From positions 1 to 41,351 of IMG/VR virus record IMGVR_UViG_3300009011_000025: 41,351 bases of DNA. One strand, given 5' to 3'. Origin of the DNA: a virus. The notes below the pieces were generated by a model. That model was not told where the DNA came from. It made no database searches and saw only the letters and a list, made by a program, of their open reading frames with translations. Positions within the stretch are counted from its first letter, which is position 1, and every line of letters starts with the position of its first letter. Below are positions 1 through 41,351 of this stretch, piece after piece. Made by a program: the position numbers and the translations under genes.

Positions 1-16
1 AATGCCGCCTCACAGC

Positions 17-93
17 AGGCACGTAGCTCAGTTGGTTAGAGCACCACCTTGACATGGTGGGGGTCGTTGGTTCGAGTCCAATCGCGCCTACCA
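17..93 (+). tRNA. tRNA-Val (GAC)
   Basis: A 77-nt cloverleaf can be folded by eye. The acceptor stem begins AGGCACG and pairs with CGCGCCT, with one A-C mismatch. The anticodon arm is CCACC-TTGACAT-GGTGG, anticodon GAC, and the T arm is GTTGG-TTCGAGT-CCAAT. The CCA end is encoded. The 5' part is host DNA. The 3' part, from position 45, is the phage-borne copy that restored the gene on integration, so the tRNA should stay functional in the lysogen. Confidence 0.97.
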
Positions 94-123
94 AACAAAA
101 TCCGCTCTGCTGGGCGGTCTAGA
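45..123. repeat. attL, 79-nt direct repeat
   Basis: These 79 bases are identical to 41229-41307. The repeat starts in the anticodon arm of tRNA-Val and runs 30 nt past the CCA end. The bases just outside differ on both sides, which sets the limits. The integrase gene starts about 1.2 kb inside and ends 80 nt from the repeat, the usual place for an integrase next to its attachment site. The exact crossover point within the repeat cannot be seen. Confidence 0.95.
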
Positions 124-152
124 GGGGTCACCGGAAACGGTGACCCCTTTTT
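124..152 (+). terminator. Phage-borne terminator of the tRNA-Val gene
   Basis: Ten-base-pair stem GGGGTCACCG/CGGTGACCCC with a GAAA loop, followed by TTTTT. It lies just inside attL, so it came with the phage. It replaces the host terminator, now stranded beyond attR at 41309. It also faces the 3' end of the minus-strand integrase gene. Confidence 0.9.
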
Positions 153-202
153 GCTTTCTGCGATTTGCAAAACTTTTGCAAAACTTTTGCAAAACTCCCA
201 CC

Positions 203-1339
203 TCAGAACGCCAATTCGGCGCCCACCTCCAGATACTCGATCTTCTTTTCGTCGTGCCCCTCTTGATAGTGCTTCGTCATCTTCTCGTCCGCATGACCCA
301 TCAAAGCCTGAATGTATTCCTGCGGGAAATTTTGCTGTTCGTACAGCCACGCTCCTAAAGCGCGGATCTCGTGAAAAGTGGGGCGCTCGCCGGCCGGCAC
401 GTGGTCGTAAGCGTGTGCCGCATCCCGGGCCTTGCTGAACTCCTTGGTCAGGTAGTCCGGGGTCACTGACGTCCAGTGGTCCTTGGCGTCGATCTGTTCC
501 CGGCGCCGGGCTTTCGGCTTGTAGTGGATCAGGTACGGCGACACGATCGGCGACCGCAGGCACTCACCGACAACCTCGCGCAGCGCTGCGCCCATGGTGA
601 TCTTCAGGTGAACCGGGTTGTCGTAGCCCTGAGTCTTTCCGGGCGACACCGTCAGCGTGTTCTTATCCATGTCGACAGCCGACTTCAACCAAGTGACGAT
701 GTCGTCTCGGCGCTGAAGGCTGGCCAGTGCCAGGCGGATTGCACGCTTCAGCCAAGGCGGCGTGGTCGCGGCGGCGATGATCATTTTTAGTCCGTCGAGC
801 GTGTGCCGCTGGCGCTTCTTCTCCGCTTCCTTCTTCACGAGCGTCAGTTCGGCGTTGTTGCGCTCAGCCAGACCCTTGGCCACGGCAAAGGCGAAGATCT
901 GAACCCAGAGCCCGCGGTGCTTCGTGTAGGCGTTGTTGCTGAACTGGTCGAGGTATTCGGCCATTGCCAGCACATCCATCTGCCCGATCAGCCGATCACC
1001 CAGGTCCTGCCGGTACCGTTCAAGCTTGAATTTGATTTCCTCCAAGGTACGAACGGCGTAAGTTTTTTCTGGCAGCCATTCCTCTTCGAAGCGTTTCAGA
1101 AGGTTGCTCACGATCGGCAAGCGGTCGCCGGTCAGAAGGGCGAGCAGTGAACCGTCATCGACCACTAGTTCCGCGAATTTCAGGTTGGCGGCCCTGGCCA
1201 ACTTGATTGCCTCCTCCAACGGCCGGTTGATGCTGGTCATCACACCGGTGATGGGGTTGCGGTACCGCCAATACTTCCCGTTCGGGTAAAGGTTTGGCGG
1301 CAACTTCCTGTTTTGAAGCGTGCGCGGCCGGGCAGCCAT
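203..1339 (-). CDS. int: Site-specific tyrosine integrase
   Basis: This 378-residue tyrosine recombinase should insert the phage into tRNA-Val and, with its excisionase, remove it. The N-terminal 60 residues resemble an arm-site DNA-binding domain, followed by a core-binding SAM-like domain. The C-terminal catalytic domain shows Arg210/211 (LQRRDD), the HEIR box (His323, Arg326), His349 (LMGHA) and the nucleophile Tyr358 (KHYQ). Length is usual for phage integrases. The start codon shares one base with the stop of the upstream excisionase-like gene. Its position beside attL makes it the likely agent of this integration. A second recombinase at 16584 is unrelated in sequence. Confidence 0.95.
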   Translation of the reverse strand: MAARPRTLQNRKLPPNLYPNGKYWRYRNPITGVMTSINRPLEEAIKLARAANLKFAELVVDDGSLLALLTGDRLPIVSNLLKRFEEEWLPEKTYAVRTLEEIKFKLERYRQDLGDRLIGQMDVLAMAEYLDQFSNNAYTKHRGLWVQIFAFAVAKGLAERNNAELTLVKKEAEKKRQRHTLDGLKMIIAAATTPPWLKRAIRLALASLQRRDDIVTWLKSAVDMDKNTLTVSPGKTQGYDNPVHLKITMGAALREVVGECLRSPIVSPYLIHYKPKARRREQIDAKDHWTSVTPDYLTKEFSKARDAAHAYDHVPAGERPTFHEIRALGAWLYEQQNFPQEYIQALMGHADEKMTKHYQEGHDEKKIEYLEVGAELAF

Positions 1340-1572
1340 CAGCCTATCTCCAGCATCTTGGCCAGCAGTGGGTCACTCGAACCCATGACTGCCGCCTGAA
1401 CATCGACGAAATACATCCCGCCTTTTACCTCTCCAATCACTTCGCCTTCCTCGATCCATCTTTTCAATTGTTGCAGGCTCGGCTTGCCGCCGACGTACCG
1501 CAGCTTTCTGTATTCGCCTGCCTCCATGAGGCGCGGCAACTTGACCGTAATCTGGGCCAGAACTTTTGCCAT
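1339..1572 (-). CDS. Probable excisionase / recombination directionality factor
   Basis: A 77-residue basic protein directly upstream of integrase, with the TGA stop sharing its A with the int ATG. The middle (about residues 25-60) reads like a winged-helix MerR/excisionase fold: a PSLQQLKRWIEEGEV helix pair, then a short strand pair GGMYFVD. Size, fold and position fit an Xis that would bend the att DNA and favour excision. A good ribosome site (GGAG, 8 nt before ATG) supports the start. It could instead be a small regulator of int. Confidence 0.75.
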   Translation of the reverse strand: MAKVLAQITVKLPRLMEAGEYRKLRYVGGKPSLQQLKRWIEEGEVIGEVKGGMYFVDVQAAVMGSSDPLLAKMLEIG

Positions 1573-1614
1573 GATGATGCTCCGCGCCGCGTGGCGGCAG
1601 AAGGTGGGGATGGT

Positions 1615-1965
1615 TTAGCGCTTCGAGCCGCCAATGATGTCGCCGGACATCGTCTTGACGCTTCCGCTGATCGCGGTGCAGGTCACATCGCCCGACATGG
1701 TGCCGACGTCGCCGCGCACGTCGCCGCATCGGACGTCACCGCTCATTGTCTTGACGCGTCCGGCTGAGCCGGTGATCTCGACTTTGCCGGATCCAGTCTC
1801 GACAGAGTCCGCATTACCGTTGACCACGACGCTGACCGGGCCGACCAGAGTGCCTTCCTGCTCGACTCCGTCGATTACGACCTTGTCGCCATTGATGCTG
1901 ATGCTGCGGCCTGTGAATGTGCGGCCGTCGATGGTGACGCTGGAACCGCCGGTGTTGATTTTCAT
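1615..1965 (-). CDS. Small beta-solenoid-like repeat protein
   Basis: A 116-residue protein of alternating short strands rich in Gly, Ser, Val and Thr, with no signal peptide and no membrane segment. The C-terminal half contains three TMSGD repeats spaced 15-20 residues apart, a pattern of stacked beta-helix turns such as those in polymer-forming or DUF4097-like proteins. It starts with MKIN and an AAGGA sequence upstream. It lies between the excisionase-like gene and the methyltransferase on the same strand. The function is unknown; similar short repeat proteins occur in Pseudomonas prophages. Confidence 0.7.
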   Translation of the reverse strand: MKINTGGSSVTIDGRTFTGRSISINGDKVVIDGVEQEGTLVGPVSVVVNGNADSVETGSGKVEITGSAGRVKTMSGDVRCGDVRGDVGTMSGDVTCTAISGSVKTMSGDIIGGSKR

Positions 1966-2019
1966 GCGCAGAAGTCCTTCGCCCGCCGTTCACCGGCAGG
2001 CTGGTAGGTGGAAGAGGGG

Positions 2020-2790
2020 CTAGGCTGTTTCGAATAAATCGATTTGTGGTACGGGGGTATCGCGAATGGTGATGGCGTCAGCGATCCGCTCGTGGGCGGT
2101 ATCGCAGATCTTGCGGTCCTGCTCGATACCGATGAACCGCCGTCCCAGTTGCATGCACGCCACGCCGGTGGTGCCGCTGCCCATCGTGTTATCCAGCACT
2201 ACTTGGCTGGGTCTGGTGTAGGTGCTGATTAGGAAAGACATCCACGCAACCGGCTTCTGTGTCGGGTGGAAACTGCCGGCCTGCTTGTCGCTGGAGAAGA
2301 ACTGCACCGAGCGTGGGTATCGCTCCGTTGAGTCATATTCAGTGAGGGCCAAGGCTTTGCCGTAACACTCCGAATTGACCGTCTTCCGTTTACTTGTCTT
2401 GCGTTCATGCCCGCTCGACATCTGCGGGTTGTACACCGGCTGCTGGCGATAGAAGACCTGAGCGCTTTCGTGCGCCCGGAGCGGCTGCTTCTTGGCGTTC
2501 AGAAATCCGGTGGCGTTGCCTTTCTCCCAAATCCACTCATACCGGTAGAACTTCGGGTTGCTCGCCACCAGCATCGAGGCGAACGGCTGGGCGGCGCACA
2601 GCACGATTGCCGCTTCTGGTTTGGCGATCCGTAGGTATTCCCGCCAGAGGGGTTCGAGCGGGATGACGGTGTCCCAGGCGCATTGAGTCGTGCCGTAGGG
2701 CAGATCGGCCAACACCATGTCGATGCTGGCGTCTGGCAAGTGCTTCATCACCTCCAAGCAGTCGCCGAGATAGAGTTCGTATTCACTCAT
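2020..2790 (-). CDS. DNA methyltransferase, beta-class amino methyltransferase
   Basis: A 256-residue AdoMet-dependent enzyme that methylates adenine N6 or cytosine N4 in DNA. Catalytic motif IV DLPY is at residues 29-32, and the AdoMet-binding motif DNTMGSGTTG is at about 200-209. The order IV before I is the beta-class arrangement shared with solitary phage methylases. No endonuclease partner is nearby, so it probably protects phage DNA from host restriction or alters regulation. Its ATG overlaps the stop of the 19-residue ORF upstream. The target sequence cannot be read from the protein. Confidence 0.92.
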   Translation of the reverse strand: MSEYELYLGDCLEVMKHLPDASIDMVLADLPYGTTQCAWDTVIPLEPLWREYLRIAKPEAAIVLCAAQPFASMLVASNPKFYRYEWIWEKGNATGFLNAKKQPLRAHESAQVFYRQQPVYNPQMSSGHERKTSKRKTVNSECYGKALALTEYDSTERYPRSVQFFSSDKQAGSFHPTQKPVAWMSFLISTYTRPSQVVLDNTMGSGTTGVACMQLGRRFIGIEQDRKICDTAHERIADAITIRDTPVPQIDLFETA

Positions 2791-2846
2791 CGCCGTGGCC
2801 CCGAGTAGATGAGCCAGGCCATGTAGGCGAGGGCGGGGAGGATCAT
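2787..2846 (-). CDS. 19-residue hydrophobic micro-ORF
   Basis: A 20-codon frame (MILPALAYMAWL...) that begins in an ATGA overlap with the stop of the upstream gene and ends in an ATGA overlap with the methyltransferase start. The peptide is mostly hydrophobic, enough for a single membrane segment, and ends in Gly-Pro-Arg-Arg. The double overlap suggests real translation, or at least a coupling device that carries ribosomes to the methyltransferase. No homolog is recognised. Confidence 0.5.
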   Translation of the reverse strand: MILPALAYMAWLIYSGPRR

Positions 2847-3409
2847 GGCGTCACCTGCTGGCCGAGCAGCACATCGCTAACGACTTCCCAAAGCCGGGCT
2901 GGTGACCATTGAAAGCGGTCGAAGTCACTGTCAGGCGCCACACCGACACGGCAGGTTGAGTGAGCACCTTTCTGCCCCTCGTACATTTTCTGCATGATCG
3001 TTGCCACCCTGCCATCACCCTGCGGCTCGGTGCGGTGGTACTTGTAGGCTCCCTGTTTGTAGCTCTGTCCGGCGCGGATAACATTGTCGAAGAGGGCAAC
3101 CATGTCGGTTCGGCCATCCGGGACCCATGGGCGGCCGCCTTTCTCTGTCCTGGCTCCTTCGTGCAGATACATCACGTAGTCGCCTTCGTCCTTCCAGACA
3201 TCTGCGTACTCGATGTTGCGCTGCTCGCCAACCAATACGCGCGACACGAAGTCGAAGCGGTGGTCATGGATTGCCGAGTGCTCGAAGCAAGCCCGGCGCG
3301 GCAACTCAGGGTGCCAGACGTGCAGGCGCTGATTGCCCTGGAGCTGGACCTGCACAAAGCCGAGGCCGTGCAGGGTGATTTTGTCGGACATCACGTCATC
3401 GATGATCAT
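2843..3409 (-). CDS. Cupin-like phage protein
   Basis: A protein of 188 residues starting at MIID, chosen because its ATG overlaps the upstream stop (ATGA). It has a possible metal-binding patch, EHSAIHDHRFDF (HxHR), and a later YHR, set among short strands typical of a cupin barrel. The other protein of this operon, 4593-5165, shows the same HDH...YHR spacing, so the two may be related. No enzyme family is recognised. It sits in the minus-strand chain downstream of the DGR reverse transcriptase. Confidence 0.65.
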   Translation of the reverse strand: MIIDDVMSDKITLHGLGFVQVQLQGNQRLHVWHPELPRRACFEHSAIHDHRFDFVSRVLVGEQRNIEYADVWKDEGDYVMYLHEGARTEKGGRPWVPDGRTDMVALFDNVIRAGQSYKQGAYKYHRTEPQGDGRVATIMQKMYEGQKGAHSTCRVGVAPDSDFDRFQWSPARLWEVVSDVLLGQQVTP

Positions 3410-3843
3410 GGCGTTACCCTCCGTGCCCAGTGCACGTGCGGGCCGTCTTCCGTGTCGAAGATGCCAAGCAGAAACCATTCGGGCCCAGGCGACTTAGGGT
3501 CCCATCCGACGCATCCCTCGCAGCCGACCGTTCCATCCCAGTAAGGGTGCGAATCAAGATCCCGCTCCATGCTCCAATATCGAAGCTCCAGCCCCTGCTC
3601 AGCCAGCCACGCATGGTATGGGGCAGGATCCTCGGTTCCGCCAAAATCAGGGATGCCTTGATGCCACCACCAGCCGTTGTGGTCGCGCTTTACTTCCATA
3701 GGCCCGAAAGGTTTGGGGCTGTGCGTAGGGCACGGCGTCACCCAGATCACGTCGGAATAATCACCGCCGCCCGAGCTGAACTTCATCTGGCAGCCGCACT
3801 TGGCCGGTGCACCGTTTACGAACGTTATCTTTTCGTCAGGCAT
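3406..3843 (-). CDS. Hypothetical phage protein, Cys- and Trp-rich
   Basis: A 145-residue protein starting at MPDEKI behind an AGGA site. It is rich in Trp, His and Gly, with Cys pairs CGC near residue 17 and CEGC near 110 that could bind a metal. It has no signal peptide or membrane segment. Its stop overlaps the next start by ATGA, so it is co-translated with the cupin-like gene. It resembles the small uncharacterised proteins of Pseudomonas phage early regions; function unknown. Confidence 0.65.
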   Translation of the reverse strand: MPDEKITFVNGAPAKCGCQMKFSSGGGDYSDVIWVTPCPTHSPKPFGPMEVKRDHNGWWWHQGIPDFGGTEDPAPYHAWLAEQGLELRYWSMERDLDSHPYWDGTVGCEGCVGWDPKSPGPEWFLLGIFDTEDGPHVHWARRVTP

Positions 3844-3890
3844 GGGAAATCCTTTGCCGCTATAGCGGCTGACTTTGAAGGGGGAGGGAG

Positions 3891-4070
3891 TTACGGGTAG
3901 TTGGTGCTGATGCGCTTGGCGATGGCTTCGAGCTGCTCGGCCATTCCCCACATGTCGTTGTTGTCGCGGCGGGACACTACGGCGGCGCGCTGGACGTTGC
4001 GGTCGATCAGGATCTTCGCTGCCAGCAAAATCAGCCAGGCCTCGAACTTGCGCCGGAAGAACCGCTTCAT
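3891..4070 (-). CDS. 59-residue basic hypothetical protein
   Basis: A short protein with a very basic start (MKRFFRRKFE), then a hydrophobic stretch WLILLAAKILI, then a polar helix. This suits a small amphipathic or membrane-associated protein. The ATG overlaps the stop of the upstream gene (ATGA), which is the main evidence that it is real. It belongs to the translationally coupled chain between the reverse transcriptase and the methyltransferase. Function unknown. Confidence 0.65.
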   Translation of the reverse strand: MKRFFRRKFEAWLILLAAKILIDRNVQRAAVVSRRDNNDMWGMAEQLEAIAKRISTNYP

Positions 4071-4261
4071 GGTTTTTCACCTGCGAGAGTGATGAACTCT
4101 CGGTTGAACGCGACGACCGTCTTGTAATGCGTTCGGCCTTCCCAGATCGGCACAAGCCTGTAGCAGTCGCCCCAGTGACTGAAGCCTGGGCGTCGGCAAA
4201 CAACCTTGTTGGTCGAGTACAGCGAGCCGTCACGCTTCCTTCTGAAGTCGGCCATGGTCAT
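4067..4261 (-). CDS. 64-residue hypothetical protein
   Basis: A small protein starting MTMADF, with a possible second start at the third codon. It is basic, rich in aromatic residues and contains single Cys residues (VVCRRPGF, GDCYRLV). Both ends overlap neighbouring genes by ATGA, which supports translation in this operon. No family is recognised. Confidence 0.65.
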   Translation of the reverse strand: MTMADFRRKRDGSLYSTNKVVCRRPGFSHWGDCYRLVPIWEGRTHYKTVVAFNREFITLAGEKP

Positions 4262-4578
4262 TCACCCTGGTTGGCCAGCATGTTCAGGCGCATGCCCGAT
4301 GTGCCGGGGATTTCGCGGGATGGCGCGACCATATCGAGCGAGTCCTCGCTATGGTGCTGAGCGGTAAGCTCATCAATCCGCTGATCCGCTGCGTTCAGGC
4401 GCAGCTGCAGGGCGTCACGTTCGGCCTTCATCCGATTGAAGGTTTCGCCGAGCACGTACTGCACTGGGCGGTGACCGCATTCACAGTCCGGCCAAGGGTT
4501 GTCCTCTGCCCAGGTCCTGCCGTCACCTTGACCAGTCTCGCAGGCCGGGCCGAGGTAAATCACTTTTGGTTCGCTCAC
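4258..4578 (-). CDS. 106-residue hypothetical protein with coiled coil
   Basis: The start is taken as GTG (VSEPKV), because AGAGGA lies 8 nt upstream and a longer frame would run into the previous gene. The N-terminal half has Cys residues (PACETG, PDCECGH) that could form a small zinc knuckle. The second half, from about residue 55, is a heptad-like helix (MKAERDALQLRLNAADQRID). Such proteins are common in phage early operons and are often near nucleic-acid enzymes; no function can be assigned. Confidence 0.7.
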   Translation of the reverse strand: MSEPKVIYLGPACETGQGDGRTWAEDNPWPDCECGHRPVQYVLGETFNRMKAERDALQLRLNAADQRIDELTAQHHSEDSLDMVAPSREIPGTSGMRLNMLANQGE

Positions 4579-4592
4579 CTTGAAAGTCCTCT

Positions 4593-5165
4593 TCAATTGT
4601 CCGTGCCTGTGTAGGTGCGCCAAGGAACCTTGACACCGTTGACCAGAAACCCCCAGTCACCACGCCACTTGCTGGTGATGAAGAGGGTGATGACGCCTTC
4701 GTGGAATACCTTGTCGATGCGGTGATACTCGCCGTGCAGCAGCTGCGCGGTGTCGCCCGGTTGGCGGTCGATGTACTCGGTGGCCTGGGCGTTGGCTGGA
4801 ACATTAAGTCCGAACAGCGCAGGGTCTTCGTGATCGAGCAGTCGCTGCTCCGTGTAACAGCCACGCAGGATGATCGTCCTCGCGTTCCATGGGTGGTCAT
4901 GCAGATCCCGGTCTTCGTCCGGCCGCATGATGTGGTGGATGCGGAACGACCACGGGAACCACCAAAGCGCCGGCTTGTGCGTCTCCCGGCTGTAGGGGTT
5001 GAACAGCCACCAGCGACCCATGTACATCTCGGTGCCGTCGGCGGACATGATGTGCAGATACGGGGTTCGCTTGGCGCGGGCGATCAGCCAGTCGGCGATA
5101 GCCGGTTGTGCAAGCAGCTTGGCGACCAGGCGCCAGAAGAGATTGATCATTCCGAAGATCCTCAT
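4593..5165 (-). CDS. Cupin-like phage protein directly downstream of the DGR RT
   Basis: A 190-residue protein starting at MRIFGM, where ATG overlaps the RT stop (ATGA); MINLFW five codons on is an alternative start. After a hydrophobic N-terminal helix comes a probable beta-barrel with HDHPW near residue 105 and GEYHRI near 155, plus Trp-rich strands. This is a cupin-type metal site pattern. The coupling to the RT means it is made with the retroelement, but nothing shows that it takes part in mutagenesis. It may share a fold with 2843-3409. Confidence 0.7.
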   Translation of the reverse strand: MRIFGMINLFWRLVAKLLAQPAIADWLIARAKRTPYLHIMSADGTEMYMGRWWLFNPYSRETHKPALWWFPWSFRIHHIMRPDEDRDLHDHPWNARTIILRGCYTEQRLLDHEDPALFGLNVPANAQATEYIDRQPGDTAQLLHGEYHRIDKVFHEGVITLFITSKWRGDWGFLVNGVKVPWRTYTGTDN

Positions 5166-6322
5166 TTCCTTGGATAGGTTTTTGTCAGTGCGCCATTGAC
5201 TGTGTGGCCGCGCTTCAGGACGACGCGGGCCAGTGCTGCCCGGTCTTTCTCGCTGTGGCTGGCTTGGCTGAGCAAGCCGAAGTAACTGTTTGCGGTTTCG
5301 CGAAGATCCTCGGCGGGCGCCGCGGCTGTTCGCTTCAATGCCTGGGCCATCGATCGCTTCCGGGTTGAACGCCGCCAAGGCTTGATGACGTGGCCAACGA
5401 AGTCGAGACCTCGATCCACTGGTTGTAGGATCGTCTTTGTTGGGTTCAGTTTGGCGCCGAGGCTGGGCAGGAATGCTTCGACCTCTGCCAGCCAGGCGTT
5501 GAGTTGTTGCGGTGACTCATGCAGGAACACGAAGTCATCGACGTAGCGGACGTAATGCTTGGCGCCGAGCTTGTGCTTGGCGAACTGGTCCAGTGCGTCG
5601 AGGTAGACGTTGGCGAAGAACTGCGACGACAGGTTGCCGATCGGCAGTCCGAGGTGCGCAGGTTGGGCGGTTAGGCGTTTGTGCTGCGGCACCCGATTGA
5701 ACAGATGGGCCGGGCTGCGCACCTCGTAGTCTTCTCGAGGGTCGTGCATCAGGATCTGTTCGGCGAGTTCCAGCCACCATGGCTCAGTGATCTTGGCGGC
5801 CAACTGCTTGCGCAGAACCTCTTTGTCGATCGCGACGAAGAAGTTGGCCAGGTCGCACTTGAGGTAGAAGAGCGGCTTCGACCAGTTCTGGCTGGCGCTG
5901 CGGATCTTCGCCTCAAGCCGTGTTGCGGCGTACAACGTGCCGCGCCCGGGAATGCATGCGCAACTGTCCGCTATGAAGCTGGCGTAGAAGCGCGGTGCCA
6001 CACGGTTGTACAGCAGGTGATGAACGACGCGGTCCCGGAAAGCGGCAGCCCAAACCTCGCGGGCTTTCGGTCGAGTGACCACGAAGCATATCGAGCGGCC
6101 TGGCCGGTATGAGCCGGCTATCAGGTCGTCGTGAAGCTTGATCAGGTTGCTCTCCAAGTCCATTTCGAAAGCCAGCGCGCTGGCGCTGTTGCGCTTCGTG
6201 CGGCGGCAGTCGTAATAGGCCTGAACAAGTTCGCTGAACGGGTAGGGACCAACAGTCGAATCTGCGGACGGGGCGGACACGGAGCTCGTTGTTCTTGTCG
6301 TTGTTGTTCTGATTGCCATCAT
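5162..6322 (-). CDS. Diversity-generating retroelement reverse transcriptase
   Basis: A 386-residue reverse transcriptase that should copy the template-repeat RNA into adenine-mutated cDNA. Motif A is CDLANFF (Asp157) and the catalytic box is YVDD (260-263). The motif GLPIGNLSSQ (225-234) has the IGxxxSQ form that marks DGR enzymes, instead of the QGxxxSP of retrons and group II introns. There is no maturase, HNH or protease domain. The ATG-ATG start lies inside the template repeat, read in another frame, and no clear Shine-Dalgarno precedes it. An in-frame GTG at 6280 is the only later candidate before the conserved region. It is coupled to the cupin-like gene downstream. Confidence 0.95.
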   Translation of the reverse strand: MMAIRTTTTRTTSSVSAPSADSTVGPYPFSELVQAYYDCRRTKRNSASALAFEMDLESNLIKLHDDLIAGSYRPGRSICFVVTRPKAREVWAAAFRDRVVHHLLYNRVAPRFYASFIADSCACIPGRGTLYAATRLEAKIRSASQNWSKPLFYLKCDLANFFVAIDKEVLRKQLAAKITEPWWLELAEQILMHDPREDYEVRSPAHLFNRVPQHKRLTAQPAHLGLPIGNLSSQFFANVYLDALDQFAKHKLGAKHYVRYVDDFVFLHESPQQLNAWLAEVEAFLPSLGAKLNPTKTILQPVDRGLDFVGHVIKPWRRSTRKRSMAQALKRTAAAPAEDLRETANSYFGLLSQASHSEKDRAALARVVLKRGHTVNGALTKTYPRK

Positions 6323-6362
6323 CGAAGTTCATGTTGAATGCGTTGTTGGCGGAGCGCTGCGA
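6262..6362 (-). repeat. DGR template repeat (TR)
   Basis: A 101-nt copy of the ends of both target genes. In the target reading frame it has nine AAC codons and one AAT, the usual DGR design, because mutating the adenines of AAC gives many residues but no stop. All 10 differences to VR1 and all 13 to VR2 fall on adenines of this strand. The last 30 nt or so (coding-strand 3' end) are identical in all copies and correspond to the initiation of mutagenic homing region. With VR2 the identity continues 4 nt further, to 6258. The 171 nt between TR and avd (6363-6533) hold no gene I can support and probably form the 5' part of the template RNA. Confidence 0.96.
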
Positions 6363-6533
6363 CCTATCGTGCTATCTACGTCGCCAAGCCGAAGGCAGAG
6401 CCGATCAGCGAGGAAACTGCGCGAGACCTGCACGGACGCTTTAGACCGTCGGTATCTCTGATGCGCATGGCGGTGACCCAGAGGTCAGCGGCACGACCAG
6501 ATTCAATTCGCACAGACCTGAAAGCCGTAACTC

Positions 6534-6890
6534 TCAGGTGGCGGGCGCGGTTGGGGTGGAGCGTTTCCAGGCGTTGGCCTGTTTGCCAATCGAGGTGGTG
6601 ACCTCTATTGCATTGGCGTGCTGCGGAACGCTGATGAATCGACTCTCTTTGAAAAGCCGCATCAGGAACTCGATCACCTGGACCTTCTCGACCAGCAAGG
6701 TCAGGTGTGGGCGCTTGTCAGGCGTCGAGTTGGCCCGAGCGATCAACATCAGCACGTCGATGCACTCATCGATGACGCGCTTCCCGAGCGACTGCTTCAG
6801 GTCTCGGGGAATGTTACGAGTGAGGTTCGTGGCCATCTGGAGCAGGCCCAGTGAAACTTTGTAGATCTGCAAATCCGTGTGCATTGCCAT
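6534..6890 (-). CDS. avd: Accessory variability determinant, Avd-type four-helix protein
   Basis: A 118-residue, all-helical, basic protein with the pattern of the bAvd / four-helix-bundle family (related to proteins from 23S rRNA intervening sequences). Helices run at about residues 3-24, 28-52, 60-85 and 95-108. In the Bordetella phage DGR, Avd forms a pentameric barrel that binds the RT and template RNA and is needed for mutagenic homing. The place between target gene and TR/RT is the usual one. The Thr/Pro/Ala tail is probably disordered. Confidence 0.9.
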   Translation of the reverse strand: MAMHTDLQIYKVSLGLLQMATNLTRNIPRDLKQSLGKRVIDECIDVLMLIARANSTPDKRPHLTLLVEKVQVIEFLMRLFKESRFISVPQHANAIEVTTSIGKQANAWKRSTPTAPAT

Positions 6891-6912
6891 TAGGCTCGCT
6901 CTCCAAGAGCAA

Positions 6913-6930
6913 CCGGCCGCAAGCGGCCGG
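6913..6930 (-). other. Hairpin 3' of VR1
   Basis: A perfect inverted repeat CCGGCCG-CAAG-CGGCCGG (7-bp stem, 4-nt loop) 30 nt beyond the 3' end of VR1, between the stop of target 1 and the avd start. No T-run follows on either strand, so it is not a typical terminator. In the Bordetella phage DGR a hairpin of similar size just after VR is needed for target recognition, so this is a good candidate for the same role. Confidence 0.6.
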
Positions 6931-6944
6931 ATTAAATAAGCGAA

Positions 6945-7565
6945 TTAATCAATCAATTGACTGCGGACGGGGCGGACACGGAGCTCGTTGTGCTTGACGT
7001 CGTTGCCCTGATTGCCATCAGCGAAGTACATGTTGAACGCGTAGTAGGCGGAGCGCTGCGAACTCGACCAGTACCAGGTTGGCTTGAAGGCTTCGGCACC
7101 ACCAGCTTGGAAGGCTTCCAGCGTGGTCTGCACTGGAGATTCCTCGGTGTGCAGCAGGCCGACAGGCTCGCTGTTCGGGTTGTCACCGCTGCGACCGTAC
7201 TGCCAGTTCGCTTCGACGGTCGGTTTGAAGTGGCGGTATTGCAGCTCCTGCACGTCGCGGGCCGGGATCGCCCAGTCAGTGAAGCCGCCGATATCCAAAG
7301 CCAGCACCTGCTGTGCCAACTCGCTACCAGCGGCCGCCATCGCCTCGGTGTTGGCGCGGCTGTTGGTGAAGCTGTCAGCGCCTTCGATCTTCTCGCCGTA
7401 TTCGCCCCAGGCACCGCTCAGTTCGCGCTCGGCGCCGGCGGTGATGTTCAGGTAGCGCTTGCCAGTGTCCGGGTCACGGGTAATGCCGCTGAAGAACCCG
7501 CCGCCGAACGGCTGGCCGATTTCCGGGATGGTCACTGCTGGTGCTGCTTTCTCAACTGCGGACAT
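6945..7565 (-). CDS. DGR target protein 1 (DUF1566-like C-type lectin fold)
   Basis: A 206-residue protein starting at MSAVEK, behind AGAGGAAAG 5-12 nt upstream. The C-terminal 110 residues (DWAIPARDVQEL ... WYWSSSQRSA ... ELRVRPVR) have the look of the DUF1566/FGE-type C-type lectin fold, the scaffold used by most DGR targets. The last 35 residues are encoded by VR1. Variable positions give Tyr-Tyr, Tyr, Ala, Gly, Asp, Val and His where the template has Asn or Asp. There is no signal peptide. The ligand is unknown. It follows target 2 on the same strand and precedes avd. Confidence 0.92.
   Translation of the reverse strand: MSAVEKAAPAVTIPEIGQPFGGGFFSGITRDPDTGKRYLNITAGAERELSGAWGEYGEKIEGADSFTNSRANTEAMAAAGSELAQQVLALDIGGFTDWAIPARDVQELQYRHFKPTVEANWQYGRSGDNPNSEPVGLLHTEESPVQTTLEAFQAGGAEAFKPTWYWSSSQRSAYYAFNMYFADGNQGNDVKHNELRVRPVRSQLID
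6961..7061 (-). repeat. DGR variable repeat 1 (VR1)
   Basis: 101 nt, colinear with TR, no gaps. There are ten mismatches and all are at adenines of the template strand. They alter codons 1, 2, 6, 8, 13, 15, 16 and 18 of the Asn-rich block and include one silent GCA to GCG change. The last 30 nt before the target stop region match TR exactly. Past 7061 VR1 and VR2 still match each other but not TR, which fixes the boundary. Confidence 0.95.
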
Positions 7566-7590
7566 GGTCTTTCCTCTTTTCGAAGGCAAC

Positions 7591-7610
7591 AAAAAAGGCG
7601 CTGCTGCGCC
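7591..7610 (-). terminator. Hairpin with U-tract after target 2 (3' of VR2)
   Basis: On the minus strand GGCGC-AGCA-GCGCC is followed by TTTTTT. It lies between the target 2 stop and the target 1 start, 45 nt beyond VR2. It can act as a partial terminator between the two target genes. It also occupies the place of the post-VR hairpin of the Bordetella DGR, so it may have a second role in homing. Confidence 0.65.
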
Positions 7611-7641
7611 CGGTGCCGATCAAGAACGAATGATTGAAGGA

Positions 7642-8250
7642 TTAAATAAAGAATCTGCGGACGGGGCGGACACGGAGCTCGTTGTCCTTGGCGTAGTCGT
7701 CCTGAAGGCCATCATCGAAGTACATGAAGAATGCGCCGTAGGCGGAGCGCTGCGAACTCGACCAGTACCAGGTGTCCTTCGCGAACAGTTCAGGCACGTT
7801 CACCCAGCAGTGGTACAGCTCTGCGCAGGCGGGCAGATAGAAGTCATTGTGACCATCAGCCTGGTATTCAACGCAGGCGTCTGCGGCTGGATGATCGTCG
7901 CGATCGCCGCCGTGTAGTGCCTTGGTATTAGCGCGGCCATCGGTCTTGCTCGTGGCGCCCGACTCTTTGCCACGACCGCCCCACTCGTGTGTGCCGATGT
8001 CTTCCTTTGCGATGATCAGGTAGTGCGCCGGGACATCGCCACGCGCCGCCACCAGTCCACCGTTGAAGCCGCCTTGGCCTGGCCACTCAGCACCCAGCGC
8101 TGGCACCGAGTAAGCGGTGATCGGTTGAACGTTGGCCGCCGGCGGCAGCACCAAGGCAAACGTGCTGGCCAGTGCGAGCTTGGCCAGCGAAGACGCAGGC
8201 ATCTTGATCGTTGCGTCGCCGTGCTTCAGGGTGATCATTTCGGGTTTCAT
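7642..8250 (-). CDS. DGR target protein 2 (DUF1566-like C-type lectin fold)
   Basis: A 202-residue protein, start MKPEMI behind TGAGGTAA. Residues about 20-40 (SSLAKLALASTFALVLPPAA) are hydrophobic and could be a membrane or signal-like segment, though it begins unusually far in. The remainder is a DUF1566-like domain (GTHEWGGRG, DFYLPACAELYHCW, TWYWSSSQRSA) ending in the VR2-coded ELRVRPVRRF tail. Outside the WYWSSSQRSA-VR block it differs strongly from target 1, so the two are old paralogs fed by one template. No partner or ligand can be named. Confidence 0.92.
   Translation of the reverse strand: MKPEMITLKHGDATIKMPASSLAKLALASTFALVLPPAANVQPITAYSVPALGAEWPGQGGFNGGLVAARGDVPAHYLIIAKEDIGTHEWGGRGKESGATSKTDGRANTKALHGGDRDDHPAADACVEYQADGHNDFYLPACAELYHCWVNVPELFAKDTWYWSSSQRSAYGAFFMYFDDGLQDDYAKDNELRVRPVRRFFI
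7655..7755 (-). repeat. DGR variable repeat 2 (VR2)
   Basis: 101 nt colinear with TR. Thirteen mismatches, all at template adenines, change nine Asn codons and one Asp codon to Tyr, Gly, Phe, Tyr, Leu, Asp, Asp, Tyr, Ala and Asp. No stop codon arises. Identity to TR runs 4 nt further at the 3' end (to 7651) than for VR1. VR2 and VR1 have different substitutions at most shared sites, which points to independent homing events. Confidence 0.95.
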
Positions 8251-8361
8251 GCGGTTACCTCAGGTAGGCGCCGCCCTCCGTGGCCGGATGCGGCAGTGGT
8301 AATTTTGGTTGTGGTGAGGTATTACGGATGACCGGCAAGGGGCCGGGTCAAGGAGTTCGAC

Positions 8362-8559
8362 ATGAGTCAGCAAGCCCAAATAGATGCCTTGGAACACCTG
8401 CTTATTGCTGTATTGAAGAAAAGCCCAATGACGCTGCCAACCGAATCTATTTTCGAGTCGGCACATGGGTCCATCTTTGGAAGCGACGGCCCGCCCGGTA
8501 CAACTGAAAAAACCGAAGCAGCAAGTTACTTGCAGCATCTGAAATTGAAGTTGAGCTAA
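8362..8559 (+). CDS. 65-residue hypothetical protein, isolated on plus strand
   Basis: A small helical protein (MSQQAQIDALEHLLIAVLKK...) with AAGGAG 8 nt before the ATG. It is the only plus-strand gene in the left arm and stands between target 2 and the minus-strand gene at 8556, whose 3' end overlaps its own by 4 nt. A short divergent intergenic gap (8251-8361) must hold its promoter. Similar short proteins with this start occur as uncharacterised ORFs in Pseudomonas. Function unknown. Confidence 0.7.
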   Translation: MSQQAQIDALEHLLIAVLKKSPMTLPTESIFESAHGSIFGSDGPPGTTEKTEAASYLQHLKLKLS

Positions 8560-8876
8560 TCGTCGAGGCTGCGCAGTGCTTCGCGGTTGTAGGCCAGCTC
8601 CAACTTTCGCGACATGTTTTCACTGATCGTGATTTCGTGTCGCGACATGTTGGCAAAGCGGGCTGATTCTTCGGTCGGCGCGGCGGCGAGGTTGATCATG
8701 AAAGTCGTTACCGTCTCCTGCCATTCCTCGAAGTCGTGACGCTCGCCCAACACCTCAAGTGCATCAGCAAGCGCCTTCGACACAATCAGTGTGCGCTTCT
8801 CGGCGCCGATCCGATCCAGCAGGGCACGCTCCTTGGCGCGCTTGTCCTTCTGAATGTCCGCGTTGCTCTTGGCCAT
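8556..8876 (-). CDS. Hypothetical protein, highly charged helical
   Basis: A 106-residue protein starting MAKSNA (GAGGCAGG upstream). The first 30 residues are strongly charged (DIQKDKRAKERALLDR), and the rest is predicted helical with no motif. The composition suits a DNA-associated or scaffold-like protein. Conserved unknowns of this type lie in Pseudomonas prophage early arms. No function is assigned. Confidence 0.7.
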   Translation of the reverse strand: MAKSNADIQKDKRAKERALLDRIGAEKRTLIVSKALADALEVLGERHDFEEWQETVTTFMINLAAAPTEESARFANMSRHEITISENMSRKLELAYNREALRSLDD

Positions 8877-8957
8877 GGCCTGCCTCTTCAATTCCGTGGG
8901 CCGGTAGATCCAGCCATGTCTGTCGTCGGCGCTGGCGCACCTGGTTGCTGAGTCGCT

Positions 8958-9266
8958 TCATGATGTGAACTTGAAGCCGTTTTCCCGAGCGATGAGCCGG
9001 GCGCGCTTGGCTTCCATGCCGCACTCTTTAGCGGCCTTGGCAACGGGTGTGCCGGCCTCGGCTAACTCCTTCAGCCTGGGCGCTATCTTGTCCCTCTCTA
9101 CACGCAGCTTGTTGCTGTGAGAGGTGCCGAACATGGCCGCCTTTTCACCACTGACGCCCGGCGCAATTTCCTGCACCGGTTTGCCTGCGCCGAAGTACTG
9201 CTCCAGCTGCTGATTCAAGTTCGCGACGATTGAGTCTCGCGGGTTGGGCATTGGTACGCCGATCAT
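8958..9266 (-). CDS. Hypothetical protein with possible HTH tail
   Basis: A 102-residue protein beginning MIGVPM; its ATG overlaps the stop of the gene upstream. The C-terminal 50 residues (IAPRLKELAEAGTPVAKAAKECGMEAKRARLIARENGFKF) fit a helix-turn-helix of the kind found in small phage regulators and terminase-like N-termini. This is a pattern reading only. It is co-translated with 9263-9553. Confidence 0.7.
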   Translation of the reverse strand: MIGVPMPNPRDSIVANLNQQLEQYFGAGKPVQEIAPGVSGEKAAMFGTSHSNKLRVERDKIAPRLKELAEAGTPVAKAAKECGMEAKRARLIARENGFKFTS

Positions 9267-9553
9267 TTGCCCCAGCCCTCGATGTTCACCTTCACACCGT
9301 CGGCCCGCGCTTCCAGCACCTGCGCCAGATTGATTGCTGCCCGCCAGGTGAAGCGGAACCCCTTCACTTTGCCGGTGGATCGCTCGATGACGTGATAGGC
9401 GTTGTCGCCCTTGGTGACGACCTGGAAGCGAACAGTGCTTACCGGTGCAGTCTTGCCGATCATTGCGTAGAACTCGGCGGTGGCCGCCGTTGCGCGGATG
9501 GTCAGGGCAATGTTGCCTTCGACTCGCGCTTGCATCAGTGGGTGCATTTGCAT
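9263..9553 (-). CDS. Conserved hypothetical phage protein
   Basis: A 96-residue protein starting MQMHPL behind GAGGGAT. Beta-rich segments (VRFQVVTKGDNAYHVIERSTGKVKGFRFTW) are followed by a helix. I recognise it only as a type of uncharacterised protein found in Pseudomonas phages. Its stop overlaps the next start by ATGA. Confidence 0.7.
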   Translation of the reverse strand: MQMHPLMQARVEGNIALTIRATAATAEFYAMIGKTAPVSTVRFQVVTKGDNAYHVIERSTGKVKGFRFTWRAAINLAQVLEARADGVKVNIEGWGK

Positions 9554-9655
9554 GGCTGATCCCTCGGTGTGGGGTGCGTGTATTCGTCAGCACTCGGCCG
9601 GTCTGCTGGTTGCCGTTGGGCGCAGGGGAGAGTGCTGACGAGTAAAGGCAGGCGT

Positions 9656-9681
9656 AAAAAAGCCCGATCGGAACCGGGCTT
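9656..9681 (-). terminator. Terminator downstream of the 9858-11792 minus-strand genes
   Basis: Stem AAGCCCG/CGGGCTT with an 8-nt loop; on the minus strand it is followed by TTTTTA. It separates the LuxR-to-67-residue gene group from the genes below 9553. The region 9554-9857 (about 300 nt) otherwise holds no gene I can support and probably contains a promoter for the lower group. Confidence 0.8.
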
Positions 9682-9857
9682 TACCACTTATGTTTCGAGC
9701 CTACTGAGCCATGAGGGCCGGGTAGGTATCTGAAGTTCACATGGCTGCCAATCCTCCGTGCCGGGTTAGTTGGTGAGTGCAGGTGGCCGGTATAAGCCGG
9801 GGCTTCGTCCGCATCCCGCTGCCCACTCAGTGAATGGGCAGAAGTGATGCGTGCCGG

Positions 9858-10061
9858 TCAGAACGGTTTTTCGTCAAGCGCCGCGTTGCCTTTATCGGTG
9901 AGGGTCACCTTCCCGGCGGCAACATGAGCGAAGCCTTCACGCTCAAGATCTGCCCAGAGCCTCGGGCCGACCGGCTCGTGGTCTTCGTTAAAGTGATCCA
10001 GCGTTGCGTTACCGGCGGTATTGCGAATGTACTGAGCTGCTGTTTTGAGGATTGGCGTCAC
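9858..10061 (-). CDS. 67-residue hypothetical protein, winged-helix-like
   Basis: The start is GTG (VTPILK), overlapping the stop of the upstream gene as GTGA, with AAGGAG 13 nt before it. The sequence (LDHFNEDHEPVGPRLWADLEREGF, then VTLTDKGNAAL) reads like a small winged-helix domain with its wing near residues 45-60. It may be a DNA-binding accessory protein. Similar unknowns occur in Pseudomonas prophages. Confidence 0.7.
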   Translation of the reverse strand: MTPILKTAAQYIRNTAGNATLDHFNEDHEPVGPRLWADLEREGFAHVAAGKVTLTDKGNAALDEKPF

Positions 10062-10225
10062 TTCTCTTTCTCCTTGCCTACCATCAGAACCATCAAGAGC
10101 AACGCGACCAGCACCAGGTCGCCAACCATTGAGAGGATCCGGCTTGCTGAGTCGACGAAGACGACACCGCCAGCGAGCCCGTAGGCTGCCAGCGAGCGCG
10201 CTTTGTTGCTGAACCTGCCGAACAT
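10058..10225 (-). CDS. 55-residue single-pass membrane protein
   Basis: The protein starts MFGRFS, then has a Gly/Ala-rich segment and a strong membrane segment (LVLVALLLMVLMV) followed by a charged KEKEK tail. The tail codons double as the ribosome site of the next gene. It follows the TerB-like gene by 2 nt, so it is probably co-transcribed with it. TerB proteins often act next to small membrane partners; that link is inference here. Confidence 0.65.
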   Translation of the reverse strand: MFGRFSNKARSLAAYGLAGGVVFVDSASRILSMVGDLVLVALLLMVLMVGKEKEK

Positions 10226-10227
10226 GA

Positions 10228-10665
10228 CTACAGGTAGTCTTTGAGGTTGAGGTTCATGATCTTGGCGGCCTTTTCCAGCACTGCCATTTCTGCTGGTTCG
10301 ATCTCGCCGTCGGCTTCTGCCACGGTGAGCATGAAGTTCAGGACGGTGGCCGCGTCGTCGACGCTGTGGGCCAGGTCCTTCAGTTCCTTTTCGGCGTTCT
10401 GGCGGATGATGCGGGGGCCACCGTCGTTGAAGTCGGCCTTGGCGCGGTCGATGGTATTGCTCAGCTCGGCGCCGAAGCCTTTCAGGGCGGCCGAGTTGTT
10501 GATCAGCTTCTCGATCTTTTCGAGCTCTTCCTTTTCGATGTCGCCATCAGCGGAAGCGACATAGAACACGCCGTAGACCGAAGCCTGCATCAGATCGCGG
10601 TTGGTCATCACGGCCAGGGCCTGACGGGCTTCGCCGGATTTCTTGCCAAACAGTTTGCCGAACAT
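10228..10665 (-). CDS. TerB-like (tellurite resistance family) protein
   Basis: A 145-residue protein starting MFGKLF. It has two TerB-type helical repeats with acidic loops of the form ASADGDIEKEELEKI (about 40-54) and AEADGEIEPAEMAVL (about 117-131), the putative divalent-metal-binding sites of the TerB/DjlA fold. In phages this family is linked to membrane stress or superinfection responses, but no activity is proved. It lies just upstream of a small membrane protein gene. Confidence 0.85.
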   Translation of the reverse strand: MFGKLFGKKSGEARQALAVMTNRDLMQASVYGVFYVASADGDIEKEELEKIEKLINNSAALKGFGAELSNTIDRAKADFNDGGPRIIRQNAEKELKDLAHSVDDAATVLNFMLTVAEADGEIEPAEMAVLEKAAKIMNLNLKDYL

Positions 10666-10735
10666 GGTGATTCCTCTGGGTTGGGGTTGCATCCCGATGC
10701 ACCCTGTTGCCAAGGTGCAGCAGTGATGCTGTCCA

Positions 10736-10987
10736 TCAGCGGCGCGGTGCGTCTCGCTGAGGTCCACCCGGTGCCGGCCCGGCCACATCGGCGGCACTCA
10801 AGCCCGGCCCGAGAATCTTGATGCGGCCCTCGTCGAACCACTCCGACTTCTGCACCTCGTTAATGCCCTGGCGGATCGGAGGCGACAGGCAGTACTGATC
10901 GCAACCAGTGAGGTACTGTGCGCGGCCGATGATGGTTCCGTAGAAGCCGGTGATCTTGTCTTCTGCTTTCTGTCCGAGTTCGATCAT
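10736..10987 (-). CDS. 83-residue conserved phage hypothetical
   Basis: Starts MIELGQ with AAAGGAAA upstream. The sequence (GQKAEDKITGFYGTIIGRAQYLTGCDQYCL...) has a beta-rich SH3-like start, common in small phage and prophage proteins of unknown role. The C-terminus is Pro/Gly/Arg-rich. No further assignment is possible. A 70-nt leader without a gene separates it from the TerB-like gene. Confidence 0.75.
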   Translation of the reverse strand: MIELGQKAEDKITGFYGTIIGRAQYLTGCDQYCLSPPIRQGINEVQKSEWFDEGRIKILGPGLSAADVAGPAPGGPQRDAPRR

Positions 10988-11008
10988 GATTTTTCCTTTC
11001 TGGTTGAG

Positions 11009-11398
11009 TTATGCGGCTTCAAGCGTTTCGGAGCGGCGGGTGATTCGTATCTGGGCAATCCGAACCGAAGGTGGTCGACGGTCACGGCGAGCGGGTTCGA
11101 CTGACTGGATGTTTGCTACGGCGTTCATGGCCATGAGCGCAGCCAGAACAAAGCACATCGGGGAGATGATCTGCCGGCGCATTGCCTCGGCGACCAGGGC
11201 GGCCCGGCGGGTTACGCCGAGCTTGAACATTGCGTTGGTGAGGCGTTTCGCAACGGTGCTCGGCGCTATGCCGGCTTCCCGTGCTATTTCCTTCGCGGTC
11301 AGCCCCAAGGCAACCCACAACAGGAACTGAAGCTCTCGCGGCGCCAGGCCGCGTCCGAGGTGACCCTTCCATGCGCCATTTGAGATTTCAGTTTCCAT
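11009..11398 (-). CDS. LuxR-type HTH protein with C-terminal hydrophobic segment (copy 2)
   Basis: A 129-residue protein; the start METEIS is chosen for GGGAG 8 nt upstream. Residues about 15-65 (LAPRELQFLLWVALGLTAKEIAREAGIAPSTVAKRLTNAMFKLGV) are a GerE/LuxR HTH. A hydrophobic stretch (PMCFVLAALMAMNAVA) at about 82-97 could be a membrane anchor. There is no sensor domain. It is a paralog of the next gene upstream (11448-11792) and shares a repeated leader with it. It probably regulates lysogenic-arm genes, perhaps from the membrane; this is inference. Confidence 0.85.
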   Translation of the reverse strand: METEISNGAWKGHLGRGLAPRELQFLLWVALGLTAKEIAREAGIAPSTVAKRLTNAMFKLGVTRRAALVAEAMRRQIISPMCFVLAALMAMNAVANIQSVEPARRDRRPPSVRIAQIRITRRSETLEAA

Positions 11399-11447
11399 AG
11401 TTGTTACTCCCGGTAGTTTTCCCAATTCCTGTTGTCGCCAGGCTTCA

Positions 11448-11792
11448 CTAACTGAGGTGCTGAATACGTCGATCGAGCACTCTTCGTTCAGGGCGAAACG
11501 CCTGATCGTCGATCATTGAGTGAATGGCTATCACCGCAAGCACGACACAGACCGGGCAAATGATCTGACGCTTCATAGCCTCTGCAATCATTGCTGACTG
11601 CCTGTGTACGCCGAGCTTGAACATCACACTGGAAAGCCTTTTGGCTACGCTGCTTGGGGCAAGCCCGAAGTCCTTTGCGATTTCTTTTGCCGTAAGTCCC
11701 TGGGCAACCAAAAGAAGGAATTGAATTTCTCGGGGCGCTAATCCACGACCGAGAAACCCTTGCCAATCGCCGCTGATGATTGTCTCTGCCAT
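11448..11792 (-). CDS. LuxR-type HTH protein with C-terminal hydrophobic segment (copy 1)
   Basis: A 114-residue paralog of 11009-11398, with the same layout: GRGLAPREIQFLLLVAQGLTA opening, LuxR recognition helix (SSVAKRLSSVMFKLGV), then PVCVVLAVIAIHSM as a possible membrane segment. It starts at MAETII behind CGGGAG. It is the first gene of the minus-strand transcript from the promoter at 12046. Tandem small LuxR-like genes in this position look like a recent duplication. Confidence 0.85.
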   Translation of the reverse strand: MAETIISGDWQGFLGRGLAPREIQFLLLVAQGLTAKEIAKDFGLAPSSVAKRLSSVMFKLGVHRQSAMIAEAMKRQIICPVCVVLAVIAIHSMIDDQAFRPERRVLDRRIQHLS

Positions 11793-12045
11793 CGTCGTGA
11801 CTCCCGGTTGTTTTCCCAATGCACCCGTCCAACCAGGTGCATCAGTGAAACTTTCCGCGTCCCTTCGGCGCTGCTGGCGCGGTACGGGCTCGTTCAAGTT
11901 GTTTGTCCGACCGCGACTCAGTCCGCCGGATAACTGTTTGCGGTGCTTTACGCTGCACACCCGGGTCAGTTGCCAACCCTCTGAACCGTTGAGGCCGGTT
12001 CATCGCTGCCTTCCATCTGGCCGGTTGTTATCCGGCGATGAACAA

Positions 12046-12074
12046 ACAATACGTTTGCGAATTAAAACGGTCAA
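12046..12074 (-). promoter_or_regulatory. Promoter for the leftward accessory operon
   Basis: On the minus strand TTGACC, a 17-nt spacer and TATTGT form a near-consensus sigma-70 promoter, start point about 12039. A broken inverted repeat (TTAAAA ... TTTTAA with GCGAA flanks) covers the -35 region and may be an operator. A leader of about 250 nt (11793-12040) separates it from the first LuxR-like gene. I see no gene in that leader. Confidence 0.7.
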
Positions 12075-12113
12075 CACTTTTTAATGCGAAAGCGAATAGA
12101 TTTTTGTGGGGAT

Positions 12114-12142
12114 GAAAAAAATCCCCGCTTGTCGGCGGGGAT
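12114..12142 (-). terminator. Terminator after the repressor gene
   Basis: On the minus strand ATCCCCGC-CGACAA-GCGGGGAT is followed by TTTTTT. It begins 40 nt past the repressor stop and just precedes the promoter at 12046, insulating repressor transcription from the accessory operon. Confidence 0.9.
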
Positions 12143-12182
12143 ATTGGATTGGAGGATGGGGGCAGACTGTGGCGTTAGGCCG

Positions 12183-12824
12183 CTACAAAAACGAGGTGGG
12201 GTACTTCACGTCGACCACGCGGCCGATGATTTCTACCGATTCATCCATTACGAGCATCTGGTAATCCGGATTAAGCGGCTTCAAGTACTCGACTCCAGCA
12301 TCACGCACGTACTGCTTCAAAGTCTTCTCGCCATCGGTCCGAAGCCTTGCAATATAGAACTTACCACTGACCAGATCGAACCCTTCAGGCTTGATCAACA
12401 CTCGCATACCTGGCGTAAAACCATTCCCTTGAACGGGGGTCATGGAGTCACCCTGGACCTCAAGCCAATAGCCGTTCGGCCCAGCATTTACGTCAGATGC
12501 GATCCTTTCGTACGGCTGTCCATTATCGCAAGACTCCGTCCACACACCAGCAGCTACCCAGCTAATCAAAGGATACTCCTTGGCTTCCTTGTAGGGTTGC
12601 GCAACAGATAGCACATTCCCGTGAGCAGGACCAAACAGCAACCATTCAGGTGTGACGCTAAGCGCGCGGGCGAGCTTTTCAAGTGTGGCCTTTCTTGGCG
12701 TACTGCTATCACCGTTCAAAATTCGATGAATCGTTGGCTGGGGCACGCCCGAACGGCGTCCAAGCTCGTTTTCCGATAGATCCTTTTCCAGCATTTTTGT
12801 GCGCAGCCGCACTGCGATCGTCAT
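12183..12824 (-). CDS. cI: CI-type repressor with S24 self-cleavage domain
   Basis: A 213-residue repressor that should hold the prophage silent. An HTH_3 domain spans about residues 5-62 (ENELGRRSGVPQPTIHRIL recognition region). A LexA/CI-type peptidase S24 domain follows: cleavage bond Ala92-Gly93 (VAAGVW), Ser127 in GDSM and Lys170 in TLKQY. The catalytic set is complete, so RecA-stimulated autocleavage on DNA damage is expected. The start MTIAVR is taken because the HTH begins there; only a weak ribosome site is visible. It is divergent from the Cro-like gene, with about 100 nt of operator DNA between. Confidence 0.93.
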   Translation of the reverse strand: MTIAVRLRTKMLEKDLSENELGRRSGVPQPTIHRILNGDSSTPRKATLEKLARALSVTPEWLLFGPAHGNVLSVAQPYKEAKEYPLISWVAAGVWTESCDNGQPYERIASDVNAGPNGYWLEVQGDSMTPVQGNGFTPGMRVLIKPEGFDLVSGKFYIARLRTDGEKTLKQYVRDAGVEYLKPLNPDYQMLVMDESVEIIGRVVDVKYPTSFL

Positions 12825-12861
12825 TTGTTCGACCCGGCGTATTAAAGGAGGTCGAAGTGTA

Positions 12862-12890
12862 TTGCCTGTTGTAATTCGGTTGCGTATTAT
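12862..12890 (+). promoter_or_regulatory. Early rightward promoter PR in the repressor-Cro operator region
   Basis: TTGCCT, 17-nt spacer, TATTAT, on the plus strand, 33 nt before the Cro-like ATG. The -10 sits in the imperfect palindrome TGCGTATTATCGCA, and TTGTAAT / ATTACAA lie as an outer inverted pair at about 12869 and 12897. These are likely CI/Cro operator half-sites. The repressor promoter must face left from the same 99 nt, but I could not pick it out. Confidence 0.65.
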
Positions 12891-12923
12891 CGCAGATATT
12901 ACAAATCGCATTGGTAGGCCCTT

Positions 12924-13115
12924 ATGACCATTACAGAAATGCTGGCCGAGTTGGCGCAGCACGGCTGGAGCCAGGCTCGAATCGCCGAACAATGCAAGAC
13001 GACTCAGCCGACCATTTTCAGAATCACGAAAGGCGGAGGTGCCCGTTACGAAGTGGGTACGGCCATCGTGGCCCTTCATAAGAAGGTTCTGAAGGCCAAA
13101 AAGACCGCTGCGTAA
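12924..13115 (+). CDS. cro: Cro-like HTH protein
   Basis: A 63-residue protein with an HTH (WSQARIAEQCKTTQPTIFRI, about 15-34) and a basic tail (KKVLKAKKTAA). It is the first gene to the right of the divergent repressor, the typical place of Cro, where it would bind the same operators and favour lytic growth. The ribosome site is weak. The gap 13116-13285 holds the hairpin at 13228 and no gene. Confidence 0.85.
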   Translation: MTITEMLAELAQHGWSQARIAEQCKTTQPTIFRITKGGGARYEVGTAIVALHKKVLKAKKTAA

Positions 13116-13227
13116 ATCGTCTCCCAGCCGTTTATTCGCCCGATGATGTGGCAATTATCAACGCTGGCGAAGTAAACCGAAAGTGAATTGCTTTAGCTGT
13201 TAATTCATCCAGTACAAAAAACGAAGA

Positions 13228-13256
13228 CGAAAAAAAGCCGGTGGCTAGACCGGCTT
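13228..13256 (-). terminator. Strong hairpin between cro and rha, best on minus strand
   Basis: Stem AAGCCGGT/ACCGGCTT, 6-nt loop. On the minus strand it is followed by seven T; on the plus strand only by CTTCTT. It can therefore stop leftward antisense transcription before it enters cro and the operators. It could also be a weak plus-strand attenuator. Confidence 0.6.
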
Positions 13257-13285
13257 CTTAAACAGCAACAACTTGAGGGGCCATT

Positions 13286-13990
13286 ATGAACACGATCGTC
13301 GCTCCAAGCAACACGGTCACTATGTCGAGTCGGGAGATCGCCGATCTCACCGGCAAGCAGCACAAGGACGTCATCCGAGACATCCGCGTGATGCGCAAGG
13401 CGCTGGCCGACGATGGCGCAGATCTGCGCCATCTCCAAGAGGCCAAGGATGGGCGAGGTTACACCGCCGAATTCCACCTTGACCGCGTCCTAACTGAAAC
13501 CCTATTGACCGGCTATAGCATCCCGCTTCGTCATCGTGTCGTGACACGTCTGGGTGAACTGGAAAACGTGTCACGACATGTTGTCACGATTCCGCAATCC
13601 CTTCCCGAAGCCCTCCGACTTGCCGCTGATTTGGCAGATAAGAACGGGGAGCTGCAGCGACTGATCTCTGACCAAGCCCCGAAGGTCGCTGCTATCAAGC
13701 GTCTCGCGGCAGCCGGCGGCGCGATCTGCATCACTGATGCCGCCAAGCAGCTTGGTATCGCTCCGTCTCGATTGTTTGCTTGGCTGGAGCAGCACCGATG
13801 GATCTATCGCCGACATGGCTGCAAGCGCTGGATTGCTTACCAGCCCCGCATTAGCTCTGGGCATATGAATCACAAGGTCACCGCTTTGAAGCCCGATCCT
13901 GAAACGGGCATTGAGCGAGCCGCATTCGATCCCATGGTTACCCCGAAGGGCCTTACACGTCTCGCAGAACTAATGCAGGAGGCCGCGTAA
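13286..13990 (+). CDS. Phage regulatory protein Rha with KilAC-type domain
   Basis: A 234-residue two-domain protein. Residues about 10-90 (SSREIADLTGKQHKDVIRDIRVM ... YTAEFHLDRVLTETLLTGY) are the Rha family domain. Residues about 125-225 (AAAGGAICITDAAKQLGIAPSRLFAWLEQHRWIYRR) are the KilA C-terminal, antirepressor-type DNA-binding domain. Such Rha/Ant proteins modulate repressor control or early lytic genes. The gene directly precedes the replication genes (stop overlaps the next ATG). Confidence 0.9.
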   Translation: MNTIVAPSNTVTMSSREIADLTGKQHKDVIRDIRVMRKALADDGADLRHLQEAKDGRGYTAEFHLDRVLTETLLTGYSIPLRHRVVTRLGELENVSRHVVTIPQSLPEALRLAADLADKNGELQRLISDQAPKVAAIKRLAAAGGAICITDAAKQLGIAPSRLFAWLEQHRWIYRRHGCKRWIAYQPRISSGHMNHKVTALKPDPETGIERAAFDPMVTPKGLTRLAELMQEAA

Positions 13991-14739
13991 TGGCCGGCGA
14001 CTGGATCAAATTTGAACTCACCACCCTGGACAAGCCCGAGGTCTGCCAGATCGCCGACCTGGCCGATATCGACCCTGACGCCGTTGTCGGCAAGTTGATG
14101 CGTGTGTGGGGATGGTTCGACCAACAAACCGAAAACGGTAACGCTCCGAGCGTTAGTAAAAAGTTACTCGACCGTCTTGTTGGCGTTATCGGTTTCTGCG
14201 AGCACATGAAGTCGGTCTCCTGGATGATCGAACTCGATGGCGTGATCAGCCTTCCGCATTTCGACCGACACAACGGGAAGACCGCTAAAAACAGGCTTCT
14301 CACGGCAAAACGAGTGGCTAACCACAAAGCGAGTAACGGTAAAACTAACGCTTCGAACGTTAGCGGCGCGTTACCTAAAGAAGATGTAGAGAAGAATAAA
14401 GAACCTCTCTCTGCGTCTGAGCCCGTCGACCCTCGCATGCCCAGCGAAATGACCCTCGATTGGGTGCCGGATCAAACTCTTCTGAAAACCTACGCTTTGC
14501 ACCGCGGGCTATCGCTTGATCTGTTCACCGAGGAAGTTCGTATCGCATTCACTGCTCACTACGAACCTCAGCACCAGGTCAACACCCAGGCTGAATGGGT
14601 GGGCATGTTGGTTAAATGGGTCAACAACGACAAGGTCCGTGCTGCTGCCTCGAACGTGAAGCAGTTTCCCCTGCGATCAGCATCGGGCCCAGACTTCGAT
14701 GATCGTGGTTGGGGCGATGATATGGGCGGTGCCCTATGA
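13990..14739 (+). CDS. Replication initiator, lambda O-like, with DnaT domain
   Basis: A 249-residue protein. The first 95 residues (WIKFELTTLDKPEVCQIADLADIDPDAVVGKLMRVWGWF) form the winged-helix domain of phage replication O-type proteins. Residues about 155-225 (DWVPDQTLLKTYALHRGLS ... QAEWVGMLVKWV) match the DnaT DNA-binding domain. A low-complexity linker joins them, and it is coded by DNA that carries palindromic repeats, as the lambda origin lies inside gene O. The next gene is the P-like helicase loader. Confidence 0.9.
   Translation: MAGDWIKFELTTLDKPEVCQIADLADIDPDAVVGKLMRVWGWFDQQTENGNAPSVSKKLLDRLVGVIGFCEHMKSVSWMIELDGVISLPHFDRHNGKTAKNRLLTAKRVANHKASNGKTNASNVSGALPKEDVEKNKEPLSASEPVDPRMPSEMTLDWVPDQTLLKTYALHRGLSLDLFTEEVRIAFTAHYEPQHQVNTQAEWVGMLVKWVNNDKVRAAASNVKQFPLRSASGPDFDDRGWGDDMGGAL
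14133..14376. other. Candidate replication origin: palindromic TAACG repeats inside the O-like gene
   Basis: TAACGCT-CCG-AGCGTTA is at 14139-14155, and CTAACG-CTTCGAA-CGTTAG at 14345-14363. Extra TAACG/CGTTA copies lie at about 14333 and 14369 (GGCGCGTTACC). Six copies of one pentamer, mostly in palindromes, within about 240 nt of the linker-coding part of the initiator gene match the lambda plan of iterons within O. The evidence is pattern only. Confidence 0.55.
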
Positions 14740-15530
14740 GCCGGCCGAAGGCACCAATGAGCGCTGCGAAATTGCTGGATGCTGTGGGGGCAAAAGACGA
14801 TATCCGGAGCGCGGTCGGCTCATATCAACCACCAGCGCTACCGACTATCCCGAAGACGCTGCCACCCGGAACTGTCGATGTCGTCAACGCGCTGTTCAAA
14901 GAGCTGCAGGCCATCTTTCCCGCCTGGAAGCAGGCCTGGCCCAACGACGTCGCTCTGGGCGCTGCGAAGCGTAGCTGGACCAAGGCGTTCATCGTCGCGG
15001 GCATTAATCAGATCGAGCAGATCCGTTTTGGCATTGAGCGATGCCGGGCTCTGGGAACGGACTTCATGCCGAGCGTGGGTAAGTTCGTCACGCTGTGCCA
15101 GCCGACACCGGAAATGCTTGGCATTCCTTCTCACGACAAGGCTTTCCGCGAAGCGTTGCTGAATCTGCATCCGGCACGAATCACTTCGCGGGAGTGGTCG
15201 CACCCCGCTGTGCGTCACGCAGCGCTCCAGTGCGAGATGCACAACCTCGCAGACCTGATCTCGGAGAAAGCCAGCAAGGTTTTCGACAGGGCCTACGACA
15301 TCACCATCCGCATGCTGATGAACGGCCAGCCCCTGGAGGATATCGCCGTGGGTATCGGTCACGACTCACAGAAACCTGAGTCGCAACTGGCTCAAGAATA
15401 TGGCGATGCACGCTTCCTGGCGACGATGGCCCGTCAGTCGATTCCGGCGAATGGGCAGGAGGCCAGACAGCAACTATTGGAGCGTTTCGGTAAGCGCAAA
15501 ACTGCTCTTGAGGCTCGCGCACATGGCTGA
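14736..15530 (+). CDS. Replication protein P-like helicase loader
   Basis: A 264-residue protein of the phage replication protein P family. It has a disordered Pro-rich start (residues 1-45), then FKELQAIFPAWKQAW (about 52-66) and a helical core with WTKAFIVAGINQIEQIRFGIERCRALGTDFMPSVGKFVTLC (about 81-120), the family signature. It should recruit host DnaB to the O-bound origin. Its start overlaps the O-like stop. Confidence 0.9.
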   Translation: MSRPKAPMSAAKLLDAVGAKDDIRSAVGSYQPPALPTIPKTLPPGTVDVVNALFKELQAIFPAWKQAWPNDVALGAAKRSWTKAFIVAGINQIEQIRFGIERCRALGTDFMPSVGKFVTLCQPTPEMLGIPSHDKAFREALLNLHPARITSREWSHPAVRHAALQCEMHNLADLISEKASKVFDRAYDITIRMLMNGQPLEDIAVGIGHDSQKPESQLAQEYGDARFLATMARQSIPANGQEARQQLLERFGKRKTALEARAHG

Positions 15531-15726
15531 TTCCCGTCTCGCTCCGACTAATCCCGCCGAATACCGCTTCGCCGTGCATTGCTGCGGCTACAAATTGGAC
15601 CTCACTGACAAGCCAGATCGGGCCGTTGGGCTGTTCGAGCATCGCGCCATTGCTCAGCAGTTCGGCCGCCTGATGTGGCCCAACACTTTCGAAATTATCG
15701 ACGTCATCACCGGGGAGAAGGTATGA
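15523..15726 (+). CDS. 67-residue hypothetical protein
   Basis: Starts MADSRL, overlapping the P-like gene by 8 nt. A beta-alpha-beta look (YRFAVHCCGYKLDLTDKPDRAVGLFEHRAIAQQFGRLMWP ... FEIIDVITGEKV) is typical of short conserved proteins beside phage replication genes. Its stop overlaps the next gene (ATGA). No function known. Confidence 0.75.
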   Translation: MADSRLAPTNPAEYRFAVHCCGYKLDLTDKPDRAVGLFEHRAIAQQFGRLMWPNTFEIIDVITGEKV

Positions 15727-15854
15727 GCGCCTACCTGAACGACATCCTGATTCATCTGTTCATCGTTTTCATGCTGATCGCCGCCGGTGGCGTCTTGTGG
15801 GGTATCCGCCGCCTTGAGCGCCGTGCCCGCGTCGCGCGGGGGGATCGTCCATGA
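15723..15854 (+). CDS. 43-residue single-pass membrane protein
   Basis: Starts MSAYLN, membrane segment at about residues 8-28 (ILIHLFIVFMLIAAGGVLWGI), then an Arg-rich cytoplasmic tail. Both ends overlap neighbours as ATGA, which is the best evidence that it is translated. Small membrane proteins are frequent in phage early operons; its role is unknown. Confidence 0.7.
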   Translation: MSAYLNDILIHLFIVFMLIAAGGVLWGIRRLERRARVARGDRP

Positions 15855-16282
15855 AGGCAGCTACCATGAAGTTGTTCAAGCCCAAGCCCATCCGCGCCAA
15901 GTCCATCGACCGCGAAGGACTTGAGCAGGCAGCGCTGATGGCCGAGCTCCGCGCCCGCATGCCGGCTGTTGCCGACCTGGTCTATCACGTCCCGAACGGA
16001 GGGCACCGTCACAAGGCGGTGGCCGCGAAGCTGAAACAGCAAGGCGTGGTGGCCGGTATCCCTGACCTGGTGCTGACAATGGCGCGAGGCGGGTATTTCG
16101 GTCTGTACATCGAATTCAAGGCCACGCCGCCGAACGACGCCGCGATCTCGGCGAGCCAGCATGAGCGCATTCGCAAACTGAACGAGCAGGGATATCTCGC
16201 CGTTGTCTGTCGTGGCCACTTCGATGCGATGGAGCAGATCCGCGCTTACCTTCGGCTCGCTCCCACAGTGGTGGCCGCATGA
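15851..16282 (+). CDS. VRR-NUC domain nuclease
   Basis: A 143-residue protein, mostly one VRR-NUC (PD-(D/E)XK) domain. Visible are NGGHRH near 50, GIPDLVL (catalytic Asp near residue 73) and YIEFKA (Glu/Lys near 89-91), then SQHERIRKL. The family is related to Holliday-junction and FAN1 nucleases and probably processes replication or packaging intermediates. A second Met at codon 6 is an alternative start. Confidence 0.9.
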   Translation: MKAATMKLFKPKPIRAKSIDREGLEQAALMAELRARMPAVADLVYHVPNGGHRHKAVAAKLKQQGVVAGIPDLVLTMARGGYFGLYIEFKATPPNDAAISASQHERIRKLNEQGYLAVVCRGHFDAMEQIRAYLRLAPTVVAA

Positions 16283-16587
16283 ATCATCAATTCAAGTCTG
16301 GTGATCTGGCAATCATTGTCGGCGCCAACTCGCTGACACAGAATATCGGCAAGCAGTGCCAGCTTCGCGAATTCGTGAAGAGTGGTGACTGCTACGTGGC
16401 GCCGAATGGTGTGGTGTATCGGCACGATGATGTCCCCTGCTGGACGCTTGTCGGTGACGGTCTCGTCGCGGTCGTCGAGGATGAAGTAGTGCAACTTGGC
16501 TTTGGTGTCCACGAGCCGCGCCACCTGATGCCGTTGCGCGACGACTTCGCTCCCACAGGGCAGAAGTCCAAGGCGGTACCAGCATGA
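16279..16587 (+). CDS. 102-residue hypothetical protein, SH3-like
   Basis: Starts MNHQFK, overlapping the nuclease stop. The pattern GDLAIIVGANSLTQNIGKQCQL ... CWTLVGDGL ... HLMPLRDDF suggests a small KOW/SH3-like barrel, known in Pseudomonas phage unknowns that end in MPLRD. It overlaps the recombinase gene start by ATGA, so they are co-expressed. Function unknown. Confidence 0.75.
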   Translation: MNHQFKSGDLAIIVGANSLTQNIGKQCQLREFVKSGDCYVAPNGVVYRHDDVPCWTLVGDGLVAVVEDEVVQLGFGVHEPRHLMPLRDDFAPTGQKSKAVPA

Positions 16588-17864
16588 CCAGCGCCGCAGT
16601 GAAGATCACCGACACCGAAATCAAGCGCCAGGCCGCTGGCACCGTGCGTGACCTGCGAGACATAGAGAACCGTGGCCTATACCTGCGTTTCACCCGCGAT
16701 CGCGCCCGGGCTTCGTGGTACCTGGTGCTTAAGGGGAAATGGAACCTCGTCGGTAGCTTCCCTGAGTTGACGGCAAAGCAAGTCGTTGCAGCGTTGCCCG
16801 GCATTCGCCTGCGCCTCGATGCCGGTGCGGGGTCCAACCTGTCGAAGTGGATCACCACAGGCGAGTTGCTGGACTGGTACGCCGACCGGATGGCCCGCGA
16901 CCGTAGCCTGTCGAGCAAGCGTAAGAAGACCGGCGCCTCCCTGATCAAATGCCACCTCAAGCCGTTGCTGGGTGCTGTGCCGTTGGCGTCGATCAACAAA
17001 GCCACGCTGGACGACAAGTTCATGTGGCCGGCTCAGGAGTCCATCGGCATCGATTACGTGCGTTCCGCGTTCCAGTTGCTGGCTCTGGCCCTCCGTCAGG
17101 CGTTCAAGCTTCGCCTGATCGCGGTCAACCCGATGAAGGACGTCAAGTTCAGCGACTTCTCCAAGGCCAAGGTCGGCGTGAAGCCGTCACGCCTGCGGGT
17201 GACGCAGCTGCAGGACCTGATAGCCCTTCTGCGGGATGCACTGACCAGCGCGCCGGCTGATGCCATGCTCGCCCTGATGATGCTCTGCCACGGCACGCGC
17301 ATCGGCGAGACCCGGCAGGCTCAGTGGTCGCACATCAGCCTGGCCGAGCGGGAGTGGTTCATTCCGGCCGAGCACACCAAGACCGGCGTCGAGCATCACC
17401 TGCCACTGACCGACCAAGTCCGACAGCTGCTGATGACCTATCGCGAAACCCAGTGGGCGAACGGCTACGACGGTCAGTTCCTGTTCCCGGCACGCAACGG
17501 CAAGGCGCTTAGCGAAGGCCAAGCCAGCGCCGTGTTCACCCGACTGGGGCAGGGCGAGTGGACCAGTCATGACCTGCGCAAGGTGGCCCGCACAGGCTGG
17601 GCAGACATCGGTGTCGACCATCTCATCGGTGAGCTGCTGATCAATCACGCCATGGGTCACAACGTGAAGGTGTACATCCAGTCCGACGTGATGAGCCGCA
17701 AGCGTGAGGCGCTGGATCGGTGGTGTGCGTATCTAGATGCGAAGGGATTCAAGCGTATTCACGCGTTGACCGGCTTTAGATCGGGAGATTCTGGTAATGC
17801 CCCGGAAGCCGCAGACGATAAGGCCTGCAAGGCTATTCAAGAAACAACCATAGGCGAGGTTTAA
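16584..17864 (+). CDS. Second tyrosine recombinase, early operon
   Basis: A 426-residue tyrosine recombinase with all catalytic residues: Arg239 (HGTRIGE), Lys266, His329 and Arg332 (HDLR), His355 (INHAMGH) and Tyr364. The N-terminal 110 residues resemble the P4/DUF4102-type arm domain, so it differs in subfamily from the integrase at 203. It is embedded in the early rightward operon, start overlapping the previous gene, and no att-like site adjoins it. It may resolve genome multimers, act on another site, or be a captured integrase; no choice can be made by reading. Confidence 0.92.
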   Translation: MTSAAVKITDTEIKRQAAGTVRDLRDIENRGLYLRFTRDRARASWYLVLKGKWNLVGSFPELTAKQVVAALPGIRLRLDAGAGSNLSKWITTGELLDWYADRMARDRSLSSKRKKTGASLIKCHLKPLLGAVPLASINKATLDDKFMWPAQESIGIDYVRSAFQLLALALRQAFKLRLIAVNPMKDVKFSDFSKAKVGVKPSRLRVTQLQDLIALLRDALTSAPADAMLALMMLCHGTRIGETRQAQWSHISLAEREWFIPAEHTKTGVEHHLPLTDQVRQLLMTYRETQWANGYDGQFLFPARNGKALSEGQASAVFTRLGQGEWTSHDLRKVARTGWADIGVDHLIGELLINHAMGHNVKVYIQSDVMSRKREALDRWCAYLDAKGFKRIHALTGFRSGDSGNAPEAADDKACKAIQETTIGEV

Positions 17865-17866
17865 AA

Positions 17867-18079
17867 ATGGATCAAACAGCACAGAACACCCTCGTCGCCG
17901 GAATCGATGTGGCGGAGGATCGAGTCGAAATCGCGGTGTTTCGTTGGGCGCAGATCGGTCATACCGCCTTCTATATGGGCGTCCTCTCCAGAAAACTTGG
18001 CTGGATAGGTCCTCGTTCCGTTCGACCTTCCACGTCTCGTCCTTGGCTGCGGCAAAAGAAGGGGAGGGCTGCGAATTGA
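17867..18079 (+). CDS. 70-residue hypothetical protein
   Basis: Starts MDQTAQ two nt after the recombinase stop. The first 28 residues (AGIDVAEDRVEIAVFRW) form strands; the end is basic and Arg/Ser/Pro-rich. No family is seen. The basic tail and strong frame continuity to the next gene (TTGA overlap) give moderate support. Confidence 0.55.
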   Translation: MDQTAQNTLVAGIDVAEDRVEIAVFRWAQIGHTAFYMGVLSRKLGWIGPRSVRPSTSRPWLRQKKGRAAN

Positions 18080-18390
18080 ACAAGAGCCACGGTCCGGCTT
18101 TTCGCCGAGAAGCGAAGCCACTCATGGTGTGCGGGATCTGCCGTGGTGCCACAGTCGTCAGCGGTGTTTTCCATCAGCTGGATTGCATCCAGTGCAATGC
18201 CTCGGGTTGGGTCTGCGCCACTACTGGCGAGGCGATTCCTCTGCCCGACCTGGTGCAGCAACTCAGTTTGAAGCTGCGCAACATGACCGCCGAGTTAGCC
18301 AGGGCAAAGCAGGCACAGGGCGGTGCCCACGAACAATACGAACAGAACAACCGCCGTGGCCCTGGTGCCACCAACTTAACAGGGGATTGA
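18076..18390 (+). CDS. Zinc-finger-like early protein
   Basis: A 104-residue protein if the TTG start (LNKSHG, behind GGGGAGGG) is right; ATG at 18124 is the alternative. Two Cys pairs, CGIC and CIQC, about 20 residues apart, make a likely zinc ribbon, followed by a coiled helix (LVQQLSLKLRNMTAELARAKQ). Such proteins stand just before Q-type antiterminators in many Pseudomonas prophages. Probably DNA- or RNA-binding. Confidence 0.75.
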   Translation: MNKSHGPAFRREAKPLMVCGICRGATVVSGVFHQLDCIQCNASGWVCATTGEAIPLPDLVQQLSLKLRNMTAELARAKQAQGGAHEQYEQNNRRGPGATNLTGD

Positions 18391-18393
18391 ACC

Positions 18394-18747
18394 ATGGCCT
18401 TCACACCAACATTTAAAGAACGTGCCGCCGAGGACCTGCTGGAGCATTGGGGCCGCTGGGTCGTGCTGGGTTCGGGTGTGTCCTGCTGCGCCTCTCGCGA
18501 GAACACGGTCCTGTCGCCGATGATCACCGATGATGACGCACTGATGATTGACGGTCTGATGGGCCGCCTGCTGAAGCGCTACCCGGAATGCGGCCAGGTG
18601 CTCATGCGGTACTACACCAGCCGAGACACGTCGCTGATGGAAGTCGGCAAGAAGATGAAGTTCGGCGAAGAGAAGACCCGGCAGCTCTGGAAGGCCGGCG
18701 TGGCTTGGATCGATGGTGCGCTCGATATTCGTCGAGAGGCTGCTTGA
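18394..18747 (+). CDS. Antitermination protein Q-like
   Basis: A 117-residue protein with the antiterminator Q signature: LLEHWGRW at the start, the DDDALMIDGLMGRL block (about 47-60), YYTSRDTSLMEVGKKM and a C-terminal HTH-like part. It should load on RNA polymerase at the late promoter and carry it through the terminators that follow. It is the last early gene, with those terminators 55-125 nt downstream. Confidence 0.88.
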   Translation: MAFTPTFKERAAEDLLEHWGRWVVLGSGVSCCASRENTVLSPMITDDDALMIDGLMGRLLKRYPECGQVLMRYYTSRDTSLMEVGKKMKFGEEKTRQLWKAGVAWIDGALDIRREAA

Positions 18748-18801
18748 CAAGGCCGGGGGCGAACTATAGATTTCAGTTACTTTGCGGTTTTTCCGCGAGC
18801 A

Positions 18802-18828
18802 AAGCCCGACTCTGAAGTTGGGCTTTTT
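18802..18828 (+). terminator. Terminator after Q
   Basis: Ten-base-pair stem AAGCCCGACT/AGTTGGGCTT (one G-T pair), CTGA loop, then TTT. It ends early transcription and is a likely point where Q-modified polymerase reads through. The late promoter is expected at 18748-18800; I could not identify it with confidence. Confidence 0.88.
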
Positions 18829-18846
18829 GCTTTCTACAGTTCATAG

Positions 18847-18872
18847 AGCCTCGGCATTAGCCGGGGCTTTTT
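18847..18872 (+). terminator. Second tandem terminator after Q
   Basis: Nine-base-pair stem AGCCTCGGC/GCCGGGGCT with ATTA loop and a T-run. Tandem terminators fit a lambda tR'-like barrier at the start of the late region. The stretch 18873-18986 has no gene. Confidence 0.85.
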
Positions 18873-18986
18873 CGTTTTCAGCTCCACCACACCCATTGCT
18901 CCGAGCTGGGAGTGCTGTTGGAGTTGATTCAAAATCCGCAGGCGAAAGACTGATAGGCCCTCCTGCTCACTACCCGAGGAAACATC

Positions 18987-19244
18987 ATGTCTCCAGTAAT
19001 GCGCTGCAAAATGGTCTGCCACGAAGTCACGCATGTCCGTCACGCCAATCAAGAGCGCGACGATCCATTGTGTGATGTCCGATTCAGCGCGGTGTGTGCT
19101 CTTCCAAAGGATCCGCCTGGTGAAAACGCTGTATTCGGCAAATTCACTCCTGTCGCCGAGTACAAGGCCAAGATCGTGAAGTCCGTGGCCGACAAGCTCG
19201 AACCGGGCAAGACGTACTACATCGATTTCACGCTGGCAGAATAA
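18987..19244 (+). CDS. 85-residue conserved hypothetical
   Basis: Starts MSPVMR behind CGAGGAAA. The sequence (MVCHEVTHVRHANQERDDPLCDVRFSAVC ... EYKAKIVKSVADKLEPGKTYYIDFTLAE) is a beta-rich single domain ending in the phrase GKTYYIDFTLAE, seen in uncharacterised proteins of Pseudomonas phages near the late-region start. It lies alone between two sets of terminators, so it may have its own promoter. Function unknown. Confidence 0.8.
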   Translation: MSPVMRCKMVCHEVTHVRHANQERDDPLCDVRFSAVCALPKDPPGENAVFGKFTPVAEYKAKIVKSVADKLEPGKTYYIDFTLAE

Positions 19245-19260
19245 ATTCTCCAGTTCCAAC

Positions 19261-19288
19261 GCCTCGGCACTGCTGGGGCTTTTGTTTT
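19261..19288 (+). terminator. Terminator-like hairpin before the holin genes
   Basis: Stem GCCTCGG/CTGGGGC with two wobble pairs, 5-nt loop, then TTTTGTTTT. It follows the 85-residue gene by 16 nt. Late transcripts would need antitermination to pass it. Confidence 0.6.
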
Positions 19289-19349
19289 GGGCAGTTGCCC
19301 AGGCCAACGCAGGCCTTTTTCTTCAGTCATGCATACCGGAGTCGAGCGC

Positions 19350-19679
19350 ATGGATTTTCTGCATCTCCTGCGCGAGAAAGCCGAGTGGTTAGTTGCCGGC
19401 TTGATTGGCGCGATCGTCGCGAGCTGGTGGCACAAGGACGACCTTACTGATTTGCGGGCTTGGGCGATCTTCTTGGTCACCGGCGTGGCTTGCTCGCTGT
19501 ACCTGACAGGCATGGTCAGCGCATACCTCGGTGTTACTGAGCCGAGCATCGTCGCCGGCATCGGCTTTCTACTTGGCACCTTCGGCGGTTCACTTCTGGC
19601 GGCAATCAACCGCGCCATCAAAGCCGCGGACCTCTGGGCGATCATCCGACAGCGGTTCGGCGGGGGTAATCCACCATGA
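19350..19679 (+). CDS. Probable holin (three membrane segments)
   Basis: A 109-residue protein starting MDFLHL, with GGAG 8 nt upstream. Membrane segments at about 14-28 (LVAGLIGAIVASWW), 38-60 (AIFLVTGVACSLYLTGMVSAYL) and 66-88 (SIVAGIGFLLGTFGGSLLAAI) give class I holin topology, with a basic C-terminus. Pseudomonas phages often place a holin here, far from the endolysin. A start 7 codons upstream (MHTGVER) is less likely. Confidence 0.8.
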   Translation: MDFLHLLREKAEWLVAGLIGAIVASWWHKDDLTDLRAWAIFLVTGVACSLYLTGMVSAYLGVTEPSIVAGIGFLLGTFGGSLLAAINRAIKAADLWAIIRQRFGGGNPP

Positions 19680-20026
19680 ATTACGAACTGCTCAACTCCA
19701 TTGCGTGTGGACTGATCGCGCTATGGGCAACCTGGTGCGTGCTGAGCGGGAAGGTGAGGGATGGCATCCTTGGGAAGCTGATCTATTCCGCGATCGCCAT
19801 CAGTGGCTTCGTGGTGATGACGCGCAGCCAGAACATCTTCTTCGGCCCAACCACTGCCGGACTGACACTGCATGTGTCACTGGCCCTGGCTGGTGTGCGG
19901 CATATCTTCATGGTCACCTGGTGGCTGGTGGTGAAAGCCTGGCTTTGCCGCACGCTCAATTGCGAGCACTGCATGGGTTGCGATAAACCCCCAACCGAGA
20001 AGGGTGATCGCCAGAAGCATAGGTGA
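19676..20026 (+). CDS. Small membrane protein, possible second holin or antiholin
   Basis: A 116-residue protein, start overlapping the holin stop by ATGA. Membrane segments at about 8-24, 36-50 and 63-86 are followed by a Cys-rich, charged tail (LNCEHCMGCDKPPTEKGDRQKHR) that could bind a metal. The pairing and coupling suggest a holin/antiholin set, without proof. Confidence 0.7.
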   Translation: MNYELLNSIACGLIALWATWCVLSGKVRDGILGKLIYSAIAISGFVVMTRSQNIFFGPTTAGLTLHVSLALAGVRHIFMVTWWLVVKAWLCRTLNCEHCMGCDKPPTEKGDRQKHR

Positions 20027-20032
20027 TGACAA

Positions 20033-20776
20033 ATGCTTAAGATCGACGCCCGTACCAATGTGGAGGAGCTTTCGAAGGCTCTGCGCACACTGGGTAGCAA
20101 GCAGATACCTTTCGCCTTCGCCCTGATGGCCACACGCCTGGCCATGCTCGTTAAGCAGGGTGAGCTCTCAGTGATGAGGGCTCGCCTTGATAGGCCGACA
20201 GCCACCACGATGAACAGCCTCTATGTAAAGGCCGCCAAGAAGGGCAACCCTGAGGCGCGGGCTTTCTTCAAGGATGCGTGGACATCGGGTGTGCCTGCTG
20301 ACACTTACCTGCAACAGCAGGTTAAGGGCGGCCGGCGACCACATAAGCGCTTCGAGAAAGCATTGATCTCTCGCGGCATCATGAAGCCAGGGCAGTACGC
20401 AATCCCGGCAGCATCAGCACTCAATCAATTCGGTAACGTACCGCGTGGCACGATCATGAAGATCCTGTCGGGCTTGGGTGCGGCCGAGACTGTTAGTGGT
20501 GTGCAGGCCAACGCCACGGGCAGCAAGCGCAGCAAGCGCAAGGGCAACGCCCAGAAGTATTTCGCAGGTGATGTCGACGGTACCCAAGGAATCTGGGAGA
20601 GGAAGAAGACCGCGTTCGGTGATGCTGTTCGCCCGGTCTTCATCTTCAGTGAGGGCGAGCCTGGCTACCGAGTGATCGTTCCTTTCTACAAGATCGCAGA
20701 CAACATCGTGAAGGCGAACCGAGCGAAGGAATTCGCCAGCGCGATGGATCAGGCACTGTCGACAGCCCGGGGCTGA
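20033..20776 (+). CDS. Phage protein before terminase, virion-morphogenesis-like
   Basis: A 247-residue protein starting MLKIDA. It is helical and basic; the phrases LMATRLAMLVKQGELSVMRARLDRPTATTMNSLYVKAA and GNVPRGTIMKILSGL are seen in phage proteins related to minor tail or head-completion families (HK97 gp10 type). The identity is uncertain: its place before the terminase is unusual for a tail protein. No catalytic motif is seen. Confidence 0.6.
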   Translation: MLKIDARTNVEELSKALRTLGSKQIPFAFALMATRLAMLVKQGELSVMRARLDRPTATTMNSLYVKAAKKGNPEARAFFKDAWTSGVPADTYLQQQVKGGRRPHKRFEKALISRGIMKPGQYAIPAASALNQFGNVPRGTIMKILSGLGAAETVSGVQANATGSKRSKRKGNAQKYFAGDVDGTQGIWERKKTAFGDAVRPVFIFSEGEPGYRVIVPFYKIADNIVKANRAKEFASAMDQALSTARG

Positions 20777-20860
20777 CGGGCAGGGCAGGGGGTACCCCCC
20801 CCTTTGGGTCCTTCCCGGGGCCCCAACCCCTTGCGGGTAATTCGGGCCCCGCCCATCAAA
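20777..20860. other. Candidate cos site
   Basis: A non-coding stretch of G and C runs with the inverted blocks GGGGCCCC (20817) and GGGCCCCG (20844), and CTTGCGGGTAATTCG between them. That core resembles CTCGCGGGTTTTCG of the lambda cos region as I remember it. The position just upstream of a Nu1/GpA-type terminase is that of cos in lambda. The region 20861-20900 is A+T-richer and could carry terminase-binding or IHF sites. Confidence 0.45.
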
Positions 20861-20900
20861 CATGTATGACCTTTTTTCAGAGGTTGGTTGTTGTTTAATC

Positions 20901-21446
20901 ATGGCCAAAAACGAAACAACCAAACAGCGCGGGTGGTTGAATAAATCCGAGATGGCGTCGAGCCTCGGGATTTCCCCGCAAGCCTTTGACAAATGGGGAG
21001 TTGCGCCTGTCGCACGCATAGGTCGCGAGGCGTTTTATACCGTGCAGAACGTGGTCGAAAACCGCGTTGAACACGCGCAACGGAAACACCAACCTGCGGG
21101 TGAGGGAACAGAAGGTGTCGATCCGATGATCGAGTACAAGCTGCTCGAAGAGCGCCGCGGTCTCACCGCCGCGCAAAGGATCGCCCAGGAAAAGAAGAAC
21201 CTGGTCCTGGACAAGCAGCTCGTGCCAGTCCCGTTCGCCACATTCGCTCTCGCCAAAATTGCCGCACAGATTGGCTCAAAACTGGACACTGTCGGCAAGA
21301 CCGTCACTCGGCGTCACCCAGAGGTTGACCCTCGAATCATCGAGTCGGTGGAGCGGGAGATCGCGCTTGCTCGAAATATTGCCGCCAGCTTTGGTGAGCA
21401 ACTTCCGGAATTATTAGATGAGTACGTTGAGTCCATGGCTGAATGA
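20901..21446 (+). CDS. Terminase small subunit, Nu1 family
   Basis: A 181-residue DNA-packaging protein. The N-terminal winged-helix (WLNKSEMASSLGISPQAFDKWGVAPVARIGREAFYTV) is the Nu1 cos-binding domain. The remainder is helical and should bind the large subunit. Start MAKNET. The end overlaps the large-subunit gene by 29 nt, a common terminase arrangement. Confidence 0.9.
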   Translation: MAKNETTKQRGWLNKSEMASSLGISPQAFDKWGVAPVARIGREAFYTVQNVVENRVEHAQRKHQPAGEGTEGVDPMIEYKLLEERRGLTAAQRIAQEKKNLVLDKQLVPVPFATFALAKIAAQIGSKLDTVGKTVTRRHPEVDPRIIESVEREIALARNIAASFGEQLPELLDEYVESMAE

Positions 21447-23355
21447 TCTTCGCAAGTCGATCAAGCTAGGACTTCAGGCGCTCTACAAAGAACCACCGCA
21501 AACCGCCGTCGAATGGGCGGATGCCAATTTCTACATGTCCGCCGAGTCCTCCTACAACGAGGGCAAATGGACGACCGAGCCGTTTCAGGTGGCGATCCTG
21601 AACAGCATGGGCAACGACCTGATCAACGTCGTCAACTTCATCAAGTCGGCGCGGATCGGTTACACCAAGCTGTTGATGGCGAACATCGGTTACAAAATTC
21701 AGCACAAGCGCCGCAACGTGATGATGTGGAGCCCGACTGACCCGGACGCCGAGGACATCAGCAAAAGCCACGTCAACGGGATGATCCGTGACGTGCCGGT
21801 GCTGGGCGACCTCGCTCCGTGGTTCGGCCGCAAGCACAGCGACAACACCTTGGACCAGAAGATATTCGCGAACCGGCGAACCCTCTGGATTCGCGGCGGT
21901 AAAGCCTCGCGTAACTATCGTGAGAAATCCGCCGACGAGGTGATCTACGACGAGCTTTCAAACTTCGACGAAAGCGTTGAAGGCGAAGGCGCGCCGATCA
22001 CCCTGGGCGACAAGCGACTGAACGGCGCGATCTACCCGAAGTCGATTCGTGGCTCAACGCCCAAGCGTGTCGGCTCCTGCCAGATCACCAAGGCCGTTGA
22101 AGAGTCGCCATACCTGCTCAAGTTTCATATCGATTGCCCGCACTGCCGACAGGAGCAGACGCTCAAGTGGGGCGGAAAGGATTGCGAGTTTGGCCTGAAG
22201 TGGGAAAAGAATGCACTCGGTGAGGCCGAGAAAGCCTGGTACGTGTGCGAGCACGCTGCCTGCATCATCTGGCACAACGAGATGGTCGAGTCGTCCAAGA
22301 CCGGCCGCTGGGTTTGCGAGCACACGGGCATCTGGACCCGCGATGGCATGGACTGGTTTGGTGTTGATGGTGAAATCATCCGCACCCCGCGCTCCGTCAG
22401 CTTCAGCATCTGGGCGATCTACAGCACCTGGAGCACGTGGCTCAGCCTGGCCGAAGAATGGCTGAAGGTGAAAGGCGACGTCTCGAAGCTGATCACCTTT
22501 ATCAACACCACCCGCGGCGAAACGTGGGACGACGACCAGGGCGAAAAGCTCGACTCCGAAGTTCTGTACGGGCGCCGCGAAGTTTATCCGCAGGTGCCGG
22601 CACTTGGCCTGGTGCTCGTAGGCGGCATCGATACTCAAGACGACCGTTTCGAGGGCCGCGTCTGGGCGTTCGGCCCGGGCGAGGAAGCGTGGTTGGTTCA
22701 TCGCTTCATTCTGATGGGCGACCCTGCCAGCGAAGAACTCCGCCGTAAGGTGGGGCTTGAGCTGCACCGGCAATTCACCCGCGTGGACGGCATCGTCATG
22801 AAGGTTGAGCGCTGGACGTGGGACGCCGGCGGCCACTATGCCGACGAGGTCTACGCCGAAAGCCGCAAGCACGGCGTGCACTGGGTCGTGCCGATCCGTG
22901 GTGCCACCATCTACGGCAAGCCGATCGCGAACTTCCCGCGCACGAAGAACAAGGTGCACAAGGTCTTCCTCACCGAGGTCGGTACCGACAACGCCAAAGA
23001 GCTGCTTTACAGCCGCATGGGTTTGCCGGTCGATACGGCGGCGTCGCAGGCGGGTGTGTCTCAGCCTGGGGTTGTTCACCTTCCGGCCAACGACGTGATC
23101 TGCGATGAGTCGGAGGTCAAGCAGCTCACCTCCGAAAAGAAAAAAGCGGCCATCTCCAAAGGCAAGCGCGTGATGCGTTGGGACAGCGGTGGCCGCCGAA
23201 ACGAGGCGCTCGATTGCTTCGTGTACGCGCTTGCCGCGCTGCGCATCTGCCAGCAACGGTTCGGGCTTGATCTCGATCTGCTGGTTGCTGCGGTCACTGG
23301 CGGCAATGAACCGGACGCGGAAGAACGACCGCGGAAGAAATCCACATTCTGGTAG
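21418..23355 (+). CDS. Terminase large subunit, GpA family
   Basis: A 645-residue packaging ATPase-nuclease of the lambda GpA family. Visible are the N-terminal ATPase region (WTTEPFQVAILNSMGN; KSARIGYTKLL near residue 80; a Walker B-like segment DEVIYDELSNF near 178-188), zinc-type Cys residues (CPHC, about 237) and C-terminal nuclease acidic residues (GGIDTQDDRFEG near 405, DCFVYALAALR near the end). It cuts cos and drives DNA into the prohead. Length is standard. Confidence 0.96.
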   Translation: MSTLSPWLNDLRKSIKLGLQALYKEPPQTAVEWADANFYMSAESSYNEGKWTTEPFQVAILNSMGNDLINVVNFIKSARIGYTKLLMANIGYKIQHKRRNVMMWSPTDPDAEDISKSHVNGMIRDVPVLGDLAPWFGRKHSDNTLDQKIFANRRTLWIRGGKASRNYREKSADEVIYDELSNFDESVEGEGAPITLGDKRLNGAIYPKSIRGSTPKRVGSCQITKAVEESPYLLKFHIDCPHCRQEQTLKWGGKDCEFGLKWEKNALGEAEKAWYVCEHAACIIWHNEMVESSKTGRWVCEHTGIWTRDGMDWFGVDGEIIRTPRSVSFSIWAIYSTWSTWLSLAEEWLKVKGDVSKLITFINTTRGETWDDDQGEKLDSEVLYGRREVYPQVPALGLVLVGGIDTQDDRFEGRVWAFGPGEEAWLVHRFILMGDPASEELRRKVGLELHRQFTRVDGIVMKVERWTWDAGGHYADEVYAESRKHGVHWVVPIRGATIYGKPIANFPRTKNKVHKVFLTEVGTDNAKELLYSRMGLPVDTAASQAGVSQPGVVHLPANDVICDESEVKQLTSEKKKAAISKGKRVMRWDSGGRRNEALDCFVYALAALRICQQRFGLDLDLLVAAVTGGNEPDAEERPRKKSTFW

Positions 23356-23363
23356 TGAGACTT

Positions 23364-23573
23364 ATGGCTTTCACAATCGAGCAGTACCAGGCCTTGCAGG
23401 CGGCCATCGCCGAAGGCGCGCTGTCCGTCCGCTATGCCGACAAAAGCGTCACCTACCGGTCGCTCGACGAGATGATCCGGATTCTAAAACTGATGGCCGG
23501 TGAACTCGGCCTGAATGCAAACAACGACGGCGGTCGCCGCTACACCTCATTCTCGAAAGGATATTACCCATGA
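23364..23573 (+). CDS. Head-tail connector gpW
   Basis: A 69-residue gpW family protein (TIEQYQALQAAIAEGALSVRYADKSVTYRSLDEMIRIL). In lambda, gpW binds under the portal to complete the head. The order terminase, gpW, portal is conserved. The start MAFTIE is 8 nt after the terminase stop. Confidence 0.92.
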   Translation: MAFTIEQYQALQAAIAEGALSVRYADKSVTYRSLDEMIRILKLMAGELGLNANNDGGRRYTSFSKGYYP

Positions 23574-25093
23574 GCATGCTCGATAGCCTGTTCCCTGGGT
23601 ATGCCGCGAAACGATCGGACGCACGCCTGAAAAAGCTGCGCACCGAGATGACAATGGACATGCTGAAGCGCCGGTTCGAGGGCGCGGCAGGCGGCCGAAG
23701 AAATGATAGATGGCGCGCCACTGGTGCAGATGCAAACGCCGAGAACGCCCCGGCTCTAGCGAAGCTTAGGAATCGTGCCCGCGAACAACGTCGGAACAAC
23801 CCATTCGCCGAGCGAGCAATCACTGGCATCGCAGACAACACGGTTGGTGCCGGGATCGTTCCATTGCCATTGGCGAAGCGCGATCGTGATGCCCTGAAGC
23901 TGGTGGATCTTTGGAAGGCTTGGGCCGAGACGACCGCTTGCGATGCGGACGGGTTGGAGAATTTTTACGGCCTGCAACACATGATCATGGAGGCAATCAC
24001 TGAAAGCGGTGAGTGCCTCATTCGGCGCAGGCGCCGTTTCAGTTCAGACGGTCTGCCTGTTCCAGTCCAGCTGCAAGTTTTGGAAGCTGACTTTCTCGAT
24101 GAAAGCAAGGCGATGGTCCTTGGTCTGAATGAAGTCATTCAGGGTGTCGAGTTCGATGCTCTTGGTCGACGGGTCGCCTACTGGTTGTTCGATAGACACC
24201 CTGGCTCGAACGCGGCATGGGGCTCGCTGCAGTCGTCGCGCGTGCCAGCCGAAGACGTGATTCATGTGTTCTTCCGGAAGCGGCCAGGTCAGGCGCGGGG
24301 TTACACCTGGCTGGCTCCTGTAATTCAGCGCATGAGCAAGTTCGACGAGATGGAAGATGCCGTCATGGAGCAGGCGAAGATCGCCGCCTGCTTCGCTGGG
24401 TTCATTACCAAGGACCCTGAAAATAGCCCTGCAGGCTCCAATAAACGACCGCCTCTCATTGATCGCATGGAGCCAGGGATGCTTCAGGAGTTGTCGCTCG
24501 GCGAGTCGGTCAGCTTCGGCACTCCACCAACCTTCAACGGTTACACGCCTTATTCCTGGCAAGCGCTACATGCCATCGCCGTCGGCTTGGGCGTCCCTTA
24601 CGAACTGCTGACCGGCGACCTCAAGGGCGTGAACTTCTCTAGCGGTCGAATGGGTTGGCTGAACTTCGCTCGCCGTGTCGATGTTTGGCAGTGGCGAATG
24701 CTGATCCCTCAGCTCTGTGATCAGGTCTGGCGTTGGTTCATGGAGGCTCAGGTGCTTTTGCCTGGCGGGGTAATGGATGACGTCAAGGCTTACTGGGTTC
24801 CGCCTCGCCGCGACATGGTCGACCCGAAGTCCGAAACCGAAAACGTCATAACCCGCGTGCGCAACGGTCTGACCACGTGGCCGGATGCTTTGCGCGAACT
24901 GGGCATCACAGACCCGAAGCGACATGCAGAGCAAATCAAGAAAGCGAACGACATGATCGACGAATACGGCCTGGTCCTGGATTGCGACCCGCGCCGAGTC
25001 GCGGCCGCCGGCTCACCAAGTCAGCCGCCACCAACCGAAGAGAAACCAGACGATGCCAACTCCGAATCAGGCGACGACCAACAAGACGCATGA
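23570..25093 (+). CDS. Portal protein, lambda family
   Basis: A 507-residue portal of the lambda GpB family. Marks are FAERAITGIADNTVGAGI (about 81-98), VPAEDVIHVFFRKRPGQARGYTWLAPVI (about 222-249) and LTGDLKGVNFSSGRMGWL near 350. It forms the dodecameric DNA entry. The last 40 nt overlap the start of the protease-capsid gene. Confidence 0.95.
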   Translation: MSMLDSLFPGYAAKRSDARLKKLRTEMTMDMLKRRFEGAAGGRRNDRWRATGADANAENAPALAKLRNRAREQRRNNPFAERAITGIADNTVGAGIVPLPLAKRDRDALKLVDLWKAWAETTACDADGLENFYGLQHMIMEAITESGECLIRRRRRFSSDGLPVPVQLQVLEADFLDESKAMVLGLNEVIQGVEFDALGRRVAYWLFDRHPGSNAAWGSLQSSRVPAEDVIHVFFRKRPGQARGYTWLAPVIQRMSKFDEMEDAVMEQAKIAACFAGFITKDPENSPAGSNKRPPLIDRMEPGMLQELSLGESVSFGTPPTFNGYTPYSWQALHAIAVGLGVPYELLTGDLKGVNFSSGRMGWLNFARRVDVWQWRMLIPQLCDQVWRWFMEAQVLLPGGVMDDVKAYWVPPRRDMVDPKSETENVITRVRNGLTTWPDALRELGITDPKRHAEQIKKANDMIDEYGLVLDCDPRRVAAAGSPSQPPPTEEKPDDANSESGDDQQDA

Positions 25094-27056
25094 AACGCCA
25101 ATGCTCAGCCTGCGCGCCGCCGTGCGTGAAGGCTCGGTTGACGTTGAGCAGCGCACCGTTGAACTCACCTGGACCACTGGCTCGAAAGGCCGCCGCTGGT
25201 CCTGGGACATCGGCAGTTATATGGAGGAGCTCGAGGTCAGCGCCAAAGCGCTCCGACTCGACCGCCTGAACAACGGCGCGCCATTCTTGAATGCTCATAG
25301 CTCGTACGAACTCTCCGACGTCATTGGCGTTGTGGAGAAGGCATGGCTCGAAGGCGAAGAGGGCCGTGCCCTTGTCCGCTTCAGCCAGCGTGAGGATGTC
25401 GAGGGCATCTTCCGTGACGTGCAAGACGGGATCCTGAGAAACATCAGTGTTGGCTATGCCGTCCACCGTTACGAAGTTGTGGAAGAGGAAGACGACAAGC
25501 TTCCGACCTATCGCGCGGTGGATTGGGAGCCACTGGAACTCTCGTTGGTTCCGATCGGCTTTGATGACGGCGCCAAGATCCGCAGCGCCCAAACTGCCGC
25601 TGACTACAAGGGCCAACGCTTCAACACCATTTTCGAAGTTCGCGAGGCGCAAAAGCCTCTCTACCAACCGGCCGCCGTGGCCAACACCACCGAGGAAAAC
25701 CCGATGACTGAAGAAGAAAAGCGCGCGGCCGAGGAGTTGATCCGTCGCGAAGCCGCTGATGCCGAGCGTAAGCGCAGCCTGACCATTCGCCAGATGGCGA
25801 AGAAGGTTGGTCTGGGTGAGGATGTCGCAGAAGATCTGGTGGCTCGTGGCGTCTCGATCGCTGATGCCAGCATTGCTTTGATCGACAAAGCTGCCGAGAA
25901 CCAAGGTAAGGATCAACCTGAAACGCGAAACAGCCAAGCGACGGTGGTTGGTGGTCTGGATCAGTCGGTGATTACTGCGAAGCGCGAGGCGATGCAGAAT
26001 GCTTTGCTCAACCGTTGCAACCCGACCATCGCGCTGATCGAAGGCGCTCGGGAGTTCCGCGGCATGCGCTTGCTCGATCTCGCGCGTGAGTGCGTGGAAA
26101 CTGTCGGCGGCAATGCACGCGGCATGCTCCCTCAAGAAGTGGCCCGCGCAGCTCTGGGTTGCGACCGAACCGCCATGCGCGCCGCTGGCATGCAAACCAC
26201 CAGCGACTTCCCAATCCTGCTCGGTGGTGGCGTCACCCGCACCCTCCGTGATGCTTACGCCCAAGCGCCGCAGACCTGGCGCCCTCTGGGTCAGATGACC
26301 ACTGTTCCAGACTTCCGCGCCACCACCCGTGCTGCGCTGGGTGATATCTCCGCCCTTGAGGAAGTCAAGGAGCATGGCGAATACAAGTACGGAAAACTCG
26401 AAGAAGAGGGCGCTCCGATCCGCGTCACCAAGTTCGGCAAGATCATCGCCATCACTTGGGAAGCCGTCATCAACGACGACTTGGGCGCACTGACTCGCAT
26501 CCCTCGGGCCTACGGATTGGCCGCTGCCGAGACGGAGTCCAATCTGGTTTGGAACCTGATTCTCAGCAACCCGAATTTCACTGACGGCACTGCAATCTTT
26601 GTCGCGGGTCACGGCAACCTGGCAGCCAGTGGTGGAGCAATCAACACCACTACCCTGGGGGCTGCACGCGCCGCAATGCGCAAGCAAAAATCCAAGGCCG
26701 GCGCGTTCCTCAATGTTGAGCCGCGCTACCTGGTGGTCGGTCCTGACAAGGAACTGGAAGCCTTCCAGTTCACCAGTTCCCAATACGTTCCAGCCAAGAA
26801 CTCCGACATCAACGATGGCCGCAACACGTCGCTGGTCGTAATCGTCGATGGCCGAATCACTGGCAACCAATGGTATCTGTTCACCGAGGCAGGGCTGATT
26901 GATACCTTCGAGTATGCCTACCTCGAAGGTGAGCCGGGCGTATTCACTGAAACTCGCGAAGGCTTTGAAGTCGACGGTATGGAAATCAAGGCACGCCTGG
27001 TCTTCGGCGCCGCCTGGATCGACTACCGCGGTGCGTACAAAAACCCGGGCGCTTAA
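25053..27056 (+). CDS. Prohead protease - major capsid protein fusion
   Basis: A 667-residue two-domain protein. Residues about 15-185 are an HK97-type prohead protease (NNGAPFLNAHSSY with catalytic His near 82; GILRNISVGYAVHRY with Ser near 132). A charged linker follows (MTEEEKRAAEELIRREAADAERKRSL, from residue 218). Residues about 330-660 are a major head protein (WRPLGQMTTVPDFRATTRAALGDISAL ... YFTEAGLIDTFEYAYLEG type). Fusions of this kind are known in lambda-like Proteobacteria phages. An internal ATG at 25704 has GAGGAA in good position and may give separate capsid protein. Confidence 0.93.
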   Translation: MPTPNQATTNKTHETPMLSLRAAVREGSVDVEQRTVELTWTTGSKGRRWSWDIGSYMEELEVSAKALRLDRLNNGAPFLNAHSSYELSDVIGVVEKAWLEGEEGRALVRFSQREDVEGIFRDVQDGILRNISVGYAVHRYEVVEEEDDKLPTYRAVDWEPLELSLVPIGFDDGAKIRSAQTAADYKGQRFNTIFEVREAQKPLYQPAAVANTTEENPMTEEEKRAAEELIRREAADAERKRSLTIRQMAKKVGLGEDVAEDLVARGVSIADASIALIDKAAENQGKDQPETRNSQATVVGGLDQSVITAKREAMQNALLNRCNPTIALIEGAREFRGMRLLDLARECVETVGGNARGMLPQEVARAALGCDRTAMRAAGMQTTSDFPILLGGGVTRTLRDAYAQAPQTWRPLGQMTTVPDFRATTRAALGDISALEEVKEHGEYKYGKLEEEGAPIRVTKFGKIIAITWEAVINDDLGALTRIPRAYGLAAAETESNLVWNLILSNPNFTDGTAIFVAGHGNLAASGGAINTTTLGAARAAMRKQKSKAGAFLNVEPRYLVVGPDKELEAFQFTSSQYVPAKNSDINDGRNTSLVVIVDGRITGNQWYLFTEAGLIDTFEYAYLEGEPGVFTETREGFEVDGMEIKARLVFGAAWIDYRGAYKNPGA

Positions 27057-27083
27057 TTCCCGAAAAGCACACAGACCGAAAAT

Positions 27084-27105
27084 GGCGCCGCTGGGCGCCC
27101 TTTTT
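27084..27105 (+). terminator. Terminator after the capsid gene
   Basis: Perfect GGCGCC-GCTG-GGCGCC stem followed by C and TTTTT, 28 nt after the capsid stop. It may adjust the ratio of capsid to downstream tail mRNAs. Confidence 0.85.
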
Positions 27106-27139
27106 GTTTTTGCCCTTTCGAACTTCAAGGTGATTTCGC

Positions 27140-27490
27140 ATGAAAACTTACATTCAGGCTGGCGACTGCTTGACCGTACCAGCTCCAGTTGGCGGCACCG
27201 TATCTGGCGAGCTCTACAAAGTCGGCGCCATTGTTGGCGTTGCCGCCACCACGGAAGTAGCCGGTACGCCTGTGGTGCTCAAAACCACCGGTGTCTTTGA
27301 TCTGACGAAAACCAGCGCCCAAGCGTGGGGCATTGGCGACGTTCTATTCATGAACACCACTACCCGTGCTCTGACTAACGTGTCGGCTACCGGCCTAGTG
27401 TTGGTTGGCTTGGCTACGGAAGTAGAGGCCAACCCGAGCGCTACCGGTGCCTGCCGTCTCAACGGCGTTTCTGCTCCGGCGCCGGTGTAA
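27140..27490 (+). CDS. Capsid decoration-like protein (DUF2190)
   Basis: A 116-residue Ala/Thr/Val-rich beta protein of the DUF2190 family: MKTYIQAGDCLTVPAPVGGTVSGE at the start, then GVAATTEVAGTPVVLKTTGVFDL. Such proteins follow the capsid gene and are thought to sit on the capsid surface, as lambda gpD does. Start MKTYIQ behind AAGGTGA. Confidence 0.88.
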   Translation: MKTYIQAGDCLTVPAPVGGTVSGELYKVGAIVGVAATTEVAGTPVVLKTTGVFDLTKTSAQAWGIGDVLFMNTTTRALTNVSATGLVLVGLATEVEANPSATGACRLNGVSAPAPV

Positions 27491-27837
27491 TGGGCTGGGC
27501 CTCAATGGCCCAGCGCATGCTTGGCGTGTCTATCCGCACATTCAGTGAGCCTTCGGCGTCCATCGATCCTGATGGCGCCGTGTACTGGTTGACGGACGGA
27601 GTCGCGCCCGGCGTGGCCCTGGCCCAAGCGGTGTTCGATACCGCTCACGTTTCTGTTGATCCAGAGACAGGCGCGCCGGTGTCGACCAATAACCCGATCC
27701 TCGGCGTTCGCCTGATTGATCTGCCCAACAACCCAACAAACCGTGACCGAGTTCGGGCACGCGGTGTGTTGTACATGATCAACGAGCCACAGTTCGACGG
27801 CGTGGCTGGTGTAACGATTACCCTCCGGAAGGTTTGA
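27490..27837 (+). CDS. Head-tail joining protein
   Basis: A 115-residue protein with the pattern of phage head-tail joining proteins (lambda gpFII type): RMLGVSIRTFSEPSASI, NNPILGVRLIDLPNNPTNRDRV and YMINEPQFDGVAGVTITLRKV. Its ATG shares a base with the DUF2190 stop (TAATG). It would seal the head to the tail neck. Confidence 0.82.
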   Translation: MGWASMAQRMLGVSIRTFSEPSASIDPDGAVYWLTDGVAPGVALAQAVFDTAHVSVDPETGAPVSTNNPILGVRLIDLPNNPTNRDRVRARGVLYMINEPQFDGVAGVTITLRKV

Positions 27838-27839
27838 AG

Positions 27840-28394
27840 ATGGCTCACCCAAGAGAACTGATCCGCAAACAAGCCGTTGCGGTCTTGCTTGGCGCGACCA
27901 ATGCCGGGGCCAGCGTTTATGCAAGCCGCGTGGCACCGCTTATTTCCAACGGATGGCAGAGCGAGCTTCCCGCGATCATCGTTTACACGATGGACGAGTC
28001 GGGCGAGATCTTTAACCAGGCGCCGCGCGAGTACATGCGCAAGGTCGAGTTGGTGGTGGAGATTCACGCCGAAGGCAACGGTGCGCTGGACGACACCCTC
28101 GACACGCTGGCCCGTCAGGTTGAGCGCCTGCTGCTGACGGACGACACCCTCGGTGACACCGTCAACGATCTGCAATACCTGCGTTCTCGCATGGTGCTGC
28201 TTGATCAATCGGAGCAACTGACCGGCGCCTGCCGCGTCGTCTTCGAGGCGTCATATCTGGACCGTCACCCCGACGATCTTTTCAACGAAACACTTCCCGA
28301 CTTCAACACGCTGGGCACCGACTACAGCTTGGACAACGCCCAGCCCAACCCGCTGGATCGTGCCAAAACGATCATCGAGGACCTGAATCCATGA
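27840..28394 (+). CDS. Tail terminator / minor tail protein
   Basis: A 184-residue protein starting MAHPRE, ATG 3 nt after the previous stop with GGAAGG upstream. Features include QLELVVEIH-type strands and the phrase ARQVERLLLTDDTLGDTVNDLQYLRS. Position after the joining protein and before DUF2635/sheath fits the tail terminator that ends tube growth. Assignment rests on position and general pattern. Confidence 0.75.
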   Translation: MAHPRELIRKQAVAVLLGATNAGASVYASRVAPLISNGWQSELPAIIVYTMDESGEIFNQAPREYMRKVELVVEIHAEGNGALDDTLDTLARQVERLLLTDDTLGDTVNDLQYLRSRMVLLDQSEQLTGACRVVFEASYLDRHPDDLFNETLPDFNTLGTDYSLDNAQPNPLDRAKTIIEDLNP

Positions 28395-28588
28395 CAACCC
28401 GAGTGCTGGTTAAACCCGTCGAGGGTCGCCTGGTGCGGATCCCCGGCACCTACGAGGCGCTGCCCGTAGAAGGGAAGACGCTGGAAACGAATAGTTACTG
28501 GCTCCGGAAGAAGGCAGCCGGGGACGTCGAATTCAAAACTGAACAGCCTGTTGATCAGGCCCCGACCCCAAAAGGTGAGAAACAATGA
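28391..28588 (+). CDS. DUF2635 protein
   Basis: A 65-residue protein (VKPVEGRLVRIPGTYEALPVEGKTLETNSYWLRKKAAGDV) of the DUF2635 family, standing directly before the sheath gene in Mu-like phages. Role unknown; it overlaps both neighbours by ATGA. Confidence 0.9.
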   Translation: MTTRVLVKPVEGRLVRIPGTYEALPVEGKTLETNSYWLRKKAAGDVEFKTEQPVDQAPTPKGEKQ

Positions 28589-30057
28589 GCATCGGATTCG
28601 ACACCATCCCTGGGCCTGGATCGCTGCGCAAGCCCGGCGTCTACAGCGAGATCGACAACAGCCAGGCTGTACGCGGCCCGCAGTCGGTCACTTATCGCCG
28701 CTTGTTGATCGGCCAAAAGTTGGCTGCCGGTTCAGCCGTGGCCAACACCATGGTTCGCGTGACCAGTGCCCCTCAAGCCGACTCGCTGTTCGGTGCTGGC
28801 TCGATGCTTGCCGGCATGGTTCGAGCCGCTTTGGCCATCGACACCTACACCGAACTTCAGGTGATGCCGCTAATCGACAATGTCGCCGGCGTAGCTGCCT
28901 CCGGAACTCTGGTTTTCACTGGCCCGGCCACTGGCTCAGGCACCATCGAACTGATGATTGCAGGTCGCCGCGTGTCTGTCGGGGTTATCAGTGGTGATTC
29001 CGTCACCGCCATTGGCACCGCTGTCGCGGCGGCAATCACCGCTGCTGCTGACATGCCAGTGACTGCCGTCGCTGCTACGGGCACTGTCACCCTGACCAGT
29101 CGCCACAAAGGCGAGGCGGGTAACAGCCTCAACGCGCGAGTGAACTACTACGCCGGGCAGACATTGCCTGCCGGTGTTGGCGTCACTACCACTGCATTTA
29201 CGGGCGGGGCTGGTAACCCAGTTCTGGACACTGCGCTGGCCGCCCTCGGCGACGAGTGGCTGCATACCTGGGCTGTGCCGTACACCGATGGGGCGAGTCT
29301 GGCCAGCGTCAAAACTGAGCTGAACAGTCGCTTCGCCTGGAACCGTGAGATTGAAGCGCACGCCTTCGCTGCCGCGCGTGGCACGCAAGGCAGTCTTGGC
29401 GCCATCGGCGAAAGCCATAACAGCCAGCACCTCTCGATCATCATGGCAAACGATGAGCCGATGCCGGCTTATGAGAAAGCCGCCGAGACCATGGCTATCG
29501 CGGCGTACTACGCGGCCATCGACCCGGCCCGGCCGATCCAGAATCTGGCGTATGCCTGGTGCTTGCCGCCTGCGGCTGCCGATCGATTCACCAACGAAGA
29601 GCGCAACTTGCTGCTGTTCGATGGGATCGCCACGAGCAAGGTCGGCACCGACGGCACCATGCTCGTTGAACGTCTGATCACAACCTACAAAACCAATGCC
29701 GCTGGCGGATCTGACATCAGCTACTTGGACAGCGAAACGCTGTTCACTCTGATGTTCATCCGCCACGACTGGCGCGACTACATCCTGCGCAAGTACCCGC
29801 GGCACAAGCTGGCCGACAACGGGACTCGCTACGGCATCGGTCAGGCAGTCGTCACGCCGAACGTGATGAAGGCCGAAGCCATCTCCAAGTTTCGCGAATG
29901 GGAGGATCTGGGGCTGGTCGAGAACATCGACGACTTCAAGGCCAACCTCATCGCCGAGCGCAACGTCAGCGATCCGAATCGGCTCGACATGCTGCTGCCG
30001 CCGGACCTGGTCAACCAACTGCGCATCGTCGCCAACAAGATCCAATTCCGCCTCTAA
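28585..30057 (+). CDS. Contractile tail sheath protein
   Basis: A 490-residue sheath of the Mu gpL type. The N-terminus is IPGPGSLRKPGVYSEID; the C-terminal domain includes LRKYPRHKLADNGTRYGIGQAVVTPNVMKAEAISKFREWEDLGLVENIDDFKANLIAERN and the ending RIVANKIQFRL. It proves a contractile, myovirus-type tail. It is the first of the Mu-order tail genes. Confidence 0.96.
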   Translation: MSIGFDTIPGPGSLRKPGVYSEIDNSQAVRGPQSVTYRRLLIGQKLAAGSAVANTMVRVTSAPQADSLFGAGSMLAGMVRAALAIDTYTELQVMPLIDNVAGVAASGTLVFTGPATGSGTIELMIAGRRVSVGVISGDSVTAIGTAVAAAITAAADMPVTAVAATGTVTLTSRHKGEAGNSLNARVNYYAGQTLPAGVGVTTTAFTGGAGNPVLDTALAALGDEWLHTWAVPYTDGASLASVKTELNSRFAWNREIEAHAFAAARGTQGSLGAIGESHNSQHLSIIMANDEPMPAYEKAAETMAIAAYYAAIDPARPIQNLAYAWCLPPAAADRFTNEERNLLLFDGIATSKVGTDGTMLVERLITTYKTNAAGGSDISYLDSETLFTLMFIRHDWRDYILRKYPRHKLADNGTRYGIGQAVVTPNVMKAEAISKFREWEDLGLVENIDDFKANLIAERNVSDPNRLDMLLPPDLVNQLRIVANKIQFRL

Positions 30058-30081
30058 GGCGGCCTTCGGGAGAGCTATCAC

Positions 30082-30450
30082 ATGGCAGGCAATAAACGCG
30101 TAGGCGGGATTATCAGTTTGAAGATCGACGGCGATATGTATTTCGCCAAGGGCGACTTCACCTACAACCTCGGCAGACCGAAGAAGGAGGGCGTGGTCGG
30201 TAGTGATCGCGTCCACGGTTACAAGGAAACACCGCAGATTCCGTTCGTCGAGGGTGAGATCACCGATCGTGCCGAGATGAGCTTGGAAGCGTTGCTCGAT
30301 ATCGCTGACGCCACCATCACCCTGGAGCTGGCGAACGGCAAAGTGATCGTTCTGCGCGAAGCCTGGTACGCCAACGAGGGTACGGGCAACACCGGCGAAG
30401 GCAACATCCCAGTTCGCTTTGAAGGCATGTCGGCCGAGGAGGTCAAATAA
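30082..30450 (+). CDS. Tail tube protein
   Basis: A 122-residue tube protein (Mu gpM type): GGIISLKIDGDMYFAKGDFTYNLGRPKKEGVVGSD, PQIPFVEGEITD, ending IPVRFEGMSAEEVK. It is next to the sheath as expected. The tube hexamers polymerise on the tape measure. Confidence 0.94.
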   Translation: MAGNKRVGGIISLKIDGDMYFAKGDFTYNLGRPKKEGVVGSDRVHGYKETPQIPFVEGEITDRAEMSLEALLDIADATITLELANGKVIVLREAWYANEGTGNTGEGNIPVRFEGMSAEEVK

Positions 30451-30752
30451 TGGCGAAGGAAAAAGTAATCACCCTCAAGGTCCCGGTGCCCTTCGGTTCC
30501 GAGACGGTCAGCGAGTTGATGCTGTCGTTCAAGTTGAAATACCTGCGTGGCCATTCGTTGCGAGTTACCTCCGACGGTAAAGGTAGCGGCACTGTCGACC
30601 TCGACTTCTCCACGCTGCTCGACCTGAGTGCGAAGTTATCTGGGCGAACACCAGCCTTCATCGAAGACATGGATGAGGACGACCAAGGGTTGCTCATTCA
30701 GGAAGCCCGAGATTTTTTGCTGAAGCACCTCGGGGGTGGCAGTCCGGCGTGA
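30450..30752 (+). CDS. Tail assembly chaperone, upstream frame
   Basis: A 100-residue protein between tube and tape measure, the place of the P2 E / Mu gp41 chaperone. Starts MAKEKV. A T6G slippery site at 30713-30719, 33 nt before its stop, allows a -1 shift into the following frame, giving the longer chaperone form. Confidence 0.9.
   Translation: MAKEKVITLKVPVPFGSETVSELMLSFKLKYLRGHSLRVTSDGKGSGTVDLDFSTLLDLSAKLSGRTPAFIEDMDEDDQGLLIQEARDFLLKHLGGGSPA
30713..30719 (+). other. -1 ribosomal frameshift site T TTT TTG
   Basis: The heptamer T-TTT-TTG is in phase with the chaperone frame. A -1 slip joins 30450 to the frame that ends at 30877; that frame is open from the slip site through the GTG at 30749. 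P2 uses the same T6G sequence for E+E'. Confidence 0.8.
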
Positions 30753-30877
30753 CTGCTGTCGTCAAGGTAATGGGCGTGCAGCCCTCGGAGGTCATGGAAA
30801 TGGACTTCGACGAGTTGAACTGGTGGCTTGAGCGGGCAGAGGAGTGGACGGAGTGGCAGACAAAGGCTACGGATTAA
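30749..30877 (+). CDS. GpE-type chaperone extension
   Basis: A 42-residue frame (GTG start inside a GTGA overlap) with the GpE signature: MEMDFDELNWWLERAEEWTEW. It is translated mainly as the C-terminal part of the frameshift product from 30450, perhaps also alone. It overlaps the tape-measure start by 34 nt. Confidence 0.85.
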   Translation: MTAVVKVMGVQPSEVMEMDFDELNWWLERAEEWTEWQTKATD

Positions 30878-32643
30878 GCGTCATCATCGGTGCGGTTGAC
30901 CGGCTGACCGCTCCGCTGCGCGGGATGCTGGGGAAGGTGCAGGCGATCAGTGCGGGGATCAGCAAGTCGCTGGACCGCGCCGGCCTGCCCGTTTTCACCA
31001 ACAGCCTGAAGAATGTCGGCAGCGCCCTCGGCGGTGTAGGCAGTGCCGTTGGGCAAAGCAGGGACAGGCTGTTGGGGCTCGGCGCAACGCTTGGCATCAC
31101 TTCTGCCGCACTTGGCTTGTTCGTGAATGGTTACGCGGATGCAACCGGCGCGATCGGCGACACCGCCGAGCGGACCGGGATCAGCCGCGAGCGGTTTCAG
31201 GAGTTGGGTTTTGCCGCCAAACTCACTGGATCGTCGTCTGAGGTACTGGCCGGCGCGCTGCAAAAGATGAACATCAACGTGGGTGCCGCAGCCAAGGGTT
31301 CGAAAGAGCTCACGGATATGTTCTCCGGCCTTGGTATCAAACTGAAGAATACGGACGGCAGCCTGAAAAGCACCGATGAACAGTTCGCAATGTTCGTCGA
31401 CCGGATTTCGAAAATCAAAAACCCTTCGCTTCAGGCGCAGGCCGCGGTGAAGATCTTCGGCAAGAGCGCGACAGAGCTTTTGCCGTTGATCAGGGGGGGC
31501 AGTGCCGGGCTTAAGGAAATGTCTGACGAAGCGCGCCGCCTGGGTATCGTGCTTTCGGACGATGCTGTGCGGGACGGTGAGGCGTTCGGCGACATTCTGG
31601 ACACGCTGAAATTTTCCATCAGTGGTGTGGGCAACATCATCGGCACTGCGCTGGTTCCCGAACTCAGCAAGATGTCGACCTGGCTGACTGAAACGATCGT
31701 CAAATACCGGCCGCAAATCGAAGCGTTCGCCACCAGCTTTGCCAAAAACCTGCCGGGGAACATCCAGAAAATCACTGCTTTCCTCGGTGACCTTTACGAG
31801 GGAATCCAGCCGGTAATCAACGCGGTTGGCTGGCTGTCTGACACCTTCGGCGGTGCCAACGTAATCTTCGCGGCGCTCGGTGCGTACATCGGCGGCGGGC
31901 TCGTGATGAGCATCCTCAACCTTGCCGTGGCTTTCAAAGGGCTGGGGTTCGCCATCGCCGCGACTCCTGTTGGGTGGTTCTTGGCGGCGGTGTTCGCCAT
32001 CGGCTTCGCCGCCACGGTCATTTACAAAAGCTGGGACAACATCGTCGCGTTCTTCGAAGAGAAGTGGGCAGGCGTAAAGTCGGCGTTTAGCGACGGCATC
32101 ATCAATGGGATCGTGAAAGTTTGGCAGGAGTACAACCCGGCCACGCTGATCATGGAGGCGCTCAACGGCTTGGTGAAATACATGACCGGCTGGGACCTGA
32201 GCGCAATTCTCGGAGAAAAGATCAAGGACGCAGTCAGCGCAATGAAAAGCGCTATCCCGGACTGGGCGGCAAAGTTGCTCGGGATCGAAGTTTCAGGTGG
32301 TTCTGGGGGGGCAGGTGCTGATGGCGCTGATGGCGCGGAAGGTGGTGATGGTGGGAGTAATCGCGTTGAAGACGGTAATGGTGCCACCCCCTATCAGCCC
32401 ACAGCGCAAGCTCCCGAGTCCGGCGCCGCTGCGCCGGGTTCTGAAAGGGATTTTGCAGACATCGGTCGCCGTGCCGCTCAGGTCGGAAATGACTCGGCAA
32501 AGATCGTTCAAACACAACAGCAGCCTTCCGAAGTTCGTGTGAAGGTCGATTTCGCAAATACGCCGCCTGGCACCAAAGTTAAAACCGAGGGCAGTCAGGG
32601 CGCCAAATTCGATACGGATTTGGGTTACTCAATGGCGAACTAA
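30844..32643 (+). CDS. Tail tape measure protein
   Basis: A protein of up to 599 residues (GTG at 30844; GTG at 30853 is equally plausible). It has the tape-measure layout: a polar helical start, LKMGRSAE-like LAGALQKMNINVGAAAKG...ELTDMFSGLGI phage-tail-region, two hydrophobic stretches at about 340-400 (VIFAALGAYIGGGLVMSILNLAVAF and GWFLAAVFAIGFAATVIY), then a Gly/Ala/Asp-rich low-complexity tail near 480-520. Its length implies a short contractile tail compared with P2 (815 residues). Confidence 0.93.
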   Translation: MDGVADKGYGLSVIIGAVDRLTAPLRGMLGKVQAISAGISKSLDRAGLPVFTNSLKNVGSALGGVGSAVGQSRDRLLGLGATLGITSAALGLFVNGYADATGAIGDTAERTGISRERFQELGFAAKLTGSSSEVLAGALQKMNINVGAAAKGSKELTDMFSGLGIKLKNTDGSLKSTDEQFAMFVDRISKIKNPSLQAQAAVKIFGKSATELLPLIRGGSAGLKEMSDEARRLGIVLSDDAVRDGEAFGDILDTLKFSISGVGNIIGTALVPELSKMSTWLTETIVKYRPQIEAFATSFAKNLPGNIQKITAFLGDLYEGIQPVINAVGWLSDTFGGANVIFAALGAYIGGGLVMSILNLAVAFKGLGFAIAATPVGWFLAAVFAIGFAATVIYKSWDNIVAFFEEKWAGVKSAFSDGIINGIVKVWQEYNPATLIMEALNGLVKYMTGWDLSAILGEKIKDAVSAMKSAIPDWAAKLLGIEVSGGSGGAGADGADGAEGGDGGSNRVEDGNGATPYQPTAQAPESGAAAPGSERDFADIGRRAAQVGNDSAKIVQTQQQPSEVRVKVDFANTPPGTKVKTEGSQGAKFDTDLGYSMAN

Positions 32644-32655
32644 CCGGAGCCACCC

Positions 32656-33951
32656 ATGGGATGGAGAGACAACTACCGCGCCGCGACTTTTCGCGGCGTT
32701 CCTTTTTTTGTTGAGTCTGCAGACAGCACTCATGGCCGCCGCCAGGCAGTGCATGAGCATGCTCAGCGCGATGTTCCATACACTGAGGATCTCGGTCGTA
32801 AGGCTCGGGAGTTCTCCGTTTCCGGTTACCTGATAGGTCTGGAGTACCAGACCCAGCGCGACGAGTTGATTAAGGCATGTGAGACCGCGGGGCCAGGGGT
32901 TCTGGTTCACCCCTATCGTGGCGAGATGACCGTAGAGTGTCGCGGCCTGGGTGTTGGCGAGAGCAGTGCCGACGGCGGCATGTGCATGGTTAAGCTGACC
33001 TTCCTGGAAGCGGGGGAGGCCTCCTACCCATCAGCCAAGATCGACACGGTCAATGCCATCAGTGCGAAGGGCAATGCCGTCACCGCTGCCGCAGAGAAAA
33101 GTTTTGTCTCGGATTTCCTGACTACCGGGTTTCCTGCATATGTTGCCGAATCAGCAGCGACCGGACTCGCCGATCTTGGCGATTTCATGTCGGCCCCAGG
33201 CTTGAGCTTTGGCGGGGATTTACAGGCAGCATCTGACTTTTACCAGCAGGCGAAGGGGCTTGCATCAGACGCTTACAGCTTGGTCCAGCAGCCATTGAAT
33301 ATGGTCAGCAGGATCACCGGTTTGTTTGGCTCAATCCGATCGGCTTTCGGCAGCAATGCGTTGAGCATGTTGACCAGCCTTTTTGACCGGTCGCCGTCCA
33401 GTTACTCGGGCAGCACCGCAACGCCGAGCCGGAGGCAGCAAGCCACGAACACCGTTGCTCTAAATGCGCTGGTGCGTCAGGTCGCAATTGCTGAAGCCTC
33501 GAAGGCGGCAGTGGTAACGCAAACCACGGTGTCCACACCAATACCAGTCGTCGCGGCAAGGGCTGCCACTGCCGTACAAACGTCTGCTTTGGCTTCGAAC
33601 GTGCGGACCACGCTGACGCCAACGGTCTACGACAGCTACCAAGCCGCGATAAAGGTTCGCGAAGAACTAGTTGACCGCATAGATGCTGAAAGCGAGGCCA
33701 CTCCGGACGATGAGGTCTACGTGACTCTGTCGGATCTACGGACCAGCGTCGTGCAGGCCGTACCGAATCCAGAGCAGGACCTCGCTCGGATCGTCCAGTA
33801 CGTGCCGAAAGAGACGCTGCCTTCTTTGTTGGTGGCTTATCAGATTTACGGCGACGCCGGTCGGGCCGATGAGATCGCCACACGCAATGGCCCACGGCAC
33901 CCTGGCTTTTTGATTGGTGGCAATCAGCTTGAGGTGCTTGCTGATGGATGA
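32656..33951 (+). CDS. DNA circularization protein / baseplate hub gpN-like
   Basis: A 431-residue protein. The N-terminal 95 residues (WRDNYRAATFRGVPFFVESAD ... YIGLEYQTQRDELIKACETAGPG-type) are the DNA_circ_N domain of Mu gpN. The rest is helical with Ala/Thr-rich parts. In Mu it is part of the baseplate, despite the name. The order tape measure, gpN, gpP is kept. Confidence 0.92.
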   Translation: MGWRDNYRAATFRGVPFFVESADSTHGRRQAVHEHAQRDVPYTEDLGRKAREFSVSGYLIGLEYQTQRDELIKACETAGPGVLVHPYRGEMTVECRGLGVGESSADGGMCMVKLTFLEAGEASYPSAKIDTVNAISAKGNAVTAAAEKSFVSDFLTTGFPAYVAESAATGLADLGDFMSAPGLSFGGDLQAASDFYQQAKGLASDAYSLVQQPLNMVSRITGLFGSIRSAFGSNALSMLTSLFDRSPSSYSGSTATPSRRQQATNTVALNALVRQVAIAEASKAAVVTQTTVSTPIPVVAARAATAVQTSALASNVRTTLTPTVYDSYQAAIKVREELVDRIDAESEATPDDEVYVTLSDLRTSVVQAVPNPEQDLARIVQYVPKETLPSLLVAYQIYGDAGRADEIATRNGPRHPGFLIGGNQLEVLADG

Positions 33952-35059
33952 CCTCGAGCTTTTGGTTAACGGAATGAACTATTCGGGCTGGACGTCACTT
34001 GGCGTTACCCGCGCGATCGATGCCGCGACAACCGCGTTCACCTCCACACTCACCGAGAAATGGGAGGCCGGTGATAGCTCTCCCGCCCAGGTGGAGCCCT
34101 GGCCGATTCTCCCGGGTGACGCCTGCGAAGTTAGGCTCGCTGGTTTTCCGATGGTGGTTGGCTACGTCGATATTTTCAAACCCTCGTTCAGCTCCACCGA
34201 CCACGACATCAACATTCAGGGGCGTGACAAGGTTGCGGATCTGGTTGATTGCAGTGCCGTGCACACGCCTGATGAGTGGAAAAACATCAACCTGCTCAGT
34301 TTCGCGAAGATTCTGGCGGCGCCGTTTGGGGTGACCGTCACAGCGGAAATTGATGTGGGTGAGCCCTTCCCCGTGTGCAAGCTGCAGCAGGGGGAGACAG
34401 CTTTCAAGGCGATCGAACGATACGCCAGGCAGCGCAAAGCGTTGTTGATGCCAGACGGCGCGGGGGGCCTTCTCATAACTCGCGCTGGTGTTCGCCGGGC
34501 CGAGGCTTCACTAATTCAGGGCGAAAATATCCTGAACGCCAGCGGCACAATCGATCACAGCCAGCGGTTCAGCAGCTACCTGGTGAAAGGGCAGGCCAGC
34601 TACAGCCCAGACAGTACCGGAGAGACCGAGGCTCACATCTCGGGCGGCGTCACCGACAGCGGCATCAGGCGATATCGGCCGATGCTCTTGGTTGCCGAGA
34701 CGGGCGGAACAACCTCAAGCCTGCAGGATCGCGCAACGTGGGAGGCGAACAGCCGAATTGGCAAGTCTGCCGCGGCGAGCATTGCAGTCCAGGGGTGGCG
34801 GCAACGTACGGGCGGTCCATTGTGGGAGCCGGGTCTGCTGGTTTATGTCCGATCGTCCTGGCTGCGAATGGATGGTTGGATGCTAATCCGACAAGTGACC
34901 TATGAACGTGGTGAAGGTGGCACGACCGCCAAACTTGAGATTGTCAGTCCCCAGGCTTTCGACCCTGAGCCACCCGACGGCGAGAAAGGTAAGAAGGGCA
35001 AAAAAGGTGGCCGGAACATTTGGGCTGAAGCGATTGGTGATGAGGATCCGCCAAAATGA
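33944..35059 (+). CDS. Baseplate hub protein gpP-like
   Basis: A 371-residue protein starting MDDLEL, ATG overlapping the gpN stop by 8 nt. It matches the Mu gpP / P2 gpD hub fold: strands LELLVNGMNYSGWTS, GYVDIFKPSFSSTDHDINIQGRDKVADLVDCS, and a Lys/Gly-rich tail (GEKGKKGKKGGRN). It forms the central hub trimer on which the spike sits. Confidence 0.92.
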   Translation: MDDLELLVNGMNYSGWTSLGVTRAIDAATTAFTSTLTEKWEAGDSSPAQVEPWPILPGDACEVRLAGFPMVVGYVDIFKPSFSSTDHDINIQGRDKVADLVDCSAVHTPDEWKNINLLSFAKILAAPFGVTVTAEIDVGEPFPVCKLQQGETAFKAIERYARQRKALLMPDGAGGLLITRAGVRRAEASLIQGENILNASGTIDHSQRFSSYLVKGQASYSPDSTGETEAHISGGVTDSGIRRYRPMLLVAETGGTTSSLQDRATWEANSRIGKSAAASIAVQGWRQRTGGPLWEPGLLVYVRSSWLRMDGWMLIRQVTYERGEGGTTAKLEIVSPQAFDPEPPDGEKGKKGKKGGRNIWAEAIGDEDPPK

Positions 35060-35556
35060 GTGAAGCGCTCAAAGAAATTGGCAACCGAGTAATGATGATG
35101 TTCGGCCGTGGTGTTTTGCGCGCCGTAACTGATACCGGCCCACGACAGCAGGTGCAGGTTGAGCTGCTCAAGGATGAGCTTCGCGATGGCCTTGAGCACA
35201 TGCAGAACTATGGCTTCACCAGTCACCCGCGGGGTGGTGATGTAGCGGTGGCTTTTCTCGGAGGCAACCGCGAGCAAGGGATTGTTCTGGTGGTCGATGA
35301 CCGCCGGTACAGAATCCCCTTACTGGCTGGTGAGGTCGCCATCTATGACGACCTTGGCAACAAGATCGAGCTGCTGCGCGAGATGGTGAAGGTCACTGCC
35401 GTTCAGCACCTTGAGGCAGTCGCCCCGACGATTAAGCTGATTGGTGATGTCGAGATAGTCGGCAACGTCACGACCACAGGCACCATCACCAACAACGGCA
35501 AACGAGTCGATAGCACCCATACCCATTCCAGTGGTGGATCAGGAGTACCTGTCTGA
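35056..35556 (+). CDS. Baseplate spike gp45-like (gpV)
   Basis: A 166-residue membrane-piercing spike. An OB-fold start (GRGVLRAVTDTGPRQQVQVELLKDELRDGLEHMQNYGF) is followed by beta-helix strands (IKLIGDVEIVGNVTTTGTI) and the tip motif THTHSSGG, whose HxH bind iron in Mu and P2 spikes. Confidence 0.95.
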   Translation: MSEALKEIGNRVMMMFGRGVLRAVTDTGPRQQVQVELLKDELRDGLEHMQNYGFTSHPRGGDVAVAFLGGNREQGIVLVVDDRRYRIPLLAGEVAIYDDLGNKIELLREMVKVTAVQHLEAVAPTIKLIGDVEIVGNVTTTGTITNNGKRVDSTHTHSSGGSGVPV

Positions 35557-36023
35557 TGGCCGATGCCGCAATGGTAATGACCGAGAACGGCGGTGCGCTG
35601 GTTCTGTCGGGCTTCGACTTGGAGCGCGACGACGGACTGGAGACCGCTGTGATTATCAGCCTGTTCACCGACAGGCGGGCCAGTGCCGAACAGATCCCTG
35701 TAGAGCTACCACAGGATGACCTTCGGGGGTACTGGGGTGACATCAGCAACGCCACGCCGTCTGACCAGACCGGTTCTCTGCTTTGGCTGTTGGCCCGCGA
35801 AAAGCAACTGCCCCAAGTACTCAGTCGCGCTCAGCAGTATTGCCGAGAGGCATTGGCTTGGATGGTAGAGGACCTGGTCGCAACCCGTGTCGAGGTGACT
35901 GCGCAGTTCGTTGCGCAAGGCTGGATGCTAATCCTCGTCGATATTTTCCGGCCGACCGGTTCTCCGGTCCGCTATCGATTCAATTACGAATGGTCGGCTC
36001 AAGCCGCAAAGAGGTCTTCCTGA
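35556..36023 (+). CDS. Baseplate protein gp46-like
   Basis: A 155-residue phage GP46 family protein (wedge component). Characteristic are ETAVIISLFTDRRASAEQIPVELPQDDLRGYWGD and LLWLLAREKQLPQVLSRAQQYCREALAWMVED. Its start is one base from the spike stop. It joins gp47 and gp48 in the wedge. Confidence 0.93.
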   Translation: MADAAMVMTENGGALVLSGFDLERDDGLETAVIISLFTDRRASAEQIPVELPQDDLRGYWGDISNATPSDQTGSLLWLLAREKQLPQVLSRAQQYCREALAWMVEDLVATRVEVTAQFVAQGWMLILVDIFRPTGSPVRYRFNYEWSAQAAKRSS

Positions 36024-37081
36024 TGCCATTTGCTCGACCTACGCTGACTGAGTTGATCAACCGCGTAATCACTGACATCAGCAGCCGTGTGACTGGCGTC
36101 GACAGTGCGGTGCTCCGCCGTTCACTGCTCGGGATCGTTGGCCAGTCAGAGGCCGGCGCCGTCCACATGTTGTATGGCTACCTCGATTGGATCGCCAAGC
36201 AATCGATCATCGACACTGCAGAGAAGGAATACCTGGAACGCTGGGCGGCGATCTGGAAGGTAATCCGTAAAACCGCCGGCTTTGCTTCCGGGCAGTACGC
36301 ACTTTCCGGAACTGCGGGCGCCACAATCCTAGATGGCACGATTGTTCAACGCCAAGACGGCGTCCAGTACAAGGTGCTCGGGGATGCCGTGTTCGGCGGC
36401 GGCCCATTGGTTGTTCCCATCTTGGCACTTGAGGCGGGCGAGGCTGGCAACTTCGGATCTGGATTGCCGATTTTCCTGCTATCACCGATAGCCGGCGTTC
36501 AATCCACTGGCACGACTGCCACAAAGATCGAGGGCGGCGTTGATGTCGAGTCCGACGAGAGGCTGTTGGCCCGCTTGTTGGCCCGTATTCAACAACCTCC
36601 TCACGGCGGCGCGACCTTTGACTACGAACAGTGGGCGCTTGAAGTTCCAGGCGTGACCAGAGTCTGGGTTTACCCGCTTCTGATGGGAGTCGGCACTGTC
36701 ACGGTGCTGTTCGTGTGCGACGAGGAAGTGAGCATTATTCCTTCCCCGGCCAAGGTAGCGGAGGTCCAAGCGTACATCAACGCTCTCGCGCCGGTGACAG
36801 CAGAAGTCTTCGTTGCGGCACCAATCGCCGATCCTCTGGCCATGACCATCAAGCTCACGCCAAACACCACAGCTGTTCAGAACGCAGTTAGCGCCGAACT
36901 GGCGGACTTGATCGGCCGTGACTCTGCACCTGGTGGAACGATCTTGATCAGCCGTTTGCGTGAAGCCGTATCGCTCGCAGCCGGTGAGGACAATAACCAG
37001 ATCGTCACGCCGACCGCAGATGTGACGCACGCCACTGGCCACATGGCCGTGTTGGGCACGCTTACTTTCTCCAGCTTTTAG
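36023..37081 (+). CDS. Baseplate J / gp47-like wedge protein
   Basis: A 352-residue baseplate J family protein starting MPFARP (ATG overlaps the gp46 stop). Signature parts: LYGYLDWIAKQSIIDTAEKEYLERWAAIW, GTIVQRQDGVQYKV and HGGATFDYEQWALEVPGVTRVWV. A forward start in another frame is not needed. It forms the wedge that carries fibre attachment. Confidence 0.95.
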   Translation: MPFARPTLTELINRVITDISSRVTGVDSAVLRRSLLGIVGQSEAGAVHMLYGYLDWIAKQSIIDTAEKEYLERWAAIWKVIRKTAGFASGQYALSGTAGATILDGTIVQRQDGVQYKVLGDAVFGGGPLVVPILALEAGEAGNFGSGLPIFLLSPIAGVQSTGTTATKIEGGVDVESDERLLARLLARIQQPPHGGATFDYEQWALEVPGVTRVWVYPLLMGVGTVTVLFVCDEEVSIIPSPAKVAEVQAYINALAPVTAEVFVAAPIADPLAMTIKLTPNTTAVQNAVSAELADLIGRDSAPGGTILISRLREAVSLAAGEDNNQIVTPTADVTHATGHMAVLGTLTFSSF

Positions 37082-37089
37082 GAGGCGAA

Positions 37090-37680
37090 ATGCCGACAGC
37101 TGCTGAATACAGGGAGCAGCTGAAAGCGCTGCTTCCACCTGGACAGGCCTTCCCTCGCGACCCTGGCACCACTTTGCACGACCTCCTTGATGGGATGTCG
37201 ATCGAGCTTGCGCGTGTGGATGGACGAGCCAGCGTGCTGCCGCCAGAGGTTAACCCGGCCACTGCCGTTGAACTACTTCCGGATTGGGAGCGCGTGGCGG
37301 GGCTACCTGACAAATGCTCGGGCGTCCTCGAGGAAACGCTGCAGGGGCGTCGCAATGCACTGCTAACAAAGCTCGCCAGCACCGGTGGCCAGTCGACCGA
37401 GTACTTCATCGATATCGCTGCATCTCTTGGGTACGCGGTGACGATCGAGGTGTTCAGGCCTTTCCGCGCGGGCATGTCCGTCGCCGGCGATGCTTTGACC
37501 AATGGGCCATGGGCTTACACCTGGCTGGTCAGAGCGCCAGAGGTCAGCGTTACAGAGTTTCGAGCTGGGCTATCGGCTTCGGGCGAGCGCCTCCGTACCT
37601 GGGGCAACGACACCCTCGAATGCAAAATAAATCAATTGAAGCCAGCGCACACGATCGCGCTCTTCGCCTATGGAGATTGA
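37090..37680 (+). CDS. Baseplate protein gp48-like (DUF2313)
   Basis: A 196-residue YmfQ/DUF2313 protein: LKALLPPGQAFPRDPGTTLHDLLDGMSIELARVDGRA, LLPDWERVAGLPDKCSG and CKINQLKPAHTIALFAYGD. In Mu this wedge component links the baseplate to the fibre. Start 8 nt after gp47 with GGAGG. Confidence 0.94.
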   Translation: MPTAAEYREQLKALLPPGQAFPRDPGTTLHDLLDGMSIELARVDGRASVLPPEVNPATAVELLPDWERVAGLPDKCSGVLEETLQGRRNALLTKLASTGGQSTEYFIDIAASLGYAVTIEVFRPFRAGMSVAGDALTNGPWAYTWLVRAPEVSVTEFRAGLSASGERLRTWGNDTLECKINQLKPAHTIALFAYGD

Positions 37681-37683
37681 CGC

Positions 37684-38628
37684 ATGCACAGAATTGATGG
37701 GCCTGGCGCCACGGTTGATAACAAGTTCACTGACGGCGATCCGGTTGGCGGCATTCAGGCAACTCTTGTAACTGATGACTGGCTGAATGATGTCCAAGAA
37801 AACATCATGGCGGTGTTGGTAGCGGCGGCTGTTTCGCCGACGAAAGGGCGTTCGGCTGACTTGGTTGATGCTATTCGTTCGATTTCTCCGGGAGCTGTTG
37901 GCTCAGTTAGAAACGCGAAAATGTCTCTGGTCGCCGCCAGTGCAAGCGCGACATTTACATCTGATCAGGTTGTTGTGGCATCGTCACTTGGCGGTGCCAC
38001 TTACCGACTGAGCAGCTTCAGCAAGATCATCAATCTCGCCACAATCGGCGCTGGCGGTATGGATACCGGTAGCGCACCGCTCTCAGGGTTCGTCGGGCTG
38101 TATGCAATCTATAACCCTTCGAACGGCGCTTCTGCACTACTTGCAGTCAATGCAACAAGCGCGCTGCTGCCGAATGTTTACGGCGGTGCAAGTATGCCGG
38201 CTGGATACACTGCGTCTGCCCTAATAAGCGTATGGGGAACAAATGGGAGCGGTCAGTTTGTAATTGGGCTTCAGGTAGACCGCGAAATCAGCATCGCCAC
38301 AAACACTGTATTCACTACCACCACCGTACAAGCATCGCTGACATCGTTCTCAATTTCCGCAGTGGTTCCAAGAAACGCAGTTACATGCAGGGGTGATTAC
38401 ACCGTTGGATCTTCAGCGGCAAGTGCGGGCGCAAGCGCAGTTCTGTGCGGATCACCTATTGAAATTGGTCGCGTAGCTCAGGGGGGGACAAGTGCTACAG
38501 CCGGTGCAACTATGGTTTCATCTTTCCCGCATCTGCCAATTCTAACTGCGCAAACATTGTATTATCGCGGGTCAGTATCTGCTGGCACATATAACTTCGT
38601 TGTCAGCATTTCTTCTTATGTGTTCTGA
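37684..38628 (+). CDS. Tail fibre protein
   Basis: A 314-residue fibre. The N-terminal 75 residues (IDGPGATVDNKFTDGDPVGGIQATLVTDDWLNDVQENIMAVL) are the typical baseplate-binding end of Pseudomonas phage fibres. The remainder is Ser/Ala/Thr-rich beta shaft and tip without VR-like sequence, so this fibre is not a DGR target. The shaft DNA is A+T-richer than the tail genes, which suggests exchange of the receptor-binding part. Confidence 0.9.
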   Translation: MHRIDGPGATVDNKFTDGDPVGGIQATLVTDDWLNDVQENIMAVLVAAAVSPTKGRSADLVDAIRSISPGAVGSVRNAKMSLVAASASATFTSDQVVVASSLGGATYRLSSFSKIINLATIGAGGMDTGSAPLSGFVGLYAIYNPSNGASALLAVNATSALLPNVYGGASMPAGYTASALISVWGTNGSGQFVIGLQVDREISIATNTVFTTTTVQASLTSFSISAVVPRNAVTCRGDYTVGSSAASAGASAVLCGSPIEIGRVAQGGTSATAGATMVSSFPHLPILTAQTLYYRGSVSAGTYNFVVSISSYVF

Positions 38629-38637
38629 GGGGGTTAA

Positions 38638-38811
38638 TTGGATATTTATGTTGCTTTTTTAGATGCGGAAGAGAAAGTGGTAATTGCATCATTTTCCAGC
38701 ATTCAAAATCAATCCGATTGGCCGCATCAAGGAGTTGTTAGCGATAGCGATCAAAGGTGGATTGATTATATTGGTCAATTCAAGGATGATACGGTTTTTA
38801 TCCATGCTTGA
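38638..38811 (+). CDS. 57-residue fibre-associated hypothetical
   Basis: TTG start with GAGGGGG 6 nt upstream; the protein reads MDIYVAFLDAEEKVVIASF ... WIDYIGQFKDDTVFIHA. Short acidic proteins of this kind follow tail fibre genes in Pseudomonas phages and may be fibre chaperones. It ends just before a bidirectional hairpin. The DNA is A+T-rich. Confidence 0.75.
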   Translation: MDIYVAFLDAEEKVVIASFSSIQNQSDWPHQGVVSDSDQRWIDYIGQFKDDTVFIHA

Positions 38812-38817
38812 ACCTGT

Positions 38818-38853
38818 ATTTGCGCGCTTGAAATAAACTACAAACGCGCAAAT
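38818..38853. terminator. Inverted repeat between convergent genes
   Basis: ATTTGCGCG and CGCGCAAAT, 9-bp arms, 18-nt loop, exactly in the gap between the fibre operon end and the stop of the SGNH gene on the other strand. No strong T-run, so termination would be bidirectional but modest. Confidence 0.55.
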
Positions 38854-38856
38854 AAT

Positions 38857-39555
38857 TCAAGGAAGCTTATCAATTACTCCGGAAACTATAGGAAATTCCC
38901 TCTCTGCTTTCAGTTGATACATGGTATCAAAAGGATGAACGCAGTCGGAGAGCATGCTCTGCCAGCCCGTCATGTTAATAAGGCTATAGTAGTGCGATAC
39001 GATTGGCACTGATGTTGCTGATGCCACGATATTCATGTGCGCAACATAGTATTGAAGCTTACTCTGGCGCGGCTCCTTGCACACTGGGTTTGGCTCATAT
39101 AGAACCACCTCTTTTCCGTACTTCCGTGCCGTAAAGATAAGCTGCTTTAGTATTTCAGCATATGCTTGCGGAGACTCGGCCAAATTTCCAGCGGTAGGCG
39201 CAGACTGAAAGTATGCGTCATTCAGGCTCATATTGATCGTGACAATCTTGGCAATAGAATCACGCATTTGATCCTCCCATACAGGATGTCGTCCATCCGC
39301 ACCGTATAGCAGTTGGGAGGCCTGTGTTCCGCCAACACCATGGTTGGCAATACGAACTCCGGTCCCGTACTTCTGCTGAAGCATTCGCTCCAGAACCTTC
39401 GTTTCGCTATTCGGCGAAATGACGCTCGCGCCATTTATTACTTGCCATCCCTCGGTCGTTGAATCGCCGTACGCCTCTATGAGCACATCTGTCGCATTGG
39501 CGGAAGCAATTGTGAGAGTAAAGCACGCGGCAACAAACAGTTTCTTGATGAGCAT
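38857..39555 (-). CDS. Secreted SGNH/GDSL hydrolase
   Basis: A 232-residue exported esterase-type protein. A signal peptide (MLIKKLFVAACFTLTIASANA) is followed by Block I GDST (Gly30-Ser32), a Gly in HGVGGTQAS (block II), SLND (Asn112, block III) and DCVH (Asp204, His207, block V). So the SGNH set is complete. AAGGAGG precedes the ATG. It is the only minus-strand gene in the late region and is A+T-richer, so it looks like a moron expressed in the lysogen. A likely job is O-acetyl removal or transfer on surface glycans, which could alter phage receptors; the substrate is not known. Confidence 0.88.
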   Translation of the reverse strand: MLIKKLFVAACFTLTIASANATDVLIEAYGDSTTEGWQVINGASVISPNSETKVLERMLQQKYGTGVRIANHGVGGTQASQLLYGADGRHPVWEDQMRDSIAKIVTINMSLNDAYFQSAPTAGNLAESPQAYAEILKQLIFTARKYGKEVVLYEPNPVCKEPRQSKLQYYVAHMNIVASATSVPIVSHYYSLINMTGWQSMLSDCVHPFDTMYQLKAEREFPIVSGVIDKLP

Positions 39556-39600
39556 AGGCCCTCCTTGTGGGGCTTAGTGTACCAACTAGCATGGTGAAAA

Positions 39601-39687
39601 ATGTCTATCACTGAAAAGCAATTGCTGCAGATCCTCACGAACGCCGGCAAGCAAGCCGGCGTTTTTGCGTCTGGAGAAAGGTTATGA
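39601..39687 (+). pseudogene. N-terminal remnant of a GH19-type endolysin gene
   Basis: A 28-codon frame (MSITEKQLLQILTNAGKQAGVFASGERL). The first 22 residues match the usual beginning of Pseudomonas phage GH19 (chitinase-like) endolysins, of the form ITEQQLLQILPNA..AGVF. It stops with an ATGA overlap onto the SleB hydrolase start, so it now acts, at most, as a leader peptide. The rest of the GH19 gene is gone and is replaced by the hydrolase. Confidence 0.7.
39641..39666 (+). terminator. Terminator-like hairpin within the endolysin remnant
   Basis: Stem ACGCCGGC/GCCGGCGT, 6-nt loop, then TTTTTG. It lies inside the 28-codon frame, 18 nt before the hydrolase ATG. It could end transcripts that escape from the SGNH region or attenuate the lysis genes. 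It may only be a by-product of the codons for NAGKQAGVF. Confidence 0.45.
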
Positions 39688-40109
39688 TTGCAACCGATAA
39701 AGACCGCGACATCCTCGCGCGCACGCTGTGGGGAGAGGCTCGCGGGGAAAGCCTCGCAGGTCAGATCGCTGTGGCCTGGACGATCCGCAACCGCGTGAAC
39801 GATGGCAAGGACAAGTCGTGGTGGGGCGAGGGTTACGCCGGCGTCTGCCAGAAGCCGTACCAGTTCAGCTGCTGGAACAGGAACGACCCGAACTTTGCTT
39901 ACCTGAGTGGCGCGAAGCCTATCCCATTCCGCGAGTTTGCCCAGGCTCAGATCGCCGCTGAGCAGGTGATGGCCGGCAAAGTGCCTGATCCCACTGGGGG
40001 TGCCACGCACTACTACGCGATCACCATGCCGAATCCACCAGTCTGGGCGAGGGGTGCCAAGCAAACGCTGAAGCTCGGTCGACACGTCTTCTTCAAGGAT
40101 GTGCCATGA
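39684..40109 (+). CDS. Cell wall hydrolase, SleB-type endolysin
   Basis: A 141-residue Hydrolase_2 (SleB) family enzyme: DILARTLWGEARGESLAGQIAVAWTIRNRV with the catalytic Glu in WGEARGE, then CQKPYQFSCW and ATHYYAITMPNPPVWARG. It should cut peptidoglycan glycan strands. There is no signal peptide, so it needs a holin, here encoded 20 kb away. Its start is coupled to the GH19 remnant. Confidence 0.9.
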   Translation: MIATDKDRDILARTLWGEARGESLAGQIAVAWTIRNRVNDGKDKSWWGEGYAGVCQKPYQFSCWNRNDPNFAYLSGAKPIPFREFAQAQIAAEQVMAGKVPDPTGGATHYYAITMPNPPVWARGAKQTLKLGRHVFFKDVP

Positions 40110-40618
40110 GCCCAGCATCGCTGAAGTTTGCACTAGCCGGAGTGCTGGTGCTGTTGCTGATCGCCGCAGGCGCGGTGTGGAAGGTTCAGGACTGGCGCTA
40201 CGGAAAGCAGCTGACCGAGCAGGCCGGTACCCATCAGGCCGACCTAACCAACATCAGCGATGCAGCTGCCGCTCAGGTGCGCGCTGATCAAGACAAGCGT
40301 CTGGCGCTCGAGCGGCGGCTGTCGACCAGCGAACAAACCCACTACAAGGAACTGAGCGATGCTCAACGCAATCAAGCCCGCTTGCGCGATCGCCTTGCTA
40401 CTTCTGATTTGCGGCTGTCAGTCCTCATTGCCGAGAATCCAGCCGGTGGCTGTTCAGTGCCAGCCAATACCGAAGCCGGCGGCATGGTTCATGGAGGAGC
40501 GCGCGCCCGACTTGACCCAGCGCATGCTCAACGAATTGTCGCCATCACCGATGCCGGTGACCAAGGACTAATCGCGTTGGCCGCATGCCAGGCTTACGTG
40601 AGGGAGGTGTCTCGCTGA
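40106..40618 (+). CDS. Inner-membrane spanin (Rz-like)
   Basis: A 170-residue protein with an N-terminal membrane anchor (LKFALAGVLVLLLIAAGAVW, about 6-25) and a long coiled coil in the periplasm (about 30-115). Start overlaps the hydrolase stop (ATGA). The o-spanin is nested in another frame inside it. The two join to fuse inner and outer membrane at lysis. Confidence 0.9.
   Translation: MSPASLKFALAGVLVLLLIAAGAVWKVQDWRYGKQLTEQAGTHQADLTNISDAAAAQVRADQDKRLALERRLSTSEQTHYKELSDAQRNQARLRDRLATSDLRLSVLIAENPAGGCSVPANTEAGGMVHGGARARLDPAHAQRIVAITDAGDQGLIALAACQAYVREVSR
40359..40571 (+). CDS. Outer-membrane spanin lipoprotein (Rz1-like), nested
   Basis: A 70-residue lipoprotein inside the Rz-like gene in the +1 frame. 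The signal ends in the lipobox LICGC with Cys20, followed by a Pro-rich tail (SLPRIQPVAVQCQPIPKPAAW), as in Rz1. Fully embedded arrangement as in lambda. Confidence 0.9.
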   Translation: MLNAIKPACAIALLLLICGCQSSLPRIQPVAVQCQPIPKPAAWFMEERAPDLTQRMLNELSPSPMPVTKD

Positions 40619-40983
40619 TGGGGGAAAGGGCTATCGAACGGTTTCTCGCCGGTGAGCTCGCGGAGCCTGAGGGTGAGTTCGCTAATGTGTCTGCTGTTGG
40701 CCATCAGTTCCCAGTTGCTTTTCGTCTCAATATCAGTGGCTCTACGGTTTGAATCTGCGAGCTCTGTCTTAGCCTTGGCCAATTCGGTCCGCAACTGGTC
40801 CCTCTCCCTGGATACGTCCGCATGCATTTGCACCAGGCCGAAGACGTCCTCCCTTGCCTTGCGCATTTGCAGGGTGAGTTCCTGAATTTCGTTCTCGTAC
40901 GTGCGCAGGAAGTAACGGCAGGTCTCAAGCTCAGTCGGGCAGCCAAGCCAATCGCTGGTGTCTTCTATGTCGAGTGGGTCCAT
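40594..40983 (-). CDS. Coiled-coil hypothetical protein, possibly SOS-regulated
   Basis: A 129-residue protein starting MDPLDI. Residues about 30-115 are an almost unbroken coiled coil (ENEIQELTLQMRKAREDVFGLVQMHADVSRERDQLRTELAKAKTEL). There is no signal peptide. It lies alone on the minus strand at the right end, 25 nt overlapping the spanin end. A LexA-like box is 19 nt before its ATG, so it may rise on DNA damage. No family is recognised. Confidence 0.75.
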   Translation of the reverse strand: MDPLDIEDTSDWLGCPTELETCRYFLRTYENEIQELTLQMRKAREDVFGLVQMHADVSRERDQLRTELAKAKTELADSNRRATDIETKSNWELMANSRHISELTLRLRELTGEKPFDSPFPHQRDTSLT

Positions 40984-41001
40984 GGTGATGCCTTATCGGT
41001 A

Positions 41002-41017
41002 CTGTTCGGATATACAG
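41002..41017 (-). promoter_or_regulatory. LexA (SOS) box candidate
   Basis: CTGTTCGGATATACAG fits the Pseudomonas LexA consensus CTG-N10-CAG (CTGTATA...TACAG), with CTGT and ACAG ends. It lies 19 nt upstream of the minus-strand coiled-coil gene, where a repressor would block its promoter. Confidence 0.7.
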
Positions 41018-41111
41018 TAATTCAGACGCAAGAATCGGGCGAGGGTGAAACGACGAGCTGTAGGGTTGTGGGTGGTGTGCGGTCGGCAGGACGCCGTAGA
41101 GATGGGCGCTA

Positions 41112-41127
41112 CTGTAGGAATATACAA
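41112..41127. promoter_or_regulatory. Degenerate LexA-like box
   Basis: CTGTAGGAATATACAA is one base from CTG-N10-CAG. It is 95 nt further from the coiled-coil gene, in the non-coding stretch 41018-41228, which contains no gene I can support and otherwise probably carries integrase arm sites. Confidence 0.4.
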
Positions 41128-41228
41128 CGCTAAGTTATTGATTCTTATAGGGCGATGTGGCGGTTTTGCACCATACATAAAACTATACTTTTCTCTTATA
41201 GATCATATGGTTGAATTGGTTTAGGGGT

Positions 41229-41277
41229 CACCTTGACATGGTGGGGGTCGTTGGTTCGAGTCCAATCGCGCCTACCA
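41229..41277 (+). pseudogene. Displaced tRNA-Val 3' fragment
   Basis: The 49 nt from the anticodon arm to CCA, cut off from the D arm and promoter by the prophage. Not functional as a tRNA. Confidence 0.9.
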
Positions 41278-41307
41278 AACAAAATCCGCTCTGCTGGGCG
41301 GTCTAGA
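41229..41307. repeat. attR, 79-nt direct repeat
   Basis: Exact copy of 45-123. It is host-derived here: the displaced 3' part of the original tRNA-Val plus 30 nt beyond. Past 41307 the sequence is host. Confidence 0.95.
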
Positions 41308-41308
41308 A

Positions 41309-41336
41309 GGGCTCACCGAAAGGTGGGCCCTTTTTT
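41309..41336 (+). terminator. Host tRNA-Val terminator
   Basis: Stem GGGCTCACC/GGTGGGCCC with GAAA loop and TTTTTT. This is the original terminator of the host tRNA gene, now 41 kb away from it. Confidence 0.85.
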
Positions 41337-41351
41337 GTTGCTTGCGTTTTG

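Follow-up and report, generated by a model that had tools for sequence, protein, structure and literature searches.

Adenine-restricted variation points to a one-template, two-target diversity-generating retroelement in a Pseudomonas-type temperate phage

The diversity-generating retroelement (DGR) of Bordetella phage BPP-1 (mtd-avd-TR-brt) has one target, whose lectin-like C terminus is diversified in a repeat (VR) that departs from the template repeat (TR) at adenines only. The BPP-1 3' spacer recruits RT-Avd and primes cDNA, an RNA stretch 5' of the TR terminates cDNA synthesis (PMC12875486), and a hairpin or cruciform lies near the VR of BPP-1 targets (PMC3240598). In 2012, the DiGReF survey reported a two-VR DGR in Pseudomonas fluorescens WH6 and described "group 3" DGRs, in which the TR overlaps the 5' end of the reverse transcriptase (RT) frame (PMC3521204). 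Two further phages, SC_8_H2H8_2017 and Cruim01, carry DGRs that are 83% identical in DNA over 95% and 80% identical over 81%, respectively, of the cassette described here, and Cruim01 has an annotated RT-15 RNA. As in the window, by which we mean the whole 41,351-nt stretch of DNA that was analysed, these two DGRs possess two VRs with adenine-only changes; the phage genomes and the VR sequences differ from those of the window.

The window represents a Pseudomonas-type temperate phage or prophage, and the cassette that it carries is almost certainly a DGR with one template and two targets. On the minus strand, where all of its parts lie, the order is target 2 (VR2), target 1 (VR1), avd, RT-15 RNA, TR, and RT, so that target, avd, TR, and RT follow one another as in BPP-1. 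The TR (6262..6362; 101 nt) contains 31 adenines, consists mostly of AAC codons in the VR frame, and was identical in 12 fetched loci. VR1 (6961..7061) and VR2 (7655..7755) sit at the 3' ends of target gene 1 (6945..7562; 205 aa) and target gene 2 (7642..8250; 202 aa), as expected for DGR targets. The accessory variability determinant gene, avd (6534..6890), encodes 118 aa, and the RT gene spans 5162..6322. The locus differs from that of BPP-1 by its second target, by the structured RT-15 RNA 5' of the TR, and by a TR that overlaps the RT start in place of a 3' spacer. Likened by description, WH6 and the DiGReF group 3 elements share with it the genus, the two paralogous targets, and the TR-RT overlap. 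Since two-target Pseudomonas DGRs and the TR-RT overlap were both listed in 2012, the element in the window is of a known type, namely, a common and already described Pseudomonas DGR.

The protein content agrees with this assignment. The best solved relative of the RT (RVT_1; phrog_1423, E 1e-118) was PDB 8ub7 (E 6e-36), which we take to be the BPP-1 bRT complex. Its translation contains IGNLSSQ and YVDD, in keeping with the definition of the DGR RT motif as (I/V/L)GxxxSQ, with YxDD (PMC3521204). We also considered a retron or group II intron identity for the RT and rejected it, since the NCBIfam retron and maturase models scored far below their cut-offs, while the locus has a DGR motif, an Avd, and TR/VR repeats. 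The avd product matched Pfam bAvd above the cut-off and the PHROG family "Avd protein of DGR" at E 3e-30, while its match to NCBIfam DivGenRetAVD fell below the cut-off of that model. Both targets matched phrog_4245 (target 2 at E 3e-33), and they matched Pfam Lcl_C at E 5e-8 for target 1, slightly short of the cut-off, and at E 3e-5 for target 2, below it. When target 1 was modelled with AlphaFold (mean pLDDT 84), the top solved fold was the Legionella Lcl C-terminal domain (8q4e), with C-type lectins as weaker matches; the viral models that matched included a D3 protein and phage proteins of the DUF1566 type. These similarities and, for target 1 only, the model indicate that the targets end in an Lcl_C/C-type-lectin-like domain, as in BPP-1; it contains VR1 in target 1 and, in its paralogous form, VR2 in target 2.

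Aligned to the TR without gaps on the minus strand, VR1 showed 10 differences over 101 nt (4 A>T, 4 A>G, and 2 A>C), and VR2 showed 13 (6 A>T, 5 A>G, and 2 A>C). Each of these 23 differences coincides with a TR adenine, whereas none of the 70 other TR sites is changed in either VR. This exact recount reproduces the original prediction, which had claimed 10 and 13 differences, all at template adenines, and a search for substitutions at G, C, or T in the aligned block found none. A direct comparison of the two VRs gives 13 differing sites, which are likewise all TR adenines. The probability that 23 of 23 differences would hit adenines if sites were drawn at random is about 2.5e-16, a naive figure because both VRs were handled as one draw. 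Seven sites (16, 19, 34, 55, 61, 65, and 70) are altered in both VRs; the same base is found in VR1 and VR2 at sites 16, 34, and 55, and different bases are found at the remaining 4, so that the claim of different substitutions at most shared sites holds but narrowly. It had also been proposed that no stop codon arises because the TR is built of AAC codons. Indeed, neither VR contains an in-frame stop, and in the related loci described below, one was present in 1 of 198 VRs, but the explanation is not complete, as AAG (codon 23), alone among the 33 TR codons, can yield a stop by changes at adenines only. With a TR made of AAC and AAT codons, residues of the lectin-like domain could therefore change almost without stops.

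To place these counts in a wider context, we fetched loci related to the window, 55 from genomes and 80 from viruses, and a TR/VR scan gave 198 VR/TR pairs from ∼100 loci. L056, the sole locus that shares the RT of the window, was excluded from the counts. The pairs showed 2,697 differences at adenines (1,249 A>G, 1,000 A>T, and 448 A>C) versus 76 elsewhere, corresponding to 45% of 6,003 adenine sites and 0.5% of 13,995 other sites. As many as 33 of the 76 exceptions concern the first base of the repeat, and 139 of the 198 pairs have no non-adenine difference at all. Moreover, the 19 VRs of eleven loci with an identical TR, the window included, are all mutually different. We weighed these data against an ordinary tandem gene duplication without any retroelement, in which a transversion bias or selection happened to land on adenines. 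The two target genes are indeed paralogues whose similarity reaches beyond the VR repeat, as a duplication would predict. However, a duplication does not account for the 70 unchanged non-adenine sites, for a third copy, the TR, that lies outside the target genes and adjoins the RT, for the adenine rule in 198 pairs, or for different VRs next to identical TRs. The adenine restriction in the window and its relatives rules this explanation out, and we give it practically no weight. Together, the counts, the adjacent RT with its DGR motif, Avd, and the pairs from related loci agree with the reading of the three repeats as a TR and two adenine-diversified VRs.

Not all TR adenines vary to the same extent. 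Among the 198 VRs, those at TR positions 5, 53, 68, 77, and 100 were nearly never changed, and those at positions 67 and 17 were changed in 4% and 6%, respectively. The rarely changed internal adenines 53, 67, and 68 correspond to window positions 6310, 6296, and 6295, and many of their neighbours change in 50 to 80% of VRs. Selection on scaffold residues (Q of CAG and K of AAG) would fit this pattern, as would protection of sites close to the 3' end.

The scan also revealed loci with unusual repeats. Some contained 3 to 4 VRs (L066, at ∼1586; L115, at ∼1502; L024; L027; and L033), and in several of them the extra targets were ∼3.3 kb or more upstream of the TR. At another locus (L119:4901-5001), the TR was VR-like, with only 19 adenines, and its two VRs were 1 and 4 differences away. 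A mutagenized copy seems to have replaced the original template here, an event that would reduce diversification.

DGR target genes were also found as orphans, in Pseudomonas aeruginosa phages without any RT match. These phages are PA5oct, Ettore, Cassandra, Callisto, 30-3, Deifobo, MIJ3, 30-2, and Paride, and further D3, U7, and FBPa19; the D3 target was recognised by protein and DNA similarity only. The orphan VRs differed from the TR of phage Haboob mostly at adenines, for example, at 15 adenines and 2 other sites in PA5oct and at 17 adenines and 1 other site in FBPa19. By this count, the VR of PA5oct looks fresh. Between PA5oct and Ettore, both flanks are ∼96% identical, and the VRs show 15 adenine and 6 other differences over 101 nt. 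Deifobo, MIJ3, 30-2, and Paride, which are PA5oct-like jumbo phages, have a common frozen but drifting VR with 0 adenine and 0 to 6 other differences. These data suggest that the targets of RT-less jumbo phages were either rewritten in trans by prophage DGRs of this lineage or acquired by recombination with prophage targets; the latter stays a rival to rewriting in trans because the upstream part of PA5oct is mostly 84 to 96% identical to the second target of Haboob.

Different VRs beside identical TRs argue that the element works or worked recently, and judged by its sequence, it looks active. L056 is uninformative in this respect, since its sequence is identical to that of the window over 5 kb, VRs included. 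Being the sole second record of the same virus, it could be cited for a former DGR that is now inactive, with VRs that are the frozen products of earlier rounds. The jumbo-phage orphans, in which VRs persist with no adenine changes and several non-adenine changes among close relatives, provide a precedent for such freezing. In the window, however, RT, Avd, RT-15, and TR all appear intact, and neither VR has a single non-adenine change, compared to 6 to 14 in most jumbo-phage orphan VRs. We thus consider it improbable that the element is defunct.

The interval between avd and the TR holds an RNA that matches Rfam RT-15 (RF03018; 6360..6550, minus strand) over its full length and above the gathering threshold (182 bits versus a gathering score of 82). 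It overlaps the last avd codons and the first 3 nt of the TR. The same model matched directly 5' of the TR in 11 other loci, mostly beta-proteobacterial or metagenomic, and in four Pseudomonas phages, with P. aeruginosa phages represented among these loci. Wherever we saw RT-15 (the window and 15 other DGR loci), it adjoined a DGR template. In Rfam, it is named merely as an RT-associated RNA. We found no mention of RT-15 in the DiGReF survey (PMC3521204) and no description of its placement beside a DGR TR in the literature covered, which did not extend to the original definition of RT-15. In 23 sequences, the 48 predicted pairs of the fold were 96.8% standard, and 20 of them showed compensatory changes on both sides, compared to 10.3 in column shuffles and 4 to 11 with slid partners. 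The intergenic RNA had a pairwise identity of 0.89, compared with 0.71 for third codon positions of RT. The synonymous difference was 0.16 in the avd codons inside RT-15 versus 0.39 to 0.54 in the remaining avd. The RNA between avd and the TR is a conserved, covarying structured element.

On the other side of the template, no BPP-1-type noncoding spacer separates TR and RT, as the RT frame is open into the TR. The in-frame RT ATGs at 6322 and 6319 are both inside the TR, and across the Pseudomonas loci, the only in-frame starts upstream of the conserved RT sequence, which begins ∼18 nt past the TR, also fall within it. We looked for a 3' spacer overlapping the RT gene by means of synonymous constraint and found none, RT codons 1 to 60 showing no extra constraint (0.32 to 0.35 versus 0.24 to 0.49 in the rest of RT); a short spacer is still compatible with these values.

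In retrons, msr precedes msd. By analogy, the RNA responsible for holding and priming the RT in this lineage might lie 5' of the template rather than 3', although we regard this as rather unlikely. Such a retron-like variant would refine the DGR reading rather than replace it: RT-15 would serve as scaffold and primer instead of the BPP-1 3' spacer. The lack of a 3' spacer, with an RT frame that starts in the TR, speaks for it, as do the compensatory changes in RT-15 and the constraint, which shows in RT-15 and its avd codons but not at the start of RT. Conversely, an RNA stretch 5' of the TR also acts in BPP-1 (PMC12875486), and the 5' coding RNA of RT might function as a spacer without strong synonymous constraint. 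On balance, we hold this variant to be a tentative option, with the odds against it.

In the DGR reading as such, an RNA spanning the avd end, the RT-15 fold, and the TR would be bound by RT and Avd, with RT-15 as a putative scaffold. The RT would copy the TR into cDNA, misincorporating opposite adenines, and the cDNA would then take the place of VR1 or VR2, the 3'-terminal repeats of the two target genes. The repeat's invariant 3' portion, GAGCTCCGTGTCCGCCCCGTCCGCAG, would direct this replacement, helped at VR1 by a candidate hairpin or cruciform formed by the GC-rich inverted repeat CCGGCCG-CTTG-CGGCCGG (6914..6931, minus strand; 7-bp stem and 4-nt loop), 30 nt downstream of VR1. A GC-rich hairpin was present after 90 of 97 VR1-type repeats and 0 of 100 TRs; by the same criterion, 7 of 96 VR2 repeats had one, and that of the window VR2 is weak at best. 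The candidate hairpin after VR1 resembles that of BPP-1 target sites, a GC-rich inverted repeat that is absent at the TR and lies nearer to the VR, at 4 nt.

The DGR is located in a leftward operon between the repressor gene (12183-13043) and an integrase gene (203-1339, minus strand), unlike in BPP-1, where the target is with the tail genes. This integrase adjoins a tRNA-Val (17-93) at the att end. Repeats of 136 nt that are 84% identical (32-167, overlapping tRNA-Val, and 41216-41351) occupy both ends of the window and have the look of attL and attR sites bounding a complete prophage. A second integrase gene (16584-17864, plus strand) is found mid-phage, with the replication region on one side and the structural module on the other, and perhaps reflects a second element or a mosaic. 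The structural module runs rightward and includes terminase, tail sheath, and tape measure genes. The tail fibre gene (37684-38628) is far from the DGR and on the opposite strand, beside a GDSL lipase/acylhydrolase gene (38857-39555, minus strand), itself opposite in strand to the tail fibre gene; the tail fibre gene was not among the VR sites located by a repeat search of the window. A similar position, near cI and opposite the replication genes, is taken by the cassette or an orphan target in phages Haboob and D3.

The element in the window mainly confirms the textbook mechanism in a clean case. Diversified targets that reside in a repressor-side operon, away from the tail genes, raise the question of which ligands they may bind. 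The ∼100 sister loci have comparative value, since they provide 198 VR samples, many of them from one identical template. Finally, the conserved RNA 5' of the TR makes it testable whether DGR cDNA is primed in more than one mode.

Follow-up and report, generated by a model that had tools for sequence, protein, structure and literature searches.

DGRs of one reverse transcriptase clade lie in a predicted CI-repressed early operon of lambda-type prophages and rewrite small C-type-lectin-like proteins

The window analysed here, the full 41,351 nucleotides of the IMG/VR virus record IMGVR_UViG_3300009011_000025, carries a diversity-generating retroelement (DGR). Its two C-type-lectin-like targets (Lcl_C/DUF1566) share a strand with the integrase and repressor genes and are separated from the tail fibre by about 29 kb. 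The same left-arm placement recurs in phages and prophages whose DGR reverse transcriptase (RT) belongs to the same clade. We propose that in this clade a DGR located in a CI-repressed, pL-like operon diversifies small, soluble proteins that act early and inside the cell, an explanation that we hold with about as much doubt as confidence.

Results

A complete provirus with a two-target DGR

An attachment-site repeat of at least 76 nt, derived from tRNA-Val, starts at position 45 of the 41-kb window and recurs at 41229. Because these repeats bound the window at both ends, it contains a complete provirus (Table 1). Its tail module includes a sheath, and its right arm encodes a second tyrosine recombinase (16584-17864, plus strand, phrog_1); several relatives also carry a second tyrosine recombinase, on the opposite strand. 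At the head of the left operon, the adjacent minus-strand reading frames 11082-11372 and 11448-11960 are alike by eye, and the latter matches a phrog labelled sigma factor and LuxR-type regulators.

Table 1. Features of the window, by position
Feature	Positions	Strand	Evidence or remark
tRNA-Val	17..93	+	attachment-site repeat begins inside, at 45
Integrase, end of left arm	203..1339	-	Pfam Phage_integrase and Arm-DNA-bind_1
DGR RT	5162..6322	-	RVT_1 E 1e-16; phrog_1423 E 1e-118
Template repeat (TR)	6264..6361	-	30 adenines in 98 nt
RT-15 structured RNA (Rfam RF03018)	6360..6550	-	182 bits against gathering threshold 82; directly 5' of TR
Avd accessory protein	6534..6890	-	Pfam bAvd E 2.3e-11; phrog_3206 'Avd protein of DGR'
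GC hairpin	6913..6930	-	33 nt downstream of VR1
Target 1 (T1), 206 aa, Lcl_C/C-type-lectin-like	6945..7565	-	PF07603 E 6e-8, just under cut-off; phrog_4245
VR1	6963..7060	-	10 mismatches to TR, all at A
Target 2 (T2), 202 aa, Lcl_C/C-type-lectin-like	7642..8250	-	PF07603 E 3e-5, under cut-off; phrog_4245
VR2	7657..7754	-	13 mismatches to TR, all at A
T2 codons 5-34, beta-hairpin and amphipathic helix	8149..8238	-	AlphaFold secondary structure, orthologue alignment
Promoter-like site TTGACC-17-TATTGT, candidate pL	12046..12074	-	promoter scan
Operator-like palindrome OL-a	12047..12064	+	overlaps candidate -10 region
Operator-like palindrome OL-b	12082..12099	+	just upstream of candidate -35
Terminator-like hairpin with T tract, after repressor gene	12121..12142	-	sequence scan
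CI-like repressor (HTH and S24 peptidase)	12183..12824	-	Pfam HTH_3 and Peptidase_S24; start chosen by eye
Operator-like palindrome, CI-cro interval	12872..12889	+	motif match
Cro-like HTH gene, divergent from CI	12924..13115	+	weak HTH_3 match E 0.0017
Tail fibre without VR	37684..38628	+	phrog_11518 'tail fiber protein'

On the minus strand the cassette is transcribed in the order T2, T1, Avd, RT-15 RNA, TR and RT. The RT is of the retron/group II-like family and adjoins the repeats, as in other DGRs; the match of Avd to NF033474 falls below the curated cut-off. T1 starts with ATG, the alternative TTG at 7592 being less likely. Since the RT-15 RNA lies immediately 5' of the TR, Rfam RF03018 probably represents the 5' portion of the DGR template RNA in this clade. 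The RT start codon (6322) falls within the TR, so the template RNA and the RT message share sequence, and the N-terminal ∼20 residues of the RT are encoded within the TR, in another frame.

A GC hairpin with a GRNA loop 4-34 bp after the VR is a described feature of DGRs (PMC3240598). The hairpin behind VR1 has the loop CTTG, not GRNA, and is kept in 68 of 74 relatives against none of 80 TRs (background 8%). VR2 is followed by a shorter hairpin 47 nt downstream, and most third targets have none downstream. Upstream of T2 are a small antisense open reading frame (8362-8559, plus strand), present in just 2 of 80 relatives, and a GC-rich stretch, GCATCCGG...CGGAGGGCGGCGCC, that is conserved in many relatives.

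The differences between the TR and the VRs are adenine-specific. All 10 mismatches between the TR and VR1 in 98 nt, and all 13 between the TR and VR2, fall at TR adenines and none elsewhere. With 30 adenines in 98 positions, the probability of this outcome by chance is ∼7e-6 for VR1 and 2e-7 for VR2, and across 80 relatives the number of TR/VR mismatches outside adenines is near zero and usually zero. In one assembly, two prophages (L019 and L021) have the same sequence in the 400 nt preceding VR1 and in the 400 nt preceding VR2, yet the VRs themselves show 19 and 13 differences, every one at a TR adenine. No change at TR adenines was seen in the 15 further near-identical comparisons. These sequences carry the mark of an active DGR that has rewritten its targets recently in nature. 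The median dN/dS was 0.22 for the T1 body outside the VR, 1.40 for VR1, and 0.09 for the RT, indicating purifying selection outside the VR, with the T1 scaffold kept and its VR face varied.

A scan of the whole window on both strands found no third VR, the next-best match having 29 non-A mismatches as compared with 0. The tail fibre therefore has no VR, as the preliminary description had stated, and its placement of the targets outside the tail module, some 29 kb away, is borne out by the mapped DGR. An invertible tail-fibre segment was also considered and ruled out, as there are no long inverted repeats and the minus-strand gene in this region is an esterase. This gene, a GDSL-type lipase/esterase (38857-39555), adjoins the tail fibre and is transcribed opposite to the late genes.

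The left-arm placement recurs across the RT clade

The IMG/VR sample consisted of the 80 closest relatives of the RT, and the whole record was searched for the 45 of at least 38 kb. Cassette spacing is fixed in the 80 relatives: 74 of them have a VR at the T1 position, and 72 have one at the T2 position. In 44 of the 45 records (43 without contig wrap), the cassette is preceded at a distance of 0-15 kb by a CI-like repressor gene with an S24 domain in the same orientation. An integrase gene in that orientation follows within 12 kb in 38 records (wrap allowed; 33 without it), and in 4 of the exceptions the integrase is downstream on the other strand. When the 45 whole records were scanned for TR-like matches, no full-length VR was found in a tail module. 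All matches lay in the DGR arm except for fragments of 19 and 26 nt (G023 and G024) and a second cassette in G037; for G037 the analysis covered the complete cassette, at 1.2-7.8 kb. These scans, together with that of the window, rule out a tail VR, and a target in the tail module, the BPP-1-type arrangement, is found in neither the window nor these 45 records.

A third, remote VR is present in 18 of the 80 loci (L015, L016, L017, L033, L053 and others), where it lies 3.3-9.6 kb upstream on the same strand, and one prophage region (L156) holds four VR-bearing open reading frames.

The bacterial-genome set comprised the best 80 of 584 stretches, so the breadth across bacterial genomes is that of a sample; it contained 46 same-clade loci and 34 more distant ones. 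Among the 46, with RT identity of ∼58% or more, an integrase was found downstream in 26, CI upstream in 17, and both in 9, and in none of the 46 was CI in the other orientation. In the 34 more distant loci, an integrase was found downstream in 4 and CI upstream in 1, on contigs of which many are short and with HMMs that were built from close relatives and may lower the number of matches in distant loci. Hosts among the matches listed include Pseudomonas, Paraburkholderia, Janthinobacterium, Herbaspirillum, Undibacterium, Polaromonas, Ralstonia, and Achromobacter.

Annotated phages show the same pattern. Their RTs are 66-91% identical to that of the window, and the next RTs in the phage collection, among the matches listed, are at most 38% identical. 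The left-arm placement is shared by phages of Pseudomonas, Burkholderia, and Shewanella with RT identities of 66% or more: Cruim01, Haboob, phPA-G, Magia, and QDWS carry RT, Avd, and targets in the integrase arm, with the repressor, where in view, at the opposite end of that arm. The cassette of LPPA56 lies upstream of a recombinase on one strand, in a record that names few genes, and SC_8_H2H8 has a close DGR at 9.6-13 kb of a sparsely annotated record. In contrast, target, Avd, and RT lie among tail or virion genes in all six DGR phages with distant RTs (at most 38%) that were opened (Bise, BalMu-1, VHML, ACA1, phiARM81mr, and BPP-1), a sample made up of 5 of the 58 more distant phage records plus BPP-1. 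The placement in the clade is also the same across different tail modules, including the one with a sheath in the window, that of the myophage Magia, and others with minor tail proteins. From these sequence comparisons, we conclude that the left-arm location is a clade-wide habit.

The targets are small, lectin-type proteins that appear to be soluble

The targets are small, mostly 120-225 aa. Of 88 open reading frames picked at the genome loci, 83 do not exceed 225 aa, and the longest has 342 aa (some picks are in the wrong frame). The AlphaFold model of T2 (pLDDT 79.7) matches the C-terminal domain of Lcl (8q4e; Foldseek E 2.3e-3, prob 1.00), and a fold search with the T1 model (pLDDT 71) gave no match to solved folds, only noise. 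PADLOC reported no defence-gene match for either target.

The preliminary description had suggested that a hydrophobic segment might place T2 at the membrane, a suggestion that the analysis does not support. This stretch is predicted to form the helix of a beta-beta-alpha module (residues 5-34); the helix is amphipathic, and in orthologues it reads like TAERMIQLLAASLFVHALPP and carries E, R, K, and Q (alignments of 45 and 41 hand-picked sequences). The customary hydropathy cut-off is 1.6. A 19-residue mean at or above this value was reached in 3 of 72 T2-position, none of 18 third-target (T3), and 6 of 71 T1-position proteins and in 6 of 88 genome-locus picks, counts that rest on uncleaned picks including some wrong frames (for example, the T2 pick of L009 repeats T1). 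Membrane anchoring of T2 as a general case is ruled out by the charged orthologue helices and the mostly lower hydropathy. No clear signal peptide was seen by inspection in any target, and by hydropathy and inspection the targets lack the signal peptide, lipobox, or transmembrane segment that surface display would call for.

The properties of the targets also bear on the alternative that the left arm happens to encode components of the virion, such as accessory adhesins or decoration proteins, with the DGR serving adsorption or binding to the surroundings. In favour of a virion role, the target fold is also seen in phage proteins whose annotation is S74 or collagen tail-fibre-like, and in the lytic phage PMBT3 the homologue gp033 comes after gp032, a gene product with matches to virion structural and tail-fibre families; the virion-gene setting of all six distant DGRs points the same way. 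Against it, the targets are short, no tail-attachment module was seen in them, and they are encoded in an early-type operon, away from the late genes, at a position that stays constant while the tail modules differ. Target homologues also stand alone in lytic jumbo phages. One of these, PA5oct gp379, is surrounded by tiny genes and is without the 'ESI-MS/MS' note that 8 genes in the same 50 kb carry and that we take to mean detection by mass spectrometry. Weighing both sides, we consider a virion function unlikely and favour early intracellular action.

The left arm has a predicted lambda-like pL layout

In phage lambda, the CI gene and the pL operon are on one strand, yet CI keeps pL shut in the lysogen, and transcription from pL begins early in lytic growth. 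The preliminary description had concluded from the strand alone that the targets are transcribed in the lysogen, and the sequence behind CI does not support this, as a terminator-like hairpin is followed there by a candidate pL flanked by operator-like palindromes. This candidate is the sole minus-strand promoter-like match in positions 1-14000, in a scan that overall gave fewer sites than shuffled sequence (2 as compared with 3.6). The motif TAATNCG-N4-CGNATTA, with at most 2 mismatches, occurs 3 times in 41 kb (0.62 expected), with one copy in the CI-cro interval (12872) and two around the candidate promoter (12047 and 12082).

As this motif was taken from the same places that it was then used to score, a motif-free test was run, in which the best palindrome common to the CI-cro region and each left-arm interval was determined for the window and 43 relatives (G039 and G041 were left out). 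In 15 of the 44 records (4.4 expected), the post-CI interval was among the highest-scoring 10% of left-arm windows; in 29 it was not, and a perfect palindrome score of 24/24 was obtained in 5. The post-CI interval of the window itself ranked best, its palindrome scoring 22 as compared with a control maximum of 19. Terminator-like hairpins after CI were counted in 16 of 44 records, with the CI stop of the window misplaced in this count.

Pseudomonas phage D3 has the same layout. Its record marks three operators between cI and cro, and downstream of cI, behind a terminator-like hairpin, a TTGACA-17-CATACT promoter is flanked and overlapped by an operator-like site (2 mismatches) and a perfect ATGAG-N4-CTCAT. 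The first gene after this promoter, orf68, is a homologue of the targets (∼35% identity). We infer that the left arm of the window has a lambda-like pL layout of repressor, terminator, and operator-flanked promoter. This layout and the position of D3 orf68 behind such a promoter make CI-repressed, early-lytic expression of the targets the best-supported prediction from sequence.

An alternative is that the lysogen produces the targets and uses them at its surface or to exclude superinfecting phages. Left-arm genes such as lambda rexAB and P22 sieB are expressed in the lysogens of some phages, and in 15 of 44 CI-to-TR regions the CI stop is followed at 0.5-3.8 kb by the start of a further, remote target. 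No conserved local promoter was seen in 51 regions upstream of T2, so that possibility was rejected, and in most relatives another same-strand frame seems, by eye, to end shortly before T2; in the window a local promoter is possible because the antisense frame interrupts the upstream run. The terminator and candidate promoter between CI and the operon, the layout of D3, the lack of a clear signal peptide, and the amphipathic T2 helix nevertheless make this alternative improbable. The preliminary description had held that the DGR diversifies proteins for the lysogen rather than for adsorption. Part of this view survives: adsorption is not the default reading, since the targets lie outside the tail module in an arrangement that recurs, but expression in the lysogen is not supported.

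That the targets regulate the phage or rival prophages, for instance by binding repressors or antirepressors so that variation yields new immunity specificities, is very doubtful: they do lie at the head of or within the early-left operon, and the VapB antitoxin was a weak second Foldseek match to T2 (E 1.4, prob 0.47), but that match is not significant, so a VapB-like T2 N terminus was ruled out, no DNA-binding motif was found in the targets, and the VR sits on a lectin fold, the variable face of which usually binds proteins or glycans.

Discussion

We favour the explanation that this DGR clade diversifies early intracellular proteins from within a CI-repressed operon. According to this proposal, the DGR of a distinct RT clade has been built into the early-left (pL-like) operon of lambda-type prophages, where it would rewrite two, sometimes three or four, small soluble C-type-lectin-like proteins. 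CI is expected to repress the operon in the lysogen, with a switch-on at infection or induction and replication predicted to start near the targets. Once freed, the early-left promoter would have the targets, Avd, template RNA, and RT made together as replication begins. A DGR rebuilt in E. coli edited best near a replication origin and in outward orientation, according to the available part of that report (PMC12875486), and the left arm, beside the replication genes, may offer such an origin-near geometry.

The products would then act in the cytoplasm early in infection on a variable partner, most likely a component of host defence or of a competitor phage, and rewriting of the lectin surface would track that partner, the rewritten faces being selected for intracellular binding. 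Because the cassette of the window neighbours a methyltransferase and those of relatives neighbour restriction-alleviation and nuclease-inhibitor genes, counter-defence is our likeliest single guess for the role. More tentatively, the whole clade, in beta- and gammaproteobacterial prophages, may represent an antibody-like repertoire of early intracellular binders against strain-variable proteins of host defence or rival phages. In each cycle, a phage could rewrite two to four lectin-fold binders made minutes after entry, and D3 orf68 and PA5oct gp379 would represent this class of proteins in a fixed form.

If an RT clade does keep all of its targets in an early-type operon, then some phages use targeted hypermutation after entry into the cell. 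The clade has cultured members (Haboob, phPA-G, Magia, Cruim01, and QDWS, with D3 as the fixed form), so the timing, location, and partners of the targets are directly testable. Phage DGRs are mostly described as tail-adhesin machines in the portion of the literature available (Roux 2021, PMC8144416), and our search, which mostly left subscription papers outside its range, found no description of DGR targets as early-operon genes.

The DGR of Bordetella phage BPP-1 (mtd-avd-TR-brt) shares with that of the window the order of target, Avd, TR, and RT, the adenine-specific TR/VR differences, and a C-type-lectin-type target with a C-terminal VR. It differs in that mtd lies among virion genes, whereas the window has two small targets in the arm from CI to integrase, a TR that overlaps the start of the RT, and an RT-15 RNA 5' of the TR. 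The second annotated variable region of BPP-1, in the left-arm gene bbp36, was considered as a precedent and rejected, as it does not match the BPP-1 TR, with 12 non-A mismatches over the best 40 nt. This region (33229-33558 of the BPP-1 record, L143) is a short tandem repeat unrelated to the TR.

DGR targets of Legionella and Treponema are also lectin-type, and the accessible text of PMC8144416 describes them as surface-displayed; the targets of the window differ from them, as far as that text allows the comparison, in having no clear export signals. Gut prophages reported in 2025 carry second VRs near counter-defence genes such as methyltransferases, according to the available part of that study (PMC12629997). 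As described there, they resemble the window in having a VR far from the tail and near a methyltransferase, and they differ in that the second VR is away from the RT cassette and the DGRs target tail proteins, whereas the window has no tail VR. To the extent covered by that text, these second VRs hint independently at a counter-defence role.

A close counterpart is the DGR of Burkholderia phage Magia (genes 44-47 and 57), which has an RT of the same clade (68% identical) in the left arm and short lectin-fold targets, one of them beside the repressor end; it differs in that its targets are 120-126 aa. The available part of the Magia announcement proposes that genes 47 and 57 may be the targets, raises a role in adaptation or in host range, and does not discuss the operon. 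Phage D3 is like the window in encoding a target homologue, orf68, in the pL position behind CI-operator-like sites and differs in that it does not appear in the 60 listed entries of a set of 67 phage records whose RTs are related. D3 orf68 is apparently a fixed, non-diversified form of the proteins that the DGR of the window rewrites.
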